A stretch of 64,000 nucleotides of DNA, taken from NCBI RefSeq assembly GCF_009932335.1, contig NZ_BLJF01000002.1:620001-684000 (forward strand), written 5' to 3'. Each line of letters opens with the position of its first letter. The stretch's first letter is position 1. The notes under the pieces are model-generated. The model was not told the DNA's origin. It was given only the letters and a program-made list of their open reading frames with translations, and made no database searches. The position numbers and the translations under genes were made by a program. Of the stretch, positions 1-64,000 are shown one piece after another. Source of the DNA: Pseudomonas asiatica. GTDB lineage: Bacteria; Pseudomonadota; Gammaproteobacteria; Pseudomonadales; Pseudomonadaceae.

Positions 1-686
1 TCACCGACGTTCTTGCCCAGGGTCTGCGAGTCACCCTTGTAGTCCAGCAGGTCGTCGACCAGCTGGAACGCCACGCCCAGGTGGTCACCGAAGGTACGCA
101 AGGCCTCGCGCTGTTCGTCGGTTGCTTCGGCCAGCGCGGCGGCGCTGTGGGTCGAAGCCTCGAACAGCATCGCGGTCTTGCCGCGGATGACCTCCATGTA
201 GACTTCCTCGGTGGTGCTGGCGTCGCGTACCCGCGACAGCTGCAGCACCTCACCTTCGGCAATCACGCGGGTGGCCTTGGACAGGATCTGCATGACCGGC
301 ATCGAGCCCAGTTCGACCATCATCTCGAACGAGCGCGAATAGAGGAAGTCACCCACCAGCACGCTCGGCGCGTTGCCCCACAGGGCATTGGCGGTGGAGC
401 GGCCACGGCGCATGCCGGACATGTCGACCACGTCGTCGTGCAGCAGGGTAGCGGTGTGCAGGAATTCGATGGTGGCAGCCAGCAGGCGCAGGTCGTCGCC
501 TTCGCGGCCCAGGGCCTTGCCACACAGCAGCACCAGCAGGGGGCGCAGGCGCTTGCCACCGGCGGACGTGATATAGTCGCCGATCTTCGATACCAGCGGC
601 ACGCGCGAGGTCAGCTGCTTCTTGATGATCTCGTCGACGGCGCTGAAATCATCAGCCACCGCGCGGTAGAAGGATTGGGGTTGCAT
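1..686 (-). CDS. ispB: Octaprenyl diphosphate synthase IspB (3' part outside window)
   Basis: Trans-polyprenyl synthase that adds isopentenyl units to farnesyl diphosphate to make the ubiquinone side chain in the cytoplasm. The visible 228 N-terminal residues start [10 protein letters not shown] and contain [14 protein letters not shown] and the first Asp-rich motif [11 protein letters not shown], which binds the Mg-diphosphate, followed by the RRG basic motif. The second Asp-rich motif begins at [12 protein letters not shown] near the window edge. The gene is divergent from rplU, as in most gammaproteobacteria. The C-terminal third is cut off by the start of the window. Identification is firm; octaprenyl versus nonaprenyl product cannot be read from sequence. 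Confidence 0.95.
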
Positions 687-771
687 CGGCTGCTCCAGTG
701 AGGTTGCGCGGCATGCTAGGTCGCGGGTCCCGGTGTGTCAAGGCGCGGTGCCAGCGCCCCGGGGGCGGCAC

Positions 772-800
772 TTGCAAGCAAAACCGCGGTTGCGTACAAT
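772..800 (+). promoter_or_regulatory. Sigma-70 promoter of rplU-rpmA
   Basis: TTGCAA (772-777) and TACAAT (795-800) are separated by exactly 17 bases, close to the sigma-70 consensus. The promoter lies 130 bases before the rplU start in the ispB/rplU divergent gap and would give an approximately 120-base leader. Seen in sequence; not experimentally verified. Confidence 0.75.
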
Positions 801-930
801 CGCGCACCCTAACTTCCTGGGCAGCACCTGCCTTACGCAATTGCGCCGGGCCGTTCCAGCCCTGTGCAGCCATGCCAGCCAATACTCATCATATAAAGCG
901 CTGGGTGAGCAGGATTATCGGAGAAATACC

Positions 931-1245
931 ATGTCTTACGCAGTAATCGTTACCGGCGGCAAGCAGTACAAAGTCGCTGAAGGTGAATTCCTCAAGATCG
1001 AAAAACTGGAAGTCGCCACTGGCGAATCCGTGACCTTCGATCGCGTCCTGCTGGTCGCCAACGGTGAAGAAGTCACCATCGGTGCTCCAGTTGTTGCTGG
1101 CGCTAAAGTAGTGGCCGAAGTCGTTTCGCAAGGCCGCCACGACAAGGTTCGCATCATCAAGTTCCGTCGTCGTAAGCACCACATGAAGCGTATGGGCCAC
1201 CGCCAGTGGTTCACCGAGATCAAAATCACCGGTATCCAGGCTTAA
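931..1245 (+). CDS. rplU: 50S ribosomal protein L21
   Basis: A 104-residue large-subunit protein that binds 23S rRNA. It begins [15 protein letters not shown] and ends with the basic [16 protein letters not shown] segment and [10 protein letters not shown], the usual L21 signature and length. The frame is open much further upstream (from 733), but the ATG at 931 has GGAGAAATACC just before it and gives the family start. rpmA follows 38 bases later, so the two are co-transcribed. Confidence 0.98.
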
Positions 1246-1283
1246 TCCCCTAGATCCCCTGAATTTATTTGGAGAATTGAACC

Positions 1284-1541
1284 ATGGCTCACAAGAAGGC
1301 TGGTGGTAGTACTCGTAACGGTCGCGACTCAGAATCGAAACGCCTTGGCGTGAAGATGTATGGCGGCCAGGTTATCAAGCCAGGCAACATCATCGTCCGC
1401 CAGCGCGGCACCGAATTCCACGCTGGCTACGGTGTTGGCATGGGCAAGGATCACACCTTGTTCGCCAAGATCGAAGGCGTGATCAAGTTCGAGAAAAAAG
1501 GCGAGTTCATGCGCCGTTACGTGAGCATCGTCGCCGCTTAA
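1284..1541 (+). CDS. rpmA: 50S ribosomal protein L27
   Basis: An 85-residue protein of the large subunit whose N-terminal tail reaches the peptidyl-transferase centre. The start [20 protein letters not shown] is the canonical N-terminus, without the cleavable extension seen in Firmicutes. The RBS TTGGAGAA is 8 bases upstream. It is the second gene of the rplU-rpmA operon and is followed by a strong terminator. Confidence 0.98.
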
Positions 1542-1560
1542 TCGCGACGTCGCTCCAGAA

Positions 1561-1586
1561 GCCCCGTCATGCGACGGGGCTTTTTC
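1561..1586 (+). terminator. Rho-independent terminator after rpmA
   Basis: GCCCCGTC (1561-1568), loop ATGC, GACGGGGC (1573-1580), then TTTTT. This perfect 8-bp GC-rich stem with a T run lies 20 bases after the rpmA stop and separates rplU-rpmA from obgE. Confidence 0.93.
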
Positions 1587-1730
1587 GTTTGTGGTGAGCC
1601 TCTTGCAAAGCTGTTTGTATGGGCTGCCGGCGTGGGTTTCTACGGTCGTACGGGGCCGCCGCGCTCATTTTTGCAAGAGCCTCAGGTTTTTCAGGTATTC
1701 AACTCGCCAGCAGGCGAGAGGCGGTTTTGA

Positions 1731-2957
<1,227 letters not shown>

Positions 2958-2974
2958 CCGGTTGCAGTACACTA

Positions 2975-3002
2975 AACGCCGCTCTTTGGAGCGGCGTTTT
3001 TG
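2975..3002 (+). terminator. Terminator between obgE and proB
   Basis: AACGCCGCTC (2975-2984), loop TTTG, GAGCGGCGTT (2989-2998) followed by TTTG. A perfect 10-bp stem starting 18 bases after the obgE stop. Confidence 0.9.
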
Positions 3003-3042
3003 TATCCACGGTATCTACAGATTCGACATAGGTTGGAAGAAG

Positions 3043-4161
3043 ATGCGAAGCAAGGTGACGGGCGCCAAGCGCTGGGTCGTGAAGATTGGCAGTGCTCTGC
3101 TGACCGCCGATGGCAAAGGCCTCGATCGCGGTGCCATGGCCGTTTGGGTCGAGCAGATGGTCGCGCTGCGTGAGGCAGGCGTGGAGTTGGTACTGGTCTC
3201 CTCCGGGGCCGTGGCTGCCGGCATGAGCCAGCTGGGCTGGACGTCGCGACCGAGTGCGATGAACGAGTTGCAGGCGGCAGCCTCGATCGGCCAGATGCGC
3301 CTGGTGCAGGCCTGGGAGTCGAGCTTCGGCGAGCACGGCAAGCACACCGCGCAAATCCTGCTGACCCATGACGACCTGTCCGACCGCAAGCGCTACCTGA
3401 ACGCCCGCAGCACCCTGCGCACGCTGGTCGACCTGGGCGTGGTGCCGGTGATCAACGAAAACGATACCGTGGTCACCGACGAGATCCGCTTCGGCGACAA
3501 CGACACCCTGGCGGCGCTGGTGGCCAACCTGGTCGAGGCTGACCTGCTGGTGATCCTCACCGACCGCGATGGCATGTTCGACGCCGACCCGCGCAACAAC
3601 CCCGAAGCCCAGCTGATCTACGAGGCTCGCGCCGACGACCCGGCACTGGATGCCGTGGCCGGCGGTACCGGTGGCGCGCTGGGTCGTGGCGGCATGCAGA
3701 CCAAGCTGCGCGCCGCGCGCCTGGCTGCCCGTTCCGGTGCCCACACCATCATCATCGGTGGTCGCATCGAGCGCGTGCTGGATCGCCTCAAGGCTGGCGA
3801 ACGCCTGGGTACCTTGCTGTCGCCCGAGCGCGGCATGCTTGCCGCGCGCAAGCAGTGGCTGGCCGGCCATCTGCAGACCCGTGGCACCCTGGTGCTGGAT
3901 GCCGGTGCCGTGCAGGCGCTGCGCCAGGCCAACAAGAGCCTGCTGCCGGTTGGCGTGAAGACCGTGCAGGGCAGCTTCCGTCGTGGCGAGATGGTGGTGT
4001 GCGTCGGCCCGGACGGCCTGGAAGTAGCCCGTGGGCTGGCCAACTACAGCGCCCTTGAGGCGCAGAAGATCATCGGCCAGCCATCCGATGCCATCGAAAG
4101 CCTGCTGGGCTACAGCGCAGAACCGGAGTTGGTGCACCGCGACAACCTGGTGCTGGTATGA
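3043..4161 (+). CDS. proB: Glutamate 5-kinase
   Basis: Phosphorylates L-glutamate in the first step of proline synthesis; cytoplasmic and normally inhibited by proline. 372 residues: an amino-acid-kinase domain ([11 protein letters not shown] at the N-terminus, [42 protein letters not shown]) and a C-terminal PUA domain from about residue 275. The start at 3043 is preceded by TTGGAAGA; the upstream in-frame extension runs through the obgE terminator and is rejected. The stop overlaps creA by 4 bases (ATGA). Confidence 0.97.
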
Positions 4162-4619
4162 GCGTGCTGAAGCGGGTAATCGGCGTGGCGGCATTGGTGC
4201 TGCCAATGCTGGCCGGGGCCGAGGAAATCGGCCAGGTGTCCACCGTGTTCAAGTTCCTCGGGCCGAATGATCGTATTGTGGTCGAGGCGTTCGACGACCC
4301 CAAGGTCGAGGGTGTGACCTGCTACCTGTCGCGGGCCAAGACTGGCGGCGTGAAGGGTGGGTTGGGGTTGGCGGAGGACCGGGCGGAGGCATCGATTGCC
4401 TGTCGTCAGGTCGGGCCGATCAGCTTCAAGGGTGAGCTGAAGGATGGCGAGGAAGTGTTCAAGGAGCGCACCTCGCTGGTGTTCAAGACCATGCAGGTGG
4501 TGCGCTTCCTCGACAAGAAGCGCAATACGCTGGTGTACCTGGTGTACAGCGACCGCATGATCGAAGGCAGCCCGCAGAATGCGGTGACCGCGATTCCGAT
4601 TCTGCCTTGGGCTCATTGA
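4158..4619 (+). CDS. creA: CreA family periplasmic protein
   Basis: 153 residues with an N-terminal signal peptide ([23 protein letters not shown]). The mature part matches the CreA family: [39 protein letters not shown] and [12 protein letters not shown]. Despite its historic name (catabolite regulation) the molecular function is unknown; a periplasmic location is inferred from the leader. It overlaps proB by ATGA and is therefore translationally coupled, an arrangement found in pseudomonads. Confidence 0.88.
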
Positions 4620-4635
4620 TAGCTTGGTAGATTTT

Positions 4636-4746
4636 TGGGAGGCCTTCGGCCTCCATTCGCAGCACAAGGCTGTTCCTACATTGATCGGCGTATGCATACC
4701 TTTGTAGGAGCAGCCTTGTGCTGCGAAAGGGCCGCAAAGCGGCCCC
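4636..4746. repeat. REP pair (GCAGCACAAGGC type)
   Basis: An inverted pair: TTCGCAGCACAAGGCTGTTCCTAC and, after about 30 bases, GTAGGAGCAGCCTTGTGCTGCGAA, flanked by GGAGGCCTTCGGCCTCC and GGGCCGCAAAGCGGCCC hairpins. The two halves can fold back. The elements lie between convergent creA and mksB and could also act as a bidirectional 3' end for both transcripts (the mksB side reads GGGCCGCTTTGCGGCCC then TTT). Confidence 0.85.
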
Positions 4747-4758
4747 ACTACTCCGATA

Positions 4759-7593
4759 TCAGGCCAATTCCTCGGCCTGATGATCCTCACGCACAACCGC
4801 CTTCACCTCATCGCGACGGCTGATGAACTTCCAGTCCGCCTCGTCGATGTAGATGCCATTCGGCCCACTGCCACCTTCCAGGTCGATCGCCACGCGCGCC
4901 GACACCTGCGGCTTCACGCTCGCCAGGATCGGCACGAAGCCGAGCTGCAGGCTGGTCTCCAGCAGTGCAGCCTGGTTGCGTTCGTCGATGTCCGCCGCTT
5001 CGTCCAGGTAGTACGGCAGGCGGATACGCCCGGCCAGGTCGCGGTCCATCAGGTGCAGCAACAGGTACATGTTGGTCAGCGCCTTGATGGTCATGGTGGT
5101 GCCGTTGGATGCCGCGCCGTCGATGTCGGCATGGATCACCGGCTGGCCGTTGACCTTGGTGATCTCGAACGCCAGCTCGAACAGGTCCTTCAGGCCCAGC
5201 TGGTTGTGGTTGGCTGCCACCAACCGTGCCAGGTATTCCTTGGCCTCTTCGTTCTTGTTGTCCTGCTCGGCGCTCTGGGTCAGGTCGAACACCGACAGGG
5301 TTTCGCCTTCTTCGTACTGACCGGCGCTGTGGATGATCTGGTCGATGTGCTTGAGCGCTTCCTTGTTCGGCGCCAGCACCACGCGGAAGCTCTCCAGGTT
5401 GGATACCTGGCGCTTGTTGATCTCGCGGTTGAACAGGGCCAGCTGGTGCTCGAGGCTGTCGTAGTCGCTGCGAATGTTGCGCAGGGTCCGGGCGATGTCG
5501 GTGACCGCGGCGCGGCGGGCCTTGGCCAAGGTCAGGGCTTCGTCGGTGCGGTGCGCGTAGGCATTCACCAGCAACTGCAGGCGGCGTTCCATGTCGTCTT
5601 CGCTGTCGAACTTGGCCACGCCTTTCAGGCGCACCTGGGCGTACAGCGCCTCGATCTGGTTGTCCACCCGCTGCAGGCTCTGCCAGCTGTCCTGGTAGTC
5701 GTTGAGCAGTGGCAGCAGGTTGTCCATCGAGTCGTCGATGGCTTCCATGTACGGCGTGCCGTAGGGCAGGTCGGCCGGCAGCAGCTGGCGACGGCGCAGG
5801 GCGTCTTCCAGGGTGCGCTGCTTGGCCTCGAGGTCGCCGATCTGCCGGCCGACCAGTTGCAGCTTGGCCGACAGCTGCTGGACGCGTTCGGTGAAGGCGT
5901 CGCTGGAGCGCTTGAGTTCGTCCTGGGCGGCTTCGAGCTGCGACAGCTGCTCCAGCTTCTCGGGCTCTTCGGCGGCCAGGGTTTCGCTGCGGCGGAAGTC
6001 TTCCAGCGCTTTCTGCGCGTCCAGTACCTCCTGGTACAGGGCTTCGGTCTGCGCCTTGGAGGCGGAGCGGTCGGCGGCCACGGCCTGCTGGGTCTTGAGC
6101 TGCTTCAGCTCTTTTTCCAGGCGCTCTTTCTGGTCACGCAGGGCGGCACGGTCGGCCAGGGCCTGCAGTGCCGGTGGGTCGATGTGCGACAGGTCGATGG
6201 ACAGGCCCGGGGCTTCGAAGCGTTCGCCCTTGAAGCCGTCGAGCACCGCTTCCAGCGATTTTACCCACAGGTCGCTGTCGTCCAGTTCGATACCGCGGTC
6301 ACCCAGCGGCAGGCTGAACAGCGCGCCATTGAACAGGCGCATCAGGCGGTCGACGTCCTGCTGCGAGAACTCTTCGCGCAGGCGGGCGTAGCTGTTGTTG
6401 TCGGCGTGGTCGAGCTGTTGCTTGACCTGCTTCAGGCGCTTTTCCAGGTCTCGGACGCGTTCGTCCAGGTCTTCGGCGCTGAACTGCCGCGACTGGGCCA
6501 GGGCGCCGGCCAGTTCGTCGTGGGCGTCCTTGGCCGCCAGCAGTTGCTGCTCCAGCACCTTGACGTCATCGACCAGGGCGAAGCGATGCTTGAGCACCGA
6601 CAGCTCGCCCAGCCAGCGCTGGATACCGGTAATTTCACGCTCCAGGCGCATCAGTTCCTGAGTACCGCCGCGCTGGTCGTTCTGCAGGCGGTCCTGCTCG
6701 CCACGGTAGTGCTCGGCCTGGATCACCAGCTCTTCCTTGCGCGCCATCGCGTATTCCTGCCAGGTGCCCAGCAGGGTGTCGAGCACTGGTGAAATGCGGT
6801 GCAGCTTGCCGCGCAGGATGTCGCGCTGGGCCACGCCACCGGCCAGGGCCTCCACCAGCGGGCCGGCGGCGACCAGGGCGTTGTAGTCCTGTTCCATGCG
6901 GCGCACGTCGCGGAAGGCTTCCTCGCACGCGGCGATATAGTCGACGCTACCAGAGCGCAGGCTGTGCTCGAAGGCGTCGAGGAACAGTTGCTTGAGCTTG
7001 GCGGCGGTGATTTCGCGCATGTGCAGCAGGTTGATGAACAGCGCGCGGAAGGTTTTCAGGCTTTGCTCGCTGGTCGAGCGCAGCGGGATCATGGTCAGGT
7101 CCAGCGGCACCGAGGTGTGGCCACCGACCAGCAGACGACGCAGTTCGTCCGGCTTCAGCTCGTAGGCCTTGATCCCCAGGCGCTCGAGGTTGGTGAACAG
7201 CTCTTTCTGGCGCAGGCAGGTGTCGTTCTTCTGGTAGTGGGCCAGGTCCAGTTCGCCCTTGTAGGCAAAGAACTGGTGGCCGAAACCGCCGCCCGGGCCG
7301 CGGCCGACAACGCCGATGACGTGCGGGCCGTGGGGCAGGCTCAGTTCGCAGAGAATGTACGAGGTATCGCTGGCGAAGTAGAAGCGGCGCGACTGCTCGA
7401 GGCTGTACTTGCCGAAGCTCATGTCCGACATGCGCGCCAGGATCGGGAACTGCAGGGCGTTGATCGACGCCGATTTACCCAGGTTGTTGGCACCGTATAC
7501 CGACAGTGGGTGCTCCAGCGGGAACAGGCCAAGGCTGTAGCCGGCGGTGTTGAGCAGTGCGAAGCGGCGGATGCCGTAGCGTTCCTGGCTCAT
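4759..7593 (-). CDS. mksB: Condensin subunit MksB (SMC-like ATPase)
   Basis: SMC-type ATPase of the MksBEF condensin, which compacts and helps segregate the chromosome. 944 residues, shorter than MukB as usual for MksB. The N-terminal head has a Walker A GANNLGKS at about 34-41. Two long coiled-coil arms (for example EKELKQLKTQQ and DEREKR-like heptads between about 290 and 700) surround a central hinge. The C-terminal head carries TTMTIKALTNMYLL and Walker B LPYYLDEAADID. It overlaps mksE by 4 bases and is the last gene of mksF-mksE-mksB. No mksG nuclease gene is adjacent, so this is the chromosomal rather than the plasmid-defence (Wadjet) form. Confidence 0.92.
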   Translation of the reverse strand: MSQERYGIRRFALLNTAGYSLGLFPLEHPLSVYGANNLGKSASINALQFPILARMSDMSFGKYSLEQSRRFYFASDTSYILCELSLPHGPHVIGVVGRGPGGGFGHQFFAYKGELDLAHYQKNDTCLRQKELFTNLERLGIKAYELKPDELRRLLVGGHTSVPLDLTMIPLRSTSEQSLKTFRALFINLLHMREITAAKLKQLFLDAFEHSLRSGSVDYIAACEEAFRDVRRMEQDYNALVAAGPLVEALAGGVAQRDILRGKLHRISPVLDTLLGTWQEYAMARKEELVIQAEHYRGEQDRLQNDQRGGTQELMRLEREITGIQRWLGELSVLKHRFALVDDVKVLEQQLLAAKDAHDELAGALAQSRQFSAEDLDERVRDLEKRLKQVKQQLDHADNNSYARLREEFSQQDVDRLMRLFNGALFSLPLGDRGIELDDSDLWVKSLEAVLDGFKGERFEAPGLSIDLSHIDPPALQALADRAALRDQKERLEKELKQLKTQQAVAADRSASKAQTEALYQEVLDAQKALEDFRRSETLAAEEPEKLEQLSQLEAAQDELKRSSDAFTERVQQLSAKLQLVGRQIGDLEAKQRTLEDALRRRQLLPADLPYGTPYMEAIDDSMDNLLPLLNDYQDSWQSLQRVDNQIEALYAQVRLKGVAKFDSEDDMERRLQLLVNAYAHRTDEALTLAKARRAAVTDIARTLRNIRSDYDSLEHQLALFNREINKRQVSNLESFRVVLAPNKEALKHIDQIIHSAGQYEEGETLSVFDLTQSAEQDNKNEEAKEYLARLVAANHNQLGLKDLFELAFEITKVNGQPVIHADIDGAASNGTTMTIKALTNMYLLLHLMDRDLAGRIRLPYYLDEAADIDERNQAALLETSLQLGFVPILASVKPQVSARVAIDLEGGSGPNGIYIDEADWKFISRRDEVKAVVREDHQAEELA

Positions 7594-8297
7594 GCGTCAA
7601 TCTCCTGTTGCTCTTCGCGGATGGCCCGGGCCAGGGCTTCCTCTTCGCTTTCCTCGCCCTCGAAGGGGCTGAGGTCGAGCGGGTCGTCGGTGCGGTTGAG
7701 TTCTTCGGGGCTTTCTTCCTCGACCAGTACCGGGGTCGGCAGCGGCAGGTCGCTGTGCAGGGTGGCTGCCAGGTCGCGGTCCTGCTGCACGGCCAGGCAC
7801 ACGTCGAGGAAGCGATGCATCGGCGGCAGGAAGCGGTAGATGCCGCCTTCCTCGAAGGCGAAGCCGAGCTGGGTCATGCGGCGCAGGATTTTTTCTTCCA
7901 GCTCGTCCACGGTCTGCACTTCGGCCTGCAGGAACAGGTCGCGGTACTTGTCCAGCAGCGAGGGCAGTTCGTCACGGCCGATGCTGCCGCCATCGAGCAC
8001 GGCCATCGGGTCGCGGCCCTGGTCGGCCAGGTGTTCGACCAGGATGAAGGTGAACAGCGACAGGCGCTGCGCGGTCTTGTTGACCTGCGCGGCGGTCATG
8101 TCCGGCACGAAGTAGTAGAACCCACGGGTGTCGCACACCAGTTCGAAGCCCAGGGCCTTGAACAGGGTGCGGTACTGGTCCTGGAAGTTCGACAGCTGGG
8201 CATACAGCTCAGGGTCGCGGCGGCTGACGTGGAAGCCTTTGAACAGCTCGCGGAAGATCGGCGCGAGCTGGGACAGTTCGGAAAGATCAAGATGCAT
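7590..8297 (-). CDS. mksE: Condensin subunit MksE
   Basis: 235 residues, small winged-helix subunit (MukE-like) that bridges the kleisin MksF and the ATPase MksB. It starts MHLDLSELSQLAPIFRELF and ends with an acidic tail (EEESPEELNRTDDPLD, EGEESEEEALARA). The start overlaps mksF by 11 bases and the stop overlaps mksB by 4, so all three subunits are coupled. Assignment rests on operon position, size and partner identity more than on an individual motif. Confidence 0.9.
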   Translation of the reverse strand: MHLDLSELSQLAPIFRELFKGFHVSRRDPELYAQLSNFQDQYRTLFKALGFELVCDTRGFYYFVPDMTAAQVNKTAQRLSLFTFILVEHLADQGRDPMAVLDGGSIGRDELPSLLDKYRDLFLQAEVQTVDELEEKILRRMTQLGFAFEEGGIYRFLPPMHRFLDVCLAVQQDRDLAATLHSDLPLPTPVLVEEESPEELNRTDDPLDLSPFEGEESEEEALARAIREEQQEIDA

Positions 8298-9576
8298 GGG
8301 CTGGGCTCGCGTTGGATTCGGTAGGCGCGCTGGCGGCGTCTTCGCGGCTGGAGGTCAGGGCGAACGAGCGCAGGCTGACCAGGTGTTCCTGGGTGATGTA
8401 CTCGCGGCGGTCGAGGCGTTCGCGCTTGAAGCGCTTTTCCCGCGACAGGCGCGAGAACCAGTACAGCAGCTCGTCGGTGGCGCCTTCGGGTTCCTGCTCC
8501 AGCAGCCAGACCATCAGGTCGGGCAGCGGCAGGGCCTGTTCGCAGCGTTCGGCCATTTCCTTGACCGTGCGCGGTGCGCGGGGCAGGGCGCCGGACTGGG
8601 TCTTGTGGGCCTTGGGGAAGCGCGCCGGCTTGGGCTCGAAGCGGGCCAGTGCGTAGACATAGGCCTCGACCTGGCTGGCGCTGCCGAGGAAGGTGCTTTG
8701 CGGGCGGGTGAACATCGGCATGGCCGCTTGCGGTACGGCGTCGATGCCCTTGCGCCGGATCACCGACAGGGCCAGTGCGGCGCCACGGGTCACGGCGTTG
8801 TGCCGGCGGGCTTCTTCACGCAGCGGCAGCAGCAATTCGCGGGCGTGGCGCAGGGTCAGCTGGGCGCTGGTCTGCATTTCCAGGATGCGCGCATGGGTGC
8901 GCAGCAGCATGTCGTCGTCGACCAGGTGGCCCAGGCGCGCCTGTTCGCCCAGCAGCTTCAGCAGCACGGTCTCGACCTTGCGCACGCCCTGTTCGAAGGC
9001 GCCGTCGGCGTTGACCAGCTGGATCATCGGCTCGACATACTCGTCCCAGGTCGCCAGTACTTCGGCATAGCGCTGGCGCAGCGGGATCTGGCGGTTGCTG
9101 GTCTTGGCCCGTTCGGCCACGGCCACCAGTGCCTGTTCGTCGTTGTCGAGCTTCTTCAGTACATCGCGCACGCGCATGTCGAGCAGGCGCAGCTGGCGCG
9201 CCAGGTCGTCGCTGTCGCGGTTGTTGAAGGCGTCCTGGATATGCCCGGCCAGGCGCTCCAGGTGGCGCAGGTAGGCTTCGATCTCCAGGCACAGGCCCAG
9301 CCGGTGTTCGCGGCGCAGGTAGGCGAGGAAGTCGTGGATCTGCGCGTTGAGCTCGAAACGGTTCGGGCTCTTGGCCACCGGGACCAGGATATCCAGGCGG
9401 ATCCACACGTCGAGCAGCTGGGTGATGTCCTGCGGGGTGCTCTCGACCTGCTGGCGGGCCACATGCTGACGCAATTCGACCAGGCTCAGGGTGCCCTGGT
9501 CGAAACGCTCGCACAGCGGCTCGATCAGGGCCCAGTGTTCGGCTAGGGCGCGCAGGACGCGCTTGGGTTCGATCAT
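8287..9576 (-). CDS. mksF: Condensin subunit MksF (kleisin)
   Basis: First gene of the mks operon; 429 residues from MIEPKRVLRALAEHW. It is mostly alpha-helical, with a winged-helix-like N-terminus (LVELRQHVARQQVESTPQDITQLLDVWIRLDIL) and a long helical middle as in kleisins of the MukF/MksF type. The frame stays open for 15 more codons to an ATG at 9621, but the conserved-looking N-terminus begins at 9576. Its role is to close the MksB dimer ring together with MksE. Confidence 0.88.
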   Translation of the reverse strand: MIEPKRVLRALAEHWALIEPLCERFDQGTLSLVELRQHVARQQVESTPQDITQLLDVWIRLDILVPVAKSPNRFELNAQIHDFLAYLRREHRLGLCLEIEAYLRHLERLAGHIQDAFNNRDSDDLARQLRLLDMRVRDVLKKLDNDEQALVAVAERAKTSNRQIPLRQRYAEVLATWDEYVEPMIQLVNADGAFEQGVRKVETVLLKLLGEQARLGHLVDDDMLLRTHARILEMQTSAQLTLRHARELLLPLREEARRHNAVTRGAALALSVIRRKGIDAVPQAAMPMFTRPQSTFLGSASQVEAYVYALARFEPKPARFPKAHKTQSGALPRAPRTVKEMAERCEQALPLPDLMVWLLEQEPEGATDELLYWFSRLSREKRFKRERLDRREYITQEHLVSLRSFALTSSREDAASAPTESNASPAHAS

Positions 9577-9688
9577 TGGCTTCGACTCGTTGCCAAGAAA
9601 AAGGGGGCGATTGTACTGCATCCGGGGGGGAGGTTTTCACCCCTTGGTCTGTAATGAGAGATAACCTTTGTCGTTGTACGGGATTCAC

Positions 9689-9775
9689 TGGCCCTTTCGC
9701 GGGTGAACCCGCTCCCACAGGGCCTTGCGCAGTACCGGTGGGAGCGGGTTCACCCGCGAAAGGGCCGGTACAGGC
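9689..9775. repeat. REP pair upstream of mksF
   Basis: Two copies of the 30-base pseudomonad REP (GGGAGCGGGTTCACCCGCGAA core) in inverted orientation, 16 bases apart, so the block can fold into one long hairpin. It lies between divergent mksF and the 9862 gene. Confidence 0.9.
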
Positions 9776-9861
9776 AATAAAAATCCGCCGACCAGTTGCG
9801 GCACTCGAATGCCAACGGCGTTAGAATGGCCCTTTGTCTTCACCCCTCGGAACCCCGCCCC

Positions 9862-10647
9862 TTGCTCACCGAACCCCGTCGCCGCGCCTACCTTTCCGCC
9901 ATGCAAGTGGTGCACTGGCTGCCGCGCGCCGAACTGCCGTTCGCCGCACCGTCGCGTCCCGAGCTGCTGCTGCCGGTGGCGCCGGTCGAGGACCTCGATT
10001 TCGACGGCAGGCCGGCACCGGCTGCCAACGAGGCGCCAGTCCCCCCCCAGGCCCGCTCCGGCGAGCGGCCGAAAATCGAGATTCCGCGCCCGGGCAGTGC
10101 GCCCAAGCCGGCCGCCAAGCCCGCCGAGGCCGAGGAGCAGGTCGCGCCACCGCGCCCGGCCCCGGTGCCTCCCCCGCGCTTCTCGCTGCAGCTGCTGCGA
10201 GCCGGCAGCTGCCTGCTGCTGGTGGAGTTGGCCACCGGCCAGCCGTTCCAGAGCCGCGACCCGTCGTACCTGCTGCTCAAGGACATGCTGCGCGCCGCCG
10301 GCCTGCCCGACGCACCGCAGATCATCGGCGAGCCGGTGCGCTGGCCGCTGCTGGTGCGCGGCAACATGGACCAGGGCCCGGAGGCGGCGCGCGATTTTGT
10401 CCAGGGCTTTGTCCAGGCGCGCCTGGAGGACGCCCCGTGCACCTGCCTGTGGCTGGTCGGCCTGCCGGCGCTGCGCTTTGCCGCCAATGTCGACGGCGAA
10501 GCCTATTACCAAACCCTGAAGCTCGAGGGCCTGGGCGAAGCCTGGGCCTTGCCGGGCCTTGAACTGTTGATGGACGAGCCGCAGCGCAAGGCGGACGTCT
10601 GGAAAGCCATGCGCCAGCTGATGGCGCGCTGGAAGAGCGTTGAATGA
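9862..10647 (+). CDS. Conserved hypothetical protein upstream of rimI
   Basis: 261 residues if started at TTG 9862 (LLTEPRRRAYLSAM). An ATG at 9826 and another at 9901 (MQVVHWLPRAELPF) are alternatives. TAGAAT at 9822-9827 resembles a -10 box and argues against 9826. The protein has a proline/alanine-rich low-complexity middle (about 60-110) and a globular C-terminal half (FSLQLLRAGSCLLLVELATGQPF to MRQLMARWKSVE) without a catalytic motif I recognise. It overlaps rimI by ATGA, so it is expressed with the ribosomal acetyltransferase. Function unknown. Confidence 0.75.
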   Translation: MLTEPRRRAYLSAMQVVHWLPRAELPFAAPSRPELLLPVAPVEDLDFDGRPAPAANEAPVPPQARSGERPKIEIPRPGSAPKPAAKPAEAEEQVAPPRPAPVPPPRFSLQLLRAGSCLLLVELATGQPFQSRDPSYLLLKDMLRAAGLPDAPQIIGEPVRWPLLVRGNMDQGPEAARDFVQGFVQARLEDAPCTCLWLVGLPALRFAANVDGEAYYQTLKLEGLGEAWALPGLELLMDEPQRKADVWKAMRQLMARWKSVE

Positions 10648-11099
10648 GTGACTCGATCAGCTTCCGCCGGATGACCGAGGCGGATCTGGATGCCGTACTT
10701 AAGATCGAATATGCCGCGTTCAGTCATCCCTGGACTCGAGGGATCTTTCAGGATGCGCTCAAATCGTATGAAGTCTGGCTGATGTTCGACGGCCAGCAGC
10801 AGGTGGGCCATGGCGTGATCAACGTGATCATCGACGAGGCCCACCTGCTCAACATCACCGTCAAGCCGGAAAACCAGGGCCGCGGCCTGGGCCTGCGCCT
10901 GCTCGAGCACCTAATGGCCCGGGCCTACCAGCTCAATGGCCGCGAGTGCTTCCTGGAAGTGCGTGCCAGCAACCAGTCGGCCTATCGTTTGTACGAACGC
11001 TATGGTTTCAACGAAATCGGCCGCCGCCGCGACTATTACCCGGTTGCCGGCGGCCGTGAAGACGCCTTGGTGATGGCCTGCACCCTGCTCGAAGATTGA
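10644..11099 (+). CDS. rimI: Ribosomal protein S18-alanine N-acetyltransferase
   Basis: GNAT acetyltransferase of 151 residues that acetylates the N-terminal alanine of S18. It shows RRMTEADLDAVLKIEYAAFSHPW at the N-terminus, the acetyl-CoA-binding loop KPENQGRGLGLRLLEHL (Q/RxxGxG/A), and the family block FLEVRASNQSAYRLYERYGFNEIGRRRDYY followed by EDALVMACTL. The start overlaps the previous gene by 4 bases. Confidence 0.94.
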   Translation: MSDSISFRRMTEADLDAVLKIEYAAFSHPWTRGIFQDALKSYEVWLMFDGQQQVGHGVINVIIDEAHLLNITVKPENQGRGLGLRLLEHLMARAYQLNGRECFLEVRASNQSAYRLYERYGFNEIGRRRDYYPVAGGREDALVMACTLLED

Positions 11100-11115
11100 G
11101 CAGGGCGGGCTTCAA

Positions 11116-12273
11116 TCACAGGTCCTGTGGCTGAGCCTCCATCGGCTTGGCCAGGTCGCGCAGGCTTCTGGTCACGCTGCCGGTATTGCATTTTGCCGCC
11201 GCCTGCTCCGGCGTGTACTTGCGAATGGTGCGGAAGAACAGCTCGCAGGTCTGTTTCTTCTGTGTAACCTGCCACTTGGTCGAGCAGGCATCCAGCGTCA
11301 GCTTGGCATCGGCCCGTTGATTGCGCCCCATCCCTGCCTGCCAGCAGGCTGCCGTCAGGTCCTGCCCCATCATTTTCAAGCCGGCAGCATCAGCTGCATC
11401 CTGGTTGCCGCCGTGGCTGTCCTTGTCTGCCGCATACCAGATGGCACTAGGGTGGTTGGCACCCAGTACCGGTACCTTGGCACCTGCCTGCGGGCTGATA
11501 CTGACCAGGCCCAGCACATTAACCTGCGGCCCGTACTGCTGCTGGATCCAGCTGCGTACCGGCGCGCCGAATGCCACCATCGGCAGAGGCCTGGCGGGGT
11601 TTTGCAGGGTCATCTCGCTGACCATGCGCACCTGGTAGTCCTTGAAGTAGCTGTAGGTTTCCTTCAGCGTTTCACCCGCGCTGGCGGGTGCGGCGATGGG
11701 AGCGATATCGATGATGGTCTGGTAGGCCGGGGTCTGGCTGGCGTCGACGCCGTTGAATGTCAACAGCTCAGCCCAGCGGTCGGTGGTGTTGGAGCGCAGG
11801 TAGTCCTGGGCCTGGGTCAGCGAGTAGTCCGGCGGGAAGTGCAGCAGTTCGATGCTGCGGCGGTTCTGCAGGGCCATGCCCAGCGGCAGGAACAGATACC
11901 AGTCGTAGGACCATTTGCCGTCCTCGTTCAGCCGGGTGGCCGCCTGATAGGCCAGTTCACCGCTGTCGAGCAGCTTGCGCAGGGGTTTTGCATAGTTGGC
12001 GGGTACGCCACTGATGTTTGCGTGCAGGCGATCGTTGTCGCGGCTTACATGCACCTGGGCCGCGGCATGGCCGTCGCGGCGTACGCTCTGTGTCAGATAG
12101 TGTTCTACGGTTTGCTCCAGGGTCCAGTCGCGATAACAGATCACGTGGCAGTTGTTGGGGAAGGCGAAAAGGCGGGTGACGCGCTGGGCGTCGCCCAGGT
12201 CGATTCGCGCATCGGCGGCTGCAAGGCCGCTGAAGGCCAGGGCGGCAAGGCTCGGTAATGCCATCTTGTGCAT
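11116..12273 (-). CDS. Secreted protein of unknown function
   Basis: 385 residues, ATG at 12273 with AAGGAGTTAAGC in front. The signal peptide MHKMALPSLAALAFSGLAAADA is clear. The mature protein has six or seven cysteines (NNCHVICYRDW near the N-terminus, then AACWQAG, DACSTKW, QTCELFF, AAKCNTG), suggesting disulfides in the periplasm. I do not recognise a family. It is divergent from a small M15-like peptidase gene, with 67 bases between the starts, so the two may share a regulatory region. Being a cell-wall or envelope protein is only a guess from that context. Confidence 0.8.
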   Translation of the reverse strand: MHKMALPSLAALAFSGLAAADARIDLGDAQRVTRLFAFPNNCHVICYRDWTLEQTVEHYLTQSVRRDGHAAAQVHVSRDNDRLHANISGVPANYAKPLRKLLDSGELAYQAATRLNEDGKWSYDWYLFLPLGMALQNRRSIELLHFPPDYSLTQAQDYLRSNTTDRWAELLTFNGVDASQTPAYQTIIDIAPIAAPASAGETLKETYSYFKDYQVRMVSEMTLQNPARPLPMVAFGAPVRSWIQQQYGPQVNVLGLVSISPQAGAKVPVLGANHPSAIWYAADKDSHGGNQDAADAAGLKMMGQDLTAACWQAGMGRNQRADAKLTLDACSTKWQVTQKKQTCELFFRTIRKYTPEQAAAKCNTGSVTRSLRDLAKPMEAQPQDL

Positions 12274-12340
12274 GCTTAACTCCTTGTTGGGCGCAGCCGT
12301 ATTCGGCAGCGTGGCACATACTGTGGCAAGGGGAGCAGGG

Positions 12341-12922
12341 ATGAAAAGGGCTGGATGGCTGCCGCTGGTGCTGGGCATGTTGGGTGCAGGAGCGCAGGCC
12401 GATGAGCGTGATATCTGGTTGTTCGCGCAATGGGCCGGGGACCATCAGACACGGCCATTTCGCGAGATGCTTGTGGATGCCCGTCTTTATGGCGTGGTGC
12501 CGATCCATCAGCTGCTGCGTTCGGCTTCGGACTGGAAGCTGTGCCACGCGTCCCCCTTCGCCGTGCCGCCCGCCAGCAACTGGCCGGCAGTGCGCTCGAC
12601 GCTCTCGCTGATAAAGACGCTTCATGACCAGGGCATCCTGCGTCAGTTCGAGGTGGTTTCAGCCTATCGAGCCCCGCGCCTGAATGCCTGCGCCGGCGGG
12701 GCGGCCAACAGCGCCCATGCCCGGGCGTTCGCTGTCGATATCCTGCTGCCCGACTGGGCGGACCCCAACCCGCTGTGCCGGTTCTGGCAGCAATACGGCC
12801 AGGCCTGGAACATGGGCCTGGGGCGCTACCCCTCCGGGCGTATTCATGTGGATACCGCGGGTTACCGTACCTGGGGTGGTGACGGCCGTGCGGGTTCGTC
12901 GTTCTGTATCAAGCCCAGATGA
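12341..12922 (+). CDS. M15-type D-Ala-D-Ala carboxypeptidase-like protein, exported
   Basis: 193 residues starting at ATG 12341 after AAGGGGAGCAGGG, with a signal peptide (MKRAGWLPLVLGMLGAGAQA). The C-terminal half carries the M15 zinc-site pattern: SAYRAP, NSAHARAFAVDI (His and Asp ligands) and GRIHVDTAGYRTWGG (second His). This points to a periplasmic peptidoglycan endopeptidase or carboxypeptidase of the DUF882/M15 group. The 3' end overlaps the convergent LysR gene by 61 bases. Confidence 0.8.
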   Translation: MKRAGWLPLVLGMLGAGAQADERDIWLFAQWAGDHQTRPFREMLVDARLYGVVPIHQLLRSASDWKLCHASPFAVPPASNWPAVRSTLSLIKTLHDQGILRQFEVVSAYRAPRLNACAGGAANSAHARAFAVDILLPDWADPNPLCRFWQQYGQAWNMGLGRYPSGRIHVDTAGYRTWGGDGRAGSSFCIKPR

Positions 12923-13779
12923 GCCAGGCAGCTCCGGCATTCGCCCATCACCCACGTGGCGAAGCGCTGGCGCTTGCCGTCGTCTTCCAGCGGCAGGGGG
13001 CTGAGCAGGAGGTAGGCCGAGCCGTCACGCACGAAGCCGAACGGTGCCTGCAACTGCCCATTGTCGAGTTCGTCGCGCACCATGAGGGCTGAGGCCATGG
13101 CCAGGCCCAAGCCGGCGCTGGCGGCCTGAATCGACAGGTAAAAGTGCTGGTAGTCGCTGCGCTCGGTGTGCCGGACCTGTTGGCCGCTCAGGCGCAGCCA
13201 GTTGGGCCAGGCGCCGGGGCGGGTGGCGCTGTGCAGCAAGCGCTGGCCTTCGAGTTGGAGGGGGGCGGTGGGGTGGCAGACCGGGCCGATCCATTCGTCG
13301 CAGATCTTCTGGTTGTACAGCTGTTTGTCCCAGTGGAAGTCATCGCGGCGAATTGCCAGGTCGACACCACTACGTGCGAAGTCCAATGGCCCGCCAGCGG
13401 CCACCAGGTGCAACTGCAGGTCGGGATGGGCGGCGTGGAAGCGGGGCAGGCGCGGGATCAGCCAGCGCATGGCGATGGTCGGCTCGCACGACAGCACCAG
13501 TACGTTGTCGCGGGCCTGTTGTTGCAAACGCTGCACGGCACCTTCGAGCTGCTCGAAGATCGCCTGGGTAGTGCCCTGCAAGGCACGGCCGGCAGGGGTG
13601 AGGAAAATGGCCCGGTTGCGGCGCTCGAACAACTCCACACCAAGGCTTTCTTCAAGCAGACGCACCTGGCGGCTGACTGCGCCATGGGTGACATGCAGGT
13701 GCTCGGCGGCGCGCACGAAGCTCTCGGTCTGGGCGGCTATGTCGAAGTAGCGGAAGGCGTTGAGTGGCGGCAGTTTCAT
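12862..13779 (-). CDS. LysR family transcriptional regulator
   Basis: 305 residues from MKLPPLNAFRYFDIAAQ. The N-terminal winged HTH is typical (SFVRAAEHLHVTHGAVSRQVRLLEESLGVELFERRNR), followed by a LysR substrate-binding domain. The GcvA-like sequence (PLNALRYFDIAA start) suggests the GcvA/AmpR subgroup. It is divergent from a LysE-family exporter and probably controls it; the effector is unknown. Its last 61 bases overlap the convergent peptidase gene. Confidence 0.92.
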   Translation of the reverse strand: MKLPPLNAFRYFDIAAQTESFVRAAEHLHVTHGAVSRQVRLLEESLGVELFERRNRAIFLTPAGRALQGTTQAIFEQLEGAVQRLQQQARDNVLVLSCEPTIAMRWLIPRLPRFHAAHPDLQLHLVAAGGPLDFARSGVDLAIRRDDFHWDKQLYNQKICDEWIGPVCHPTAPLQLEGQRLLHSATRPGAWPNWLRLSGQQVRHTERSDYQHFYLSIQAASAGLGLAMASALMVRDELDNGQLQAPFGFVRDGSAYLLLSPLPLEDDGKRQRFATWVMGECRSCLAHLGLIQNDEPARPSPPQVR

Positions 13780-13796
13780 GGCATTCCTGTTTGTCT

Positions 13797-13884
13797 GTGC
13801 CGGCCTCTCGCGGGTAAACCCGCACACAGGCGATGCGCCGCCCCTGTAGGAGCGGGTTTACCCGCGAAGAGGCCGACACAGGCG
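13797..13884. repeat. REP pair in the LysR/LysE gap
   Basis: Inverted copies of GCGGGTAAACCCGC-type REP with flanking GCCGGCCTC / GAGGCCGACACAGGC. It sits upstream of the LysR gene and leaves about 120 bases for the divergent promoters. Confidence 0.85.
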
Positions 13885-14004
13885 CTAGATATCTGTGAGG
13901 AAAGCTATCAGATTTACCTCACTATAAATCGATTTTTGCTGGGCTATAAGCTCTCGATAATGACCTGGTCTGTGCATTTCCATCGTCTATCGAGAGCCAC
14001 CAGC

Positions 14005-14619
14005 ATGACCGAACTCATTGCCGTCGCCCTGTTCACCCTGCTCGCCGTCATCAGCCCCGGTGCCGACTTCGCCATGGTCACCCGCAGCAGTTATGCACAG
14101 GGCCGCAAGGCCGGGCTGGCTGCCGCCGTGGGCATTGCCCTGGGAGTGCAGGTGCACGTCCTGTACACGGTGCTGGGCATCGCGGTGATCATCAGCCAGA
14201 GCCCGACCCTGTTCCTGGGCATGAAAGTGCTGGGCGCGGGCTACCTGGTCTACCTGGGTTTCCAGTCGCTGACCAACACCCGGCGTATCAGCCTCGACGG
14301 GGTTGCCGCAACCGCAGCCAGCGTAACGCAGGCCCTGCGCACGGGCTTTCTGACCAACGCCCTCAACCCCAAGACCATGCTGTTCGTGATCAGTGCGTTC
14401 ACCCAGGTGGTGCAGCCTGGCAGCTCGCTGGCGCTGGATTTTGCCTACGGCGCTTTCATGTCCGTTGCCCACTGGCTGTGGTTCAGCCTGGTGGCGGTGT
14501 TCTTCTCCAGCGCGGCATTGCGCAAGGCGATGATCGAGCGGCAAAGGCTGGTGGACCGGGTAATCGGCCTGGCGCTGATCGGGTTGGGCCTGGCCGTGGC
14601 GGTGACCGGAATGCGTTGA
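14005..14619 (+). CDS. LysE/RhtB family amino-acid exporter
   Basis: 204 residues with about six transmembrane segments. The N-terminal signature is LIAVALFTLLAVISPGADFAMVTRSSYAQGRKAGLAAAVGIALG, as in RhtB/LysE exporters, and the GFLTNALNPKTMLFV loop is the family's second conserved block. An inner-membrane efflux carrier for an amino acid or homoserine-like compound is expected; the substrate cannot be read. It is divergent from a LysR regulator that likely controls it. Confidence 0.92.
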   Translation: MTELIAVALFTLLAVISPGADFAMVTRSSYAQGRKAGLAAAVGIALGVQVHVLYTVLGIAVIISQSPTLFLGMKVLGAGYLVYLGFQSLTNTRRISLDGVAATAASVTQALRTGFLTNALNPKTMLFVISAFTQVVQPGSSLALDFAYGAFMSVAHWLWFSLVAVFFSSAALRKAMIERQRLVDRVIGLALIGLGLAVAVTGMR

Positions 14620-14685
14620 GGTGGCAATTGCATGCCCTGTGCGGGAAGGGTGCAGGCCTGTGGTAATTTTCCGCAGACAAAGAAA

Positions 14686-14711
14686 AAGGGCTTACCTTGC
14701 GGTAAGCCCTT
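14686..14711 (-). terminator. Terminator downstream of tRNA-Met
   Basis: Reading leftward: AAGGGCTTACC (14711-14701), loop GCAA, GGTAAGCCCTT (14696-14686), then TTTCTTT. A perfect 11-bp stem starting 10 bases after the tRNA 3' end. Confidence 0.9.
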
Positions 14712-14720
14712 CGTCTTGTT

Positions 14721-14797
14721 TGGTGGCTACACAGGGACTTGAACCCCGGACCCCAGCATTATGAATGCTATGCTCTAACCAACTGAGCTATGTAGCC
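14721..14797 (-). tRNA. tRNA-Met(CAU), elongator
   Basis: On the minus strand a 77-base cloverleaf: acceptor GGCTACA/TGTAGCC, D-arm AGCTCAGTTGGTTAGAGC, anticodon arm AGCATTCATAATGCT with anticodon CAU, T-arm GGGGTTCAAGTCCCT, and an encoded CCA end. The A-U-closed acceptor with a regular first pair (G-C) marks an elongator rather than an initiator tRNA. Confidence 0.96.
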
Positions 14798-14873
14798 GAT
14801 GGCGCGCATTATTCTCTTGAACGGCCCCCCTGTCAACACTCATTTCAAAAAAAATTTGCACGCTTTCAAAAAC

Positions 14874-15470
14874 TTAGCGGCCAGGCCCGGGTTCTGCCTT
14901 GCCCAACGGCATGTCACCGGCTTTCATCTGCCCGCTGCGCCAGCCATCGGCGGCTTTGAGGTCGGCTTTCCGTACCGGGCCGATATGCGCGCCATCGAAG
15001 GTTACCCGCTCACCCATCGATACCATGCGCTGTTCGCTGCCTTGGATAACCATGGCCTTGCCACTGAGTACCACCAGTTCGTCATGGCCTGCATGGCGGG
15101 CGACCTGCAGGCGGGTACCGAACACCTGGATGCGCGCGTCGCCCACTGCTATTTCCATGGCCCTGCCGTCGAGCATCACTTCCAGGTATACCCGGCCCTG
15201 CACCAGGTGCAGTTGGCGCGTGCGGCCACGCAGGTCGGCGTTCATCGCACTGGCGCTGCCCAGGTGCAGGGTGGTGCCATCGGCCAGGCGGATGCTGCGG
15301 CGCTCACCTGCATCGGTATGCAATTCGCTGCCCAGGCGCTGTATCAGCGGCCAGTACAGGTAGGCGGTAGCGGCCAGCCCCAGGAGGAACAATAGCGCCA
15401 GCCATTTGCCCAGATGGCTGCGGTGCGCGTTGATCTGCCGTGGACGGACGCGAACGGGCATTGGGCTCAT
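14874..15470 (-). CDS. Shortened FecR-like membrane anti-sigma factor
   Basis: 198 residues from MSPMPVRVRPRQ. One transmembrane helix (WLALLFLLGLAATAYLYW, about 23-40) is followed by a FecR domain (HTDAGERRSIRLADGTTLHLGSASAM, GRVYLEV, VFGTRLQVARH, VVLSGKAMV). Full FecR proteins are about 320 residues, with an N-terminal sigma-binding domain before the helix and a C-terminal domain that contacts the TonB-dependent receptor. Both are missing: the protein stops at DMPLGKAEPGPGR, next to the tRNA. No FecI-type sigma gene or receptor is adjacent. It is either a degenerate remnant or a short variant. A probable Fur box lies upstream. Confidence 0.75.
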   Translation of the reverse strand: MSPMPVRVRPRQINAHRSHLGKWLALLFLLGLAATAYLYWPLIQRLGSELHTDAGERRSIRLADGTTLHLGSASAMNADLRGRTRQLHLVQGRVYLEVMLDGRAMEIAVGDARIQVFGTRLQVARHAGHDELVVLSGKAMVIQGSEQRMVSMGERVTFDGAHIGPVRKADLKAADGWRSGQMKAGDMPLGKAEPGPGR

Positions 15471-15539
15471 GGGGTTGGTGTGCTCGCGATTAGGGCCGTT
15501 TCGCCCAACGATGACGGGTATTTGGCCAAGGATGCTAAT

Positions 15540-15558
15540 TATATTGATAACCATTTTC
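15540..15558. promoter_or_regulatory. Probable Fur box between fecR-like and MFS genes
   Basis: TATATTGATAACCATTTTC matches the 19-base GATAATGATAATCATTATC consensus at 15 of 19 positions by eye. It sits in the divergent gap, 70 bases from the fecR-like start and 94 bases from the MFS start, so iron could control either or both. Confidence 0.65.
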
Positions 15559-15651
15559 AAGTGTGTCGCGGACAAAGGAAATAAAAGGTAGCTATGTATC
15601 TATTTGTTTTCCGATAATCGGATCCCAAACTACGGACGGAGATTCAGGCCC

Positions 15652-16866
15652 ATGGCTATCAGTAGCGCCTCCACGGCGCCCACCAGTGCAGCGGCGAGCC
15701 AAGCCACGCCGCTGGTGATGCGCATAATCGGTTTCTGCGCCCTGGCGCACCTGATCAATGACCTGATCCAGTCTGTGCTGCCGGCGATCTACCCGATGCT
15801 CAAGGCCAACTACGACCTGAGTTTCGCCCAGATCGGCATGATCACCCTGACGTTCCAGATCACCGCCTCGCTGCTGCAGCCTTGGGTCGGTTTCTTTACC
15901 GATCGCCGACCGGCACCGAACCTGCTGCCACTGGGCACCCTGTGTACCCTGGTGGGTATCGTGATGCTGGCCTTCGTCGGCAGCTTCCCGATGATTCTGC
16001 TGGCCTCGGCCCTGGTGGGTATCGGCTCGTCGACCTTCCACCCGGAAACCTCGCGTATTGCGCGCCTGGCATCGGGCGGGCGCTTCGGCCTGGCCCAGTC
16101 GACCTTCCAGGTCGGTGGCAACACCGGGTCGGCTTTGGGGCCGCTGCTGGCGGCAGCCATTGTCATTCCGTTCGGCCAGAGCCACGTGGCCTGGTTCGGC
16201 CTGGCTGCGCTGTTCTTTCTCGGCGTCACCCTGATGCTGCGTGGCTGGTACAAGGAGCACCTCAACCAGGCCAAGGCGCGCAAGGCTGTGCAGGCGACCC
16301 ACGGCATTTCCCGCGGGCGGGTGGTGGCGGCGCTGATCGTGCTGGGCCTGCTGGTGTTCTCCAAGTACTTCTACATGGCCAGCTTTACCAGCTATTTCAC
16401 CTTCTACCTGATCGAGAAGTTCGATGTGTCGGTGGCCAGCTCGCAGCTGCACCTGTTCCTGTTCCTTGGTGCGGTGGCGGCGGGTACCTTCTTTGGCGGG
16501 CCGATCGGTGACCGCATCGGGCGCAAGGCCGTGATCTGGTTTTCGATCCTTGGCGTGGCGCCGTTCACTCTGGTGCTGCCGTATACCGATCTGTTCTGGA
16601 CCACCGTGTTGAGCGTGGTGATCGGCTTTATCCTGGCTTCGGCGTTTTCCGCGATCGTGGTGTATGCGCAGGAGCTGGTACCGGGCAGCGTGGGCATGAT
16701 TGCCGGGATCTTCTTCGGGTTGATGTTCGGCTTTGGTGGCATCGGTGCGGCCTTGCTCGGGTATGTGGCGGACCTGCGTGGCATCGAGTACGTGTACGAG
16801 GTGTGTTCGTTCCTGCCTTTGTTCGGGTTGCTGGCGGTGTTCTTGCCAAGTACCGGTAAGCGCTGA
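15652..16866 (+). CDS. MFS transporter, fosmidomycin-resistance (Fsr) type
   Basis: 404 residues with 12 predicted membrane helices. It carries the Fsr-type N-terminus (ALAHLINDLIQSVLPAIYPMLKANYDLSFAQIGMI), the STFHPETSRIA block and the central GPIGDRIGRKAVIW loop. It probably exports drugs or metabolites by proton antiport across the inner membrane. The start at 15652 is preceded by CGGAGATTCAGGCCC; 16 further codons upstream are open but lack an RBS. The Fur box upstream suggests induction in low iron, which would be unusual for plain Fsr and may point to a siderophore-related role. Confidence 0.88.
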   Translation: MAISSASTAPTSAAASQATPLVMRIIGFCALAHLINDLIQSVLPAIYPMLKANYDLSFAQIGMITLTFQITASLLQPWVGFFTDRRPAPNLLPLGTLCTLVGIVMLAFVGSFPMILLASALVGIGSSTFHPETSRIARLASGGRFGLAQSTFQVGGNTGSALGPLLAAAIVIPFGQSHVAWFGLAALFFLGVTLMLRGWYKEHLNQAKARKAVQATHGISRGRVVAALIVLGLLVFSKYFYMASFTSYFTFYLIEKFDVSVASSQLHLFLFLGAVAAGTFFGGPIGDRIGRKAVIWFSILGVAPFTLVLPYTDLFWTTVLSVVIGFILASAFSAIVVYAQELVPGSVGMIAGIFFGLMFGFGGIGAALLGYVADLRGIEYVYEVCSFLPLFGLLAVFLPSTGKR

Positions 16867-16880
16867 AAGATGCACAGAAC

Positions 16881-16976
16881 CTGTAGGAGCAGCCTTGTGC
16901 TGCGAAGAGGCCATTACTGCCGAAGACAATTTGTTGTCTTGCCGGCCTCTTCGCAGCACAAGGCTGCTCCTACAAG
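16881..16976. repeat. REP pair (GCAGCACAAGGC type)
   Basis: TGTAGGAGCAGCCTTGTGCTGCGAAGAGGCC and its near-perfect inverse 40 bases later. It lies downstream of the Fsr-type MFS gene. Same REP class as at 4636-4746. Confidence 0.88.
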
Positions 16977-17023
16977 GGCCCGCGCAGGTCTGGAGAGCAT
17001 GCAAGGCGGTTGCTCTCCGAAAT

Positions 17024-17053
17024 TTGACGACTTGACCACCCTTGGCCTAGAGT
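17024..17053 (+). promoter_or_regulatory. Candidate sigma-70 promoter of the second MFS gene
   Basis: TTGACG (17024-17029), 18 bases, TAGAGT (17048-17053). It would start a leader of about 250 bases before the MFS gene at 17313. The region 16867-17312 otherwise holds the REP pair and a possible leader peptide. Confidence 0.5.
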
Positions 17054-17091
17054 CCGCCCTTTCTTCAACCACCTGCGTAGTAGTCAAAGCA

Positions 17092-17229
17092 ATGTGCCGT
17101 ACCCAGTCCCTGCCAAACGCCCGCCAGCCTGCCTTCCAGGCCCTGCGTCGTGCGTGGCCGAGCGACACGGTGCTCAAGCGTCGCCGCAGCGTGCTTTTTG
17201 CCTTCACCTTCTCGCCACACCTCGCCTGA
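17092..17229 (+). CDS. Possible 45-residue leader peptide
   Basis: An open frame of 45 codons lying in the 250-base leader between a likely promoter and the MFS start. The peptide is basic (RRAW, KRRRS) with a hydrophobic end (VLFAFTFSPHLA). No good RBS is visible (only AAAGCA before the ATG). It might be a regulatory upstream frame or chance; I do not recognise it. Confidence 0.25.
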   Translation: MCRTQSLPNARQPAFQALRRAWPSDTVLKRRRSVLFAFTFSPHLA

Positions 17230-17312
17230 ACTGATCTGCGCTTTCGCGTCGCTCGCCGCCCTGGCGTGCGCGCCTGTGTCTGCACGTCTTTTCGGTTTGC
17301 AAGGAGTGGTAC

Positions 17313-18491
17313 ATGAACATGCGTTTGCTGGCGGGCCTGTTGTTCGCCGTTTCGGTCGTGGGTTTCAGTTTGGGGGCCAGCCTGCCGCTGGTGTCGTTGC
17401 GCCTGCATGAAGCCGGTGCGAGCACCCTGGAAATCGGCATCATCTCGGCCATCCCCGCTGCGGGCATGATGCTCTCGGCGTTCCTGGTCGACGCCTGCTG
17501 TCGCCACCTGACCCGGCGCACCACCTACCTGCTGTGCTTCAGCCTGTGCACGCTCAGCATTGCCTTGCTCGAGTCGGCGTTCGGTTCGCTGTGGCAGCTG
17601 GCGCTGTTGCGCCTGGGCCTGGGGCTGGGCATGGGTATCGCCATCATCCTCGGCGAGTCGTGGGTCAACGAACTGTGCCCGGAGCACAACCGCGGCAAGA
17701 TCATGGCCCTGTACGCCACCAGCTTTACCGGCTTCCAGGTGCTCGGCCCGGCCATGCTGGCGGTGCTGGGCGCCGACAGCCCGTGGATCACCGGTGTGGT
17801 CACCGCCTGCTATGGCCTGGCGCTGCTGTGCATCGTGCTGACCGTACCCAACGACCATGTGGAACATGAAGAAGGTGAAAAGAGCTTCGGCCTGGCCGGC
17901 TTCTTCCGTGTGGCGCCGGCGTTATGCGTGGCGGTGCTGTTCTTCTCGTTCTTCGATGCCGTGGTGCTGTCGCTGCTGCCGGTGTATGCCACCAGCCATG
18001 GCTTTGCCGTGGGCGTGGCGGCGCTGATGGTGACCGTCGTGTTTGCCGGTGACATGTTGTTCCAGTTGCCGCTTGGCTGGTTGGCCGACCGGGTGGAGCG
18101 CACCGGGCTGCACCTGGTATGCGGGCTGCTGGCGATGGCGATCGGTATCGGCCTGCCCTGGCTGCTGAACCTGACCTGGTTGCTATGGCCGCTGCTGGTG
18201 CTGCTGGGCGCCGTGGCAGGCGGCATCTATACCCTGGCGCTGGTACTGATCGGGCAGCGCTTCAAGGGGCAGGACCTGGTTACCGCCAATGCCAGCGTGG
18301 GCTTGCTGTGGGGTGTGGGTAGCCTGGTCGGGCCGCTGGTCAGCGGTGCGGCGATGGATGTGGCGCCGCATGGTCTGCCCATCGCGCTGGCGCTGATGGC
18401 CGGGTTGTTCGTGTGCTTTGCCCGGCAGTCTTACCGGCGCACGGTGCGGTTGCGGGGCGATGGTGCCGAGCAATACCCTGCCAGGAATTAG
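17313..18491 (+). CDS. MFS transporter (YcaD-like)
   Basis: 392 residues, 12 membrane helices, ATG at 17313 behind AAGGAGTGGTAC. The N-terminus MNMRLLAGLLFAVSVVGFSLGASLPLVSLRL and the ILGESWVNELCPEHNRGKIMALYATSF segment are those of the MFS subgroup containing E. coli YcaD. PLGWLADRVERTGL is the loop motif. It is an inner-membrane transporter of unknown substrate, with no partner genes; the next gene is a DNA-repair glycosylase. Confidence 0.88.
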   Translation: MNMRLLAGLLFAVSVVGFSLGASLPLVSLRLHEAGASTLEIGIISAIPAAGMMLSAFLVDACCRHLTRRTTYLLCFSLCTLSIALLESAFGSLWQLALLRLGLGLGMGIAIILGESWVNELCPEHNRGKIMALYATSFTGFQVLGPAMLAVLGADSPWITGVVTACYGLALLCIVLTVPNDHVEHEEGEKSFGLAGFFRVAPALCVAVLFFSFFDAVVLSLLPVYATSHGFAVGVAALMVTVVFAGDMLFQLPLGWLADRVERTGLHLVCGLLAMAIGIGLPWLLNLTWLLWPLLVLLGAVAGGIYTLALVLIGQRFKGQDLVTANASVGLLWGVGSLVGPLVSGAAMDVAPHGLPIALALMAGLFVCFARQSYRRTVRLRGDGAEQYPARN

Positions 18492-18565
18492 CCGCGCAAG
18501 AATCGGCGTTTGTCCGATGAACGGCTGCGTTAAGCTGGGCCTGCAATCGACCCGTTGGAGGTGCC

Positions 18566-19192
18566 ATGATCCTGTCCGACCTATCGCCTGAAGCCTACCG
18601 TGAGGCCACTGAATACCTTGCGGCGCTCGACCCGGACTGGTCGCGGCATATCGAGGCGACCGGGCCTTGCCTGCACCAGGCCACGCCGGGGCGTGAACCT
18701 TACGAAGTGCTGGTGCGAGCGATTGCCTACCAGCAGTTGCATGCCCGTGCCGCCGAGGCAATTCTGGGGCGGCTTTTGGCGCTGTTTCCGGAGGCCAGTT
18801 TCCCTGGGCCGGAACAGTTGCTGGCGGTTGCACCGCAAACCATGCGCGCCTGTGGTTTTTCCGCGAGCAAGATGGCGACGATCCAGGGTATTGCCCAAGG
18901 CCGGCTGGATGGCCTGGTGCCGAGCCGGGAAGAGGCACTGGCCATGGCTGACGAGGCGTTGATCGAACGGCTGGTGGCATTGCGCGGGGTAGGGCGGTGG
19001 ACGGTGGAGATGTTGCTGATCTACAGCCTGGCGCGTTCGGACGTTCTGCCGGTCGACGATTTTGGCGTGCGCGAGGGTTATCGGCGGCTGAAGGGGCTGG
19101 ACAAGGCGCCGACGCCGGCGCAAATGCGTTCGCTGGGTGGCGGCTGGCGCCCATACCGCACCGTGGCGGCCTGGTACCTGTGGCGGGCCTGA
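18566..19192 (+). CDS. DNA-3-methyladenine glycosylase II (AlkA-type, short)
   Basis: 208 residues, HhH-GPD superfamily. It removes alkylated bases from DNA. The helix-hairpin-helix ALRGVGRWTVEMLLIYSLAR lies at 138-157 and is followed by the LPVDDFG segment, in which Asp165 should be the catalytic residue; VRAIAYQQLHARAAEAI is the conserved helix. It lacks the N-terminal AlkA_N domain of E. coli AlkA, as in the short (yeast MAG-like) class. It is followed by ada, so the two alkylation-repair enzymes are clustered. A GGAGGTGCC RBS precedes the ATG. Confidence 0.93.
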   Translation: MILSDLSPEAYREATEYLAALDPDWSRHIEATGPCLHQATPGREPYEVLVRAIAYQQLHARAAEAILGRLLALFPEASFPGPEQLLAVAPQTMRACGFSASKMATIQGIAQGRLDGLVPSREEALAMADEALIERLVALRGVGRWTVEMLLIYSLARSDVLPVDDFGVREGYRRLKGLDKAPTPAQMRSLGGGWRPYRTVAAWYLWRA

Positions 19193-19203
19193 GGTTTTGC
19201 ACT

Positions 19204-19316
19204 GCCTGTGCCGGCCCTTTCGCGGGCAAGCCCGCTCCCACAAGGATTCCACAGCCTTGAAAGGCTATGCAGTACCTGTGGGAGCGGGCAGGCCCGCGAA
19301 GAGGCCGGCACAGGCA
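19204..19316. repeat. REP pair between the glycosylase gene and ada
   Basis: Two inverted REP copies (CGGGCAAGCCCGCTCCCAC and GTGGGAGCGGGCAGGCCCGCG) with CCTGTGCCGGCC / GGCCGGCACAGG ends. It fills the 147-base gap and may reduce read-through into ada. Confidence 0.88.
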
Positions 19317-19339
19317 ACAACCTATCTGGACATTTACCA

Positions 19340-20392
19340 ATGAACCCCTACACCACCCCCGACCAACGCTGGCAAGCCGTAGAATCCCGCGAAACCGCCG
19401 CCACCGGCCACTTCGTCTACGCCGTGCGCACCACCGGCATCTACTGCCACCCCGGCTGCAAATCGCGTCTTGCCAAGCGAACCAACGTCGAGTTCTACGA
19501 CACCCCAGCTGCCGCCGAAACCGCCGGCTACCGCGCCTGCAAACGTTGCACCGCCACCACCAGCGCCACCCGCCACAGCCAGCTGGTCACCCGCGCCTGC
19601 CGCCTGATCGAAGCCATCGACCCGGCACCCAGCCTCGACCAACTCAGCGCCCAACTGGCCGTCAGCCCTTTTCACCTGCATCGCCTGTTCAAGGCCGAAA
19701 CCGGTCTGACCCCCAAGGCCTATGCCACCGCTTTCCGTGCCCGGCGCCTGCGCGCCCACCTGGAAGATGGCCAGCGCTCTGTCACCGATGCCATCTATGA
19801 CGCCGGCTATAACTCCAACAGCCGCTTCTACGAAAGCGCCGACCAGCGCCTGGGCATGCGTCCGCGGCAATACCGCGCCGGCGGCGCCGGGGCAACCATC
19901 CACTTCGCCCTTGGCCAATGCTCCTTGGGTGCCATCCTGGTGGCCCAGAGCGAGAAGGGCATTTGCGCGATCCTGCTGGGCGACGATCCCGAGGCCCTGC
20001 TGCACGACCTGCAGGACCAGTTCCCCAAGGCCCACCTGGTCGGCGGCGACAGTGCTTACGAACGGTTGGTCGCCGAGGTGGTGGGATTCGTCGAAGCACC
20101 CGCGCTGGGCCTGGCCTTGCCACTGGATGTGCAAGGCACTGCGTTCCAGGAGCGGGTGTGGCAAGCCCTGCGCGAGGTGCCGGCCGGCAGCCGGGTCAGC
20201 TACACCGACATCGCCGAGCGCATCGGCGCGCCCAAGGCGGTGCGTGCGGTGGCCATGGCCTGCGCGGCCAACCACATCGCCGTGGCCATCCCCTGTCATC
20301 GGGTGGTCCGCCGCGACGGCGACATCAGTGGCTACCGCTGGGGCATCGAGCGCAAACAGCAGTTGCTCAAACGAGAAACGGCACTCTCCTGA
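19340..20392 (+). CDS. ada: Bifunctional Ada: DNA methyl-repair protein and transcriptional activator
   Basis: 350 residues. The N-terminal zinc domain has Cys36, Cys40, Cys67 and Cys70 (IYCHPGCKSRLAKRTNVEFYD, ACKRC), the methyl-phosphotriester acceptor. An AraC-type HTH follows (about 75-185, LDQLSAQLAVSPFHLHRLFKAETGLTPKAY). The C-terminal O6-methylguanine methyltransferase has the acceptor motif IPCHRVV with Cys319. Methylation of the N-terminal domain turns it into an activator of alkylation-repair genes; the glycosylase gene just upstream is a likely target. Confidence 0.96.
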   Translation: MNPYTTPDQRWQAVESRETAATGHFVYAVRTTGIYCHPGCKSRLAKRTNVEFYDTPAAAETAGYRACKRCTATTSATRHSQLVTRACRLIEAIDPAPSLDQLSAQLAVSPFHLHRLFKAETGLTPKAYATAFRARRLRAHLEDGQRSVTDAIYDAGYNSNSRFYESADQRLGMRPRQYRAGGAGATIHFALGQCSLGAILVAQSEKGICAILLGDDPEALLHDLQDQFPKAHLVGGDSAYERLVAEVVGFVEAPALGLALPLDVQGTAFQERVWQALREVPAGSRVSYTDIAERIGAPKAVRAVAMACAANHIAVAIPCHRVVRRDGDISGYRWGIERKQQLLKRETALS

Positions 20393-20448
20393 TCGCGTGA
20401 AGCCGCGTAGAATCCCCCGCCAAATCGAATTGTAAAGAGGAATATTCG

Positions 20449-22860
20449 ATGAGGCGTGTCAGCCTTGCCCGTTATTGTCCAGGCCTGATGGTTTTCATGG
20501 CCCTGATGCTTGCCATTGCCAGCCCGGCCTGGTCGACCCCGGCCACGCCATTGTCCAATCTGGCGGTTGCCGAAGCGGACGTGCTGGATGAAAACGCCAG
20601 CATCGAGCAGTTGAGCGAGCGGCTGGACCAGATACGCCAGGGCGTTACCAGCGACGCCAATGATGATCTGCTTTCGCAGTTGCGCCTGGGCGCAATGCAG
20701 GTGCAGCGTCAGGCCGACGCGTTGACTGCCCTGCGCAGCACTGATGTTGAAAAAGTCGACGACAAGCTCAAGGTCATCGGCCCGGTCCAGCCGGACGAGG
20801 CGGCTACCCTGACCCAGCAGCGTAAAGCGCTGGAGGCCGAGAAGAAGGCCTTGGTGGCGCAGCGGGATCAGGCCTCCAAGCTGACCCAGTCGGCGCGCGA
20901 CTTGTCCACGCAAATCGTCAACCTGCGCCGCAGCCAGTTCAACTCGCAGATCACCAGCCGCGCGGCCTCACCGCTGAGCCCGGCGTTCTGGCAGAGCATC
21001 ATTCGCCCCACCCAGGACGATGTGGCACGCCTGCGTGACCTGCGTGGTGAGACGGCTGATGCCATCAGCAGTGCCTTCAGCGCTGAAAATCGCTGGCTGT
21101 TCATTACCAGCCTGGTAGCGGCAATCCTGGTCTGGACCTTGGTGCGCCGCGTGCTCGAGCGCCTTCTCGCCGGCGCCATGGTCAGCTGGCTGCCCGAAGG
21201 CCGCCTGCGCCGCAGTGCGCTGGCGCTGGGTGTCAGCCTGGCAACCTTGGGCACCATCGCCGGCTCGGTCTCGCTGCTGCGTTGGGGGCTGGAGAGCAGC
21301 GCCGAGTTGGGCGCCGATATCGCCAGCCTGGCCAATCATGTACTTGCCCTGGTGGTGTTCAGTGCCTTCATCACCGGCCTGGGCCGCGCCATGCTGATGC
21401 TGCAGCGCCCGTCCTGGCGCCTGCCACCTATTCACGATGAAGTGGCCAGCGCCCTGGGCTGGTTCCCCAAGGTGCTGGCGTTGGCGCTGATGGTCATGAT
21501 GACCATGGAACGCATCAACAGCGTGATCGGTGCCAGCCTGGCGCTGACCGTGGCGGTCAACGGCCTGACCGCGCTGGTAGTGGCGTTCACCTTCGCCGGT
21601 GCGCTGCTGCGTTACCGCCGCACCCTGCGCAAGCATGACCTGGAGCGCCCCACAGGCCTGGCCGGGCTGATCCCGTTCGTGATGGTGATCTGGCTTACGT
21701 TGATCCTGCTGGCCTTGCTCGCCGGTTACCTGACACTCGCCTACTTCCTCACCGCCAAGCTGCTGTGGGTCAGCCTGGTGATTACCTGTGCCTACCTGCT
21801 GACCACGTTCTTTGGCGACCTCTGCGAAACCTTGCTGTCGCCCCGCCAGCCCGGCGGCCTGGCGCTGGCCTCGACCCTGGGCCTGGCGCCACGTCACCAG
21901 GCCCAGGCCAGCACCATCCTGGCCGGTATCGGCCGCACCGTGGTGCTGTTCCTGGCGTTGTTGCTGGCACTGATGCCGTCGGGCACCAGCCCCAGCGAAC
22001 TGCTGTTGAGCCTGGGTGATTGGGACGAGACCGGCGGCAAGCTGCTGGGCAACATGAACATTGTCCCCCAGGACATTCTGTTGGCAGTGGTGATGTTCCT
22101 CGGCGGCCTGTTCGCCATCCGCGTGGTCAAGCGCTGGCTGAGCGATCGCCTGCTGCCGGAAACCGACATGGACGCCGGCATGCGTGCCTCGCTGGTGACT
22201 CTGGTGGGTTACCTGGGCTTTATCTTCCTGGCCATGCTGGTGATGTCGACCCTGCGCATCAACCTCACCAGCCTGACCTGGGTGGTCAGTGCCCTGTCGG
22301 TGGGTATCGGTTTCGGCTTGCAGCAGATCGTGCAGAACTTCATTTCCGGCCTGATCCTGCTGACCGAGCGCCCGGTCAAGGTGGGCGACTGGGTCAGCCT
22401 GGCGGGTGTCGAGGGCGACATTCGCCGTATCAACGTGCGCGCCACCGAGATCCAGATGTCCGACCGCTCGACGGTTATCGTGCCCAACTCGCAGTTCATC
22501 TCGCAGAACGTGCGTAACGTGACCATGGGCAACGCCCTGGGCGTGGTCGGCATTACCCTGACCATGCCGCTGGAGACCGATGCCAACCGCGTGCGTGAAC
22601 TGCTGCTGGCGGCTTACCAGGAGCACGAGGCGATTCTGGATGCGCCGGCTACCTCGGTCACCTTCAAGGACCTGACCAGCAGCGGCATGGTGATAGGTGT
22701 GAGTGGTTACGTGGCGGGGCCGCGGCAGGTGTCCGGTACGCGCAGTGACCTGTTGTTCACCATCCTTGGGCGCCTGCGTGACGAGGGCATCCCCCTGTCG
22801 TCGCCGCAGAGCATGGTGTTGGTGCAGGAGGGCGCTCGCTCGGCTGACGAGTCGGTGTGA
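20449..22860 (+). CDS. Large mechanosensitive channel of the MscS family with DUF3772 domain
   Basis: 803 residues. A signal peptide (1-29, ending SPAWS) is followed by a periplasmic coiled-coil DUF3772 region (about 40-200, EQLSERLDQIRQGV). Many membrane helices follow, then the MscS pore and beta domain near the C-terminus (VSALSVGIGFGLQQIVQNFISGLILLTERPVKVGDWV; SQFISQNVRNVTMG). It would relieve osmotic pressure at the inner membrane, like MscK. RBS AGAGGAATATTCG. Close spacing to ada (56 bases) does not imply shared function. Confidence 0.9.
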   Translation: MRRVSLARYCPGLMVFMALMLAIASPAWSTPATPLSNLAVAEADVLDENASIEQLSERLDQIRQGVTSDANDDLLSQLRLGAMQVQRQADALTALRSTDVEKVDDKLKVIGPVQPDEAATLTQQRKALEAEKKALVAQRDQASKLTQSARDLSTQIVNLRRSQFNSQITSRAASPLSPAFWQSIIRPTQDDVARLRDLRGETADAISSAFSAENRWLFITSLVAAILVWTLVRRVLERLLAGAMVSWLPEGRLRRSALALGVSLATLGTIAGSVSLLRWGLESSAELGADIASLANHVLALVVFSAFITGLGRAMLMLQRPSWRLPPIHDEVASALGWFPKVLALALMVMMTMERINSVIGASLALTVAVNGLTALVVAFTFAGALLRYRRTLRKHDLERPTGLAGLIPFVMVIWLTLILLALLAGYLTLAYFLTAKLLWVSLVITCAYLLTTFFGDLCETLLSPRQPGGLALASTLGLAPRHQAQASTILAGIGRTVVLFLALLLALMPSGTSPSELLLSLGDWDETGGKLLGNMNIVPQDILLAVVMFLGGLFAIRVVKRWLSDRLLPETDMDAGMRASLVTLVGYLGFIFLAMLVMSTLRINLTSLTWVVSALSVGIGFGLQQIVQNFISGLILLTERPVKVGDWVSLAGVEGDIRRINVRATEIQMSDRSTVIVPNSQFISQNVRNVTMGNALGVVGITLTMPLETDANRVRELLLAAYQEHEAILDAPATSVTFKDLTSSGMVIGVSGYVAGPRQVSGTRSDLLFTILGRLRDEGIPLSSPQSMVLVQEGARSADESV

Positions 22861-22953
22861 AGCCAATCGCCGGCAAGCCAGCTCCCACAGGTACTGCGTA
22901 TGGCTTGAAGTCGACGCGGTCCTTGTGGGAGCTGGCTTGCCGGCGATTGGGCT
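22861..22953. repeat. REP pair (AGCCAGCTCCCAC variant)
   Basis: AATCGCCGGCAAGCCAGCTCCCACAG and its inverse TGTGGGAGCTGGCTTGCCGGCGATTGG, about 40 bases apart. This REP subtype differs from the others in the window. It fills the convergent gap between the channel gene and the DUF3422 gene. Confidence 0.88.
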
Positions 22954-22971
22954 GCAAGGCAGCCCCCTGCC

Positions 22972-24189
22972 TCAATGCTGCTTGGCCTGCCTGATCCTCA
23001 GCAAAATCACCAGCAACACCAACAGCACAGGCGGCGCCATGGCCAACAGCCCATCCCGCGCCGTCAGCCCCAACCCCAGCACATTCAGCCCGCCATACAG
23101 CAGCTTGAACAAGTTCAGCAGGTAGTAGGTGATGGCAATGATCGACAGCCCCTCCACCGCCCGTTGAATCTTCACCTGGGCATCAGCCCGGGCATTGAGG
23201 CTGCGCAGGATCCCGGCGTTCTGCTCTTCCATTTCCACCTGTACCCGCGCCTGCAACAGGTCGCCCAGGTTGGCCACATTCTTTGCCAGCTGCTCCAGGC
23301 GCTGCTCGGTGGCCGCGCAGTAGCGCACGGTCGGCTTGAACCGGCGTTCGATGAAACCCCCCAGGCGCTGGCAGTCGCCCACATGGCTTTCCCGCAGCTC
23401 GCCCAGGCGTTCGAACACCAGTTGCGCATAGGCTTGCGTGGCGCCGAAGCGCTGGCGGGTTTTCACCGTACGGCTGACCACCTGGCGTGACAGGTGGGCA
23501 ATGGCTTCCAGCAAGCCTTTGGAATCATGGTCATCGACACCGGCACTTCGCTCCGAGAGGTTGACCAGGGTCTTGTCGAAGGCATCCAGTTCCTGGCTCA
23601 GGTCCTTGGCCGTGGTCAGGGTCAGCGAGGCCATCATGCGGTAGGTCTCGATCTCCAGCAGACGGCGGATCATGCGGCCCTGTCGGTAGGCATTGAGGCG
23701 ACGGTTGATGAACAGGAAGCGGTTGGTGCCGTCCTCGGTCAGGCGAAAATCGCTCCACACCACCGCATCGCCACCGCCGACGCAGGAGCCGCACGGGTCC
23801 TTGAAACCGTAGTGGGGCAGGTCCAGTTCCTGTTCGTCACGGACCAGCACCTGCACCGCGTTGATCACCTGCGCCGCTTGCGGGGCGATAGCCTCGGCCA
23901 GCACCGGCGGCAGCGTTTGCCACTCGGTATCGGCGGCAGTGCAGGGCACCACCAGGGTCAGGGTGAAGAACTCGGTGTGCCGTTCCCACTTGAACGGATG
24001 GCCATCCAGGCGGGTGATGCCTTGGGCGGCTGCGGTGTCCAGGGCATCCGGGCAGCAGCGTTGCAGCAGTGCCGCACAGGCAGCATCGCCGCCGAGCAAG
24101 GCCAGGTGGAAGACATGCGCCGGGCCGTCGAAATACAGTGACGGGCGGGCGTGCAGCTCGTTGTGCAAGGCGGTGCGTTGAGGGTGCAT
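22972..24189 (-). CDS. DUF3422 family membrane protein
   Basis: 405 residues from MHPQRTALHNELHARPSLYF, the DUF3422 N-terminal signature. Mostly cytoplasmic and helical, with WERHTEFFTLTLV and QGRMIRRLLEIETYRMMASL blocks, and two membrane helices at the C-terminus (ITYYLLNLFKLLYGGLNVLGLGL; LAMAPPVLLVLLVILLRI). No biochemical function is known for the family. The start at 24189 is chosen because the family begins HNELHARP shortly after it. Confidence 0.87.
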   Translation of the reverse strand: MHPQRTALHNELHARPSLYFDGPAHVFHLALLGGDAACAALLQRCCPDALDTAAAQGITRLDGHPFKWERHTEFFTLTLVVPCTAADTEWQTLPPVLAEAIAPQAAQVINAVQVLVRDEQELDLPHYGFKDPCGSCVGGGDAVVWSDFRLTEDGTNRFLFINRRLNAYRQGRMIRRLLEIETYRMMASLTLTTAKDLSQELDAFDKTLVNLSERSAGVDDHDSKGLLEAIAHLSRQVVSRTVKTRQRFGATQAYAQLVFERLGELRESHVGDCQRLGGFIERRFKPTVRYCAATEQRLEQLAKNVANLGDLLQARVQVEMEEQNAGILRSLNARADAQVKIQRAVEGLSIIAITYYLLNLFKLLYGGLNVLGLGLTARDGLLAMAPPVLLVLLVILLRIRQAKQH

Positions 24190-24287
24190 GGGTGGTCCGG
24201 CCTGGTGTTGTGATTGTGGGGGTACCAGGAAGTGGGACTTTGCGGGGGGGAGGGGAAAGTCACGCGGACGCAAAGTTTTGTATCGCC

Positions 24288-24390
24288 TGTGCCGGCCTCT
24301 TCGCGGGTAAACCCGCTCCCACAGGGATAGCGCAGGCCTGAAGGGCAGCGCGGTACCTGTGGGAGCGGGTTTACCCGCGAAGAGGCCGGT
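24288..24390. repeat. REP pair upstream of the DUF3422 gene
   Basis: Inverted REPs with GCCGGCCTCTTCGCGGGTAAACC ends and a central loop of about 40 bases. With the single REP at 24491-24536 it accounts for most of the 354-base gap 24190-24543; I see no gene in that gap. Confidence 0.88.
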
Positions 24391-24490
24391 GAGCCCGGCA
24401 TCAATTCCAGGCCTTATTCGCGGTTCAGCAACTGGTTGAGCGCCCGGGTCATTTGCACGTTATGCACGTTATGCATGGTCATACGCGGTT

Positions 24491-24536
24491 CTTGTAGGAG
24501 CGGCCTTGTGTCGCGAAAGGGCCGCAAAGCGGCCCC
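24491..24536. repeat. Single REP with GGCCGC hairpin
   Basis: TGTAGGAGCGGCCTTGTGTCGCGAA followed by GGGCCGCAAAGCGGCCC. It sits 8 bases past the stop of the leftward aldehyde dehydrogenase gene and may also serve as its terminator (leftward reading gives a GC-rich hairpin followed by TTTCGC). Confidence 0.8.
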
Positions 24537-24543
24537 GGAAATT

Positions 24544-25974
24544 TCAACCCAGACAGCGCGTCACATGCTTGACCGACTGGTAGGCCGACAACCCCCAAGG
24601 CCCCAGCTCACGCCCGATCCCGCTACCCTTGGTACCACCCCACGAGGTCTCGACGAACACCGCCTGCACCGAGTTGATCCACACATGGCCAACCTCCAGC
24701 GCATCGGCCACCCGCTCGGCGCGTTCCAGGTCGGCGGAGCACACCGTAGCCACCAGCCCGAAGCGGCTATCGTTGGCCTCGGCAATTGCCTGTTCCTCGG
24801 TCGCAAAGCGACGCGCGCACAGCACCGGGCCAAAGATTTCCTCGGTCCACAGGCGGCTGTCTTTCGGCACATCGGCATACAGCGTCGGGCTGACGAACCA
24901 GCCATCCCGGTCCAGCGCCTTGCCACCGGCCAGACACTGCAGGCCTTCTTCCCGCGCCGTGGCAAAGTAGCCGGCCACCTTCAGCCACTGCGCCTGGCTG
25001 GTCAGCGGCCCCATGTCGACCTCTTCGGTCAATGGATTACCGACCCGCAGGTTTTCCAGTGCCACCTGCAAGCGCGGCAGCAGCGCATCGGCAATGCCGT
25101 CTTGCACCAGCAGCCGCGAAGTGGCCGAGCACATCTGCCCGGCGTTCCAGGTAATGCCGGCGACGATCCATTCCACTGCCTGGCCCACGTCGCAATCATC
25201 GAACACCACGATCGCCGACTTGCCGCCCAGCTCCAGCGTCACCGGCCGGCACTGCGCCGAAGCGCTGCGCATTACCTGGCTGCCGACACTATTGCTGCCG
25301 GTGAACGACAGCTTGTCCAGGCCATTGTGGTTGCTCAGTGCAGCGCCGGTTTCGGCCTTGCCGTTGACGATGTTCAACACCCCGGCCGGCAGCTCCAGGG
25401 CATCGGCGATCTGGCCGTAGGCCTGTTCGATCAGCGGGGTGACTTCCGATGGCTTTAGCACCACGGTGCAACCAGCGGCCAGGGCCGGGGCGAGCTTCCA
25501 GGCGCTGGTCACCAGCGGGAAGTTCCACGGCACGATCAGGCCGACCACGCCCACCGGTTCCAGGCGGGTGCGAGCGCTGAAACCCGGCGCAGCCAACGGC
25601 ACATCGCGGTTCTTCGATGGCAGTTGCTCGGCCAGTTCGGCGTAGTAGCCGAAGGTGGCGATGGCGTCGTCCAGGTCGATTTCCGCCTCGTGACGTGGCT
25701 TGCCGTTGTTGCGCATCTGCAAGGTGATCAACGCTTCACGGCGCTGCCCGAGTTGTTCGGCAAAGCCGCGCAGGTAGGCGGCGCGTTCGCTGGCGCTGGT
25801 GTTTTTCCAGGCGGGCAGGGCGCCACGGGCAGCGGTCACTGCCTGGTCTACCTGGGCGACGCTGGCGGCCTTCAGTTCGGCAAAGGGTTGCCCAAGGGCC
25901 GGGTCATTGACGCTGATGCAGTCGCTGCCCTGGCCTTCGACCCAGCGGCCGGCGATGTAGTGGGAAGTGGTCAT
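24544..25974 (-). CDS. NAD-dependent aldehyde dehydrogenase (betaine-aldehyde-dehydrogenase-like)
   Basis: 476 residues of the ALDH superfamily. It oxidises an aldehyde to the acid with NAD(P)+. The cofactor loop PWNFPLVTSAWKLAPALAAG, the FTGSNSVGSQVM glycine loop, catalytic Glu in LELGGKSA and the catalytic Cys in NAGQMCSATSR are all present. It most resembles betaine aldehyde dehydrogenases by pattern. It is the last gene of a leftward SnoaL-like / NCS1 permease / ALDH group, so the substrate may derive from whatever the permease imports. Confidence 0.88.
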   Translation of the reverse strand: MTTSHYIAGRWVEGQGSDCISVNDPALGQPFAELKAASVAQVDQAVTAARGALPAWKNTSASERAAYLRGFAEQLGQRREALITLQMRNNGKPRHEAEIDLDDAIATFGYYAELAEQLPSKNRDVPLAAPGFSARTRLEPVGVVGLIVPWNFPLVTSAWKLAPALAAGCTVVLKPSEVTPLIEQAYGQIADALELPAGVLNIVNGKAETGAALSNHNGLDKLSFTGSNSVGSQVMRSASAQCRPVTLELGGKSAIVVFDDCDVGQAVEWIVAGITWNAGQMCSATSRLLVQDGIADALLPRLQVALENLRVGNPLTEEVDMGPLTSQAQWLKVAGYFATAREEGLQCLAGGKALDRDGWFVSPTLYADVPKDSRLWTEEIFGPVLCARRFATEEQAIAEANDSRFGLVATVCSADLERAERVADALEVGHVWINSVQAVFVETSWGGTKGSGIGRELGPWGLSAYQSVKHVTRCLG

Positions 25975-25987
25975 GGTCGGTTTCCAG

Positions 25988-27487
25988 TCAGGCCGTTTCG
26001 GCGGTGGTTACCGGCGAGTGCGCGGTGCTTTTGCAACGCACCCAACGCGGGCCCTGGGGGCCATACACGCCGGCAGGTTCGGGGAACAGGTTGAGCAGCA
26101 GCAGGTACAGCACACCGGCCAGCCCCAGGGTGACCGGCAGGCTCAGGTCGATGCCGCCGGCCAGGTCGCCCAGTGGGCCGACGAACTGCCCTGGCAGGTT
26201 GACGAAGCACAGGCCCACCGCCGCGCTGGGGATCCACGCCCCCATGCCGCGCCAGTTCCAGCCATGCAGGAACCAGTAGTGGCCGCCACGTTGGCCGCGG
26301 GTGAACACCTGCAGGTCGTCGGCATGGTAGAAGCCGCGGCGGGTGATCAGGCCGAGGATCATGATCACCATCCACGGGCTGGTGCAGGTGATGATCAGCA
26401 CGGCGAAGGTCGACACGCTCTGCACCAGGTTGAAGGTGAAGCGGCCGACGAAGATGAAGCCGATCGCCAGCACGCCGATCAGCAGTGTGGCGCCGGCACG
26501 GCTGAGCAGGCGTGGGAACACACTGGACATGTCCAGGCCGGTGCCGTACAGCGCGGTGGTGCCGGTGGACATGCCACCGATCACCGCAATCAGGCACACC
26601 GGCAGGAAGAACCAGCTTGGCGCCACCGCCAGCAGGCCACCGACGTAGTTGTTGGCGGCGATGTAGTCCGGCGCCTGGGTGGCCACCAGGGTGGCGGTGC
26701 ACAGGCCGAACAGGAACGGGATCAGTGTCGCGCCCTGGGCCGCGATCACCGCCAGCATGATGCGCGCCTTGGGCGTTTCACGCGGGATGTAGCGCGACCA
26801 GTCGCCGAGGAACGCACCGAACGACACCGGGTTGCTCATGGCCAGGATCGCCGCACCGACGAATGCCGCCCAGAAGCCCGCCTGGCCTAGGTTTACGCTA
26901 CCCGCATAACCGGTGTCGAACGGCCCGGCAAAGGCAACGATGCCCAGCAGGAACAGCAGGCTCGAGGCCCACACGGCGATCTTGTTGACCCACAGCATGA
27001 AGCGGAAGCCAAAGATACACACCACCAGCACCAGTACCGCGAACAGGCCGTAGGCCAGGCCCAGGGTCAGGTCGGTTTCCGGCAGGCCGGCCAGGCGCTT
27101 GGCGCCGCCGACCAGGGCGTCGCCCGAACTCCACACCGACAGCGAAAAGAACGCCACCGCGGTGAGCAGCGACAGGAACGAACCGACGATGCGCCCGTGT
27201 ACGCCAAAGTGCGCACCCGACGACACCGCGTTGTTGGTGCCGTTGAGCGCGCCGAACAGGCCCATGGGCGCGAGGATCAGCGCGCCCACGCCGACGCCGA
27301 GCAGGATCGCCCACACACCGGCCTGGAACGACAGCCCGAACAGCACCGGGAAGCTGCCCAGCACGGCCGTGGCGAAGGTATTGGCGCCGCCGAAGATCAG
27401 GCGGAACAGGTCCAGCGGGGAGGCGTCGCGTTGATCGTCGGGGATCTGTTCGACGCCATTGGTCTCGATACCGGTCGAGTGGCTCAT
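25988..27487 (-). CDS. NCS1 family permease (cytosine/purine permease-like)
   Basis: 499 residues, about 12 membrane helices, from MSHSTGIETNGVEQIPDDQR. The CodB-like N-terminus (SPLDLFRLIFGGANTFATAVLGSFPVLFGLSFQAGVWAILLG) and the NGTNNAVSSGAHFGVHGRIVGSF segment place it in NCS1 nucleobase:cation symport. It probably brings in a nucleobase-like or hydantoin-like compound. It lies 13 bases ahead of the ALDH gene, so both are on one transcript. The frame is open upstream for 46 codons with no supporting RBS. Confidence 0.88.
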   Translation of the reverse strand: MSHSTGIETNGVEQIPDDQRDASPLDLFRLIFGGANTFATAVLGSFPVLFGLSFQAGVWAILLGVGVGALILAPMGLFGALNGTNNAVSSGAHFGVHGRIVGSFLSLLTAVAFFSLSVWSSGDALVGGAKRLAGLPETDLTLGLAYGLFAVLVLVVCIFGFRFMLWVNKIAVWASSLLFLLGIVAFAGPFDTGYAGSVNLGQAGFWAAFVGAAILAMSNPVSFGAFLGDWSRYIPRETPKARIMLAVIAAQGATLIPFLFGLCTATLVATQAPDYIAANNYVGGLLAVAPSWFFLPVCLIAVIGGMSTGTTALYGTGLDMSSVFPRLLSRAGATLLIGVLAIGFIFVGRFTFNLVQSVSTFAVLIITCTSPWMVIMILGLITRRGFYHADDLQVFTRGQRGGHYWFLHGWNWRGMGAWIPSAAVGLCFVNLPGQFVGPLGDLAGGIDLSLPVTLGLAGVLYLLLLNLFPEPAGVYGPQGPRWVRCKSTAHSPVTTAETA

Positions 27488-27579
27488 GGTGATGCTCCAG
27501 CGCGGTTGTTGTGGGCCGGCGCAGTGCGCGGGCCTTCTTGTGGGTGCGATGGCAGGGCGGCAGGGCCGCGTAAAGGGGA

Positions 27580-27969
27580 TCAGGCCGGCGATACGACCGA
27601 CAGGTGCTCGTGGCAGGCCAGCCACCGTTCGCCGTGGCGGCGGAAGACGATGGTCTCGCGCTCGCTCAACTGGTGTTCTTCGCCGGCGATGCGGATGTGC
27701 GTGGCCACATCGTGCATGAAGATCGCCACGTCACCTTGCAGGCTCACCTGGGCATTGCCCGATTCGCAGGCGAGCACGGCAAACCCGTCGGCCTGCCACT
27801 GGGCCCAGAGTTGCTCGTAGGCATGGCGCGACAGCAGCGGTTGCGGCAGGGTGTGGAAAAGGAAGGTGGCGTCTTCGCTGAAGCAGGCGAAATAGCGAGC
27901 GGTGTCGTTGCTGGCGAACGCCGCAACGAGGTCGGCGGCGGCTTGCCGTACCTGGAGTGTCTGGTCCAC
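27580..27969 (-). CDS. SnoaL-like / NTF2-fold protein
   Basis: 129 residues from a GTG start at 27969. The pattern VRQAAADLVAAFASNDTARYFACFSEDATFLFHT is the NTF2/SnoaL cone-fold opening, and ending RHGERWLACHEHLSV is typical. Such proteins are small isomerases, dehydratases or binding proteins. It precedes the NCS1 permease and ALDH genes on the same strand (92-base gap), suggesting one pathway. The substrate is unknown. Confidence 0.78.
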   Translation of the reverse strand: MDQTLQVRQAAADLVAAFASNDTARYFACFSEDATFLFHTLPQPLLSRHAYEQLWAQWQADGFAVLACESGNAQVSLQGDVAIFMHDVATHIRIAGEEHQLSERETIVFRRHGERWLACHEHLSVVSPA

Positions 27970-28148
27970 GGGAGTGGCCTCACGGTTCTTGTGATTGTGG
28001 TGAAGCGATTCTGGTGGCGGTTGGCGAGGGGAAAAATCGCTGTGGGCAAATAATCAGTTCAGGAATTTGTGAAGTGATGGCTGCGCTTTCTTTACCCCCG
28101 CCTGATCTGTGGATTAAGGTGGCGGCTGATCCCCATGGGCTGTAGGCA

Positions 28149-29150
28149 ATGAGCAATTACCAACCACCACTGACGGTGACCCCCCGCATTCTGGCTCTGG
28201 TTGCCGAAATCAGCGAGCAAGTGGGATTGTTGACTGCCTACCGTGATGGCACGCTGACGCCACAGCTGCGCCGAGGCAACCGTATCCGCACCATCCAGGC
28301 GTCGCTCGCCATCGAGAACAACACCTTGAGCGTGGAGCAGGTAACCGCCTTGCTGGATGGCAAGCGGGTTCTGGGTTTGCCACGCGAAATCCAGGAAGTC
28401 CGTAACGCGTTCGCGACCTACGATGCGATGCCTGGTTGGCGCGCTGAGTCCCAGGACGATCTGCTCACTGCGCACGGCATGCTGATGCATGGGCTTATAG
28501 ATGACGCTGGCCGCTACCGGCGTGGAGGGGTGGGCATCTATCGCGGCACTCGCCTTCTGCATATGGCGCCACCGGCCAGCCGGGTGGCGATGCTGGTGCA
28601 GGATTTGTTGCACTGGCTCGCGAACAACGATTGGCATCCGCTGATTACCAGTTGTGTATTCCACTACGAGTTTGAATTCATCCACCCATTTGCTGACGGT
28701 AATGGGCGGATGGGACGGTTATGGCAGACCCTTCTCCTCAGCCAGTGGCGGCCGGTGTTGGCGTACCTGCCGGTGGAAACCGTTATTCGTGAGCAGCAGG
28801 ACGCTTACTACGCTGCCCTGGCCGCCGCCGACCAAGCTGCTGAAGCAACCCCATTTGTCGAATTCATGCTCGAAGCCTTGTTGCGGGCGCTTATCGAAGC
28901 AGAAGACAGTGACCAAGTAACCGACCAAGTAACCGACCAAGTAACCGACCAAGTAGCGAGTCTCTTGAATGTGCTGCCTGCAGGCGTTGCTTTGAAGAGC
29001 AGCGAATTGATGCACCAGCTGGGCCTCTCGCACCGTGCCACATTCCGCAAGAGTTACCTGCACCCGGCACTCGCTGCCGGGTTGATCGAAATGACCGATC
29101 CCGAATCACCACGGAGCCCCAAACAGCAGTATCGGCGGGTTGCAAGGTAG
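28149..29150 (+). CDS. Fic family protein (AMPylase-type) with C-terminal winged helix
   Basis: 333 residues. The Fic core motif HPFADGNGRMGR is at 179-190, with the catalytic His179. An N-terminal inhibitory motif SLAIEN (52-57, S-x-x-x-E-N) is present, so activity should be held in check intramolecularly. A linker of four DQVT-type repeats (255-270) joins to a winged-helix-like end (LKSSELMHQLGLSHRATFRKSYLHPALAAGLIEMT). It would transfer AMP or another nucleotide to a protein. The target is unknown, and no antitoxin partner is adjacent. Confidence 0.9.
   Translation: MSNYQPPLTVTPRILALVAEISEQVGLLTAYRDGTLTPQLRRGNRIRTIQASLAIENNTLSVEQVTALLDGKRVLGLPREIQEVRNAFATYDAMPGWRAESQDDLLTAHGMLMHGLIDDAGRYRRGGVGIYRGTRLLHMAPPASRVAMLVQDLLHWLANNDWHPLITSCVFHYEFEFIHPFADGNGRMGRLWQTLLLSQWRPVLAYLPVETVIREQQDAYYAALAAADQAAEATPFVEFMLEALLRALIEAEDSDQVTDQVTDQVTDQVASLLNVLPAGVALKSSELMHQLGLSHRATFRKSYLHPALAAGLIEMTDPESPRSPKQQYRRVAR
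28911..28958 (+). repeat. Four-copy 12-base tandem repeat inside the fic gene
   Basis: Three exact GACCAAGTAACC units and a fourth GACCAAGTAGCG. Each unit encodes DQVT/DQVA, so copy-number change by slippage would alter linker length without breaking the frame. Confidence 0.95.
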
Positions 29151-29167
29151 GTTTCGCGCCGCGCATC

Positions 29168-29318
29168 CTGTGGGAGCGGGCGTGCCCGTTCTCATAAGGC
29201 TGCACATAACTCATTGAATTAGCAGGGACCCTGTGGGAGCGGCTTTAGCCGCGAACACCGGCGCAGCCGGTGCCAGGCACCGCGTTGGATTCTTCGCGGC
29301 TAAAGCCGCTCCCACAGT
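29168..29318. repeat. REP cluster upstream of the CorA-like gene
   Basis: A partial REP (TGTGGGAGCGGGCGTGCCCG) followed by a long inverted pair based on GGGAGCGGCTTTAGCCGCGAA, with an internal CACCGGCGCAGCCGGTG hairpin. It fills most of the 306-base gap 29151-29456; no gene is seen there. Confidence 0.88.
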
Positions 29319-29456
29319 GTATGCGGACCGCTTGCGAATTCGGCTCTCTACGCGTCAGCGCAGCCCAAAGGGCTTTCAGTTATCCAGCTGTCATCTGACT
29401 GCAACGAATATTCAGCAACCTTTCTGCCATCTCCCCGTGCCTCATTGCGAGTTCGA

Positions 29457-30476
29457 ATGGGCCATCCCGCGCTGCATCTGCCACAGGACCACGACCTGTT
29501 CGGCCTGCTCTACGCCTTCGCCTTCCGCCCTGGCCAGCCGGGGCGCGAAATCGATTCGGCGCAGTTGTTACGCACGCTCGGCCAGCCGCTGGAACCTGGC
29601 GAGTTTCTGTGGGTGCACCTGAACCTGGCCCACGCTGCCTGCGAACGCTGGCTGCGCACCCACCTGCAGTTGCCCGAAGCCTTCTTCGAAACCCTGCGCG
29701 AAGGTTCGCGCTCGACCCGTATCGAACACGACGACTCGGCGCTGCTGGCAGTGGTCAACGATGTGGTGTTCAACTTCGGCCTGGTGTCCTCGGACATCTC
29801 CACGCTGTGGGCCTGCGCCAGCAGCCAGTTGCTGGTGAGCGCGCGGTTGCAGCCGTTGCATTCGGTGGACAAGCTGCGCTCGTCGGTCAAGCATGGCGAG
29901 CGCTTTCATTCATCCATCGAGTTGCTGGTCCATCTGTTGCGCGACCAGGGCGATGTGCTGACCCAGATCGTGCGTGAAACCACCACCAGCGTCGACCGCA
30001 TCGAAGACCAGTTGCTGTCCCAGCGCCTGAGCGACAACCGCGCCGAACTGGGCAGCATGCGCCGGGTGCTGGTGCGCCTGCAGCGCCTGCTGGCGCTGGA
30101 GCCGGGGGCACTGCTGCGCCTGCTCAACCGGCCGCCCGACTGGCTGCAGGAACAGGACATACGCCAGCTGCGGGCGGCCACAGAAGAGTTCACCCTGGTG
30201 ATCAGCGACCTCACCGCCCTCGGTGAGCGGATCAAGCTGCTGCAGGAAGAAATCGCCGCCAAGCTCAACGAACAGACCAACCGCACCCTGTTCACCCTGA
30301 CCGTGGTGACCGTGCTGGCGCTGCCCATCAACATCATCGCCGGTTTCTTCGGCATGAACGTCGGGGGTGTGCCGCTGGCGGAAAACCCCCATGGTTTCTG
30401 GGTGCTGGTGGCCCTGGTGGCGACCTTCACCGTGCTGGTGGGGCGCTGGGCGTTTCGCAAGCGGCGCGAGTACTGA
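29457..30476 (+). CDS. zntB: CorA/ZntB family divalent cation transporter
   Basis: 339 residues from MGHPALHLPQDH (a TTG four codons earlier is also in frame). The long N-terminal cytoplasmic domain (FLWVHLNLAHAACERWLRTHL) is followed by a coiled stalk and two C-terminal helices. The first helix ends in GMN (IIAGFFGMNVGGVPL), the CorA-superfamily selectivity motif. The pattern is closer to ZntB (zinc export or uptake) than to CorA magnesium channels. The precise ion is an inference. Confidence 0.87.
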   Translation: MGHPALHLPQDHDLFGLLYAFAFRPGQPGREIDSAQLLRTLGQPLEPGEFLWVHLNLAHAACERWLRTHLQLPEAFFETLREGSRSTRIEHDDSALLAVVNDVVFNFGLVSSDISTLWACASSQLLVSARLQPLHSVDKLRSSVKHGERFHSSIELLVHLLRDQGDVLTQIVRETTTSVDRIEDQLLSQRLSDNRAELGSMRRVLVRLQRLLALEPGALLRLLNRPPDWLQEQDIRQLRAATEEFTLVISDLTALGERIKLLQEEIAAKLNEQTNRTLFTLTVVTVLALPINIIAGFFGMNVGGVPLAENPHGFWVLVALVATFTVLVGRWAFRKRREY

Positions 30477-30491
30477 AGCGACGATCGTCGG

Positions 30492-31346
30492 TCAGTTCGC
30501 CTCCCGCACTGCACTGAGGAACGCCCGGGTCCGCTCCTGTTGCGGGTTTTCGTAGATCTGCGCCGGCGTCCCCTGTTCGTGGATCTGCCCCTTGTAGAAG
30601 AAGCACACCCGATCCGCGAACTCCCTGGCAAAGCCCATCTGATGCGTCACCATCAGCATGGTCAGGTTGTGCTCGCTGCCCAACCGGCGGATCACGTTCA
30701 GCACCTCGCCACACAGTTCCGGGTCCAGTGCCGAGGTCACTTCGTCGAACAGCATCACCTTGGGCCGCATCGCCAGCGCCCGGGCAATCGCCACGCGTTG
30801 TTGCTGGCCACCGGACAACTGCGACGGGTAATGCTCGAACTTGTTGCCCAGGCCAACCATCTCCAGCAGCTCGGCAGCCCGTTCGCGCGCCTCGGCCGGC
30901 TTCACGCCCAACACCTGGACCGGGGCTTCGATCACGTTCTGCAAGGCACTCATGTGCGGGAACAGGTTGAAGCTCTGGAACACCATGCCGATCTTCGCCC
31001 GCACTTTGCGTACATGGCGCTCGTTGGCGATGAGCTGCGCGCCGTTGCGCCCGGGCATGTGGGTGAGCGATTCGCCATCGACTTCGATCATGCCCTGGTC
31101 GATGCCCTCAAGCGTCATCAGTACCCGCAGCAACGTCGACTTGCCCGAGCCGCTGGGGCCGATGATCGCCACCTTTTCGCCGGGGGCGACATCGAGGTTG
31201 AGGCCGTCGAGCACGGTGAAGCTGCCGTAGCGTTTGGTCACGTCCTTGAAGCTGACGATCGGTTGGGCAATGGCCGGTGTGGGCATGTGGGTGTCCAGCG
31301 GCTGGGTGGCGGTGGCAGTGGCGAAGTGGGTCACAGGGGCGATCAT
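30492..31346 (-). CDS. ehuA: Ectoine/hydroxyectoine ABC transporter ATP-binding protein
   Basis: 284 residues. ATPase of the polar amino-acid ABC family: Walker A GPSGSGKST (63-71), signature LSGGQQQR, Walker B VMLFDEVTSAL, H-loop VTHQMGF. It powers the EhuCD permease. The assignment to ectoine comes from the neighbouring ehuB and the divergent ectoine-degradation genes. ATG at 31346 overlaps the ehuD stop (TGATG). It is the last gene of the leftward ehuBCDA operon. Confidence 0.9.
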   Translation of the reverse strand: MIAPVTHFATATATQPLDTHMPTPAIAQPIVSFKDVTKRYGSFTVLDGLNLDVAPGEKVAIIGPSGSGKSTLLRVLMTLEGIDQGMIEVDGESLTHMPGRNGAQLIANERHVRKVRAKIGMVFQSFNLFPHMSALQNVIEAPVQVLGVKPAEARERAAELLEMVGLGNKFEHYPSQLSGGQQQRVAIARALAMRPKVMLFDEVTSALDPELCGEVLNVIRRLGSEHNLTMLMVTHQMGFAREFADRVCFFYKGQIHEQGTPAQIYENPQQERTRAFLSAVREAN

Positions 31347-32002
31347 CAGCGGAGCTCCAGGCGCACTTCAAGGCGCCGAACGAGGTAGGCCAGAGCGACG
31401 CTCAGGGCCAGGAAGAACAGACCGACCAGGGTGATCGGCTCGAGGTAGCGGAAGCTTTCGGAGCCGACGTTCTTGGCCTGCTGCATGATTTCCACCACGG
31501 TGATGGCCGACAGCACCGGGGTGTCCTTGAGCATGGCGATCAGGTAGTTGCCCAACGGCGGCAGGATCGGCCGAATCGCCTGGGGCAGGATGACTGCCCG
31601 GTAGGCGGTCCACGGCGCGAAGTTGAGGGCGACCACCGCTTCCCACTGGCTGCGCGCTACCGAGTCGAGGCCGCCGCGGTAAACCTCGGCCAGGTAACAG
31701 GCGTAGTGCACGCCGATACCGATGATGCCGGCCTGCATGGCCGTCATGTTGACCCCGTAGTTGGGCAGCACGTAGTAGAGGAAATACACCTGGATCAGCA
31801 GCGGCGTACTGCGGATGAACTCGATCAGCAATGCCACCGGCCACGACAGCCAGGCCTGGCGGCTGCGTCGGGCGATGGCCAGGAACAGGCCCAGCACCAC
31901 TGCGATCAGGAAGCCAACCAAGGTGATGCCCAGGGTTTTCAGCGACGCCTGCAGCAAGTCGGGCAGGATTTGCGCGACGTAGTTCCAGTCCCAGAAATTC
32001 AT
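31346..32002 (-). CDS. ehuD: Ectoine/hydroxyectoine ABC transporter permease
   Basis: 218 residues, about five membrane helices. The permease EAA-type loop appears as SQWEAVVALNFAPWTAYRAVILPQAIRPILPPLGNYLIAMLKDTPV. It forms the inner-membrane channel with EhuC. Overlaps both ehuC (4 bases) and ehuA. Confidence 0.9.
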   Translation of the reverse strand: MNFWDWNYVAQILPDLLQASLKTLGITLVGFLIAVVLGLFLAIARRSRQAWLSWPVALLIEFIRSTPLLIQVYFLYYVLPNYGVNMTAMQAGIIGIGVHYACYLAEVYRGGLDSVARSQWEAVVALNFAPWTAYRAVILPQAIRPILPPLGNYLIAMLKDTPVLSAITVVEIMQQAKNVGSESFRYLEPITLVGLFFLALSVALAYLVRRLEVRLELR

Positions 32003-32658
32003 GACAGGCTCCCCCGCAGGCGACCGCGGCTCAGGCGCCGTTCGACCCGACGCATGAGGAAGTTGATGACCTGCGCCAGGACGAAGTAGAGCAGCAGGGT
32101 GAGGCTGAAGATTTCCAGGGTCTGGAAGGTCGCCTGGTCCAGTTGACGGGCGCGGAAGCTAAGGTCCGACAGGGTGATCAGCGACACCAGCGAGGTGTTC
32201 TTCAGCAGTTCGATCAGCAGGTTGGTGCCAGGTGCGATGGCCGCCAGCAATGCCTGCGGCAGGATGATCCGCCGGAAGCGGGTGGTGGCGGGCATGTTCA
32301 GCGCGGTGCAGGCTTCGTACTGCCCCTTGGCCACCGAGCTGATCGCCCCGCGCATCACTTCGGCACCGTAGGCACCGATATGCAGCCCGAGGCCGACGAT
32401 GGCCACGGTGTAGGCGCTGAGTTCGAGGTTGAACGGTGGCAGCGGCAATACGAAGAACAGCCAGAACAACTGCACCAGCAACGAGGTGCCGCGGAACAGC
32501 TCGATGTAGGCCACGCACAACCAGCTCAATGGCCGCCATGACGAACGCCGGCCAAGGGCGGCGAGGATCGCGGCGACGATGGCCAGCAGCGAGCCGAAGA
32601 AGGTGACCTGGATGGTGATCCAGGCGCCTTGCAGTAACAACGGTATCAATTCACCCAT
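31999..32658 (-). CDS. ehuC: Ectoine/hydroxyectoine ABC transporter permease
   Basis: 219 residues, polar amino-acid ABC permease with the loop KGQYEACTALNMPATTRFRRIILPQALLAAIAPGTNLLIELLKNTSL. It pairs with EhuD in the membrane. It lies 62 bases after ehuB. Confidence 0.9.
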   Translation of the reverse strand: MGELIPLLLQGAWITIQVTFFGSLLAIVAAILAALGRRSSWRPLSWLCVAYIELFRGTSLLVQLFWLFFVLPLPPFNLELSAYTVAIVGLGLHIGAYGAEVMRGAISSVAKGQYEACTALNMPATTRFRRIILPQALLAAIAPGTNLLIELLKNTSLVSLITLSDLSFRARQLDQATFQTLEIFSLTLLLYFVLAQVINFLMRRVERRLSRGRLRGSLS

Positions 32659-32720
32659 GGTTCGACCTGAATAATCGGATTACACAGGGAATGGCACGGC
32701 AAGCGCCATGCCACCTCGAT

Positions 32721-33575
32721 TCACTGCTGGGCACAGAGCTCGGCGGCGGTCTTGTCAGTCACGTTGCTGCGGTCGAAGCCGAACGGCGCGACGGTCTTCA
32801 GATGCTCCTCGCTGCCCAGCCACTTCTTCATCTCGGCGTTGACCGCGTCGCGCAGGGCTTTGTCCTCGGGGCGGAAGGCCAGGGCACCGTAGCCGGTGTG
32901 GGCCGGGTCATCGGTGAAGTCGCTGATCGCCTCGACCTTGTCGCCACCCTTTTTCGCCAGGCCCTTCATGGTCAGCTGGGTGCCCACGGCAGCATCGGCG
33001 CGGCCGGCGCGCACGGCCTGCAACTGGGCGGTGGTGTCCGGCACCTGAAGGATCTGCGCATCCGTGATGCCGGAGTCGCGGGCATAGGCGAGGTTGACCG
33101 TGCCGGCCATGATCGCCAGCTTCACGTCCGGGTTCCTGGCGATGTCGGCGTAGCTGTGCAGGTTCTTCGGATTGCCCTGTGCCACCAGCAGGGTGTCGGG
33201 CAGGGCGTACTGCGGGTCGGTGAAGATCACCTGCTTGCAGCGTGCCGGGGTGATGTACATGCCGGCGGCAATCACATCGAAGCGCCCGGCGCGCAAGCCC
33301 GGGATCAACGAACCCCACTCGGTGAGCACGCCATCGACCTGTTTGATGCCCATCTTCTCGAAGATGATCTTGGCGATTTCCGGTGACTCCCCGGTTACCC
33401 GGCCATCGGTCTCGGTGAAGGCGAACGGAGTTTCGTTGGCGTAGCCGATGCGGATGTGGCTGGTTTCCTTGATTTCGTCCAGGCTGGCGGCCTGGGCGCT
33501 GGCAAGCACACCGAAGGTGGCACAGGCCATCAGCAGGCGCTGGAAGGGGCGTGGAACGTTGAAAGGCTGGCTCAT
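32721..33575 (-). CDS. ehuB: Ectoine/hydroxyectoine-binding periplasmic protein
   Basis: 284 residues with a signal peptide (ending ASAQA, about residue 29). Solute-binding protein family 3: HIRIGYANETPFAF, GESPEIAKIIFEKMG, LIPGLRAGRFDVIAAGMYITPARC. Aromatic residues of the ligand pocket cannot be assigned without alignment. The ATG at 33575 has AGGAGCTTCATTG upstream; a TTG at 33578 also fits but is less likely. It is the first gene of ehuBCDA and divergent from enuR. Confidence 0.9.
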   Translation of the reverse strand: MSQPFNVPRPFQRLLMACATFGVLASAQAASLDEIKETSHIRIGYANETPFAFTETDGRVTGESPEIAKIIFEKMGIKQVDGVLTEWGSLIPGLRAGRFDVIAAGMYITPARCKQVIFTDPQYALPDTLLVAQGNPKNLHSYADIARNPDVKLAIMAGTVNLAYARDSGITDAQILQVPDTTAQLQAVRAGRADAAVGTQLTMKGLAKKGGDKVEAISDFTDDPAHTGYGALAFRPEDKALRDAVNAEMKKWLGSEEHLKTVAPFGFDRSNVTDKTAAELCAQQ

Positions 33576-33602
33576 CAATGAAGCTCCTGTTTGTTATAAA
33601 AA

Positions 33603-33615
33603 CCGTCGTCGACGG
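33603..33615. promoter_or_regulatory. Palindrome upstream of ehuB
   Basis: CCGTCG-T-CGACGG is a perfect 6+1+6 palindrome 28 bases before the ehuB start in the ehuB/enuR gap. Its position fits an operator, but MocR regulators more often use direct repeats, so this is tentative. Confidence 0.35.
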
Positions 33616-33735
33616 CTCTGTGTTAGGAGGCAGTGGAGCAAAACAGCGAAAGCAGGTCGGTCTTTTGTTCGAAGCTGCCGGGCAGCGGGAGTTCGACCTT
33701 GGGCCGAGCATACAAAAGCTGAAACGGCCATTGCA

Positions 33736-33750
33736 TTGCACTAGGACAAT
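33736..33750 (+). promoter_or_regulatory. Shared motif upstream of enuR (copy 1)
   Basis: TTGCACTAGGACAAT matches TTGCCCTAGTACATT upstream of eutB at 12 of 15 positions. It lies 62 bases before the enuR start. Could be an EnuR site or part of related promoters. Confidence 0.4.
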
Positions 33751-33811
33751 TGCCCGAAGCACTTGTACGGGGGATGCTGTGGCCCTGGCCCTGGCAAGTG
33801 AAGCGAACATC

Positions 33812-35209
33812 ATGATGCACAGTTGGAAGGCAGCCCTGGACGCCGCCCGCATCGGCGAGTCCAAATACAAGATCCTGGTCCAGGCCGTCACCGGCGAGAT
33901 CGAGCGCGGCGTATTGGTACATGACCAGCGCCTGCCACCGCAGCGCCAGGTAGCCGATGCCCTGGGCATCAGCGTGCAGACCGTGACCAATGCCTACAAG
34001 GAACTGGAGCGGCAAGGCCTGGTGCGTTGCGAGATCGGCCGTGGCAGTTTCGTCAGCCGGCGCATGAGCGACCGTGTGTCGGATGACATCATCGACCTGC
34101 CCGAGCGTACCCTGGTCGACTTCTCCATCACCCGCATCCTGCACACCCAGGTGCATGAGCGCATCTGGCGCGACACCTGCGCCGAGCTGGCCGTGGAAGA
34201 GGAGCAGCCGTGGATCCATGCCTACCGGCCCATCGCCGGTTTCGAGAGCCACCGCGAGGCGGCGGTGCGCTGGCTTGCCGGCCTGGGCATGCAGGTCGAG
34301 CGTGACGATGTGCTGGTCACCAACGGCGCCGCCCACGCCATCTTCCTGGCCCTGGCCTCGCTGGCCGGGCCGGATGATGTGGTGCTGTGCGAGGGGTTGA
34401 CCGACCATGGCGTGATCGGCAATTCACAGGTGCTCGGTTTTACCCTCAAAGGCCTGGAGATGGACCGCGAGGGCATCAACCCGGAACATTTCGAGGACAT
34501 CTGCAGCAACGAGCGGGTGACCGCGCTGGTGTGCACACCCAACCTCAACAACCCGACCGTCAGCCTGATGCCCGACAGCCGCCGCCAGGAGATTGCCGAA
34601 ATTGCCCGGCGCTTTGGTGTGCATATCATCGAAGATGACGTTTACGGGCCGCTACTGGGTGGCAGCCATGCCAGGCCACTCAGTTCCTATGCGCCGGAGC
34701 TGTCGTTCTACTGCACCAGCATGACCAAGTCGGTGCTTACCGGCCTGCGCGTGGGCTACCTGGCCATGCCCAAGCGCCTGGCGCTGCGCACCGAGAGCAT
34801 CTTGCGGGTCAACAGCTGGATGGCCACGCCCTTGGTGGCGGAAATTGCATCGCGCTGGATCAACGATGGGCGCGCGGCGCAGCTGGTGGCGCTGCAGCGC
34901 ACCTTGCTGGGCGAGCGTCAGGCGTTGTTGCGTGAGTATCTGGGGGATTATGTGCGTGGTCAGCACGCCCATGCCCTAGGGGCGTGGCTGAACATTCCCG
35001 AGCGCTGGGAAGTGGACAGCCTGGTGCGTGCCTTGCGCCGCCGGCAGATTGCGGTGACGCCGCCGGAGCCGTTCCTGGTGCGCGGTACACCGCGGCCACG
35101 GGCCGTGCGCTTGTGCGTGGGCGCCGAGTGTTCCGAGGCAAAGCTGCGCCAGGCCTTTGGCGATATGCGGGAGTTGTTCGGGCAGTATCCGCAGATCCAC
35201 GAGCTTTGA
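33812..35209 (+). CDS. enuR: MocR-type regulator of ectoine utilisation
   Basis: 465 residues from MMHSWKAALDAARIGESKYK. The N-terminal GntR winged helix (about 17-82, LPPQRQVADALGISVQTVTNAYKELERQGL) is fused to an aminotransferase-like domain with the PLP lysine Lys306 in TSMTKS. In known EnuR proteins this Lys-PLP senses ectoine breakdown products and relieves repression of the uptake and catabolic genes. It is divergent from ehuB and precedes eutB. The frame is open 78 codons further upstream through the promoter region, which is rejected. Confidence 0.9.
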   Translation: MMHSWKAALDAARIGESKYKILVQAVTGEIERGVLVHDQRLPPQRQVADALGISVQTVTNAYKELERQGLVRCEIGRGSFVSRRMSDRVSDDIIDLPERTLVDFSITRILHTQVHERIWRDTCAELAVEEEQPWIHAYRPIAGFESHREAAVRWLAGLGMQVERDDVLVTNGAAHAIFLALASLAGPDDVVLCEGLTDHGVIGNSQVLGFTLKGLEMDREGINPEHFEDICSNERVTALVCTPNLNNPTVSLMPDSRRQEIAEIARRFGVHIIEDDVYGPLLGGSHARPLSSYAPELSFYCTSMTKSVLTGLRVGYLAMPKRLALRTESILRVNSWMATPLVAEIASRWINDGRAAQLVALQRTLLGERQALLREYLGDYVRGQHAHALGAWLNIPERWEVDSLVRALRRRQIAVTPPEPFLVRGTPRPRAVRLCVGAECSEAKLRQAFGDMRELFGQYPQIHEL

Positions 35210-35213
35210 GCGG

Positions 35214-35325
35214 CCTGTACCGGCCTCTTCGCGGGTAAACCCGCTCCCACAGGTTCCGTGCGAGGTTCAGGAAATGCGCGATTCCTGTGGGAGCGGGTTT
35301 ACCCGCGAAGAGGCCGGTACAGGCA
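35214..35325. repeat. REP pair between enuR and eutB
   Basis: Inverted REPs with identical outer ends (CCTGTACCGGCCTCTTCGCGG / CCGCGAAGAGGCCGGTACAGG). It separates enuR from the catabolic genes, suggesting eutB has its own promoter. Confidence 0.9.
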
Positions 35326-35345
35326 AAAACAAATTCCCCGGCAAA

Positions 35346-35360
35346 TTGCCCTAGTACATT
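35346..35360 (+). promoter_or_regulatory. Shared motif upstream of eutB (copy 2)
   Basis: TTGCCCTAGTACATT, 64 bases before eutB, similar in sequence and in distance to the copy before enuR at 33736. The equal spacing to the start codons supports a functional role. Confidence 0.4.
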
Positions 35361-35423
35361 CATCACGACAATTTTCGCCTCATACACTCCGCCCAACATC
35401 AGCTCACTTGTTGGGTCCCGGTC

Positions 35424-36395
35424 ATGTCAGCGCTCTCGCTTCACGATCTCTACCTCGCCCGCCAGCGTATCCACGGCCTGGTGCGCAGCACGCCGCTGGA
35501 ACTTTCCCCCAGCCTGTCACGGCACCTGGGCACGCCGGTCTACCTGAAGCTCGAGGCCCTGCAGACTACCGGCAGCTTCAAGCTGCGCGGCGCCAGCAAT
35601 GCCATCGCCGCACTTGGCGCTGACCAACGCACATGCGGCGTGGTTACCGCCTCCACCGGTAATCACGGCCGGGCGGTGGCCCACGCTGCTGCGCAACTGG
35701 GCGTGAAGGCAACCGTGTTTCTTTCGCAACTGGTGCCAGCCAACAAAGTCCAGGCCATCCGCGATCTGGGCGCCGAAGTGTGCATCGTCGGCCACTCCCA
35801 GGACGATGCCCAGCAGGCCGCGCAACAACATGCCGACCAACAGGGCGCAACCCTGATCCCACCTTTCGATCACCCTCAGGTCATCGCCGGCCAGGGCACG
35901 TTGGGCCTGGAAATCATCGAGCAGTTGCCCGAGGTGGAGCAGGTGCTGATTCCGCTCTCCGGTGGTGGCCTGTTCGCAGGTGTGGCGTTGGCCATGAAAA
36001 GCATCAAGCCGGCGATCACCACCCATGGCATCAGCATGCAGCGCGGCGCGGCGATGTACGCCAGCCTGCAGGCCGGCAGGCCGGTCGAGGTTGAGGAGCT
36101 GCCGACACTCGCTGACTCGCTCGGCGGCGGCATCGGCCTGGGCAACCAGCACACCCTGAACATGACCCAGCGTCTGCTCGACCAACTCCACCTGCTGCCG
36201 GAAGCGTCGATCGCCAATGGCATGCGCCACGCCTACCAGCACGAACGGTTGGTACTCGAAGGTGCCGGTGCAGTCGGCATCGCAGCGCTGCTCGACGGCT
36301 TGGTGACGGCCCGCGGCCCGGTGGTGGTGGTGGTCAGCGGGCGCAACGTCGACAGCGCACAACATCAGCGCGTCATCAATGGCGGCGACGCCTGA
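35424..36395 (+). CDS. eutB: Hydroxyectoine utilisation dehydratase EutB
   Basis: 323 residues, PLP-dependent threonine-dehydratase fold. The PLP lysine is Lys53 in TTGSFKLRGASNA, the phosphate-binding glycine loop is SGGGLFAG, and VTASTGNHGRAVAHAA is the substrate loop. It is proposed to act with EutC in converting 5-hydroxyectoine to ectoine. Its place between enuR and eutC supports this reading over plain threonine dehydratase. Confidence 0.88.
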   Translation: MSALSLHDLYLARQRIHGLVRSTPLELSPSLSRHLGTPVYLKLEALQTTGSFKLRGASNAIAALGADQRTCGVVTASTGNHGRAVAHAAAQLGVKATVFLSQLVPANKVQAIRDLGAEVCIVGHSQDDAQQAAQQHADQQGATLIPPFDHPQVIAGQGTLGLEIIEQLPEVEQVLIPLSGGGLFAGVALAMKSIKPAITTHGISMQRGAAMYASLQAGRPVEVEELPTLADSLGGGIGLGNQHTLNMTQRLLDQLHLLPEASIANGMRHAYQHERLVLEGAGAVGIAALLDGLVTARGPVVVVVSGRNVDSAQHQRVINGGDA

Positions 36396-36425
36396 AATTC
36401 ACGTTCCTTCACTGGAGGTATTCGA

Positions 36426-37418
36426 ATGCCGGCCATCACCTTGCTCAGCGAAGCCGACCTGCGTAGCTGCATTACCCTCGACCGCGACGCGATCAATGCC
36501 ATCGAGCAGGCCTTTGCCCTGCTTGCCACGGCCAATGTGGCGATGCCGCCGATCCTGCGCCTGGATGTGCCCGAGCACAACGGCGAGGTGGACGTGAAAA
36601 CCGCCTACCTGCCTGGTCTGGAGCGTTTCGCGATCAAGGTCAGCCCAGGCTTTTTCGACAACCCCAAGCTTGGCCTGCCCAGCCTCAACGGCATGATGAT
36701 GCTGCTGTCGGCCCGCACTGGCCTGCTCGATGCCTTGCTCCTCGACAATGGCTACCTCACCGCCGTGCGCACCGCTGCAGCCGGTGCGGTGGCTGCCCGC
36801 TGGCTGTCGCGGCAGGACAGCCGCAGCGTGGCCTTGATCGGCAGTGGCGAACAGGCACGCCTGCAGCTGCAGGCACTGCGCCTGGTGCGGCCGATCGAGA
36901 AGGTCAAGGTGTGGGGGCGCGATGCGCAGAGAACCGCAGCGTTATGTGATGACCTGGGGCGCGATGGGCAACTGCAGGTACAGGCCTGCGACAGTGTCGA
37001 CCAGGCCATGCAGGCGGTCGATATCGCCATCACCTGCACCCCCAGCCGCGAGCCGCTGATCCTGCCGCATCACCTGCAACCGGGGCTGCACATCACTGCC
37101 ATGGGCTCGGATGCCGAGCACAAGAACGAGATCGCGCCCACGGCCCTGGCCCGGCTCGACCGTTATGTGGCCGACCGCCTGAGCCAGACCCGCGTGCTGG
37201 GCGAACTGCACCACGCCTTGCGCACTGGCGCGGTCAGCGAACAGGCCGTCCATTCCGAGCTGGGCCAGATCATCGCCGGCCTGCACCCGGGCCGTGCGCA
37301 GGCCGAAGAGGTCACCCTGTGCGACCTGACAGGCACCGGGGCCCAGGACACCGCCATCGCCAACCTTGCCTTCGAACGCGCAATCGCCGCCCACAAAGGC
37401 CTGGCGTTTCACAGCTGA
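36426..37418 (+). CDS. eutC: Ectoine utilisation protein EutC (ornithine cyclodeaminase family)
   Basis: 330 residues, OCD/mu-crystallin family with an NAD-binding Rossmann fold (SVALIGSGEQARLQLQAL) and the family block VRTAAAGAVAARWLSRQ. It is thought to work with EutB on hydroxyectoine. RBS TGGAGGTATTCG. It is 30 bases after eutB and 36 before doeA, so it is in the same operon. Confidence 0.9.
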   Translation: MPAITLLSEADLRSCITLDRDAINAIEQAFALLATANVAMPPILRLDVPEHNGEVDVKTAYLPGLERFAIKVSPGFFDNPKLGLPSLNGMMMLLSARTGLLDALLLDNGYLTAVRTAAAGAVAARWLSRQDSRSVALIGSGEQARLQLQALRLVRPIEKVKVWGRDAQRTAALCDDLGRDGQLQVQACDSVDQAMQAVDIAITCTPSREPLILPHHLQPGLHITAMGSDAEHKNEIAPTALARLDRYVADRLSQTRVLGELHHALRTGAVSEQAVHSELGQIIAGLHPGRAQAEEVTLCDLTGTGAQDTAIANLAFERAIAAHKGLAFHS

Positions 37419-37454
37419 CAGTTTTCGCAACCCACTCACAAGAAGGGCATCCGT

Positions 37455-38645
37455 ATGTCACAGACAGTGGTCAACCTGCCGTTCAGCCGGCAGGAGTACG
37501 CCCAGCGCCTGGCCAAGACCCGCGCTGCCATGCAGGCACAGGGCCTGGAGCTTTTGCTGGTTACCGATCCATCGAACATGGCCTGGCTCACCGGCTATGA
37601 CGGCTGGTCGTTCTACGTGCACCAGTGCGTGCTGCTGGCGCTCGATGGCGAGCCGATCTGGTTTGGCCGCGGCCAGGACGCCAATGGCGCAAGGCGCACG
37701 GTGTTCATGCGGCACGACAACATCGTCGGCTACCCGGATATCTATGTGCAGTCACGCGAGCGCCACCCGATGGACTACCTGTGCCAGGAGGTGATTCTGG
37801 CCAAGGGCTGGGGCGGCCTGAGCATCGGCGTGGAGATGGACAACTACTACTTCAGCGCGGCGGCCTACCAGGCCCTGTGCAAGCACTTGCCGCAGGCGCG
37901 CTTCAGCGATGCCGCCGGGCTGGTCAACTGGCAGCGGGCGGTCAAGTCGCCGCAGGAAATCGAATACATGCGTATCGCCGCGCGCATCGTCGAACAGATG
38001 CACGGGTGCATCCTCGAACGCATCGAGCCCGGCATGCGCAAGAACGAGCTGGTGGCCGAGATCTACCGCAGCGGCATTCTCGGTGTCGATGGCCATGGCG
38101 GCGACTACCCGGCCATCGTGCCGTTGCTGCCGACTGGCGCAGATGCCAGCGCGCCGCACCTTACCTGGGACGATTCCCCGTTCACCCGCGGCGCCGGCAC
38201 GTTCTTCGAGATTGCCGGCTGCTACAAGCGCTACCACTGCCCGCTGTCGCGTACCGTGTACCTGGGCAAGCCGCCGCAACACTTTCTTGATGGCGAAAAG
38301 GCGGTGGTCGAAGGTATCGCGGCCGGCCTCGATGCCGCGCGGCCAGGCAACACCACCGGTGACATCGCCAGGGCGTTCTTCCGTGTGCTGGAGAAGTTCG
38401 GCATACACAAGGACAGCCGCTGTGGTTACCCGATCGGTATCAGTTACCCGCCAGATTGGGGCGAGCGCACCATGAGCCTGCGCCCGAGCGACACCAGCGT
38501 GCTGCAACCGGGCATGACCTTCCACTTCATGCCGGGGCTGTGGATGGACGACTGGGGCCTGGAGATCACCGAAAGCATCCTCATCACCGAGACCGGGGTC
38601 GAGACCCTGTGCAACGTGCCGCGCCAGCTGTTCGTGAAGGACTGA
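37455..38645 (+). CDS. doeA: Ectoine hydrolase DoeA
   Basis: 396 residues of the M24/creatinase 'pita-bread' fold. It opens the ectoine ring to N-alpha-acetyl-L-2,4-diaminobutyrate. It starts MSQTVVNLPFSRQEYAQRLAKTRAAM and has the creatinase N-domain line LLLVTDPSNMAWLTGYDGWSFY, then VDGHGGDYPAIVPLLPTGADASAPHLTWDD and the C-terminal block GLWMDDWGLEITESILITE. The neighbours DoeB, DoeC and DoeD fix the pathway. Confidence 0.93.
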   Translation: MSQTVVNLPFSRQEYAQRLAKTRAAMQAQGLELLLVTDPSNMAWLTGYDGWSFYVHQCVLLALDGEPIWFGRGQDANGARRTVFMRHDNIVGYPDIYVQSRERHPMDYLCQEVILAKGWGGLSIGVEMDNYYFSAAAYQALCKHLPQARFSDAAGLVNWQRAVKSPQEIEYMRIAARIVEQMHGCILERIEPGMRKNELVAEIYRSGILGVDGHGGDYPAIVPLLPTGADASAPHLTWDDSPFTRGAGTFFEIAGCYKRYHCPLSRTVYLGKPPQHFLDGEKAVVEGIAAGLDAARPGNTTGDIARAFFRVLEKFGIHKDSRCGYPIGISYPPDWGERTMSLRPSDTSVLQPGMTFHFMPGLWMDDWGLEITESILITETGVETLCNVPRQLFVKD

Positions 38646-38648
38646 CCC

Positions 38649-39668
38649 ATGAATGCAATCGCACAGGCCGCCGCCACGGTGGCCAACCCGATCACCTGTA
38701 CCTTGGATTTCGAGCAGGACGGTTTGCAGCACGGCTTCCTCAAGCTGCCGTACTCGCGTGACGACTCGGCCTGGGGGGCAGTGATGATTCCGCTGACGGT
38801 GGTCAGGAATGGCAATGGCCCTACTGCCTTGCTCACTGGTGGCAATCACGGTGATGAATACGAAGGACCGGTGGCGCTGAGCAAGCTGGCTCAGCAGCTG
38901 CAGCCCGAGCAGGTAAACGGGCGGGTGATCATCGTGCCGTTCATGAACACACCGGCGTTCCAGGCGGGCACCCGTACTTCGCCGATCGACCGGGGCAACC
39001 TCAACCGCAGCTTCCCTGGCCGGCCTGATGGCAGCGTGACGGAAAAGATCGCCGATTATTTCCGGCGCACCTTGCTGCCGTTGGCCGATATCGTCCTGGA
39101 CATCCACTCCGGTGGTCGCACCCTCGATTTCCTGCCGTTCGCTGCATGCCATGTGCTGCCCGACAAGGCCCAGCAGGCCCGTTGTGAAGCCGGCATGCAG
39201 GCCTTCGCCGCGCCCTACAGCATGCGCATGCTCGAGCTGGATGCGCAGGCGATGTACGACACCGCGGCAGAAGAGCAGGGCAAGGTGTTCATCACCACCG
39301 AACTGGGCGGTGGTGGCACCTCCACGGCGAAAAGCGTGGCCCTGGCGGAGCGCGGCGTGCGCAATGTGCTGATTCACGCCGGCATCCTCGCCGGCGAAGT
39401 GGAGCAGGGCGAGACAACCCTGCTGGACATGCCCGATGGCGATTGCTTCATCGCCAGCGAGCACGACGGCTTGCTGGAGATGTGCCGCGACCTGGGCGGA
39501 ACGGTCAGCCAGGGTGAGGTGATCGCCCGTATCCATGACATCCGCCGCACCGGCAGCGCCCCGGTCGAGTACCGCGCCCGACGCAATGGCTTGCTCGCAG
39601 CCCGGCACTTTCCCGGCCTGGTGCAGTGCGGCGACACCCTGGCGGTGATCGCCGACGTACTGGCCTGA
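38649..39668 (+). CDS. doeB: N-alpha-acetyl-L-2,4-diaminobutyrate deacetylase DoeB
   Basis: 339 residues, zinc carboxypeptidase-like succinylglutamate desuccinylase/aspartoacylase family. The zinc ligands are visible as His67 and Glu70 (GGNHGDEYEGP) and His153 (LDIHSGGRT). NLNRSFPGRPDGSVTEKIADY is the substrate-binding block. It removes the acetyl group from the DoeA product. It starts 3 bases after the doeA stop. Confidence 0.93.
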   Translation: MNAIAQAAATVANPITCTLDFEQDGLQHGFLKLPYSRDDSAWGAVMIPLTVVRNGNGPTALLTGGNHGDEYEGPVALSKLAQQLQPEQVNGRVIIVPFMNTPAFQAGTRTSPIDRGNLNRSFPGRPDGSVTEKIADYFRRTLLPLADIVLDIHSGGRTLDFLPFAACHVLPDKAQQARCEAGMQAFAAPYSMRMLELDAQAMYDTAAEEQGKVFITTELGGGGTSTAKSVALAERGVRNVLIHAGILAGEVEQGETTLLDMPDGDCFIASEHDGLLEMCRDLGGTVSQGEVIARIHDIRRTGSAPVEYRARRNGLLAARHFPGLVQCGDTLAVIADVLA

Positions 39669-39704
39669 ACCTGGCGCCACGACAACGAGGTATGGAGAAC
39701 AGTC

Positions 39705-41171
39705 ATGTCACACCACTACCCATTCAACAGCCTGTGCCACGTCGATGGCCAATGGCTGCACAGCCACAGCGGCAACAGCATCGCCGTGCATGACCCGGCC
39801 AACCGCCAGGTCATCGGCCATGTGCCGCTGCTCGACCACGAGCAGATCGTCGCCGCGGTGGATGCCGCCCAGCGGGCTTTCCCGGCCTGGCGCCAGCAGA
39901 GTCTGGACAGCCGCGCCGCGCTGTTGCGGCGCTGGGCTGAATTGATGCTCGAGCACCAGGAGGCTCTGGCGCGCATTCTCAGCGAGGAACAGGGTAAGCC
40001 GCTGGCCGAAGCACGCGGTGAAATAGCCTATGCGGCAAGCTTCATCCCCTGGTTTGCCGAGGAGGCCCGGCGCCTCAACGGGCAGACTATCCCCAGCCAT
40101 ATTCCGGGTGCCCAGCTGAGTACGCTGAAGGAGCCCGTCGGGGTCTGCGCGCTGCTCACCCCGTGGAACTTCCCCAGTGCCATGATCACCCGCAAGGCGG
40201 CTGCGGCGTTGGCGGCCGGCTGCACGGTGGTGGTCAAGCCGGCCCACGAAACACCGTTTTCGGCGCTGGCCCTGGCCCAGCTGGCAGAGGACGCCGGCTT
40301 CCCGCCGGGGGTGTTCAACGTGGTAATCGGCGAGCCGCAGATGGCCATGGAAACCCTGGTGCGCGACAGCCGCGTGCGGGCGGTCAGCTTCACCGGCTCG
40401 ACCCGTGTCGGCAAGCTGGTGCTGCAAGCCGCGGCTCAGGATGTGAAGAAAGTGGCGCTGGAGCTGGGCGGCAACGCGCCGTTCATCGTCTGCGCCGATG
40501 CCGACCTGGAGCTGGCCGTGCGGGTGGCCGTGGCCGCCAAGTTCCAGACGTCTGGCCAGGACTGCTGCGCGGCCAACCGGATCATGGTGCAGCGGCCGTT
40601 GTACGAAGCATTCCTGATGCGTTTCGCCGAAGCGGTGCGGGCGCTGAAAGTTGGCCCGGCGATGGTCGATGGCGAGGAGACGGCGGCAGAGGTCGGCCCG
40701 TTGATGCACCAGGCCGCCTTCGATGCCACCCAGGCCCGGGTCGAGGACGCCCTGCAGCGTGGCGCCCGGCGCCTGGTCGGAGGCGAGGGCCATGCGCTGG
40801 GTGGCTGGTTCTTCCAGCCGACGGTGCTCGCCGATGTCACGCCGGCGATGCGCATCTACCAGGAAGAAAACTTCGCGCCTATTGCCGGGGTCATGCCGTT
40901 CGACACGCTGGAGCAGGCCATCACCATGGCCAATGACACCGAGTACGGCCTGGCTGCCTACATCGTCGGCAACCGCCTCGATGTCGTGCACCCGCTGGTG
41001 CGCCGGCTCGACCACGCGATGGTGGCGATCAACGGCGTCAAGTTCACCGGCCACCCCATCCCGTTCGGCGGCATGAAGGCCTCGGGCCTGGGCCGCGAAG
41101 GCGGCAGCGAGGGCTTCGAACCCTTCGTCGAAACCAAATACGTTTGCTTGCACCACCACGGTCAGTTCTAA
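39705..41171 (+). CDS. doeC: Aldehyde dehydrogenase DoeC (aspartate-semialdehyde oxidation)
   Basis: 488 residues, ALDH superfamily of the succinate-semialdehyde dehydrogenase type. It has TPWNFPSAMITRKAAAALAAG, FTGSTRVGKLVL, catalytic Glu in LELGGNAPF and catalytic Cys in SGQDCCAANR. In this cluster it should oxidise aspartate semialdehyde from DoeD to aspartate. GabD-like enzymes look similar, so the role comes from context. The start is preceded by ACGAGGTATGGAGAACAGTC. Confidence 0.88.
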   Translation: MSHHYPFNSLCHVDGQWLHSHSGNSIAVHDPANRQVIGHVPLLDHEQIVAAVDAAQRAFPAWRQQSLDSRAALLRRWAELMLEHQEALARILSEEQGKPLAEARGEIAYAASFIPWFAEEARRLNGQTIPSHIPGAQLSTLKEPVGVCALLTPWNFPSAMITRKAAAALAAGCTVVVKPAHETPFSALALAQLAEDAGFPPGVFNVVIGEPQMAMETLVRDSRVRAVSFTGSTRVGKLVLQAAAQDVKKVALELGGNAPFIVCADADLELAVRVAVAAKFQTSGQDCCAANRIMVQRPLYEAFLMRFAEAVRALKVGPAMVDGEETAAEVGPLMHQAAFDATQARVEDALQRGARRLVGGEGHALGGWFFQPTVLADVTPAMRIYQEENFAPIAGVMPFDTLEQAITMANDTEYGLAAYIVGNRLDVVHPLVRRLDHAMVAINGVKFTGHPIPFGGMKASGLGREGGSEGFEPFVETKYVCLHHHGQF

Positions 41172-41183
41172 GGAGTGTTTGCC

Positions 41184-42569
41184 ATGAGCCAAGATTTCAG
41201 CCAGCTGTTCGAACAGGACCGCGCCCACTTCATGCACCCTTCGACCCACGCCCATGACCACGCCAGCGGCGCGCTCAAGGGCCGGATCATCACCGGTGCC
41301 GAGGGCATCCGCCTGCGTGACCATGAAGGCCGCGAACTGATAGACGCCTTCGCCGGCCTGTACTGCGTGAACATCGGTTACGGGCGTACCGAGGTCGCTG
41401 ACGCCATCCATCGCCAGGCCAAGGAGCTGGCGTATTACCACACCTACGTCGGCCACTCGACCGAAGCGATCATCGAGCTTTCCAGCCGCATCATCGACTG
41501 GGCGCCGGCCGGGATGAAAAAGGTCTATTACGGCCTGTCGGGTTCCGATGCCAACGAGACCCAGGTCAAGCTGGTGCGCTACTACAACAACATCCTCGGT
41601 CGTCCACTCAAGAAAAAGATCATCTCTCGCGACCGCGGCTATCACGGCTCGGGCATCATGACTGGCAGCCTTACCGGCCTGCCCAGCTTCCACCAGCATT
41701 TCGACCTGCCGGTGGAGGGCGTCAAGCATACGGTCTGCCCGCACTGGTACCGCAAGGCACCGGCCGACATGGACGAGCAGGCCTTCGTGCGCTATTGCGC
41801 CGACGAGCTGGAGCAGCTGATCCTGGCCGAAGGCCCCGATACCGTCGCCGCGTTCATTGGCGAGCCGCTGATGGGCACCGGTGGCATCATCGTGCCGCCC
41901 AAGGGCTACTGGAAGGCGATCCAGGCCGTGCTCGATCGCTACGACGTGCTGCTGATCGCCGACGAAGTGGTGTGCGCCTTCGGCCGCCTGGGCTCGAAGA
42001 TGGGCAGCCAGCGCTACGACATCCGCCCGGACCTGATCACCACGGCCAAGGGCCTGACCAGCGCCTATGCGCCTCTGTCGGCAGTGATCGTTGGTGAGAA
42101 GGTGTGGAACGTGATCGAAGAAGGCTCGCAGAAGGCCGGCCCGATGGGCCACGGCTGGACCTACTCCGGGCACCCGATCTGCGCGGCGGCGGCGCTGGCC
42201 AACCTGGATATTCTCGAGCGCGAGAACCTGACCGAGAATGCCGAAGTGGTGGGGGCATACCTGAACCGGCGCATGCGCGAAACCTTCGAAGGCCACCCGC
42301 TGGTAGGTGAAGTACGGGGTGACGGCATGCTTTGCGCAATCGAGTTCATGGCCGATCGCGAGGCGCGTACGGCGTTCGACCCGGCGTTGAAAGTCGGGCC
42401 ACAGGTGTCGGCAGCGTGCCTTGAGCGCGGGATGATCGCCCGGGCCATGCCGCATGGTGACATTCTCGGTTTCGCACCGCCGTTGGTGCTGAACCAGGAG
42501 GATGCCGAAAAGATCGTCGCCATCACCAAGGTGGCGGTCGATGAGGTAGCTGGCAAGGTGCTCGGCTGA
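41184..42569 (+). CDS. doeD: Diaminobutyrate transaminase DoeD
   Basis: 461 residues, class-III PLP aminotransferase. PLP lysine Lys289 in TTAKGLTSAY, Asp260 in LIADEVVCAFGR, and SGSDANETQVKLVRYYNN near the N-terminus. It should convert L-2,4-diaminobutyrate to aspartate semialdehyde. The ATG at 41184 follows AAGGAGTG with 6 bases between, which decides it over the upstream codons. It is the last gene of the ectoine operon. Confidence 0.9.
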   Translation: MSQDFSQLFEQDRAHFMHPSTHAHDHASGALKGRIITGAEGIRLRDHEGRELIDAFAGLYCVNIGYGRTEVADAIHRQAKELAYYHTYVGHSTEAIIELSSRIIDWAPAGMKKVYYGLSGSDANETQVKLVRYYNNILGRPLKKKIISRDRGYHGSGIMTGSLTGLPSFHQHFDLPVEGVKHTVCPHWYRKAPADMDEQAFVRYCADELEQLILAEGPDTVAAFIGEPLMGTGGIIVPPKGYWKAIQAVLDRYDVLLIADEVVCAFGRLGSKMGSQRYDIRPDLITTAKGLTSAYAPLSAVIVGEKVWNVIEEGSQKAGPMGHGWTYSGHPICAAAALANLDILERENLTENAEVVGAYLNRRMRETFEGHPLVGEVRGDGMLCAIEFMADREARTAFDPALKVGPQVSAACLERGMIARAMPHGDILGFAPPLVLNQEDAEKIVAITKVAVDEVAGKVLG

Positions 42570-42577
42570 GCATTGCA

Positions 42578-42595
42578 GGGGCCGCCATGCGGCCC
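42578..42595 (+). terminator. GC-rich hairpin after doeD
   Basis: GGGCCGC, CAT loop, GCGGCCC. A 7-bp perfect stem 9 bases after the doeD stop, but no T run, so it may be an attenuator-like 3' end rather than a classic terminator. Confidence 0.5.
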
Positions 42596-42694
42596 CATCG
42601 CCGGCCTTGGCAGGCGAACCGACTGACGGTTCCATCCACCTTTCATCCTTGCCTACGCTGATATTCCCAACCCGCTAACGCAAGGAAACCCGTC

Positions 42695-43315
42695 ATGGCC
42701 TTCCAATACAAGCGTCTGGACAAGAACAACGCCGCCGTGCTGCTGGTCGACCACCAGACCGGCCTGCTCTCGCTGGTAAGGGACATCGACCCCGACCGCT
42801 TCAAGAACAACGTCCTGGCCCTGTCGGACCTGGCCAAGTACTTCAAGCTGCCGACCATTCTCACCACCAGTTTCGAGACCGGCCCCAACGGCCCGCTGGT
42901 GCCCGAACTGAAAGAGCAGTTCCCCGACGCCCCGTACATCGCCCGGCCTGGCAACATCAACGCCTGGGACAACGAGGACTTCGTCAAGGCCGTCAAGGCT
43001 ACCGGCAAGAAGCAGCTGCTGATCGCCGGCGTGGTGACCGAAGTGTGCGTGGCCTTCCCGGCTCTGTCGGCGCTGGAGGAGGGCTTCGAGGTATTTGTCG
43101 TCACCGATGCCTCCGGCACCTTCAACGAACTGACCCGTGACTCGGCCTGGCGGCGCATGGAGGCCGCCGGGGCGCAACTGATGACCTGGTTCGGCGTGGC
43201 CTGCGAGCTGCACCGTGACTGGCGCAATGACATTGAAGGGCTGGGGACCCTGTTCTCCAACCATATTCCGGACTACCGCAACCTGATGACCAGCTATAAC
43301 AAGATGGCCAAGTAG
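42695..43315 (+). CDS. Isochorismatase-like cysteine hydrolase (YcaC type)
   Basis: 206 residues. The catalytic Asp19 (VLLVDHQTGLLSLVRD) and Cys118 (AGVVTEVCVAFPAL, with the conserved cis-peptide region) are present. The FETGPNGPLVPELKEQFPDAPYI segment is typical of YcaC-like hydrolases. Physiological substrate unknown. The RBS AAGGAAACCCGTC precedes the ATG. It follows doeD but is separated by 125 bases and a hairpin, so a link to ectoine is uncertain. Confidence 0.88.
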   Translation: MAFQYKRLDKNNAAVLLVDHQTGLLSLVRDIDPDRFKNNVLALSDLAKYFKLPTILTTSFETGPNGPLVPELKEQFPDAPYIARPGNINAWDNEDFVKAVKATGKKQLLIAGVVTEVCVAFPALSALEEGFEVFVVTDASGTFNELTRDSAWRRMEAAGAQLMTWFGVACELHRDWRNDIEGLGTLFSNHIPDYRNLMTSYNKMAK

Positions 43316-43340
43316 TCCGGCCTTGGAGGCACCGAGTACC

Positions 43341-43413
43341 CTGTGGGAGCGGGTTCACCCGCGAATGCGTCGGTAGCTTCAATGACGCATTCGCGGGTAA
43401 ACCCGCTCCCACA
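43341..43413. repeat. REP pair upstream of ppk2
   Basis: GTGGGAGCGGGTTCACCCGCGAATGCGTC and its inverse GACGCATTCGCGGGTAAACCCGCTCCCAC with only 12 bases between; a compact hairpin. Confidence 0.9.
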
Positions 43414-43500
43414 CCCTCCCCGGAACACTCACCACAAGCGAAGCGGCAAACTGCCATGGATCGACCATACTGACTCTTCATTCGCCCTCAGGAGAGCGCC

Positions 43501-44319
43501 ATGTCGAAGTCGTCCAGGAAGAGAGACCCCAAGGACCATCCAGAGAAACTGGGCGGCAAGGCGTACGAGAAGGAACTCAAGCAGCTGCATGTGGAGCTGG
43601 TGAAGCTGCAGGAATGGGTGGTGGCCAAGGGCCTGAAGGTGTGCATTGTCTTCGAGGGCCGCGATGGCGCCGGCAAGGGCGGTACCATCAAGGCCATTAC
43701 CGAGCGCGTCAGCCCGCGAGTATTCCGCGTGGTGGCGCTGCCGGCGCCAACCGAGCGGGAAAAGAGCCAGATGTATGTGCAACGCTACCTGGGCCACCTG
43801 CCTGCCGCGGGCGAGGTAGTGATCTTCGACCGCAGCTGGTACAACCGCGCCGGTGTCGAGCGAGTGATGGGCTTCTGCAGTGAAGAGCAGAGCAGCAAGT
43901 TTCTCACCGTGGTGCCGCTGTTCGAAAAGATGATGGTCGAGTCGGGGATCATCCTCATCAAGTACTGGCTGGAGGTCAGCGCCGAAGAGCAGACCCGCCG
44001 CCTGCAGGACCGTATCAACGATGGCCGCAAGCTGTGGAAGCTGTCGCCGATGGACCTCAAGTCATACACACGCTGGGATGAATACACCCGGGCCCGCGAC
44101 GACATGTTCGCCGCCTCTGATTCGTCCTGGGCACCGTGGTTCATGGCCCATTCCAACGACAAGCGCCGTGCCCGGCTGAACATCATCAGCCATCTGCTGA
44201 CGCGCATTCCCTACAAGGACATCACCCGCGACGGGCTGGTGAAATTGCCCAAGCGCGGCAAGATCGGCAAATACAAGGCCGTCAACTACCCGTTCAAGGT
44301 CGTCGAAGAGCGTTTCTGA
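43501..44319 (+). CDS. ppk2: Polyphosphate kinase 2
   Basis: 272 residues, PPK2 family class I. It uses polyphosphate to phosphorylate nucleoside diphosphates (usually favouring GDP or ADP). Walker A FEGRDGAGKGGT at 51-62, Walker B and lid region VVIFDRSWYNRAGVERVMGF, and the RLQDRINDGRKLWKLSPMDLKS block are all present. RBS CAGGAGAGCGCC. First gene of a close-packed rightward run ending with DUF2955; a shared function with the transporters is not obvious. Confidence 0.94.
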   Translation: MSKSSRKRDPKDHPEKLGGKAYEKELKQLHVELVKLQEWVVAKGLKVCIVFEGRDGAGKGGTIKAITERVSPRVFRVVALPAPTEREKSQMYVQRYLGHLPAAGEVVIFDRSWYNRAGVERVMGFCSEEQSSKFLTVVPLFEKMMVESGIILIKYWLEVSAEEQTRRLQDRINDGRKLWKLSPMDLKSYTRWDEYTRARDDMFAASDSSWAPWFMAHSNDKRRARLNIISHLLTRIPYKDITRDGLVKLPKRGKIGKYKAVNYPFKVVEERF

Positions 44320-44354
44320 TCTCTCCCCACGGGGAGCAGCGAGGGTGCGAGCCT

Positions 44355-45551
44355 ATGCCACATGATGGCAGCCTGTTGCAGGCGACGGTGGTGTTCCTGC
44401 TGGCCGTGGTGCTTCTGGTACCGCTGGCGCAGCGTTTGAAAATGGGGGCGGTGCCCGGCTATCTGCTGGCGGGCATCCTCATAGGGCCATCGGTATTTGG
44501 CTTGCTGAACAACCCGGATAACGTGGCACGCCTGTCGGAGATGGGTGTGGTGATGCTGCTGTTCGTCATCGGCCTGGAGCTGTCGCCGCGACGTTTGTGG
44601 AGCATGCGCAGGGCGCTGTTTGGCGTCGGCTCGCTACAAGTGGGCCTGAGTGCTGTAGTGCTTGGCCTGCTGGCGTACTGGCTGTTCGGCCAGTCGAAGC
44701 CGGCTGCCATCGTGCTGGGCCTGGGCCTGGCGCTGTCGTCCACCGCGTTTGGCCTGCAGGTACTGGCCGAGCGCAAGGACCTGGGCAAGCCGCACGGCCG
44801 CCTGGCCGTGGCGATCCTGCTGTTCCAGGACATTGCCGCGATCCCGCTGATTGCCGTGGTGCCGCTGCTCGGTGGTGATGTCAGTACCGCCGACGAAGGC
44901 GCCTGGCCGGTGTTGGCGGTGGTGGTTGGCATAGGTGTGCTGATCATCTTTGGCCGCTACCTGTTGACCCCTGTTTTCAAGTGGACAGTCGGTTCGGGCC
45001 TGCCCGAGCTGTCTACCGCTACCGCCTTGCTGGTGGTGCTGGGCACCGCCTGGGTGATGGAGCACGTGGGCGTGTCGATGGCGCTGGGGGCATTTCTGGC
45101 GGGCGTATTGATGGCCGAGTCGCCTTTCCGTCACGAACTGGAAACCCAGATCGAGCCCATCAAGGGTTTGCTGCTGGGGCTGTTCTTCGTTGGCGTGGGG
45201 ATGAGCGCCGACCTGCGCCTGCTGTTCGGCATGCCGTTAATGGTGCTGGGGCTGACCCTGCTGCTGGTGATGATCAAATTGCCGCTGCTTTATGGCCTGG
45301 GCCGCACCGCAGGTGGGCTCACCCAGGCCCAGGCGCTGTGCCTGGGCGTGGTGCTGGCGTCTGGCGGCGAGTTTGCCTTCGTGGTGTTCAAGCTGGCGTT
45401 GGATCATCAGGTGCTGGGGCAGCAGGTGCATGACCTGCTGGTGCTGGCCATCACCTTGTCGATGGCGGTAGTGCCGTTGGTAATGATGGCCCTGGCGCGG
45501 CAGTTGCGTGACGACAACCCCACACCGGCAGCCCCTGAAGCGGGCCACTGA
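44355..45551 (+). CDS. CPA2 family cation:proton antiporter (KefB/C-like, no TrkA domain)
   Basis: 398 residues from MPHDGSLLQATVVFLLAVVLL with 12 or so membrane helices. Motifs GAVPGYLLAGILIGPSVFGL, ALSSTAFGLQVLAE and LLFQDIAAIPLIAVVPLLGG are the conserved CPA2 exchanger elements. KefB/KefC carry a C-terminal NAD-binding TrkA domain that is missing here. Probably K+ or Na+/H+ exchange. It lies 35 bases after ppk2. Confidence 0.9.
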   Translation: MPHDGSLLQATVVFLLAVVLLVPLAQRLKMGAVPGYLLAGILIGPSVFGLLNNPDNVARLSEMGVVMLLFVIGLELSPRRLWSMRRALFGVGSLQVGLSAVVLGLLAYWLFGQSKPAAIVLGLGLALSSTAFGLQVLAERKDLGKPHGRLAVAILLFQDIAAIPLIAVVPLLGGDVSTADEGAWPVLAVVVGIGVLIIFGRYLLTPVFKWTVGSGLPELSTATALLVVLGTAWVMEHVGVSMALGAFLAGVLMAESPFRHELETQIEPIKGLLLGLFFVGVGMSADLRLLFGMPLMVLGLTLLLVMIKLPLLYGLGRTAGGLTQAQALCLGVVLASGGEFAFVVFKLALDHQVLGQQVHDLLVLAITLSMAVVPLVMMALARQLRDDNPTPAAPEAGH

Positions 45552-45590
45552 ATCGCGCCACATGGCGCACCTGGAGTTTGGAGGTGAAGC

Positions 45591-46688
45591 ATGCAACCGG
45601 GTATCAAGATGGACAGCCGCCTGTCGCGGGGCTTGCTCGATGTGCTCATCAAGGCCGGCCTGGTGGCTGCGCTGGTGATATTCGCCTTCCAGACGTTCCA
45701 GCCGTTCCTGGAGCTGATGCTGTGGTCGGTGATCCTGGCGGTGACCTTGTACCCGTTGTATTGCCGCATCCAGCGCCGCACAGGGCTCAAGGACGGGCTT
45801 TCGGCGACGCTGGTCGTTCTGCTGGTACTGGTCGTGCTGCTGGTGCCGATCTACCTGGTGGTGATGTCCATCGGCGAGTCGGTGGACAGCCTGGTGACGC
45901 TGCTCAAGAGCGGTACCTGGAGCGTGCCGGCCCCTCCCGACTCGGTGGCGGCCTGGCCGCTGATCGGGCCGAAGGTGCATGCCTTGTGGCTGGCCGCCTC
46001 GGAAAACATGGCCGGTGTGCTGAACCAGTGGATGCCCCAGCTCAAGGGTGCCGGGCGCACGGTGCTGGGGGCAGCAGCCAGCGCAGGCGGCGCGTTCCTG
46101 CTGTTCATCGCGGCGATCATCGTCTCGGGCATCATCATGGCGTTCGGTGAACGCGGCGAAATCGCGGCGCAGCGCATCGCCATGCGGGTGTCGGGGGAGG
46201 AGCGCGGCAAGCCATTGGCCAAGCTGTGCACCGCCACCATTCGCGCGGTGGCCCAGGGCGTGATCGGCATTGCCTTCATCCAGATGCTGCTGATCGGTGT
46301 CGGCTTCGTCATCAAAGGGGTACCGGGGGCGGGGATGCTGGCAATCGTCATCCTCATGCTGGGGATTGCCCAGGCACCGGCCACGTTGATAACGGTGCCG
46401 GTGATCATCTACATCTTCAACGTCGAAGGCTTTACCGTGGCGACCATTATTTTCGCCATCTACACCTTCGTCGCCGGGCTTGCCGACAACGTGCTCAAGC
46501 CGCTGCTGCTGGGGCGCGGGGTGGACGTGCCGATGCCGGTGGTGCTGATCGGGGCACTGGGCGGCATGGTGGTCAAAGGCATCATCGGCCTGTTCATCGG
46601 GCCGGTGATCCTGGGCGTCACTTATGTACTGTTCTGGCAGTGGGTGGCGCTGCAGGTGCCGGAAAATCCCGTCGAACCGTCGGCGTAA
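45591..46688 (+). CDS. AI-2E family transporter (PerM/TqsA-like)
   Basis: 365 residues, seven to eight membrane helices, UPF0118/AI-2E family: the N-terminal LELMLWSVILAVTLYPLYCRIQRRTG block and the C-terminal GLADNVLKPLLLGRGVDVPMPVVLIGALGGMVVKGIIGLFIGPVILG block are characteristic. Members include the AI-2 exporter TqsA and Na+/H+ antiporters; substrate unknown here. It sits between the antiporter and the efflux genes. Confidence 0.88.
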   Translation: MQPGIKMDSRLSRGLLDVLIKAGLVAALVIFAFQTFQPFLELMLWSVILAVTLYPLYCRIQRRTGLKDGLSATLVVLLVLVVLLVPIYLVVMSIGESVDSLVTLLKSGTWSVPAPPDSVAAWPLIGPKVHALWLAASENMAGVLNQWMPQLKGAGRTVLGAAASAGGAFLLFIAAIIVSGIIMAFGERGEIAAQRIAMRVSGEERGKPLAKLCTATIRAVAQGVIGIAFIQMLLIGVGFVIKGVPGAGMLAIVILMLGIAQAPATLITVPVIIYIFNVEGFTVATIIFAIYTFVAGLADNVLKPLLLGRGVDVPMPVVLIGALGGMVVKGIIGLFIGPVILGVTYVLFWQWVALQVPENPVEPSA

Positions 46689-46701
46689 GCCAAGGCCTGC
46701 C

Positions 46702-48222
46702 ATGCCCGGACGCTTCTGTGGTTGTGCACTGAGCCTGGCTGCCGCGTTGGTGGGCTGTACCCAGGTCGGCCCGGATTTCCAGCCGCCGCAGGACCCGTGG
46801 CTGGGCACCTGGAACACCCCGCTGCTGGAGCAGGCCGGGCAGCAGGCCGCGGCGCCCGACCTGCGCCAGTGGTGGGCCGTGTTCGCCGACCCTGCCCTGG
46901 ATGCCTTGATCGCCGAGGCCGATGCCAATAACAGCAACCTGCGCGTGGCTGGTTTGCGCGTTGCCGAAGCCCGCGCCCAGTTGGCCATCGTGCAGACCGG
47001 GCGTTATCCACAGCTGCAGCAACTGCGCGCACAGAGCCTTTACCTGAAACAGGATCAGTCCGGTACCGCCACCGCTCGCGATTCGGTGTTCTGGCAATCC
47101 AGCGCGGGCTTCGACATCGGCTGGGAAATCGACTTCTGGGGGCGCTTCAGTCGCGCAATCGAAAGCGCCGACGCCGTCTACTTCGCCTCCCAGGCCAATT
47201 ATGCCGATGCCATGCTGCTGTTGCGTGCGCAGGTGGCCGACACCTACTTTGCCCTGCGCACCGCCGAGGCGCGGCTGGATATCGCCGAAGAAAACGCCCG
47301 CCGCCAGGAGCGCAGCCTGGAGATAACCGAGCGGCTGTTCCGTCATGGCGAAAACGACGAACTCGACTGGCAACAGGCGCGCACCCAGTATCTGGCTACC
47401 CAGGCCACCATCCCCGAGTTCCAGAACCAGCTCAATGCCCTGCGCAACGTGCTGTGCTCGCTGCTGGGCCGCGCGCCCGGGCCGCTGCCACAGCTGGATG
47501 CCGGCCACGGCCAGTTGCCGTTGCCGAACCGTGCCGTGCTGCAGGATGTGCCCGCCCGCCTGCTGCAGCGCCGCCCGGACATCCGTGCCGCCGAGCAGGC
47601 GGTAGCGGCGCAGTCGGCGCTGGTCGGGGTGGCCGAGGCCGACCTTTATCCACAACTGAGCCTGTTGGGCAGCATCGGCTGGAGTTTCGTCACGGCCAAT
47701 CATTTGCCCGATACCTTCGACATCGCCGCCGGGCCCAGCCTGATCTGGAACCCGTTCGACTACGGCCGACGCAAGAACGCTGTGCGCGTGGAAGATGCCC
47801 GCTTGCAGCAACTGATCGAGCTGTATCACCAGGATGTGCGCGAAGCCGCCCGTGAGGCCGACGATGCCGCCAGCGGGCTGGTGCGCTCGCTGCAGAGCGC
47901 AAGTATCCGCGACCAGGCCTCGCAGGCCGCGCAGCGCTCCCTGAACCTGGCCAGCTCGCAGTACCGCGAAGGCTTTGCCGACTTCCAGCGCGTGCTCGAC
48001 GCCCAGCAACTGCTGCTGCAGCAACAGGACGGCTATCTGGTCAGTCGCGGCAATGCGGTCAGCAGCCTGGTGACACTGTACAAGGCCCTGGGCGGTGGCT
48101 GGGACGCCAGCCGCGCACCGATCGACCCGGCGACCCGCCAGCAGATGCAGCAACGCACCGACTGGGGTGAACTGCTTGACGAGCCAGGCCCCAGGGCACA
48201 TGCACAAGGTGAAACGAAATGA
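46702..48222 (+). CDS. Outer-membrane efflux lipoprotein (NodT/OprM family)
   Basis: 506 residues from MPGRFCGCALSLAAALVGCT, with a lipobox ALVGC and lipidated Cys19. It carries two OEP repeats typical of TolC-like channels (VGPDFQPPQDPW start; QWWAVFADPALDALIAEADANNSNLRVA; RRPDIRAAEQAVAAQSALVGVAEADLYPQLSLLGS). It forms the outer-membrane duct of a tripartite efflux pump. It overlaps the HlyD gene by 4 bases. Confidence 0.92.
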   Translation: MPGRFCGCALSLAAALVGCTQVGPDFQPPQDPWLGTWNTPLLEQAGQQAAAPDLRQWWAVFADPALDALIAEADANNSNLRVAGLRVAEARAQLAIVQTGRYPQLQQLRAQSLYLKQDQSGTATARDSVFWQSSAGFDIGWEIDFWGRFSRAIESADAVYFASQANYADAMLLLRAQVADTYFALRTAEARLDIAEENARRQERSLEITERLFRHGENDELDWQQARTQYLATQATIPEFQNQLNALRNVLCSLLGRAPGPLPQLDAGHGQLPLPNRAVLQDVPARLLQRRPDIRAAEQAVAAQSALVGVAEADLYPQLSLLGSIGWSFVTANHLPDTFDIAAGPSLIWNPFDYGRRKNAVRVEDARLQQLIELYHQDVREAAREADDAASGLVRSLQSASIRDQASQAAQRSLNLASSQYREGFADFQRVLDAQQLLLQQQDGYLVSRGNAVSSLVTLYKALGGGWDASRAPIDPATRQQMQQRTDWGELLDEPGPRAHAQGETK

Positions 48223-49316
48223 GCGACACCACGCCGACGCCATCCCCGCCAGCCCCCGATCGCGGCATGCGCTGGGTGCTGCTGCTGATTGTCGTGAGCC
48301 TGCTGTGGTACCTGCTGGCCGATCGCTTCACGCCCTATACCCAGCAAGCCCGCCTCCAGGCCTACGTGGTGCCGGTGAGTGCCGAGGTGGCTGGGCAGGT
48401 GAAGCGTGTGGCGGTGGGCAACAACCAGGAAGTGCGCAAGGGCGATGTGTTGTTCGAACTGGACCAGGAGCAATATCGCATTGCCCTGGCTCGCGCCGAA
48501 GCCGACCTGGACACGGTACGCCGGCAGATCGGCGCCCACACCGCTGGCATCGACTCGGCCCAGGCGGCGCTGGTGGCAGCCCAGGCCAACGAGCGCAAGG
48601 CCCGGCAGGACGCCGAGCGGCTCAAGCGCCTGATCGATGAAGACCCGGGCACGGTGTCGGTGCGCCGCCTGGAGGGCGCCCAGGCCAGCCGCGACCAGGC
48701 CATCAGCCAGGTGGCGGCAGCCCGTGCCGAAGTTGAGCGGGCCCGTGAGCAGCAGGGCGGAGCGCAGGACGACAACGCCCAACTGCGCAGCGCGGCGGCC
48801 AATGTGGAAAAAGCCCGGCTGGACCTGGCGCGCACCATGGTACGCGCCGATGCAGACGGGTTGATCACCGACCTGCGCACCGACGTTGGCCACTATGTTG
48901 GCGCCGGCAGCCCGATGATGACCCTGATCGCTATCCATGACGTGTGGATAAGTGCCGACATGACCGAGAACAACCTAGGTCGGCTGCGCCCTGAAACCCC
49001 GGTGCTGGTAGTGCTCGATGCGCTGCCCGGCACGGTGTTGAAGGGGCGCATTCGCAGCATCGGCTACGGTGTGAGCGTAGGCCAGAGTGCCCCGCCAGGT
49101 ACGTTGCCGACCGTACAGAACAGCCGCGAGTGGCTGCGCTCCGCACAGCGCTTCCCGGTTATCGTCGAACTGGAGCGTGACCAGTTGCAGGACAAGACCG
49201 TATTGCGGGTCGGTGGCCAGGCCGAAGTCATGGCCCTGCCAAGCGAGGGCAACCCATTGAACCTGCTAGGCCGGCTGTTCATGTGGCTGATGAGCTGGCT
49301 GTCGTATGCCTATTGA
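48219..49316 (+). CDS. HlyD-family periplasmic adaptor
   Basis: 365 residues. One N-terminal membrane anchor (WVLLLIVVSLLWYLLADRF), a biotinyl-lipoyl-like domain (AYVVPVSAEVAGQVKRVAVGNNQEVRKGDVLFELDQEQY), an alpha-hairpin coiled coil (about 90-200) and a beta-barrel end. It resembles EmrA/AaeA-type membrane-fusion proteins. It links the outer-membrane lipoprotein to the DUF2955 inner-membrane protein, with which it overlaps by 11 bases. Confidence 0.92.
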   Translation: MSDTTPTPSPPAPDRGMRWVLLLIVVSLLWYLLADRFTPYTQQARLQAYVVPVSAEVAGQVKRVAVGNNQEVRKGDVLFELDQEQYRIALARAEADLDTVRRQIGAHTAGIDSAQAALVAAQANERKARQDAERLKRLIDEDPGTVSVRRLEGAQASRDQAISQVAAARAEVERAREQQGGAQDDNAQLRSAAANVEKARLDLARTMVRADADGLITDLRTDVGHYVGAGSPMMTLIAIHDVWISADMTENNLGRLRPETPVLVVLDALPGTVLKGRIRSIGYGVSVGQSAPPGTLPTVQNSREWLRSAQRFPVIVELERDQLQDKTVLRVGGQAEVMALPSEGNPLNLLGRLFMWLMSWLSYAY

Positions 49317-50328
49317 ACTACGCCGCCTGCGTGCCCTGCGCCTGGCCTGGGGCGTGGCGCTTTGCCTGGCGGTGAGTTTCGGCATCGGCTTGCCGGTACC
49401 GATCCTGGCGCCGGTGTTCGCGGTGTTGTTGCTGGCCATGCGCAGCCAGCCCTTGCCCCTGCGTGCGGCACCGGCCTTGGCGGGGCTGGTGCTGCTTGCC
49501 TGCGGCAGCGGGCTGCTGCTGATTCCGCTGCTGCGCCATGCCCCGGTAAGCGGGGTGTTGCTGGTGAGTGTGGGGGTTTTCCTTACCTTGCGTTATGCAC
49601 TGAAAGGCGGCAATGGCCTGTTGGCCAATTTGCTGGTTATCGGCCTGACCATGATCGCTGCCGCCGGCACCAGCGACTTCAGCCTGGCGCTGTCGGTGGT
49701 CGAAGCGCTGGCCAAAGGCATGCTGCTGGCGGTGCTGGGCACGGCAGCGGCGCATGTGCTGTTTCCCGAGCCGGCCGATGCGCCGGCGCAACCGGCACCG
49801 CCTCTGCTCGACAGTGACCAGGTGAGCTGGGTTGCCTTGCGTGCTACGTTGATCGTCATGCCGGCCTTCTTGCTGGCGCTGATCGCCCCGGACCAGTACA
49901 TGCCGCTGATCATGAAGGCAGTGAGCCTGGGGCAGCAGGCTGGTGAGACCCGCGCACGGCATGCCAGCCGCGAACTGATCGGCTCGACCTTGCTGGCCGG
50001 GTTGCTGGCGATATTGATGTGGGGCGCGTTGAGCCTGTTCGTGCACCTGTGGATGTTTTTCCTGTGGGTGCTGCTGTTCGTTCTCTGGCAGGGGCGCAGG
50101 CTCTACCGTGCGGTGGATACCAGGCAAAGCCCGGCGTACTGGGTGAGTTGCCTGACGACCATGCTGATCTTGCTGGGGCAGTCGGTGCAGGACAGCGCGG
50201 GCGGGCAGGATGTGTACCGCGCCTTTGCCGTACGCATGGCGCTGTTTCTGGCGGTGTCGGTGTATGCCAGTGCCATGCTGATCTGGATCGACCGGCTTCG
50301 GATGCGGCGTGGGCTTCTTCGCGGGTGA
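49306..50328 (+). CDS. DUF2955 inner-membrane protein of efflux system
   Basis: 340 residues with about ten membrane helices in two sets (PVPILAPVFAVLLLAM; LRATLIVMPAFLLALIAPDQYMPLIMKAVSLGQQ). DUF2955 proteins are AaeB/FUSC-like and occur with HlyD and OMF genes, as here, so it is likely the pump component for an aromatic or other toxic acid. Its stop codon lies in the following REP: the last residues (GLLRG) are encoded by it. Confidence 0.85.
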   Translation: MPIELRRLRALRLAWGVALCLAVSFGIGLPVPILAPVFAVLLLAMRSQPLPLRAAPALAGLVLLACGSGLLLIPLLRHAPVSGVLLVSVGVFLTLRYALKGGNGLLANLLVIGLTMIAAAGTSDFSLALSVVEALAKGMLLAVLGTAAAHVLFPEPADAPAQPAPPLLDSDQVSWVALRATLIVMPAFLLALIAPDQYMPLIMKAVSLGQQAGETRARHASRELIGSTLLAGLLAILMWGALSLFVHLWMFFLWVLLFVLWQGRRLYRAVDTRQSPAYWVSCLTTMLILLGQSVQDSAGGQDVYRAFAVRMALFLAVSVYASAMLIWIDRLRMRRGLLRG

Positions 50329-50408
50329 ACCCGCTCCCACAGGAATCGCGTTGCCCATGGGATCACGCAATTCTTGTGGGAGCGGGTTTACCCGCGAAGA
50401 GGCCAGCC
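50312..50408. repeat. REP pair overlapping the end of the DUF2955 gene
   Basis: GGCTTCTTCGCGGGTGAACCCGCTCCCAC and the inverse copy GTGGGAGCGGGTTTACCCGCGAAGAGGCC. The first copy contributes the last codons and the TGA of the DUF2955 gene. It lies in the convergent gap with the SulP gene. Confidence 0.9.
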
Positions 50409-50417
50409 CAGGAAAAC

Positions 50418-52130
50418 CTAGGGCTTCCAGTCAACCCCACTCTCTTCCAGGTAGGCATCCACCGCTGCCCCAACAGTGGGATGAAATGCCGACTCCCCCA
50501 TATGCTCGAACAACTCGAACTGCCGCATCTTGTCCTTTACCGGGTCCTTCATCTCGGCAAACTGCAACTCCACCCCCCGCGCCTCCAGCGCCCGGTCCAG
50601 TTCGGCCAGCATGTCCGCCGAGGTGATATCTATGCTGGTCACCGGCTCTGCCGCGATCACCAGCCGTTGTACCGAGGTAGGCGATGCATCCACCGCCGCC
50701 ATCACTGTGCTCTGGAACTGTTCGGCATTGGCAAAGAACAGCGGGGCATCCCAACGCAGCAGCACCAGCCCCGGAATGCGTCGGGCCTGTGGATAACGCT
50801 GCACATCATGGTAACCGCGGGTGCCATCCACCCGTCCCAGCACCGCATGATGCGGCCGCCAGCCGTCCCACAGGAATTCGATCACTGATATCGCCACGGC
50901 AATGCCGATACCGGGAATCGCCCCGAACACCGCCACACCGACGAAACAGGTGAACGACAGCCAGAATTCCCATTGCTGCATGCGGAAGATGCGCTTGAGG
51001 TCGGCGAACTCGAACAGGCCCAATGCTGCGGCAATCACCACTGCCGCCAGGGCGCTGTTGGGCAGGTGTTGCATCAGGTTGGGCGCCACCAGCAGCAACA
51101 GGGTCACCGCCAGCGCGCCGATGATGCCGGTGAGCTGGGTCTGCGAGCCGGCCGCTTCGGCCACGGGGGTGCGTGACGAGCTGCTGCTGATGGGGATGCC
51201 CTGGAACAGCCCCGAGGCCAGGTTGGCCACACCCAGGCCGAACATTTCCTGGTTGGGGTTGACCGGGGCCTTCATGCGCGCGGCGTATGAACGTGACAGC
51301 ACACTGGTATCGGCGAACGACACCAACGCTACTGCGATGCCGCCGAGCAGCACCTCCACCAGGTCGATACCGCTGACCCAGGGGAACACGAAGCTGGGTA
51401 GCCCCTGGGGCAGTTCGCCGAGCACTTTCACGCCTTGCTGGTCGAGCCCCAGCAGGCTCACCGCCAGCGTGGCCAGCACCACAGCAATGAGAATGCCCGG
51501 CAAACGCTTGAACGGCTTGAGCAGCAGGATCAGCGCCAGGCTACCGCCACCGACCACGAAGCTTGGCCAATGGCCATGGCCGGCGAGCAATGCCTGGATC
51601 AGGTTCCAGGTATCCCGCAGCGGGCCCTGGCTGTCGACCGACAGGCCGAACAGTTTGGGCAACTGGCTGATCAGCACCGTGAGGGCGATGCCGTTCATGT
51701 AGCCATAGCGGATCGGCTTGGACAGCAGTTCGGTGATGAAGCCCAGGCGCAGCAAACCGGCGATCACACAGAACGCCCCGGCGACCAGGGCCATCATGCT
51801 GGCGATGGCGATTGCCCGTTGCGGGTCGCTGGCGGCGTATTGCACCACCACTGCCAGTATCGGCGCGGCCAGCGCCGAGTCCGGGCCCAGCACCAGGATG
51901 CGGCTGGGGCCGAACAGGGCGTAGGCCAGCAGCGGGATGATGGTGGCGTACAGGCCGTAGATGCCAGGTACGCCGGAAGCTTCGGCATAAGCGATACCCA
52001 CCGGCACCAGCATGGTGGTGAGCACCAGGCCTGCGGCGATGTCTTTGGGCAGCCAGGCGGGTTGGTAGTGGAGCAGGGTGACCAGGCCGGGTAACCAGCG
52101 TTGCCAGTCGAGGCGGGTTTTTTCGGGCAT
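50418..52130 (-). CDS. SulP family anion transporter with STAS domain
   Basis: 570 residues from MPEKTRLDWQRWLPGLVTL. The membrane domain has 12-14 helices (DIAAGLVLTTMLVPVGIAYAEASGVPGIYGLYATIIPLLAYALFG; LASGLFQGIPISSSSSRTPVAEAAGSQTQLTG). The cytoplasmic STAS domain spans about 435-560 (VTSIDITSADMLAELDRALEARGVELQFAEMKDPVKD). It probably transports sulfate, bicarbonate or another anion. ATG 52130 is preferred over an upstream GTG at 52163. Confidence 0.9.
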   Translation of the reverse strand: MPEKTRLDWQRWLPGLVTLLHYQPAWLPKDIAAGLVLTTMLVPVGIAYAEASGVPGIYGLYATIIPLLAYALFGPSRILVLGPDSALAAPILAVVVQYAASDPQRAIAIASMMALVAGAFCVIAGLLRLGFITELLSKPIRYGYMNGIALTVLISQLPKLFGLSVDSQGPLRDTWNLIQALLAGHGHWPSFVVGGGSLALILLLKPFKRLPGILIAVVLATLAVSLLGLDQQGVKVLGELPQGLPSFVFPWVSGIDLVEVLLGGIAVALVSFADTSVLSRSYAARMKAPVNPNQEMFGLGVANLASGLFQGIPISSSSSRTPVAEAAGSQTQLTGIIGALAVTLLLLVAPNLMQHLPNSALAAVVIAAALGLFEFADLKRIFRMQQWEFWLSFTCFVGVAVFGAIPGIGIAVAISVIEFLWDGWRPHHAVLGRVDGTRGYHDVQRYPQARRIPGLVLLRWDAPLFFANAEQFQSTVMAAVDASPTSVQRLVIAAEPVTSIDITSADMLAELDRALEARGVELQFAEMKDPVKDKMRQFELFEHMGESAFHPTVGAAVDAYLEESGVDWKP

Positions 52131-52180
52131 GGTGCGTGCGTCCAGGGGAGGGTGCTGAATCACAGCTTAGATGCTGAATT

Positions 52181-52302
52181 CCGGGGCCGCTCTGCGGCCC
52201 ATCGCGACACAAGGCCGCTCCTACAGGGGAATGCGTTGGTTCAGGCGACGCGTTCCGTTGTAGGAGCGGCCTTGTGTCGCGAAAGGGCTGCAAAGCAGCC
52301 CC
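52181..52302. repeat. REP pair upstream of the SulP gene (last REP in the window)
   Basis: GGGGCCGCTCTGCGGCCC hairpin with ATCGCGACACAAGGCCGCTCCTAC, then the inverse TAGGAGCGGCCTTGTGTCGCGAAAGG and GGGCTGCAAAGCAGCCCC. I found no further REP between here and the right end. Confidence 0.88.
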
Positions 52303-52361
52303 TGATTTCAGCGGCGTTGCAAATATTGTTGGGGCTGCTCCTGAAGGGCGTGTGCATGATC

Positions 52362-52402
52362 AGAAAAAACAAAACCCCTTGAGGCGTTGGCCTCAAGGGG
52401 TT
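52362..52402 (-). terminator. Strong leftward intrinsic terminator
   Basis: Leftward: AACCCCTTGAGGC, loop CAAC, GCCTCAAGGGGTT, then TTGTTTTTTCTG. A perfect 13-bp stem and T-rich tail. The nearest upstream leftward gene (stop at 52633) is 230 bases away, so it may end that transcript or an unseen small RNA. Region 52403-52632 holds no gene that I can support. Confidence 0.85.
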
Positions 52403-52495
52403 CGTGGGTACTGCGGTCTGGCGCTTAGACGTTAAACCAAAAGTCATGGCGTACAATGCTTTATTTTTATGGGTTTATTGAAGGTCATGCTTTTT

Positions 52496-52517
52496 TATAC
52501 CCGGTTTTGTACCCGTA
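52496..52517. repeat. Short direct repeat TACCCG in AT-rich spacer
   Basis: TACCCG-GTTTTG-TACCCG: two 6-base copies with start-to-start distance of 12, inside a strongly AT-rich stretch (52440-52520). This could be a protein-binding site or part of an attachment region at the island edge. Confidence 0.35.
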
Positions 52518-52632
52518 TTTTATTTGGCCAGTGGCAGTGATTGTGAAACGCGTTTGTGAAGCAGTATCCACGCCCGGGGAGTGATGCTGGTGCTGTTGTG
52601 GGGCGTAGGTGTCGTTATGAGCAAAAAGGGTG

Positions 52633-53283
52633 CTACGCCTCGATCACCGGGTAGCAGGCGTCGCCCCATAGTGTTTCTGGGTTGTCCAGCATCAGCAGGA
52701 TGATCACCGGCACGAGCTTACTCAGTAGGTTGGAGCAGTCGCGCACCTGGTCACGGTTCACGCTGCTGTTCCAGGTCGCCCCTCCGTGCATCATTTGGTT
52801 GCGCAGCGTATAGATTCGGTTGAACACAACGCCGAGCACAGCCGCGGTATTGCGGCTGGCCAACGCCTGTTGCGCTACCCGACGGCCGTTCGCAAAACGT
52901 TCGGTCCACTGTTGTTCGCTGATCTTGCCGTTTTGGTTGTCCCAGAAACTCTGGAACACGTAGGGGTTGTCCAGCAACACGCGAATGCTGCCCGAGAATT
53001 CGGACCACACCAGGTTCTCGATCAGGTTGCCAGTGTCGAGTGAGCAGAGTTTGTCCAGGAAGGTTTTGAAGGTGGACTGCTCGGAAAGACGGTACTGCTC
53101 ATCGATGTCGGTGGCATAGGCCGAGTTGAAGGCAATCCACAGGAAGATGAAGCGCCCGTCGACATCGTCTGCCTGCTCGGCGCGGTTCAGCCAGCTCAAG
53201 GCGCGATGAACCCGCAAGGTGAGGTTGGGGTGATGACCTTCACGTTCCTGGCGGTGACGGGTCTTGAGTACTTGGTAGTCCAT
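52633..53283 (-). CDS. HEPN-domain protein (probable RNase-type)
   Basis: 216 residues, all-helical. The C-terminal half has the HEPN catalytic pattern R-x4-H as RNQMMHGG (Arg161, His166), preceded by GVVFNRIYTL, matching Apea-like/HEPN ribonucleases common in defence, toxin-antitoxin and abortive-infection loci. The middle (WLNRAEQADDVDGRFIFLWIAFNSAYATDIDEQYR) is typical of large stand-alone HEPN proteins. No paired nucleotidyltransferase antitoxin is adjacent. It is transcribed opposite to the following GTPase genes. Confidence 0.75.
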   Translation of the reverse strand: MDYQVLKTRHRQEREGHHPNLTLRVHRALSWLNRAEQADDVDGRFIFLWIAFNSAYATDIDEQYRLSEQSTFKTFLDKLCSLDTGNLIENLVWSEFSGSIRVLLDNPYVFQSFWDNQNGKISEQQWTERFANGRRVAQQALASRNTAAVLGVVFNRIYTLRNQMMHGGATWNSSVNRDQVRDCSNLLSKLVPVIILLMLDNPETLWGDACYPVIEA

Positions 53284-53655
53284 GGGGGGGCGATCCTCGG
53301 TGTCCTTGGCTGTCTGTAAATCAACAGTATATGTCTATAAAGTTTACGTATTGCTTCGGTGGCGTTGCGCAGAACGTGAAAAGCTTCTGCCTTGCGCATT
53401 GGAACCCGCTCCAATTGTTTACCTGTATGCACAGACAACGTGGACGCAGCGTGGCATTTTGCCTAGGGTATGGCCATTAGATATTGCCTGCAAGGCAGCC
53501 TGCATGACGCATGAAAGGCGCTCAGGCAATTGCGCAATCAGAGCAACTGATAGGTGCTGTCGCAGGTGCCACTGATGATCAGTCCATTAGCGGAGTGAGC
53601 GGTGATTTAAATCGCTTTGAAACGCTGAAGCCTTCCGCTCCAAAGAGATCGAGCC

Positions 53656-53775
53656 ATGAAGAATCTATTCGCAATTTTTGGCGTTATCGTCGTTGCCAAG
53701 ATGGGCTACGAGTTTGTCCGTGAGTACATGGCGATGAAAGAAGAGCTTGAGAAGCGGGCCGCCGAGTCGGCGTGA
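53656..53775 (+). CDS. Small single-pass membrane protein
   Basis: 39 residues: MKNLFAIFGVIVVAKMGYEF then a charged helix REYMAMKEELEKRAAESA. It is one short hydrophobic N-terminal segment plus an amphipathic cytoplasmic tail. AAGAGATCGAGCC before the ATG provides a weak RBS. The region 53284-53655 upstream holds no gene I can support. It may be the first gene of the rightward cluster. Function unknown. Confidence 0.55.
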   Translation: MKNLFAIFGVIVVAKMGYEFVREYMAMKEELEKRAAESA

Positions 53776-53821
53776 CTGTTCGCCCACGTCGTTTTTCAGC
53801 TACCCAAGGGTACTTGCTCCT

Positions 53822-54022
53822 ATGCCTATACCGCCTCGCCCGTCCACTTTCAGTTGCCCCAAATGCCACTGGCATGCCACGACGTTACCGGCCAGTGACG
53901 CGCTGTGCGAGGGGCGTGACTGGTTCTCGACCTGCCCTGCATGCCGGAACACCAACCTGGAGGTCAGGGCCGCCACGCAGTTGGAGATATTCAAGGCCAA
54001 ACTGTTTCGACCGTTCAGTTGA
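53822..54022 (+). CDS. Small zinc-ribbon protein
   Basis: 66 residues with two CxxC knuckles: FSCPKCHW (about 11-16) and STCPACRNTNLEV (about 38-43), a rubredoxin/zinc-ribbon layout. The rest is short and basic at the end (FKAKLFRPFS). Such proteins usually mediate protein or nucleic-acid contacts. It lies between two other tiny genes at 46 and 24 bases distance. Function unknown. Confidence 0.6.
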   Translation: MPIPPRPSTFSCPKCHWHATTLPASDALCEGRDWFSTCPACRNTNLEVRAATQLEIFKAKLFRPFS

Positions 54023-54046
54023 CGCCCTTCATTTCGGAGGTTCGCG

Positions 54047-54256
54047 GTGAGTGACGAGCAAGAACGAGGTGACCCGGATGCCATTCCCGCAGAGCCGGTT
54101 GCAGATGAAGACGCGCCGGAATACAGCGACGAGTTTGCCGCGATGATCCTGGCGCAAGAAGACAGCGACTTCGAAGAAATTGTTGCCGATGACCTGTTGG
54201 CATTGCTTGACCAGATGCTCGAAGAGGCCTGGAGTTTGGGGCATAGTCGGCAGTGA
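54047..54256 (+). CDS. Small acidic protein
   Basis: 69 residues from GTG 54047 with a good RBS (CGGAGG, 6-base spacing). It is very acidic: GDPDAIPAEPVADEDAPEYSDEFAAMILAQEDSDFEEIVADDLLALLDQMLEEAW. It may be a partner or inhibitor of a neighbouring protein, or a DNA mimic; this is inference from charge only. It precedes the first GTPase gene by 110 bases. Confidence 0.6.
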   Translation: MSDEQERGDPDAIPAEPVADEDAPEYSDEFAAMILAQEDSDFEEIVADDLLALLDQMLEEAWSLGHSRQ

Positions 54257-54366
54257 TTGTCGAAGGAAAGCAGCCCCCGCAAGTGAAGGCTAAAGATTAA
54301 TCCATCCAAACCGATAGCCTTTAATGCGCGACATTTCGCATACAGGCGCAGTGACGGAGAAAAACA

Positions 54367-55497
54367 ATGGCAAGTATGGAAACGCGATTCGAAGAGCAGT
54401 TCGACAATGAGATGGCCCAGGTTAAACGACCGAACCTCATGATCGTCGGTGGTACCGGGGTAGGTAAAAGCAGCCTGATCAACCACATCTTCGGCAAGAC
54501 TATCGCCCAGGTTGGCACCGGAAAGCCGATCACCCGTGGTTGTCACCGCTACGAAGACCCCAAAGTGCCGTTGGTTATCTTCGATACCGAGGGCTACGAG
54601 GTAACTGAAGGCAAAGCTTCGGCGGGCAACTTTCGGGAAAAAATCATCCCGGAAATCAAACAGCGGAAACACCAGGCGCTGAATGAGCAGATCCACCTCA
54701 TTTGGTACTGCCTGTCCGTCGCCAATCACCGCATCACGGATTTTGACGTGGACAACCTGCGCTTGCTCACTGGCGAACTGGATATTCCGGTGGCCGTGGT
54801 CCTTACCCAGTGCGATGCCGAGCCAATCGACGAGCAGGGTAACGGTGAGACCTCCCAGGCGTTTCGCAAAGTCCTGCGCGAAAACGGTGTGAACTGCGAG
54901 GTGTTCGAGACCTGTGCCAACAATCCCACCCTTGACCCAGAGCTGAAACTGGACCTTGAAAAGCTGATCACTTGGTCGAGTACATCGCTCAAGGATGATG
55001 CACTACGTCAGTCGTTTGTGGCTGCGCAGATTGCCTCGCTACCGGCCAAGCGTAGCGAAGCCATGAACATCATCATGACCTACAGCGCCACTACCGCTGC
55101 CAGTGCCGGGCTCAATCCGGTGCCGATGTCGGATGCGCTACTCATCGTGCCGCAGCAGATCGCCATGGCTGCCTCACTGGCCAAGCTCTATGGCTTCGAT
55201 TCGATGGGTGAAATCGCCGTCAGTATGCTAAAGGGGCAGATCCTGAGCTTGATTGGGCGCCAGCTGGCGGCCAGCCTGACCAAGTTCATCCCGGTGTTTG
55301 GGCAGGTCATAAACGCTGGTGTGGCGGGGGTAATCACCGGCGGACTGGGGTTGGCCCTGGTCGAGGTGTATGAACGCGCCATCGACGGTTACCTGAAAAC
55401 TGGCAAGTCGCCGGATTGGACAAAGCTGCTTTCCAGCGAGCTCTTCATGCAGGCTTTCAATGCCGGTATGTCAAAGTGGAAGGCCAACAAGGCCTGA
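54367..55497 (+). CDS. GTPase with C-terminal DUF697-like membrane domain
   Basis: 376 residues. G1 GGTGVGKS (28-35), a Thr in TGKPITRG as likely G2, G3 DTEG (73-76) and G4 TQCD (147-150). The C-terminal part (about 210-345) is hydrophobic and matches DUF697: NIIMTYSATTAASAGLNPVPMSDALLIVPQQIAMAASLAKLYG and FIPVFGQVINAGVAGVITGGLG. It is related to small Era/YfjP-like P-loop GTPases that attach to membranes. It is the first of five GTPases in 7.4 kb. Role unknown. Confidence 0.85.
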   Translation: MASMETRFEEQFDNEMAQVKRPNLMIVGGTGVGKSSLINHIFGKTIAQVGTGKPITRGCHRYEDPKVPLVIFDTEGYEVTEGKASAGNFREKIIPEIKQRKHQALNEQIHLIWYCLSVANHRITDFDVDNLRLLTGELDIPVAVVLTQCDAEPIDEQGNGETSQAFRKVLRENGVNCEVFETCANNPTLDPELKLDLEKLITWSSTSLKDDALRQSFVAAQIASLPAKRSEAMNIIMTYSATTAASAGLNPVPMSDALLIVPQQIAMAASLAKLYGFDSMGEIAVSMLKGQILSLIGRQLAASLTKFIPVFGQVINAGVAGVITGGLGLALVEVYERAIDGYLKTGKSPDWTKLLSSELFMQAFNAGMSKWKANKA

Positions 55498-55596
55498 TAC
55501 TTACTGGTGAACGCCGAAGGGTTTGGTGAGAGGCATCTCGTTACGCTTTCTCACCGCCTTTCCTTAGATGACAGCTGTTCAAGGTTTTGAAACGCC

Positions 55597-56727
55597 ATGG
55601 ATCAATTCGCGATCAACCTCATCGTGTTGGGCAAAAGCGGTGTAGGGAAAAGCAGCTTTTGCAACTATCTGTTCGACCAGCCCGGCCTGTTTGAAACCGG
55701 AAGTGGCAAGCCCGTTACCACCTGGGAAAAGAATTTCCAGTCCCACACGTTTGCCCACATGGGGCACCTCCTGAACGTGTTCGACAGCGTTGGGCTAGAG
55801 GCCGACAACTATGGGCGTTGGCTTGAGCAGTTCGACCGTTTCATGCAGCAACGGCGCGAACGTCCCATGGAGCCGGAAACCTGGATACATGGTGCTTTCT
55901 ATGTCATCAACGCCAGCTCGGCACGTCTGGAACCGGTTGATCTCAACCTGATCAAGCGTATTGGCCAGGATGCACGCATTCCCCTGCAAGTCATCCTGAC
56001 CAATGCCGATGTGGCGGGTGATAAAGTCGCAGCCTTGACGCGGGAAATTCACAAGCTGTGCCCGGGTGTATCGGTGACACCGCTGTGTTCGGTGTCGGTA
56101 CGCAAGCGCGGCGGCCAGTCGACGCAGGCCTTTGGCCGGGAAGAAGTGCTTTCACTGTACCTGGAGCAATCTCACGCCTTCCTGAGCAAGCGTCTGGCAG
56201 CAATGAGCTGCTTGAACTTCAAACGTGTGCTCATGGAAATGCGCAACACTGTGGTCAGCAAGATTGAAAAGGCGGATCTGAGCCTGTTCAAAATCGCTGA
56301 CCTCGATTTGGACAGAGAAATCGAGCTCCCCGACTTTGATGAAGTGTTTTCCGATTTACGAAGCTTCGATGACTACCTCTCGTCCTTTGGCTTCGTGGGT
56401 GACTGGGAGACCAGCGATGAGCTGGAAAGCGCAGTCACTCGAGTATTCGACGACTTCCAGAGCGAGATGGAAGGGCGTTTCAAAGAGATCGAAGACGGGT
56501 TTGAATCAGACAGTCTGATGCGCAAGGTGGGGGCACTGTTTGAGGCGGCAAAAATTATACTGACCCTGAAAGCGACCTTGATCGGCTGGCTCGATGAAGG
56601 CTTTGATCGGGTCAATCTCGAGCTCGACCGCTTGTTCGACAAGTATGCCGAGCAAGACAACTTCTTTGCCAGCTGCCTGGTTCCGTCTGGTCTGGTCGTC
56701 AAGTCGAAGCTGTTTGGTATTTTCTAA
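55597..56727 (+). CDS. GTPase-like protein, helical C-terminus
   Basis: 376 residues. G1 GKSGVGKSS (12-20), G3 as FDSVG rather than DTPG/DTEG (63-66), G4 TNAD (135-138). The P-loop is very close to the N-terminus, so the protein is a G domain followed by about 200 residues of helices (coiled-coil-like SELESAVTRVFDDFQSEMEGRFKEIEDGF). No membrane helix stands out except FEAAKIILTLKATLIGWLDEGF. It differs strongly in sequence from the GTPase before it. Confidence 0.82.
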   Translation: MDQFAINLIVLGKSGVGKSSFCNYLFDQPGLFETGSGKPVTTWEKNFQSHTFAHMGHLLNVFDSVGLEADNYGRWLEQFDRFMQQRRERPMEPETWIHGAFYVINASSARLEPVDLNLIKRIGQDARIPLQVILTNADVAGDKVAALTREIHKLCPGVSVTPLCSVSVRKRGGQSTQAFGREEVLSLYLEQSHAFLSKRLAAMSCLNFKRVLMEMRNTVVSKIEKADLSLFKIADLDLDREIELPDFDEVFSDLRSFDDYLSSFGFVGDWETSDELESAVTRVFDDFQSEMEGRFKEIEDGFESDSLMRKVGALFEAAKIILTLKATLIGWLDEGFDRVNLELDRLFDKYAEQDNFFASCLVPSGLVVKSKLFGIF

Positions 56728-56948
56728 TCCACGCGCTGGGTGCGATGTGTAAATTTATTGGTCATATAAGTTGGAGTGACAGGATCGGTCGCCGGGAAAG
56801 TCTGCTTAAACCCGGCGCCTGAAGCACTGATCCCTACTAAAAGTTGACCTGTATATCTGCACACCCGTGGAACCTTTGCGCACGCTCGCTTACTGTTCGC
56901 TCACCCGCAGTGGCAAGTTGCTATTGTCCTGTGGGTTGAGGAGTAAGC

Positions 56949-57017
56949 ATGCCGAAAGGAGCACAGCCCTGCGCGTATCACTGCCCCATGTGCGCAAACA
57001 CGCTTGATCGAGCGTAG
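56949..57017 (+). CDS. Possible 22-residue peptide or gene remnant in the 56728-57162 gap
   Basis: MPKGAQPCAYHCPMCANTLD.. with stop after 22 codons. It has a strong RBS (GAGGAG, spacing 5) and a CxxxCPMC cluster, which suggests the start of a decayed zinc-binding protein or a genuine micro-peptide. The rest of the 435-base gap holds a CGCCGGG/CCCGGCG inverted repeat (56790-56817) and nothing else I can support. Confidence 0.3.
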   Translation: MPKGAQPCAYHCPMCANTLDRA

Positions 57018-57162
57018 ACCGCCGACAACCTTGGAGCGTGCTTGATCAGGCTGTTTCCTGCACGCCGACGTTAGATGTGCAAGTCCGACAATGCAGCGTT
57101 GGGCGAGTACCTTGGTACGGCCAGTGTTGGCATAATGACATCATTCAGGGAGAGGAGTGGAT

Positions 57163-57975
57163 ATGGGTTTCGAAGCAATCAACGCGGTGCTGCCCGATCA
57201 GACTGATCAGATCAACCGTTTGCAATACCTATTGGCCGAAGCGCGACTGCCGGTGGTGTCCGTGATCGGCAAGTACAACCATGGCAAGAGCTCCTTGCTC
57301 AACGCATTGGTCGAGTGCGAGCAATTTGCTGTGTCCGATGCCCGGGAAACGACGGCGCTAAGCGACTTCGAGTATCAGGGCGTGCGGTGGTTGGACACCC
57401 CCGGACTGGATGCCGACGTTGCCCGCAACGATGATCAAGCGGCGATGACTGGCGCTTGGCAGCAATCGGATATCCGCCTGTTTGTGCACTGTGTGCGAGA
57501 GGGCGAACTCGACCAGAGCGAATGCGACATGATCGATACCTTGCAGCAGGACGCGCTCAAGAGTGGGCGTCAGACCTTGATTGTACTGACCCAGATCGAG
57601 CAGGTCGAAGAGCAGACCTTGGCGAATGTTCAGGCGCTGATGAAGCAGCAAGCACCGAAGTTGCCAATCATTCCGGTGTCTGCCCATCGTTATCGTCAAG
57701 GCCTGGAGAGCGCAAGCGCGCTGAAAATCAAAAAAAGCGGCATCAACGAGCTGCGCCAGGCTGTGCAATCAGCACTGGCTTATGTCGAGCAAACGCGTAA
57801 GGACGAAGTGCTGGCGCTGGGGGAAAGCCTGGAAGGCCTGATCGATCAGGGGCTGACCAACTTGCAGGCGCGACTTTTACATCAGCAGGCCAAACGGCAA
57901 GCGCTGCTGGCAAATTTTGTCACCGAGTACCAAAACCTGCACAGCAAGCTCCATAAACAACTCAATAAGGCCTGA
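57163..57975 (+). CDS. Single-domain GTPase with HGKSS P-loop
   Basis: 270 residues from MGFEAINAVLPDQ. G1 GKYNHGKSS (36-44), G2 Thr in RETTAL (61-66), G3 DTPG (78-81), G4 TQIE (143-146, Glu in place of Asp) and G5-like PVSAHR. The C-terminus is a helical tail with a coiled-coil-like end (LLHQQAKRQALLANFVTEYQNLHSKLHKQLNKA). ATG 57163 is favoured over GTG 57157 because AGGAG (57153-57157) would overlap the latter. It is followed after 3 bases by the polyserine protein, so they are coupled. Confidence 0.85.
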   Translation: MGFEAINAVLPDQTDQINRLQYLLAEARLPVVSVIGKYNHGKSSLLNALVECEQFAVSDARETTALSDFEYQGVRWLDTPGLDADVARNDDQAAMTGAWQQSDIRLFVHCVREGELDQSECDMIDTLQQDALKSGRQTLIVLTQIEQVEEQTLANVQALMKQQAPKLPIIPVSAHRYRQGLESASALKIKKSGINELRQAVQSALAYVEQTRKDEVLALGESLEGLIDQGLTNLQARLLHQQAKRQALLANFVTEYQNLHSKLHKQLNKA

Positions 57976-57978
57976 GCC

Positions 57979-58392
57979 ATGCTTCCTTTTATCTTGTTAG
58001 CCGGTGCAGCCGTCGCGGCAGTCGCAGCGGCGGTATCCAGCAGTTCGGACTCCTCGTCGTCATCGTCTTCTTCGGGGTCTTCTCGCGACTACGAGCGAGA
58101 AGCTGCTGAGAAGGCACGCAACGCCAAACTTCAAGCCAACAAAGAAGCGGCCGAGCGCCAACTGAAGGCCTTCCTCCAGGGGCATGGCATTGAAGTTGAT
58201 ACGAAGCAGCTTCAAGGGCTGGTTCAGACAATGGTCAGCCAACCGACAAAATTTCCCACTGAGTCGCTGAAAAAAGCGTTCTTGCGTAATGCACCCGTAC
58301 GCGAGATTGATGGAGAAATCAAAGTACTGGAGCGGCATATCGCCGAGAGGAACGAAGCCAAGACGTTTCTCAATAGCCTGCCAATAGGCTGA
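57979..58392 (+). CDS. Membrane-anchored polyserine-linker protein
   Basis: 137 residues. An N-terminal hydrophobic segment (MLPFILLAGAAVAAVAAAV) is followed by a serine-rich linker (residues 20-35, about 14 Ser) and a charged coiled-coil region (DYEREAAEKARNAKLQANKEAAERQLKAFLQ), then a small helical domain. The leader could be a membrane anchor or a signal peptide. It starts 3 bases after the GTPase at 57163 and precedes the dynamin-like pair, and may tether a GTPase to the membrane. Function unknown. Confidence 0.75.
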   Translation: MLPFILLAGAAVAAVAAAVSSSSDSSSSSSSSGSSRDYEREAAEKARNAKLQANKEAAERQLKAFLQGHGIEVDTKQLQGLVQTMVSQPTKFPTESLKKAFLRNAPVREIDGEIKVLERHIAERNEAKTFLNSLPIG

Positions 58393-58490
58393 TTGCTCGA
58401 TTGCCACCGGTTTGAAGCGGGGCAGTAGTCACACTGTTTTTGACGATGAGTTCGCTGCCTGGGGCAGCCTGAACCAGCACAGGATCGTGT

Positions 58491-60200
58491 ATGCAGGAAA
58501 AAGCATTTATCGAGGCGCTCAAAGGGTTCGAGTATTTGACCCAGCGGGTGGAAGCCGACGAAAGCAAACTGAAGCATTGGCAATCTCATCTGACCCGCGC
58601 GTTGAGCGCCCAGCCCTCGCTGGGCAAGTTGAACCGTGACGGTCACCTGGCGCGCCAGGCCGAAGGTGTACGCGAAGTTGTGCGGTTGTGCATCGAGGAC
58701 TGGGGACGCACCTGGGCGCGTAATCAGCCTTCGGCACAGCTTGCCGAAACGTTTGGCGACAAAGCCGTGATCCTGGTGTTTGGCAAGGTCAATGCCGGTA
58801 AGAGTTCGTTCTGCAACTTTGTCGCCGAACGCTTCGCTGCCAATGGAGAGGCGGTGCAGTACTTTCATCTGGCCGACAACGCGATCGTCGAGCGCGATGA
58901 GCCCTTTGCCGAAGGTGAGACAGAAACCACCTCGCAGATCCAGGGCATCCGCCTGGGGCAAAAGCTGATTCTCATCGACACACCCGGATTGCTTTCGGTG
59001 ACAGGTGTGAATGGTGAACTGACCAAGCGTTACACCGACAGCGCCGATGCGGTGCTGTGGTTGAGCAGTTCCACTGCGCCAGGTCAGGTGCAGGAGTTGG
59101 CTGAGCTGGAGGGGGAACTCAAGCGCAATAAACCCCTGCTGCCGATCATCACCAAAAGTGACTTTTACAACGAGGATGAGGTTCCCGGGCAGGACACGCT
59201 AATCAAGGTGCTGTGCAACAAGACGACGGCCAATCGTTCACTGCAGGAAGGCGATGTGTGGAAACGTGCTGCACAACAGCTGCGCGCGTCTGACCTCGAT
59301 GAGGCGCTGCTTAAACCTGTGGTGTCTGTGTCGGTCCGGTATGCCCGTAAGAACGCAGAGCAGGACGATTGCCTGCAGGCGGCTGGTTTTGAGCGGTTGT
59401 TCGCTCAGTTGCAGGTGATTGCCCAGGAGGCCCGCGTTTACAAGGAAAGCAAAGCCACGCAGCTCATGGTTAGCCACCTTGAGAACAACGTGCTGAGCAG
59501 TTTGCGCAGTACCGTGCTGCCCAGGCTGGACGAACTGCGAGACGCCACTCGCAAGGCGGTTCAGGGCCTCAAGGTACGTAGCGATCAGATCGCTTCGGCG
59601 GTGCTTGCCGATGTGCTGCTCAAACTCGCTGACCTGCTGGAAACGCACAAGTCCACGCAAGATGTTCAAGCGCTGACCAAGGATGTCAATGCGCTGTGCC
59701 AGAGCACCATCGAGCATTACCTGACGCGTGAGTTGAAAGACTACGTCAGCGAGCTCAAAGGTGTGCTGGTCGACATGTCCAGTGATGACGTCGGCAGTTT
59801 CGAAGACCTGGGTGTTGATGTCGAGTTGGTTACCGGGCGAGGTAAGCAAGCGGCGGCGACAGCCACTGGCACGGCGATCGGTACCGCAATCGGCACTGCG
59901 TTCGGCGGGCCGATTGGTGCAATCGCTGGCGGGCTTCTGGGTGGGCTGCTCGGTGGCGCTGCCGGTAACTACATGGTCGAAACGCAGATGGTCCGGCAAG
60001 TGGTCGGGGTCAGCTATGCACGCTTGCATGGCAAGCTCGAAGCCGACTTGCGCGCGCGTTTGCCCAAGGCCGTTGGCGCTGCGGTAGATACCTGCATCGA
60101 GTCGATCGACCTGGTGGACGTCGAGGCCATGCGCCTGTTCGACATCATTGCGAGCAGTGAGCAGGATCTGAAATGTTTGAAGGAGAGCGTTGCCCGATGA
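58491..60200 (+). CDS. Dynamin-like GTPase with glycine-zipper membrane segment
   Basis: 569 residues. Helical N-terminus (1-90), then a G domain: G1 GKVNAGKSS (98-106), Thr in TETTSQI (about 145-148, G2), G3 DTPG (163-166), G4 TKSD (221-224). A long helical region (310-445) follows, with a glycine zipper at about 460-492 (TGTAIGTAIGTAFGGPIGA, then GGLLGGLLGGAAG), likely membrane-inserting. This layout, G domain / stalk / membrane element, is that of bacterial dynamin-like proteins. It overlaps the next GTPase gene by ATGA. Confidence 0.85.
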   Translation: MQEKAFIEALKGFEYLTQRVEADESKLKHWQSHLTRALSAQPSLGKLNRDGHLARQAEGVREVVRLCIEDWGRTWARNQPSAQLAETFGDKAVILVFGKVNAGKSSFCNFVAERFAANGEAVQYFHLADNAIVERDEPFAEGETETTSQIQGIRLGQKLILIDTPGLLSVTGVNGELTKRYTDSADAVLWLSSSTAPGQVQELAELEGELKRNKPLLPIITKSDFYNEDEVPGQDTLIKVLCNKTTANRSLQEGDVWKRAAQQLRASDLDEALLKPVVSVSVRYARKNAEQDDCLQAAGFERLFAQLQVIAQEARVYKESKATQLMVSHLENNVLSSLRSTVLPRLDELRDATRKAVQGLKVRSDQIASAVLADVLLKLADLLETHKSTQDVQALTKDVNALCQSTIEHYLTRELKDYVSELKGVLVDMSSDDVGSFEDLGVDVELVTGRGKQAAATATGTAIGTAIGTAFGGPIGAIAGGLLGGLLGGAAGNYMVETQMVRQVVGVSYARLHGKLEADLRARLPKAVGAAVDTCIESIDLVDVEAMRLFDIIASSEQDLKCLKESVAR

Positions 60201-61738
60201 ACCCCTTTGAGCAGTACAAAACGCTGATTGCCAGTTCCTGTAGCATCGCTTCGCGCTACCTGCCGGATGCGCCTGCGCGTATCGATCAGCTGATCGAACA
60301 GATTGACGAGCGCAAAGTGCACGTCATGTTGTTCGGTGCCTACAACGCTGGCAAAAGCACGCTGATCAATGCCTTGCTGGGTGAAGAGCGTGCGGTGGTG
60401 GGTGATATTCCCACCACCGACACCGTGCATCACTTCGATTGGGACGGGCATGTGTTGCTCGACACACCGGGGATCAACGCGCCGATTGAGCATGACGAAA
60501 TCAGCACTGAGCAACTGAAGCGCGCCAACTTGATTCTGTTCGTTCTGCGCCAGGAAGATCAGGATGCGCAGAACATCGTTGAACGTATTTTCACGCTGCT
60601 CTCCCAGCGCCGTCAGTTGTTCATCGTGCTCAATTATGAAGACAGCGACCCTGCTGTCATCGAGCGGATTCAGGCCAGCTTCTCGCGCACCTTGCTCAAC
60701 TATGCGCGAACCCATGCTCTGGATGAGGCATGGGTCGAACAGTTGCCGGTGATTCTGATGAACGTCAGGTCGGCCAGTCGCGGACGCCTTGAGGGCAAAG
60801 CGAAGCTGCTTGAGCATTCGGGTTACGACGTCTTCATCGCTCGGTTCAAACAGTGGCTGCAGCGCTTTGATGGCGAAGAGCAGTTGCTTGAGCAAACCTG
60901 CACGATGATTGAGCGGGCACTGCTCACGCCGGTCTCCGTTCAACTTGAACGCGAAATGCCCCCGGCACAGCAATTGGGCGCGATCGATGCACAGTTGGAG
61001 CACATGGCACGTCAGCAGCAACAGCTGAAAAACAGCGCCAGGCATCTGGTGCGTCGCGAGATTCTGGCAGCACGGCTGACGATCGAGCGTGCCCTTGATC
61101 AGAGTGGTGACTCTGCTTCGCTGACGCGAGCGCTGGAAGTTCTGGCCCAGGGCATTGCCGAGAAGCTGCAGCAATGGCTCGAAAGCGAACTGCAGATGAT
61201 GCGCAAAGCGCAGATCGACGACTTGCTGCTCGATGCCGGGGTAGATCCCAAGCTCTACGCTAATGCCGAAGAAAGCGAGCTGCTGGACAAGTTGTCCGGG
61301 CCAGTATTCGCCCAGCTCAAAGGTATCAACCAGGATCACCTGACTTCGCTGCTTGTTCTGGGGCGCAAGCTGAAGATTCCACTGTTGAAAGGCCGTTGGC
61401 TGTCGACATTGCAAAAGTGGGCGGGACGCGCGGCGCCTGTGGTGCAGCTGGTGTTTGCGGTTGCAGAAATTTTTCTGGCGGCGCGCAGCGAAGAAAAAGA
61501 GAACGAGCGCAATCATAGCCGTGCCCTCCAGCGTATCCAATGGATCGAAGAGACCGGTGCCGAGTTGGAAAATGCCCTGGTTCAGAGTGCCGGCGAGTTG
61601 ATTGACCAGCTCTTCATTGATCAGAGAAAACCGTATGAGCAGAGCCTAGTGGCCCTGCAAAGCGCTGCCAGCCAGCTTGAGAAAGACTGCAGTGACTGGC
61701 GCGAGTTGACACGTACCTTGCGGGCGGTGGAGTTCTGA
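60197..61738 (+). CDS. Dynamin-like GTPase, partner of the preceding gene
   Basis: 513 residues from MNPFEQYKTLIASS. G1 GAYNAGKST (47-55), G2 Thr in IPTTDT (71-76), G3 DTPG (89-92), G4 weakened to NYED (146-149). C-terminal stalk-like helices and a hydrophobic patch (AGRAAPVVQLVFAVAEIFLAA). It is coupled to the previous gene by ATGA, with AAGGAG upstream. Such two-gene dynamin pairs are known in bacteria (for example LeoB/LeoC of the Eleos defence system), but family membership here is inferred from layout only. Confidence 0.85.
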   Translation: MNPFEQYKTLIASSCSIASRYLPDAPARIDQLIEQIDERKVHVMLFGAYNAGKSTLINALLGEERAVVGDIPTTDTVHHFDWDGHVLLDTPGINAPIEHDEISTEQLKRANLILFVLRQEDQDAQNIVERIFTLLSQRRQLFIVLNYEDSDPAVIERIQASFSRTLLNYARTHALDEAWVEQLPVILMNVRSASRGRLEGKAKLLEHSGYDVFIARFKQWLQRFDGEEQLLEQTCTMIERALLTPVSVQLEREMPPAQQLGAIDAQLEHMARQQQQLKNSARHLVRREILAARLTIERALDQSGDSASLTRALEVLAQGIAEKLQQWLESELQMMRKAQIDDLLLDAGVDPKLYANAEESELLDKLSGPVFAQLKGINQDHLTSLLVLGRKLKIPLLKGRWLSTLQKWAGRAAPVVQLVFAVAEIFLAARSEEKENERNHSRALQRIQWIEETGAELENALVQSAGELIDQLFIDQRKPYEQSLVALQSAASQLEKDCSDWRELTRTLRAVEF

Positions 61739-61837
61739 ATGCGGGCGGCGGGTGCATAGTGCCGCCAGCCCCTGTGTTTTTTGGTGCGGCCGCGTGTACT
61801 GGGCGGCTGTAGTGCCTCGGCAAAGGAATGATGCTGT

Positions 61838-62557
61838 ATGAATCAAATGTTCGTAAGCCCATGGTTGTCGGTCTCGCCCAACGGCCCGGTGACCTGTGCG
61901 CATCCTCACGCGCACGACTACGTCCACCTGCGCCAAGGGGAAATGGACGGCGCCTGTGGTCCTTATTGTGTCGTGATGATCTTGATTGCACTGGGTGTCA
62001 TGTCCCGAGACCAGGCGCGATCACTCGACAGTTTCGATGGTCGCACGCGCCTTGGCCGCTTTCGCGAAAACTTGATGGCCTTTGGTGCCTTGGTTACAGA
62101 AGGTACCGACGACTTTGATGTGAGCTGGCTGGTGGATGTGTTCAAGCATGCGGGTGTCGTGACCACAGTGCTTGATGTCGCCCCACGACGTAAAACAACC
62201 ATTCGCAACATTGCAGATGCTGTCGATAACCGAAAAATCCCGATCGTGGGTGTCGAATGGGACTGCGGGCAAGCGGGGCATTGGCTGCTGGTTATCGGCT
62301 ATCAGGGGTATAAGGCGAATGATGACGATGAGTTGCAGATCACTCATTTGCTGTGCCTGGACCCCACCAGTGATGCGCCGCGGGTATCACTTTGGAATGC
62401 CGTGATCGAAGTATTCACCGAAGAGGGCGAGGCGGTTAACGAAGGTCGTTATTACTGTCGGCATTGGGGGGTGAATGACGCGCCGACGGCCTGTCGAATT
62501 GACCAGAGTGTTGTGGTCGGTCTCGATAAAAAGGCTGAATCCAATTACTTCTACTGA
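61838..62557 (+). CDS. C39-like papain-fold cysteine peptidase
   Basis: 239 residues. Catalytic Cys40 in QGEMDGACGPYCVVMIL (Q33 as the oxyanion residue), His148 in GHWLLVIGY and Asp175 in LLCLDPT give the Gln/Cys/His/Asp set of C39-like peptidases. No membrane or ABC domain, so it is a stand-alone soluble protease rather than a bacteriocin exporter. It may cleave one of the neighbouring proteins. AAAGGAATGATGCTGT precedes the ATG. Confidence 0.75.
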   Translation: MNQMFVSPWLSVSPNGPVTCAHPHAHDYVHLRQGEMDGACGPYCVVMILIALGVMSRDQARSLDSFDGRTRLGRFRENLMAFGALVTEGTDDFDVSWLVDVFKHAGVVTTVLDVAPRRKTTIRNIADAVDNRKIPIVGVEWDCGQAGHWLLVIGYQGYKANDDDELQITHLLCLDPTSDAPRVSLWNAVIEVFTEEGEAVNEGRYYCRHWGVNDAPTACRIDQSVVVGLDKKAESNYFY

Positions 62558-62633
62558 AAGAGCAGGCAGTGGCCGGTCTTGAGGGCCGGCCCTGACGCTT
62601 TCCAGTTGCTAGACAAGGCAGTCAATAATCCAC

Positions 62634-63194
62634 ATGAAGCACCTCTTCGTTACCATCGAAGGCATCGACGGCGCCGGTAAATCAACCGTTGTACGCATGC
62701 TCGCAAATCGCCTTGGCGCCGTGTGCATCAAAACACCAGACGAGCGATTTTCAACTGAGCGCCAGCGTATTGAGCGCCAGGGAAGCACGGAAGAAAAATA
62801 CGCTTTCTATCTGCACTCGCTGGAAGCACAACAGGTTGAAATTAACGCATTGCTGGAGAGAGGGCCGGTTATTTGTGATCGGTATATTCACTCCACCATC
62901 GCTTACCAGTGGCCTGAGGCAAAGCCGCTACCTGTCGATATCGCTGAATGCTTTCCCTCGCTGGCCCGGCCCGATCACTCAATTTTGCTGACAGTGAGCA
63001 GCGAAGTTTCCCGTGAGCGCATTGCTCGGCGAGAGCATCAAACCGGCGTTGTTTCCCCTACCGACCATAACCTCACCTTGTTGGACAAAGCCCGTCGACG
63101 CTTTCTTGCCATGCAGGACCTTGTCCAGGTCGATACCAGCGACAGAACGCCAGAACAGGTGTGCGATCTCATTTTGTCAGGGCTTGTGCTATGA
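62634..63194 (+). CDS. dTMP-kinase-like nucleotide kinase
   Basis: 186 residues. P-loop GIDGAGKST (10-18), DRY-type motif VICDRYIHSTIAYQ and a LID-like RERIARREHQTGVVSP. The pattern is thymidylate kinase, although about 25 residues shorter than housekeeping Tmk (which it is unlikely to replace). It overlaps the next gene by ATGA. No clear RBS is seen before its ATG. It probably phosphorylates a nucleotide in the service of the neighbouring enzyme. Confidence 0.82.
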   Translation: MKHLFVTIEGIDGAGKSTVVRMLANRLGAVCIKTPDERFSTERQRIERQGSTEEKYAFYLHSLEAQQVEINALLERGPVICDRYIHSTIAYQWPEAKPLPVDIAECFPSLARPDHSILLTVSSEVSRERIARREHQTGVVSPTDHNLTLLDKARRRFLAMQDLVQVDTSDRTPEQVCDLILSGLVL

Positions 63195-64000
63195 ACCGGC
63201 TTAGCCTTGCACGGATTATCAGCGTCGCGCAGTGGTGGAAGGAAAACGCCGGGCTGATGCAAGTGGAGGTGGCGGCACTTGAGCCACTGCTCTGGCGTGA
63301 AGGTAACGTGCGTGTTGGCCATGTGGTAGCAAAGCTGAAAGCGATGGGCTTTCGTGTGTCGATGACCAGCAACGGCAGCTTGCTTGCACGGCAGGCGCAA
63401 GAGCTCAAAGAGGCGGGTCTGGACCTTTTGCGGTTGAGCTGGCACTCCATGTCGCCAGATATCTATCGCAGGGTAACGGGAGGCGGAAACCTTGAGAAGC
63501 TGATCGAGGGCATCCGGGCCGGGATTGATTGTTCCTTACCGATGTCACTGAACAGGGTGTTGATGAGGGGGCATACCACGGACCTCCCCGATCAGCTGGC
63601 ATTTATTGACCAACACCAGTTGAGACTGAAATTACTGGACCTGTACTGGACAGAAGAGTCAGCGGCTGAGTACGACCGGTACTACATTACTCCGGAGGAA
63701 GCGCTTGAGGAGTCAGTAGCGTCAGGCTATTTGAAACTGATTCAGGATGATGGCCAGCAACGCGGCCGTTCCAGGGTCAGGTACCTGACACCCCGCCAAG
63801 GACTGGTCGAATACAAGCTGAAATCGACTGCCAGAAAAAGCAACGATGTGTGCGATTTGTGCACAAAAAAATCGAACTGCCTTGAGGGCTATGGGGACTA
63901 CTTCAGGGTGTTCCCGGAAGGGAAGTCGTCGTTGTGCTATTTGCGCCAGGACCTGGCGTATAGCACTTATGAAAATGACACATTTGTCATCGCTGAACAG
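63191..64000 (+). CDS. MoaA-like radical-SAM-fold protein lacking the N-terminal CxxxCxxC (runs off window)
   Basis: 270 residues visible, frame still open at the edge. The core matches MoaA: EPLLW (31-35, equivalent of the GGEPL element), TSNGSLLARQAQELKEAGLD, RLSWHSMSPDIYRRVTGGGNLEKLIEGI, LNRVLMRG. The C-terminal Cys set CDLCTKKSNC...LCYL (221, 224, 230, 249) resembles the MoaA auxiliary-cluster motif. The radical-SAM CxxxCxxC, which should precede EPLLW by about 50 residues, is absent: only 30 residues precede it, and the ATGA overlap with the kinase gene fixes the start. Confidence 0.75.
   Translation, partial: MNRLSLARIISVAQWWKENAGLMQVEVAALEPLLWREGNVRVGHVVAKLKAMGFRVSMTSNGSLLARQAQELKEAGLDLLRLSWHSMSPDIYRRVTGGGNLEKLIEGIRAGIDCSLPMSLNRVLMRGHTTDLPDQLAFIDQHQLRLKLLDLYWTEESAAEYDRYYITPEEALEESVASGYLKLIQDDGQQRGRSRVRYLTPRQGLVEYKLKSTARKSNDVCDLCTKKSNCLEGYGDYFRVFPEGKSSLCYLRQDLAYSTYENDTFVIAEQ

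Follow-up and report, generated by a model that had tools for sequence, protein, structure and literature searches.

A four-gene dynamin-like cassette and a septin-like GTPase unit that look like separable modules in Pseudomonas asiatica

Gene content of the locus

The window (i.e. the whole 64,000-nucleotide stretch of P. asiatica DNA that was analysed) contains towards its end a run of GTPase genes that were assigned to two modules (Table 1). Five P-loop GTPase ORFs and a polyserine protein, as reported in a first-pass annotation, were found intact at the coordinates it had given, and the five G1 motifs are indeed distinct (i.e. GGTGVGKS in g1, GKSGVGKS in g2, GKYNHGKS in g3, GKVNAGKS in g5 and GAYNAGKS in g6). 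Its description of these GTPases as unrelated was too strong, as g1 shares 27% identity with its paralogue g2 (8e-13) and a resemblance also links g3 to g6 (29.5%, 2.6e-12). Tight coupling was observed at two of the five junctions (a 3-bp gap for g3-g4 and a 4-bp overlap for g5-g6), the other three being spaced by 99 bp (g1-g2), 98 bp (g4-g5) and 429 bp (g2-g3). A P. akapageensis copy (i.e. L022; L103 has the same coordinates and was handled as one contig with it) was used as the reference for g1-g10, and has a g2-g3 spacing of 48 bp. The conserved block extends beyond 61738, with g7-g10 occurring in the same order in L022. No stops were present in any of the ten genes and dN/dS ratios against L022 were 0.05-0.16 (for g9, zero stops in the L022 copy and a ratio of 0.08), indicating that g1-g10 are real genes. 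The more likely start of g6 is the ATGA at 60197 rather than 60173, as in L022, and the start of g9 was set at the ATG overlapping the g8 stop, where the ORF list has GTG 63161. Both GTPase modules are placed on a low-GC island. No Rfam match at the gathering score was obtained for 50000-64000, and the sites returned by promoter and terminator scans of 53200-62700 were below the shuffled mean in number.

Table 1. Positions and features of the genes in and around the two modules
Gene	Coordinates	Strand	Features	Module	Profile matches
HEPN-like gene	52633..53283	-	upstream; weak resemblance		HEPN 13.0 bits (cut-off 28.4)
g1	54367..55497	+	septin/AIG1-like GTPase, C-terminal DUF697 membrane domain, 376 aa	1	
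g2	55597..56727	+	septin-like GTPase, paralogue of g1, 376 aa	1	
g3 (A)	57157..57975	+	small GTPase without hydrophobic segment, 272 aa	2	
g4 (B)	57979..58392	+	hydrophobic N-terminus, Ser-rich linker, charged tail, 137 aa	2	
g5 (C)	58491..60200	+	dynamin-like, Gly-rich hydrophobic stretch ~449-498, 569 aa	2	
g6 (D)	60197..61738	+	LeoA-like dynamin, 513 aa	2	
g7	61838..62557	+	accompanies g1-g2, 239 aa	1	
g8	62634..63194	+	thymidylate-kinase-like; neighbour conserved in L022		Pfam Thymidylate_kin 71.5 bits; PADLOC PDC-M51B 2.6e-26
g9	63191..64000 (extends past window end)	+	MoaA-like radical SAM; neighbour conserved in L022		Pfam Radical_SAM 50.8 bits

In the first module, the DUF697-like membrane domain previously attributed to one GTPase was confirmed for g1 (29.4 bits against a Pfam cut-off of 27.7), which also matched MMR_HSR1 (36.1 bits, Pfam) and has a hydrophobic segment at residues 305-336. 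The best PDB matches of a g1 profile were septin chains (1.9e-7), with GIMAP4 also being matched, and the Pfam Septin score of g1 (25.2 bits) was slightly under the cut-off of 26.2. This cut-off was exceeded by g2 (36.4 bits) and its homologues (39.4 and 35.8 bits); g2 also matched MMR_HSR1, and all 23 of its phmmer matches to PDB at E≤0.1 were septins. The Septin match in g2 and homologues stops at residue 128-152. The g7 gene adjoins a g2 homologue at two other loci (L137 and L138) and has a homologue in L115. Three g7 motifs (i.e. DGACGPY, GHWL and LCLDP) were invariant in five of five alignment rows and may resemble those of a C39/papain-like (cysteine) peptidase; g7 had no NCBIfam match, no Pfam match that reached the cut-off, a best PDB E value of 0.96 and no peptidase-family profile match. 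An AlphaFold model of g7 from a two-row alignment was of very low confidence (mean pLDDT 33.5). Pairwise dN/dS for g1, g2 and g7 was 0.04-0.11, with two genomes lacking the second module included.

In the second module (i.e. ABCD), Dynamin_N scores above the Pfam cut-off of 27 were obtained for g3 (39.2), g5 (38.5) and g6 (53.3), and all three passed MMR_HSR1 (44.5 bits for g3). Judged from its sequence, A is a G domain without a trunk, and its PADLOC match is to the N-terminal part of LeoA (2.2e-18). The B protein encoded by g4 has a hydropathy of 2.4 over residues 1-24, a run of eight Ser and a Ser/acidic linker. For g5, a Gly-zipper score of 22.3 was under the Pfam cut-off of 25, and the match to PADLOC LeoBC (2.5e-14) covered part of the protein only, in two stretches of which the best was 50-207. 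The top PDB match of the C profile was the bacterial dynamin-like protein 2j68 (1.4e-9), with a further match to 5owv, which we take to be Cj-DLP1. PADLOC LeoA was matched by g6 (3.9e-35) with residues 31-516, numbered from 60173, aligned to positions 39-554 of 559, and this match was also observed for D of L008, L014 and L115. The D profile had its strongest PDB matches in Der-type G domains (1.1e-21), and also matched 5owv (1.2e-13) and, in its C-terminal half, LeoA 4aur (1.3e-8). That these strongest matches are ordinary G domains, and that the LeoBC match of C is partial, are points against the Leo/Eleos-like reading of the module given below. The hydrophobic Gly-rich stretch in C and a hydrophobic segment in D are candidate membrane tips; an AlphaFold model of g5 from a two-row alignment was of very low confidence (mean pLDDT 39.3). 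The G4 motif is variable in A and D, so that some members may not hydrolyse GTP.

Distribution and surroundings of the ABCD cassette

A match to C was present in 12 of 398 Pseudomonas genomes, and in all 12 the A-B-C-D genes were complete and ordered. Complete, ordered cassettes were also found in two other genera of the family, on a Klebsiella plasmid and on a Photobacterium plasmid; the sole carrier in a class-wide sample of 369 was the window's own genome. The comparison covered 16 loci, without L010 (which has only C-D), the broken L125 or the benzoate/catechol pairs described below; L119 and L120, with identical gene lengths and scores, are by rights one event but count as two of the 16. 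A and B were present in all 16 loci, C and D overlapped in all 16 (by 4-53 bp), and B had a hydrophobic N-terminus in 16 (weak in L009) and a run of at least five Ser in 12. Among the 80 loci listed from a D-profile scan of genome contigs, a C-type ORF or three family matches occurred in L022 only. In viral contigs, D gave seven weak matches (best 2e-10), none beside a C-type ORF, and C, g1 and g7 gave no confirmed match; in phages, C gave none and g1 two partial matches. Megablast, which reaches near relatives only, found no match for 52300-64000 in plasmids or for the Klebsiella cassette in an E. coli genome collection.

A WYL gene lay within about 3 kb of ABCD in eight of nine other genomes tested, although WYL genes are rare, each genome having only 1-4 of them (this test covered 10 of 14 ABCD genomes, leaving out G299, G393, G505 and G048). 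Of the 16 loci, 10 had WYL genes in the flanks retrieved; none was found near the intact locus of the window, where g6 is followed by 4.5 kb of contig, or near L022 (a short contig), L008, L009, L123 and L124. Other neighbours included ADP-ribosylglycohydrolase and WYL/WCX proteins according to Pfam, and CRISPR genes in L009; a restriction-type gene pair in L122 and integrases in both L115 and L118 were noted by eye. Homologues of the HEPN-like gene recurred at L115, L119, L120 and L121. We favour, with moderate confidence, a reading of ABCD as an inner-membrane system of heterotypic dynamins that is Leo/Eleos-like but has two additional subunits, and whose function would probably be phage or envelope-stress defence. 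The conserved gene order and C-D overlap, the dynamin matches, the neighbouring genes, the patchy distribution with plasmid carriage, the dN/dS ratios and the dynamin precedents described below speak for it, and the loci with no WYL gene found nearby, the variable G4 motif and the low-confidence AlphaFold models speak against it.

Relatives of A and C (i.e. A'-C pairs) were found without B and D beside ben genes in Diaphorobacter and next to ben-type genes in unannotated Caballeronia DNA (read by eye). In Acinetobacter, where four plasmids were found and two of them examined, the pair lies between catA and catM. A phage role is not obvious in these benzoate/catechol operons, a point against a defence reading. 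In Bordetella petrii the CatM/BenM regulon is reported to include GTPase genes, and such genes are also reported from operons with catA in A. baylyi (PMC6449761). The catabolic pairs are directly homologous to A and C (local alignments at 39-48% identity), but their A' has an extra C-terminal domain, and B, D and g1-g2-g7 were not found beside them. FastTree placed the C protein of the window with its ben/cat counterparts, and the A of the window, L022 aside, was closest to ben/cat A proteins (39-41%). The catabolic pairs, the reported regulon and the clustering would all fit a serious, if less likely, alternative, in which ABCD acts in membrane repair or envelope stress rather than primarily against phage and is carried on mobile elements; an aromatic-stress A + C pair would have gained B and D, or catabolic operons would have lost them. 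Against this, the 16 ABCD loci had no recognised catabolic neighbours, whilst WYL genes flank 10 of them.

Association and proposed function of the modules

Genes of g1 type and C type occurred in one locus in six of 398 Pseudomonas genomes as compared to 0.3 expected (Fisher p 3.5e-8, or 0.005 with the six genomes collapsed to two), and in all six they lay within the same gene run. Seven of the ten g1-positive Pseudomonas genomes had g1 near dynamin-type genes in the same run, in three arrangements, including g1 with a patatin-dynamin pair in G497 and ABCD-YkgJ-g1 in four genomes. Each module also occurred without the other. The g1 profile at E≤1e-8 had no match in eight of 14 ABCD genomes; g1-g2-g7 was intact without ABCD in G200 and G300; and in G486, where 16 kb around each g1-type gene was retrieved, none of these stretches gave a match to A-D. 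Independent occurrence, named by the first-pass annotation as refuting a single system, was thus found in part. In G300 the beginning of g3 is joined to the end of g6, a scar indicating that ABCD was formerly present in this locus. The g1-free and ABCD-free genomes, together with co-location above chance, indicate two modules that are repeatedly associated; they look like separable units, with the conserved ABCD cassette nested inside the septin-like g1-g2-g7 unit. Of the two plasmid records, one had no match to the g1 profile and the other (Photobacterium) had one weak match; a GTPase pair near ABCD in the latter (L009, 1262-3007) was rejected as g1-g2 (47% alike, weakly g1-like at 1e-11 and 3e-7).

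A common insertion hotspot with unrelated cargo, in which adjacency of the modules reflects the hotspot only, is a doubtful explanation. WYL and a divergent small membrane-coil gene do flank different cargoes (i.e. ABCD, g1-g2-g7, g1 alone and ADP-ribosylglycohydrolase), but g1 shares gene runs with dynamin-type genes in the three arrangements above, and ABCD sits inside the g1-g2-g7 unit and is not merely adjacent to it. A single obligate five-GTPase complex of g1-g6 is very improbable: the joint integrity of these genes in the window and L022 (with its 48-bp g2-g3 spacing), the ABCD-YkgJ-g1 arrangement and the scar in a G300 locus now keeping only g1-g2-g7 speak for it, but the g1 profile found nothing at E≤1e-8 in the eight further ABCD genomes, and g1-g2-g7 is open and constrained without ABCD in G200 and G300. 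The multi-GTPase, membrane-linked set proposed earlier stands for g3-g6, on the basis of gene order, the overlap of C with D at all 16 loci and LeoA/LeoBC as best PADLOC matches of A, C and D, and not as one obligate five-GTPase machine.

From the sequences we infer that the bacterial membrane is probably where both modules work, under stress or when phages attack. B would anchor the complex on the inner membrane, where C and D may co-assemble like the Campylobacter DLP pair, with the Gly-rich stretch of C and the hydrophobic segment of D inserting into the bilayer and A acting as a putative GTP-dependent partner or switch. The trigger would be phage- or stress-induced membrane damage, with the WYL regulator, where present, releasing expression, and assembly would tether or remodel the membrane such that lysis is delayed or the infected cell ended. 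The septin-like pair and its partner g7 perhaps add a sensing or membrane layer; g1-g2-g7 persists without ABCD yet is often combined with dynamins. An unlikely extension is a two-layer GTPase defence of ABCD and g1-g2-g7, g7 being cysteine-protease-like, in which a septin-like layer senses or corrals damaged membrane and a dynamin layer seals or destroys it; if true, this bacterial machine would parallel the septin/GBP/IRG immunity of eukaryotes.

Bacterial dynamins are known mainly as tandem pairs (PMC6104087), and a conserved set of four genes that includes a predicted membrane anchor and a trunk-less G protein offers defined parts for studying heterotypic dynamin recruitment and switching. 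As A/C relatives lie in catechol operons and full ABCD beside WYL genes, the question of repair or defence is testable with one gene set. That DUF697/septin-like GTPases are repeatedly paired with it is a hint of layered GTPase responses in bacteria.

Comparison with known systems

Eleos is not known to contain more than LeoA and LeoBC, LeoBC possibly being split. As A and B were present in 16 of 16 loci, ABCD departs from this two-gene composition. The cassette resembles LeoABC of E. coli ETEC and Eleos in having two tandem-encoded dynamin-like proteins, with the D of the window matching the LeoA profile over nearly its full length and C matching LeoBC in part, but differs in the extra conserved A (a trunk-less G domain) and B (a predicted membrane anchor with linker) and in an unsplit C. 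Against the curated LeoA/HP0731 family NF041922, g6 scored 37.6 bits, below the cut-off of 325, and so falls outside this family. LeoA is reported to have a Gly-rich paddle (PMC4159319). Among the papers listed in literature searches, no title or abstract start described the four-gene cassette, an absence that is weak evidence.

Septin/AIG1 (paraseptin) GTPases are resembled by g2, which is above the Pfam Septin cut-off, and by g1, which matches septins and GIMAP4 in PDB; the match is confined to the G domain, g1 carries DUF697, and g1-g2 are bacterial. The Campylobacter pair Cj-DLP1/DLP2, which tethers membranes (PMC6104087), is likewise a tandem heterotypic dynamin pair, and 5owv is matched by both D and C profiles; no counterpart of A or B is described for it, and its reported neighbour is beta-lactamase-like, not WYL (PMC6104087). 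Bacillus DynA is a single protein of two fused DLPs (PMC6104087) and not a four-gene operon, but it delays phage lysis, providing an example of a dynamin that protects at the membrane in phage infection (PMC8844932).

Gene content and distribution of the ABCD cassette

All five GTPases and the polyserine protein reported by the first-pass annotation were present in the window. Pfam assigned g1 and g2 to MMR_HSR1/septin-type GTPases, confirmed the DUF697 domain on g1, and placed both MMR_HSR1 and Dynamin_N on g3, g5 and g6. Pairwise identities of 27% (g1-g2) and 29.5% (g3-g6) identified old paralogues, in agreement with the claimed absence of recent tandem duplication. Coupling by ATGA overlaps or 3-base gaps was found for g3-g4 (3 bp) and g5-g6 (4-bp overlap) but not at the other window junctions. 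GC content fell from ~65% to 55% from ~52 kb onward, consistent with the low-GC part being an island; the window (bases 620001-684000) lies on contig C2 in a 5.97-Mb genome, with the contig end 2.3 kb beyond it. The g2-g3 gap measured 429 bp as compared to 48 bp in L022, the P. akapageensis copy of the locus, with ~340 bp of extra sequence lacking an Rfam match. A MoaA-like radical SAM protein, adjoining a thymidylate-kinase-like gene, has no CxxxCxxC at its N-terminus and carries RCNFNCGFPD close to its C-terminus. It is possibly a permuted enzyme; the window and L022 copies share 89% identity (dN/dS 0.08).

Genes g3-g6 form a cassette, ABCD, of a small GTPase (A), a putative membrane anchor (B) and two dynamin-like proteins (C and D). 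Using tblastn, C was found in 37 plasmid records, D in 34 and both in 29 Klebsiella, Raoultella and Citrobacter plasmid records. A was also found in 37, with counts for these three genera equal to those of C and D among the 30 matches listed. The order A-B-C-D was observed in both plasmid records read of these 29, and in Photobacterium toruni within a CRISPR region containing csm6 and RAMP genes. A C profile matched 12 of 398 Pseudomonas genomes and one of 369 genomes in a class-wide sample (the window's own), whilst a single-protein search of 198 family genomes gave three matches including the window's own. Flanks were fetched for ten of the 12 Pseudomonas genomes, the remaining two being L022 and the window, and for two further genomes of the family; with the plasmid loci L008 and L009, 16 loci were compared. 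A, B, C and D were complete and ordered in all of them, comprising the 12 Pseudomonas loci, those of the two further family genomes, L008 and L009. All 16 loci exhibited a C-D overlap of 4-53 bp, a hydrophobic B N-terminus (weak in L009) and, in C, 10-20 Gly in a stretch of 50 residues around a hydrophobic segment. A Ser run of at least five was present in B of 12 loci and absent from L117, L119, L120 and L124. An Acetobacter locus (L010) contained only C-D. The window's own genome contains a second, broken ABCD-type locus of a different subtype, which retains a complete D and a 256-aa fragment from the C-terminus of C but neither A nor B; YkgJ- and DUF3944-type genes follow it.

Coordinates of features in the window and in fetched loci
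Feature	Locus	Coordinates	Strand
HEPN-like gene	window	52633-53283	-
g2-g3 gap	window	56728-57156	
MoaA-like radical SAM protein	window	63191-64000	
MoaA-like radical SAM protein	L004	162-1181	
MoaA-like radical SAM protein	L022	8645-9664	
Second ABCD-type locus, broken	L125 (window's own genome, contig C1)	3845-8215	
g1-like GTPase, lipase/dynamin fusion and Sel1-repeat dynamin	L141 (G497)	7533-14832	
Two adjacent GTPases	L009 (Photobacterium plasmid, CRISPR region)	1262-3007	

Genomic neighbourhood and catabolic relatives

Ten genomes were searched for WYL-domain genes, yielding 20 in total (1-4 per genome). A WYL gene lay within ~3 kb of ABCD in eight of the nine genomes besides the window's own, the exception being G426; chance expectation was <0.01 per locus by our own estimate (20 genes in ~62 Mb). 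No WYL gene was found near the window's intact cassette, and its genome contains one ~7.5 kb from the broken second copy. Fetched flanks contained WYL genes at 10 of 16 loci. A HEPN-like gene was a repeated neighbour, present in the window and beside ABCD in L115, L119, L120 and L121, and adjoining the WYL gene in the first three. Further repeated neighbours included ADP-ribosylglycohydrolase, DUF3944 and YkgJ-type genes (Pfam run on one member each) and a nuclease-helicase-like protein, which was named by eye, as were integrases in L115 and L118. We infer that these neighbours constitute defence-island company. The most likely reading of the sequences, with moderate confidence, is that ABCD would be a Leo/Eleos-like membrane dynamin with an anchor and an accessory G domain, putatively acting in phage or envelope-stress defence. 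Separately, a WYL regulator and a small membrane-coil gene in divergent orientation flank varied cargo in Pseudomonas (L115-L120, L122, L137-L139), a site that is likely a defence hotspot.

A'-C pairs without B and D adjoined benzoate/catechol genes, and the window's C clustered with these C proteins in a FastTree tree. These findings suggest either a membrane-protective biochemistry common to cassette and catabolic pair, or recruitment of one from the other. ABCD may be a candidate for membrane repair under chemical stress, a possibility to which we give distinctly less weight. Dynamin-like GTPase pairs amid benzoate/catechol genes were observed in Burkholderiales and Acinetobacter (L005, L006, L007 and L012). 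According to a published study, in which the word dynamin is absent, a CatM/BenM regulon includes two GTPase genes homologous to genes in an operon with catA of A. baylyi (PMC6449761).

Relationship between the two modules

A profile of g1, which with its paralogue g2 and the 239-aa partner g7 forms a second module, matched 10 of the same 398 Pseudomonas genomes. Six of these also have C, with both genes in one gene run in all six. Co-occurrence was significant (Fisher p 3.5e-8; 6.9e-7 excluding the window's own genome; 0.005 with the six genomes collapsed to two and others unchanged). In four of the six, D was followed by a Cys-cluster (YkgJ-type) gene and then g1, and g2 was absent; among these four, L115 contains a homologue of g7 ~4 kb upstream. 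Both modules were also found apart, which speaks against one machine. G200 and G300 contain g1-g2-g7 without ABCD. The g2-g7 gap of G300 comprises 193 bp like the start of g3 and then, within ~8 bp, sequence like the end of g6, indicating that ABCD was lost there by deletion; no comparable scar was seen in the G200 gap. Pairwise dN/dS for g1, g2 and g7 was 0.04-0.11 across the window, L022, G200 and G300 (0.05, 0.11 and 0.11, respectively, for the closest pair, L022-G300). G486 contains g1-type genes, with no A-D in their vicinity. Homologues of g1 occurred in 68 plasmid records, and none of the 25 matches listed was among the 37 C-carrying records. That the modules are unrelated cargo appears rather improbable.

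The proposal of one multi-GTPase membrane machine is matched by the shared gene run of g1 and C, but g1-g6 as one obligate machine is very improbable given G200 and G300, the failure to find g1 at E<=1e-8 in eight other ABCD genomes, and searches giving no g1 match in a Klebsiella plasmid record and one weak match in Photobacterium.

Other GTPase combinations were observed. In G497, a g1-like GTPase precedes a 1236-aa patatin-phospholipase/dynamin fusion with a sub-threshold Gly zipper and then a Sel1-repeat dynamin, forming a dynamin pair that carries its own lipase. In L009, two adjacent GTPases (47% identical) lie ~4.4 kb upstream of ABCD, giving this locus five GTPases also.

Comparison with known dynamin systems

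The D profile matched Der-type G domains most strongly in the PDB (1.1e-21). Its C-terminal half also matched LeoA (4aur), and a further match was to 5owv, which we take to be Cj-DLP1. The best PDB match of the C profile was the bacterial dynamin-like protein 2j68, presumably from Nostoc. At the G4 position, C retained T-x-S-D in 17 of 20 rows by a crude pattern, whilst A and D were variable. D scored far under the cut-off of the curated NCBI LeoA family. LeoA/LeoBC were the top PADLOC matches of A, C and D.
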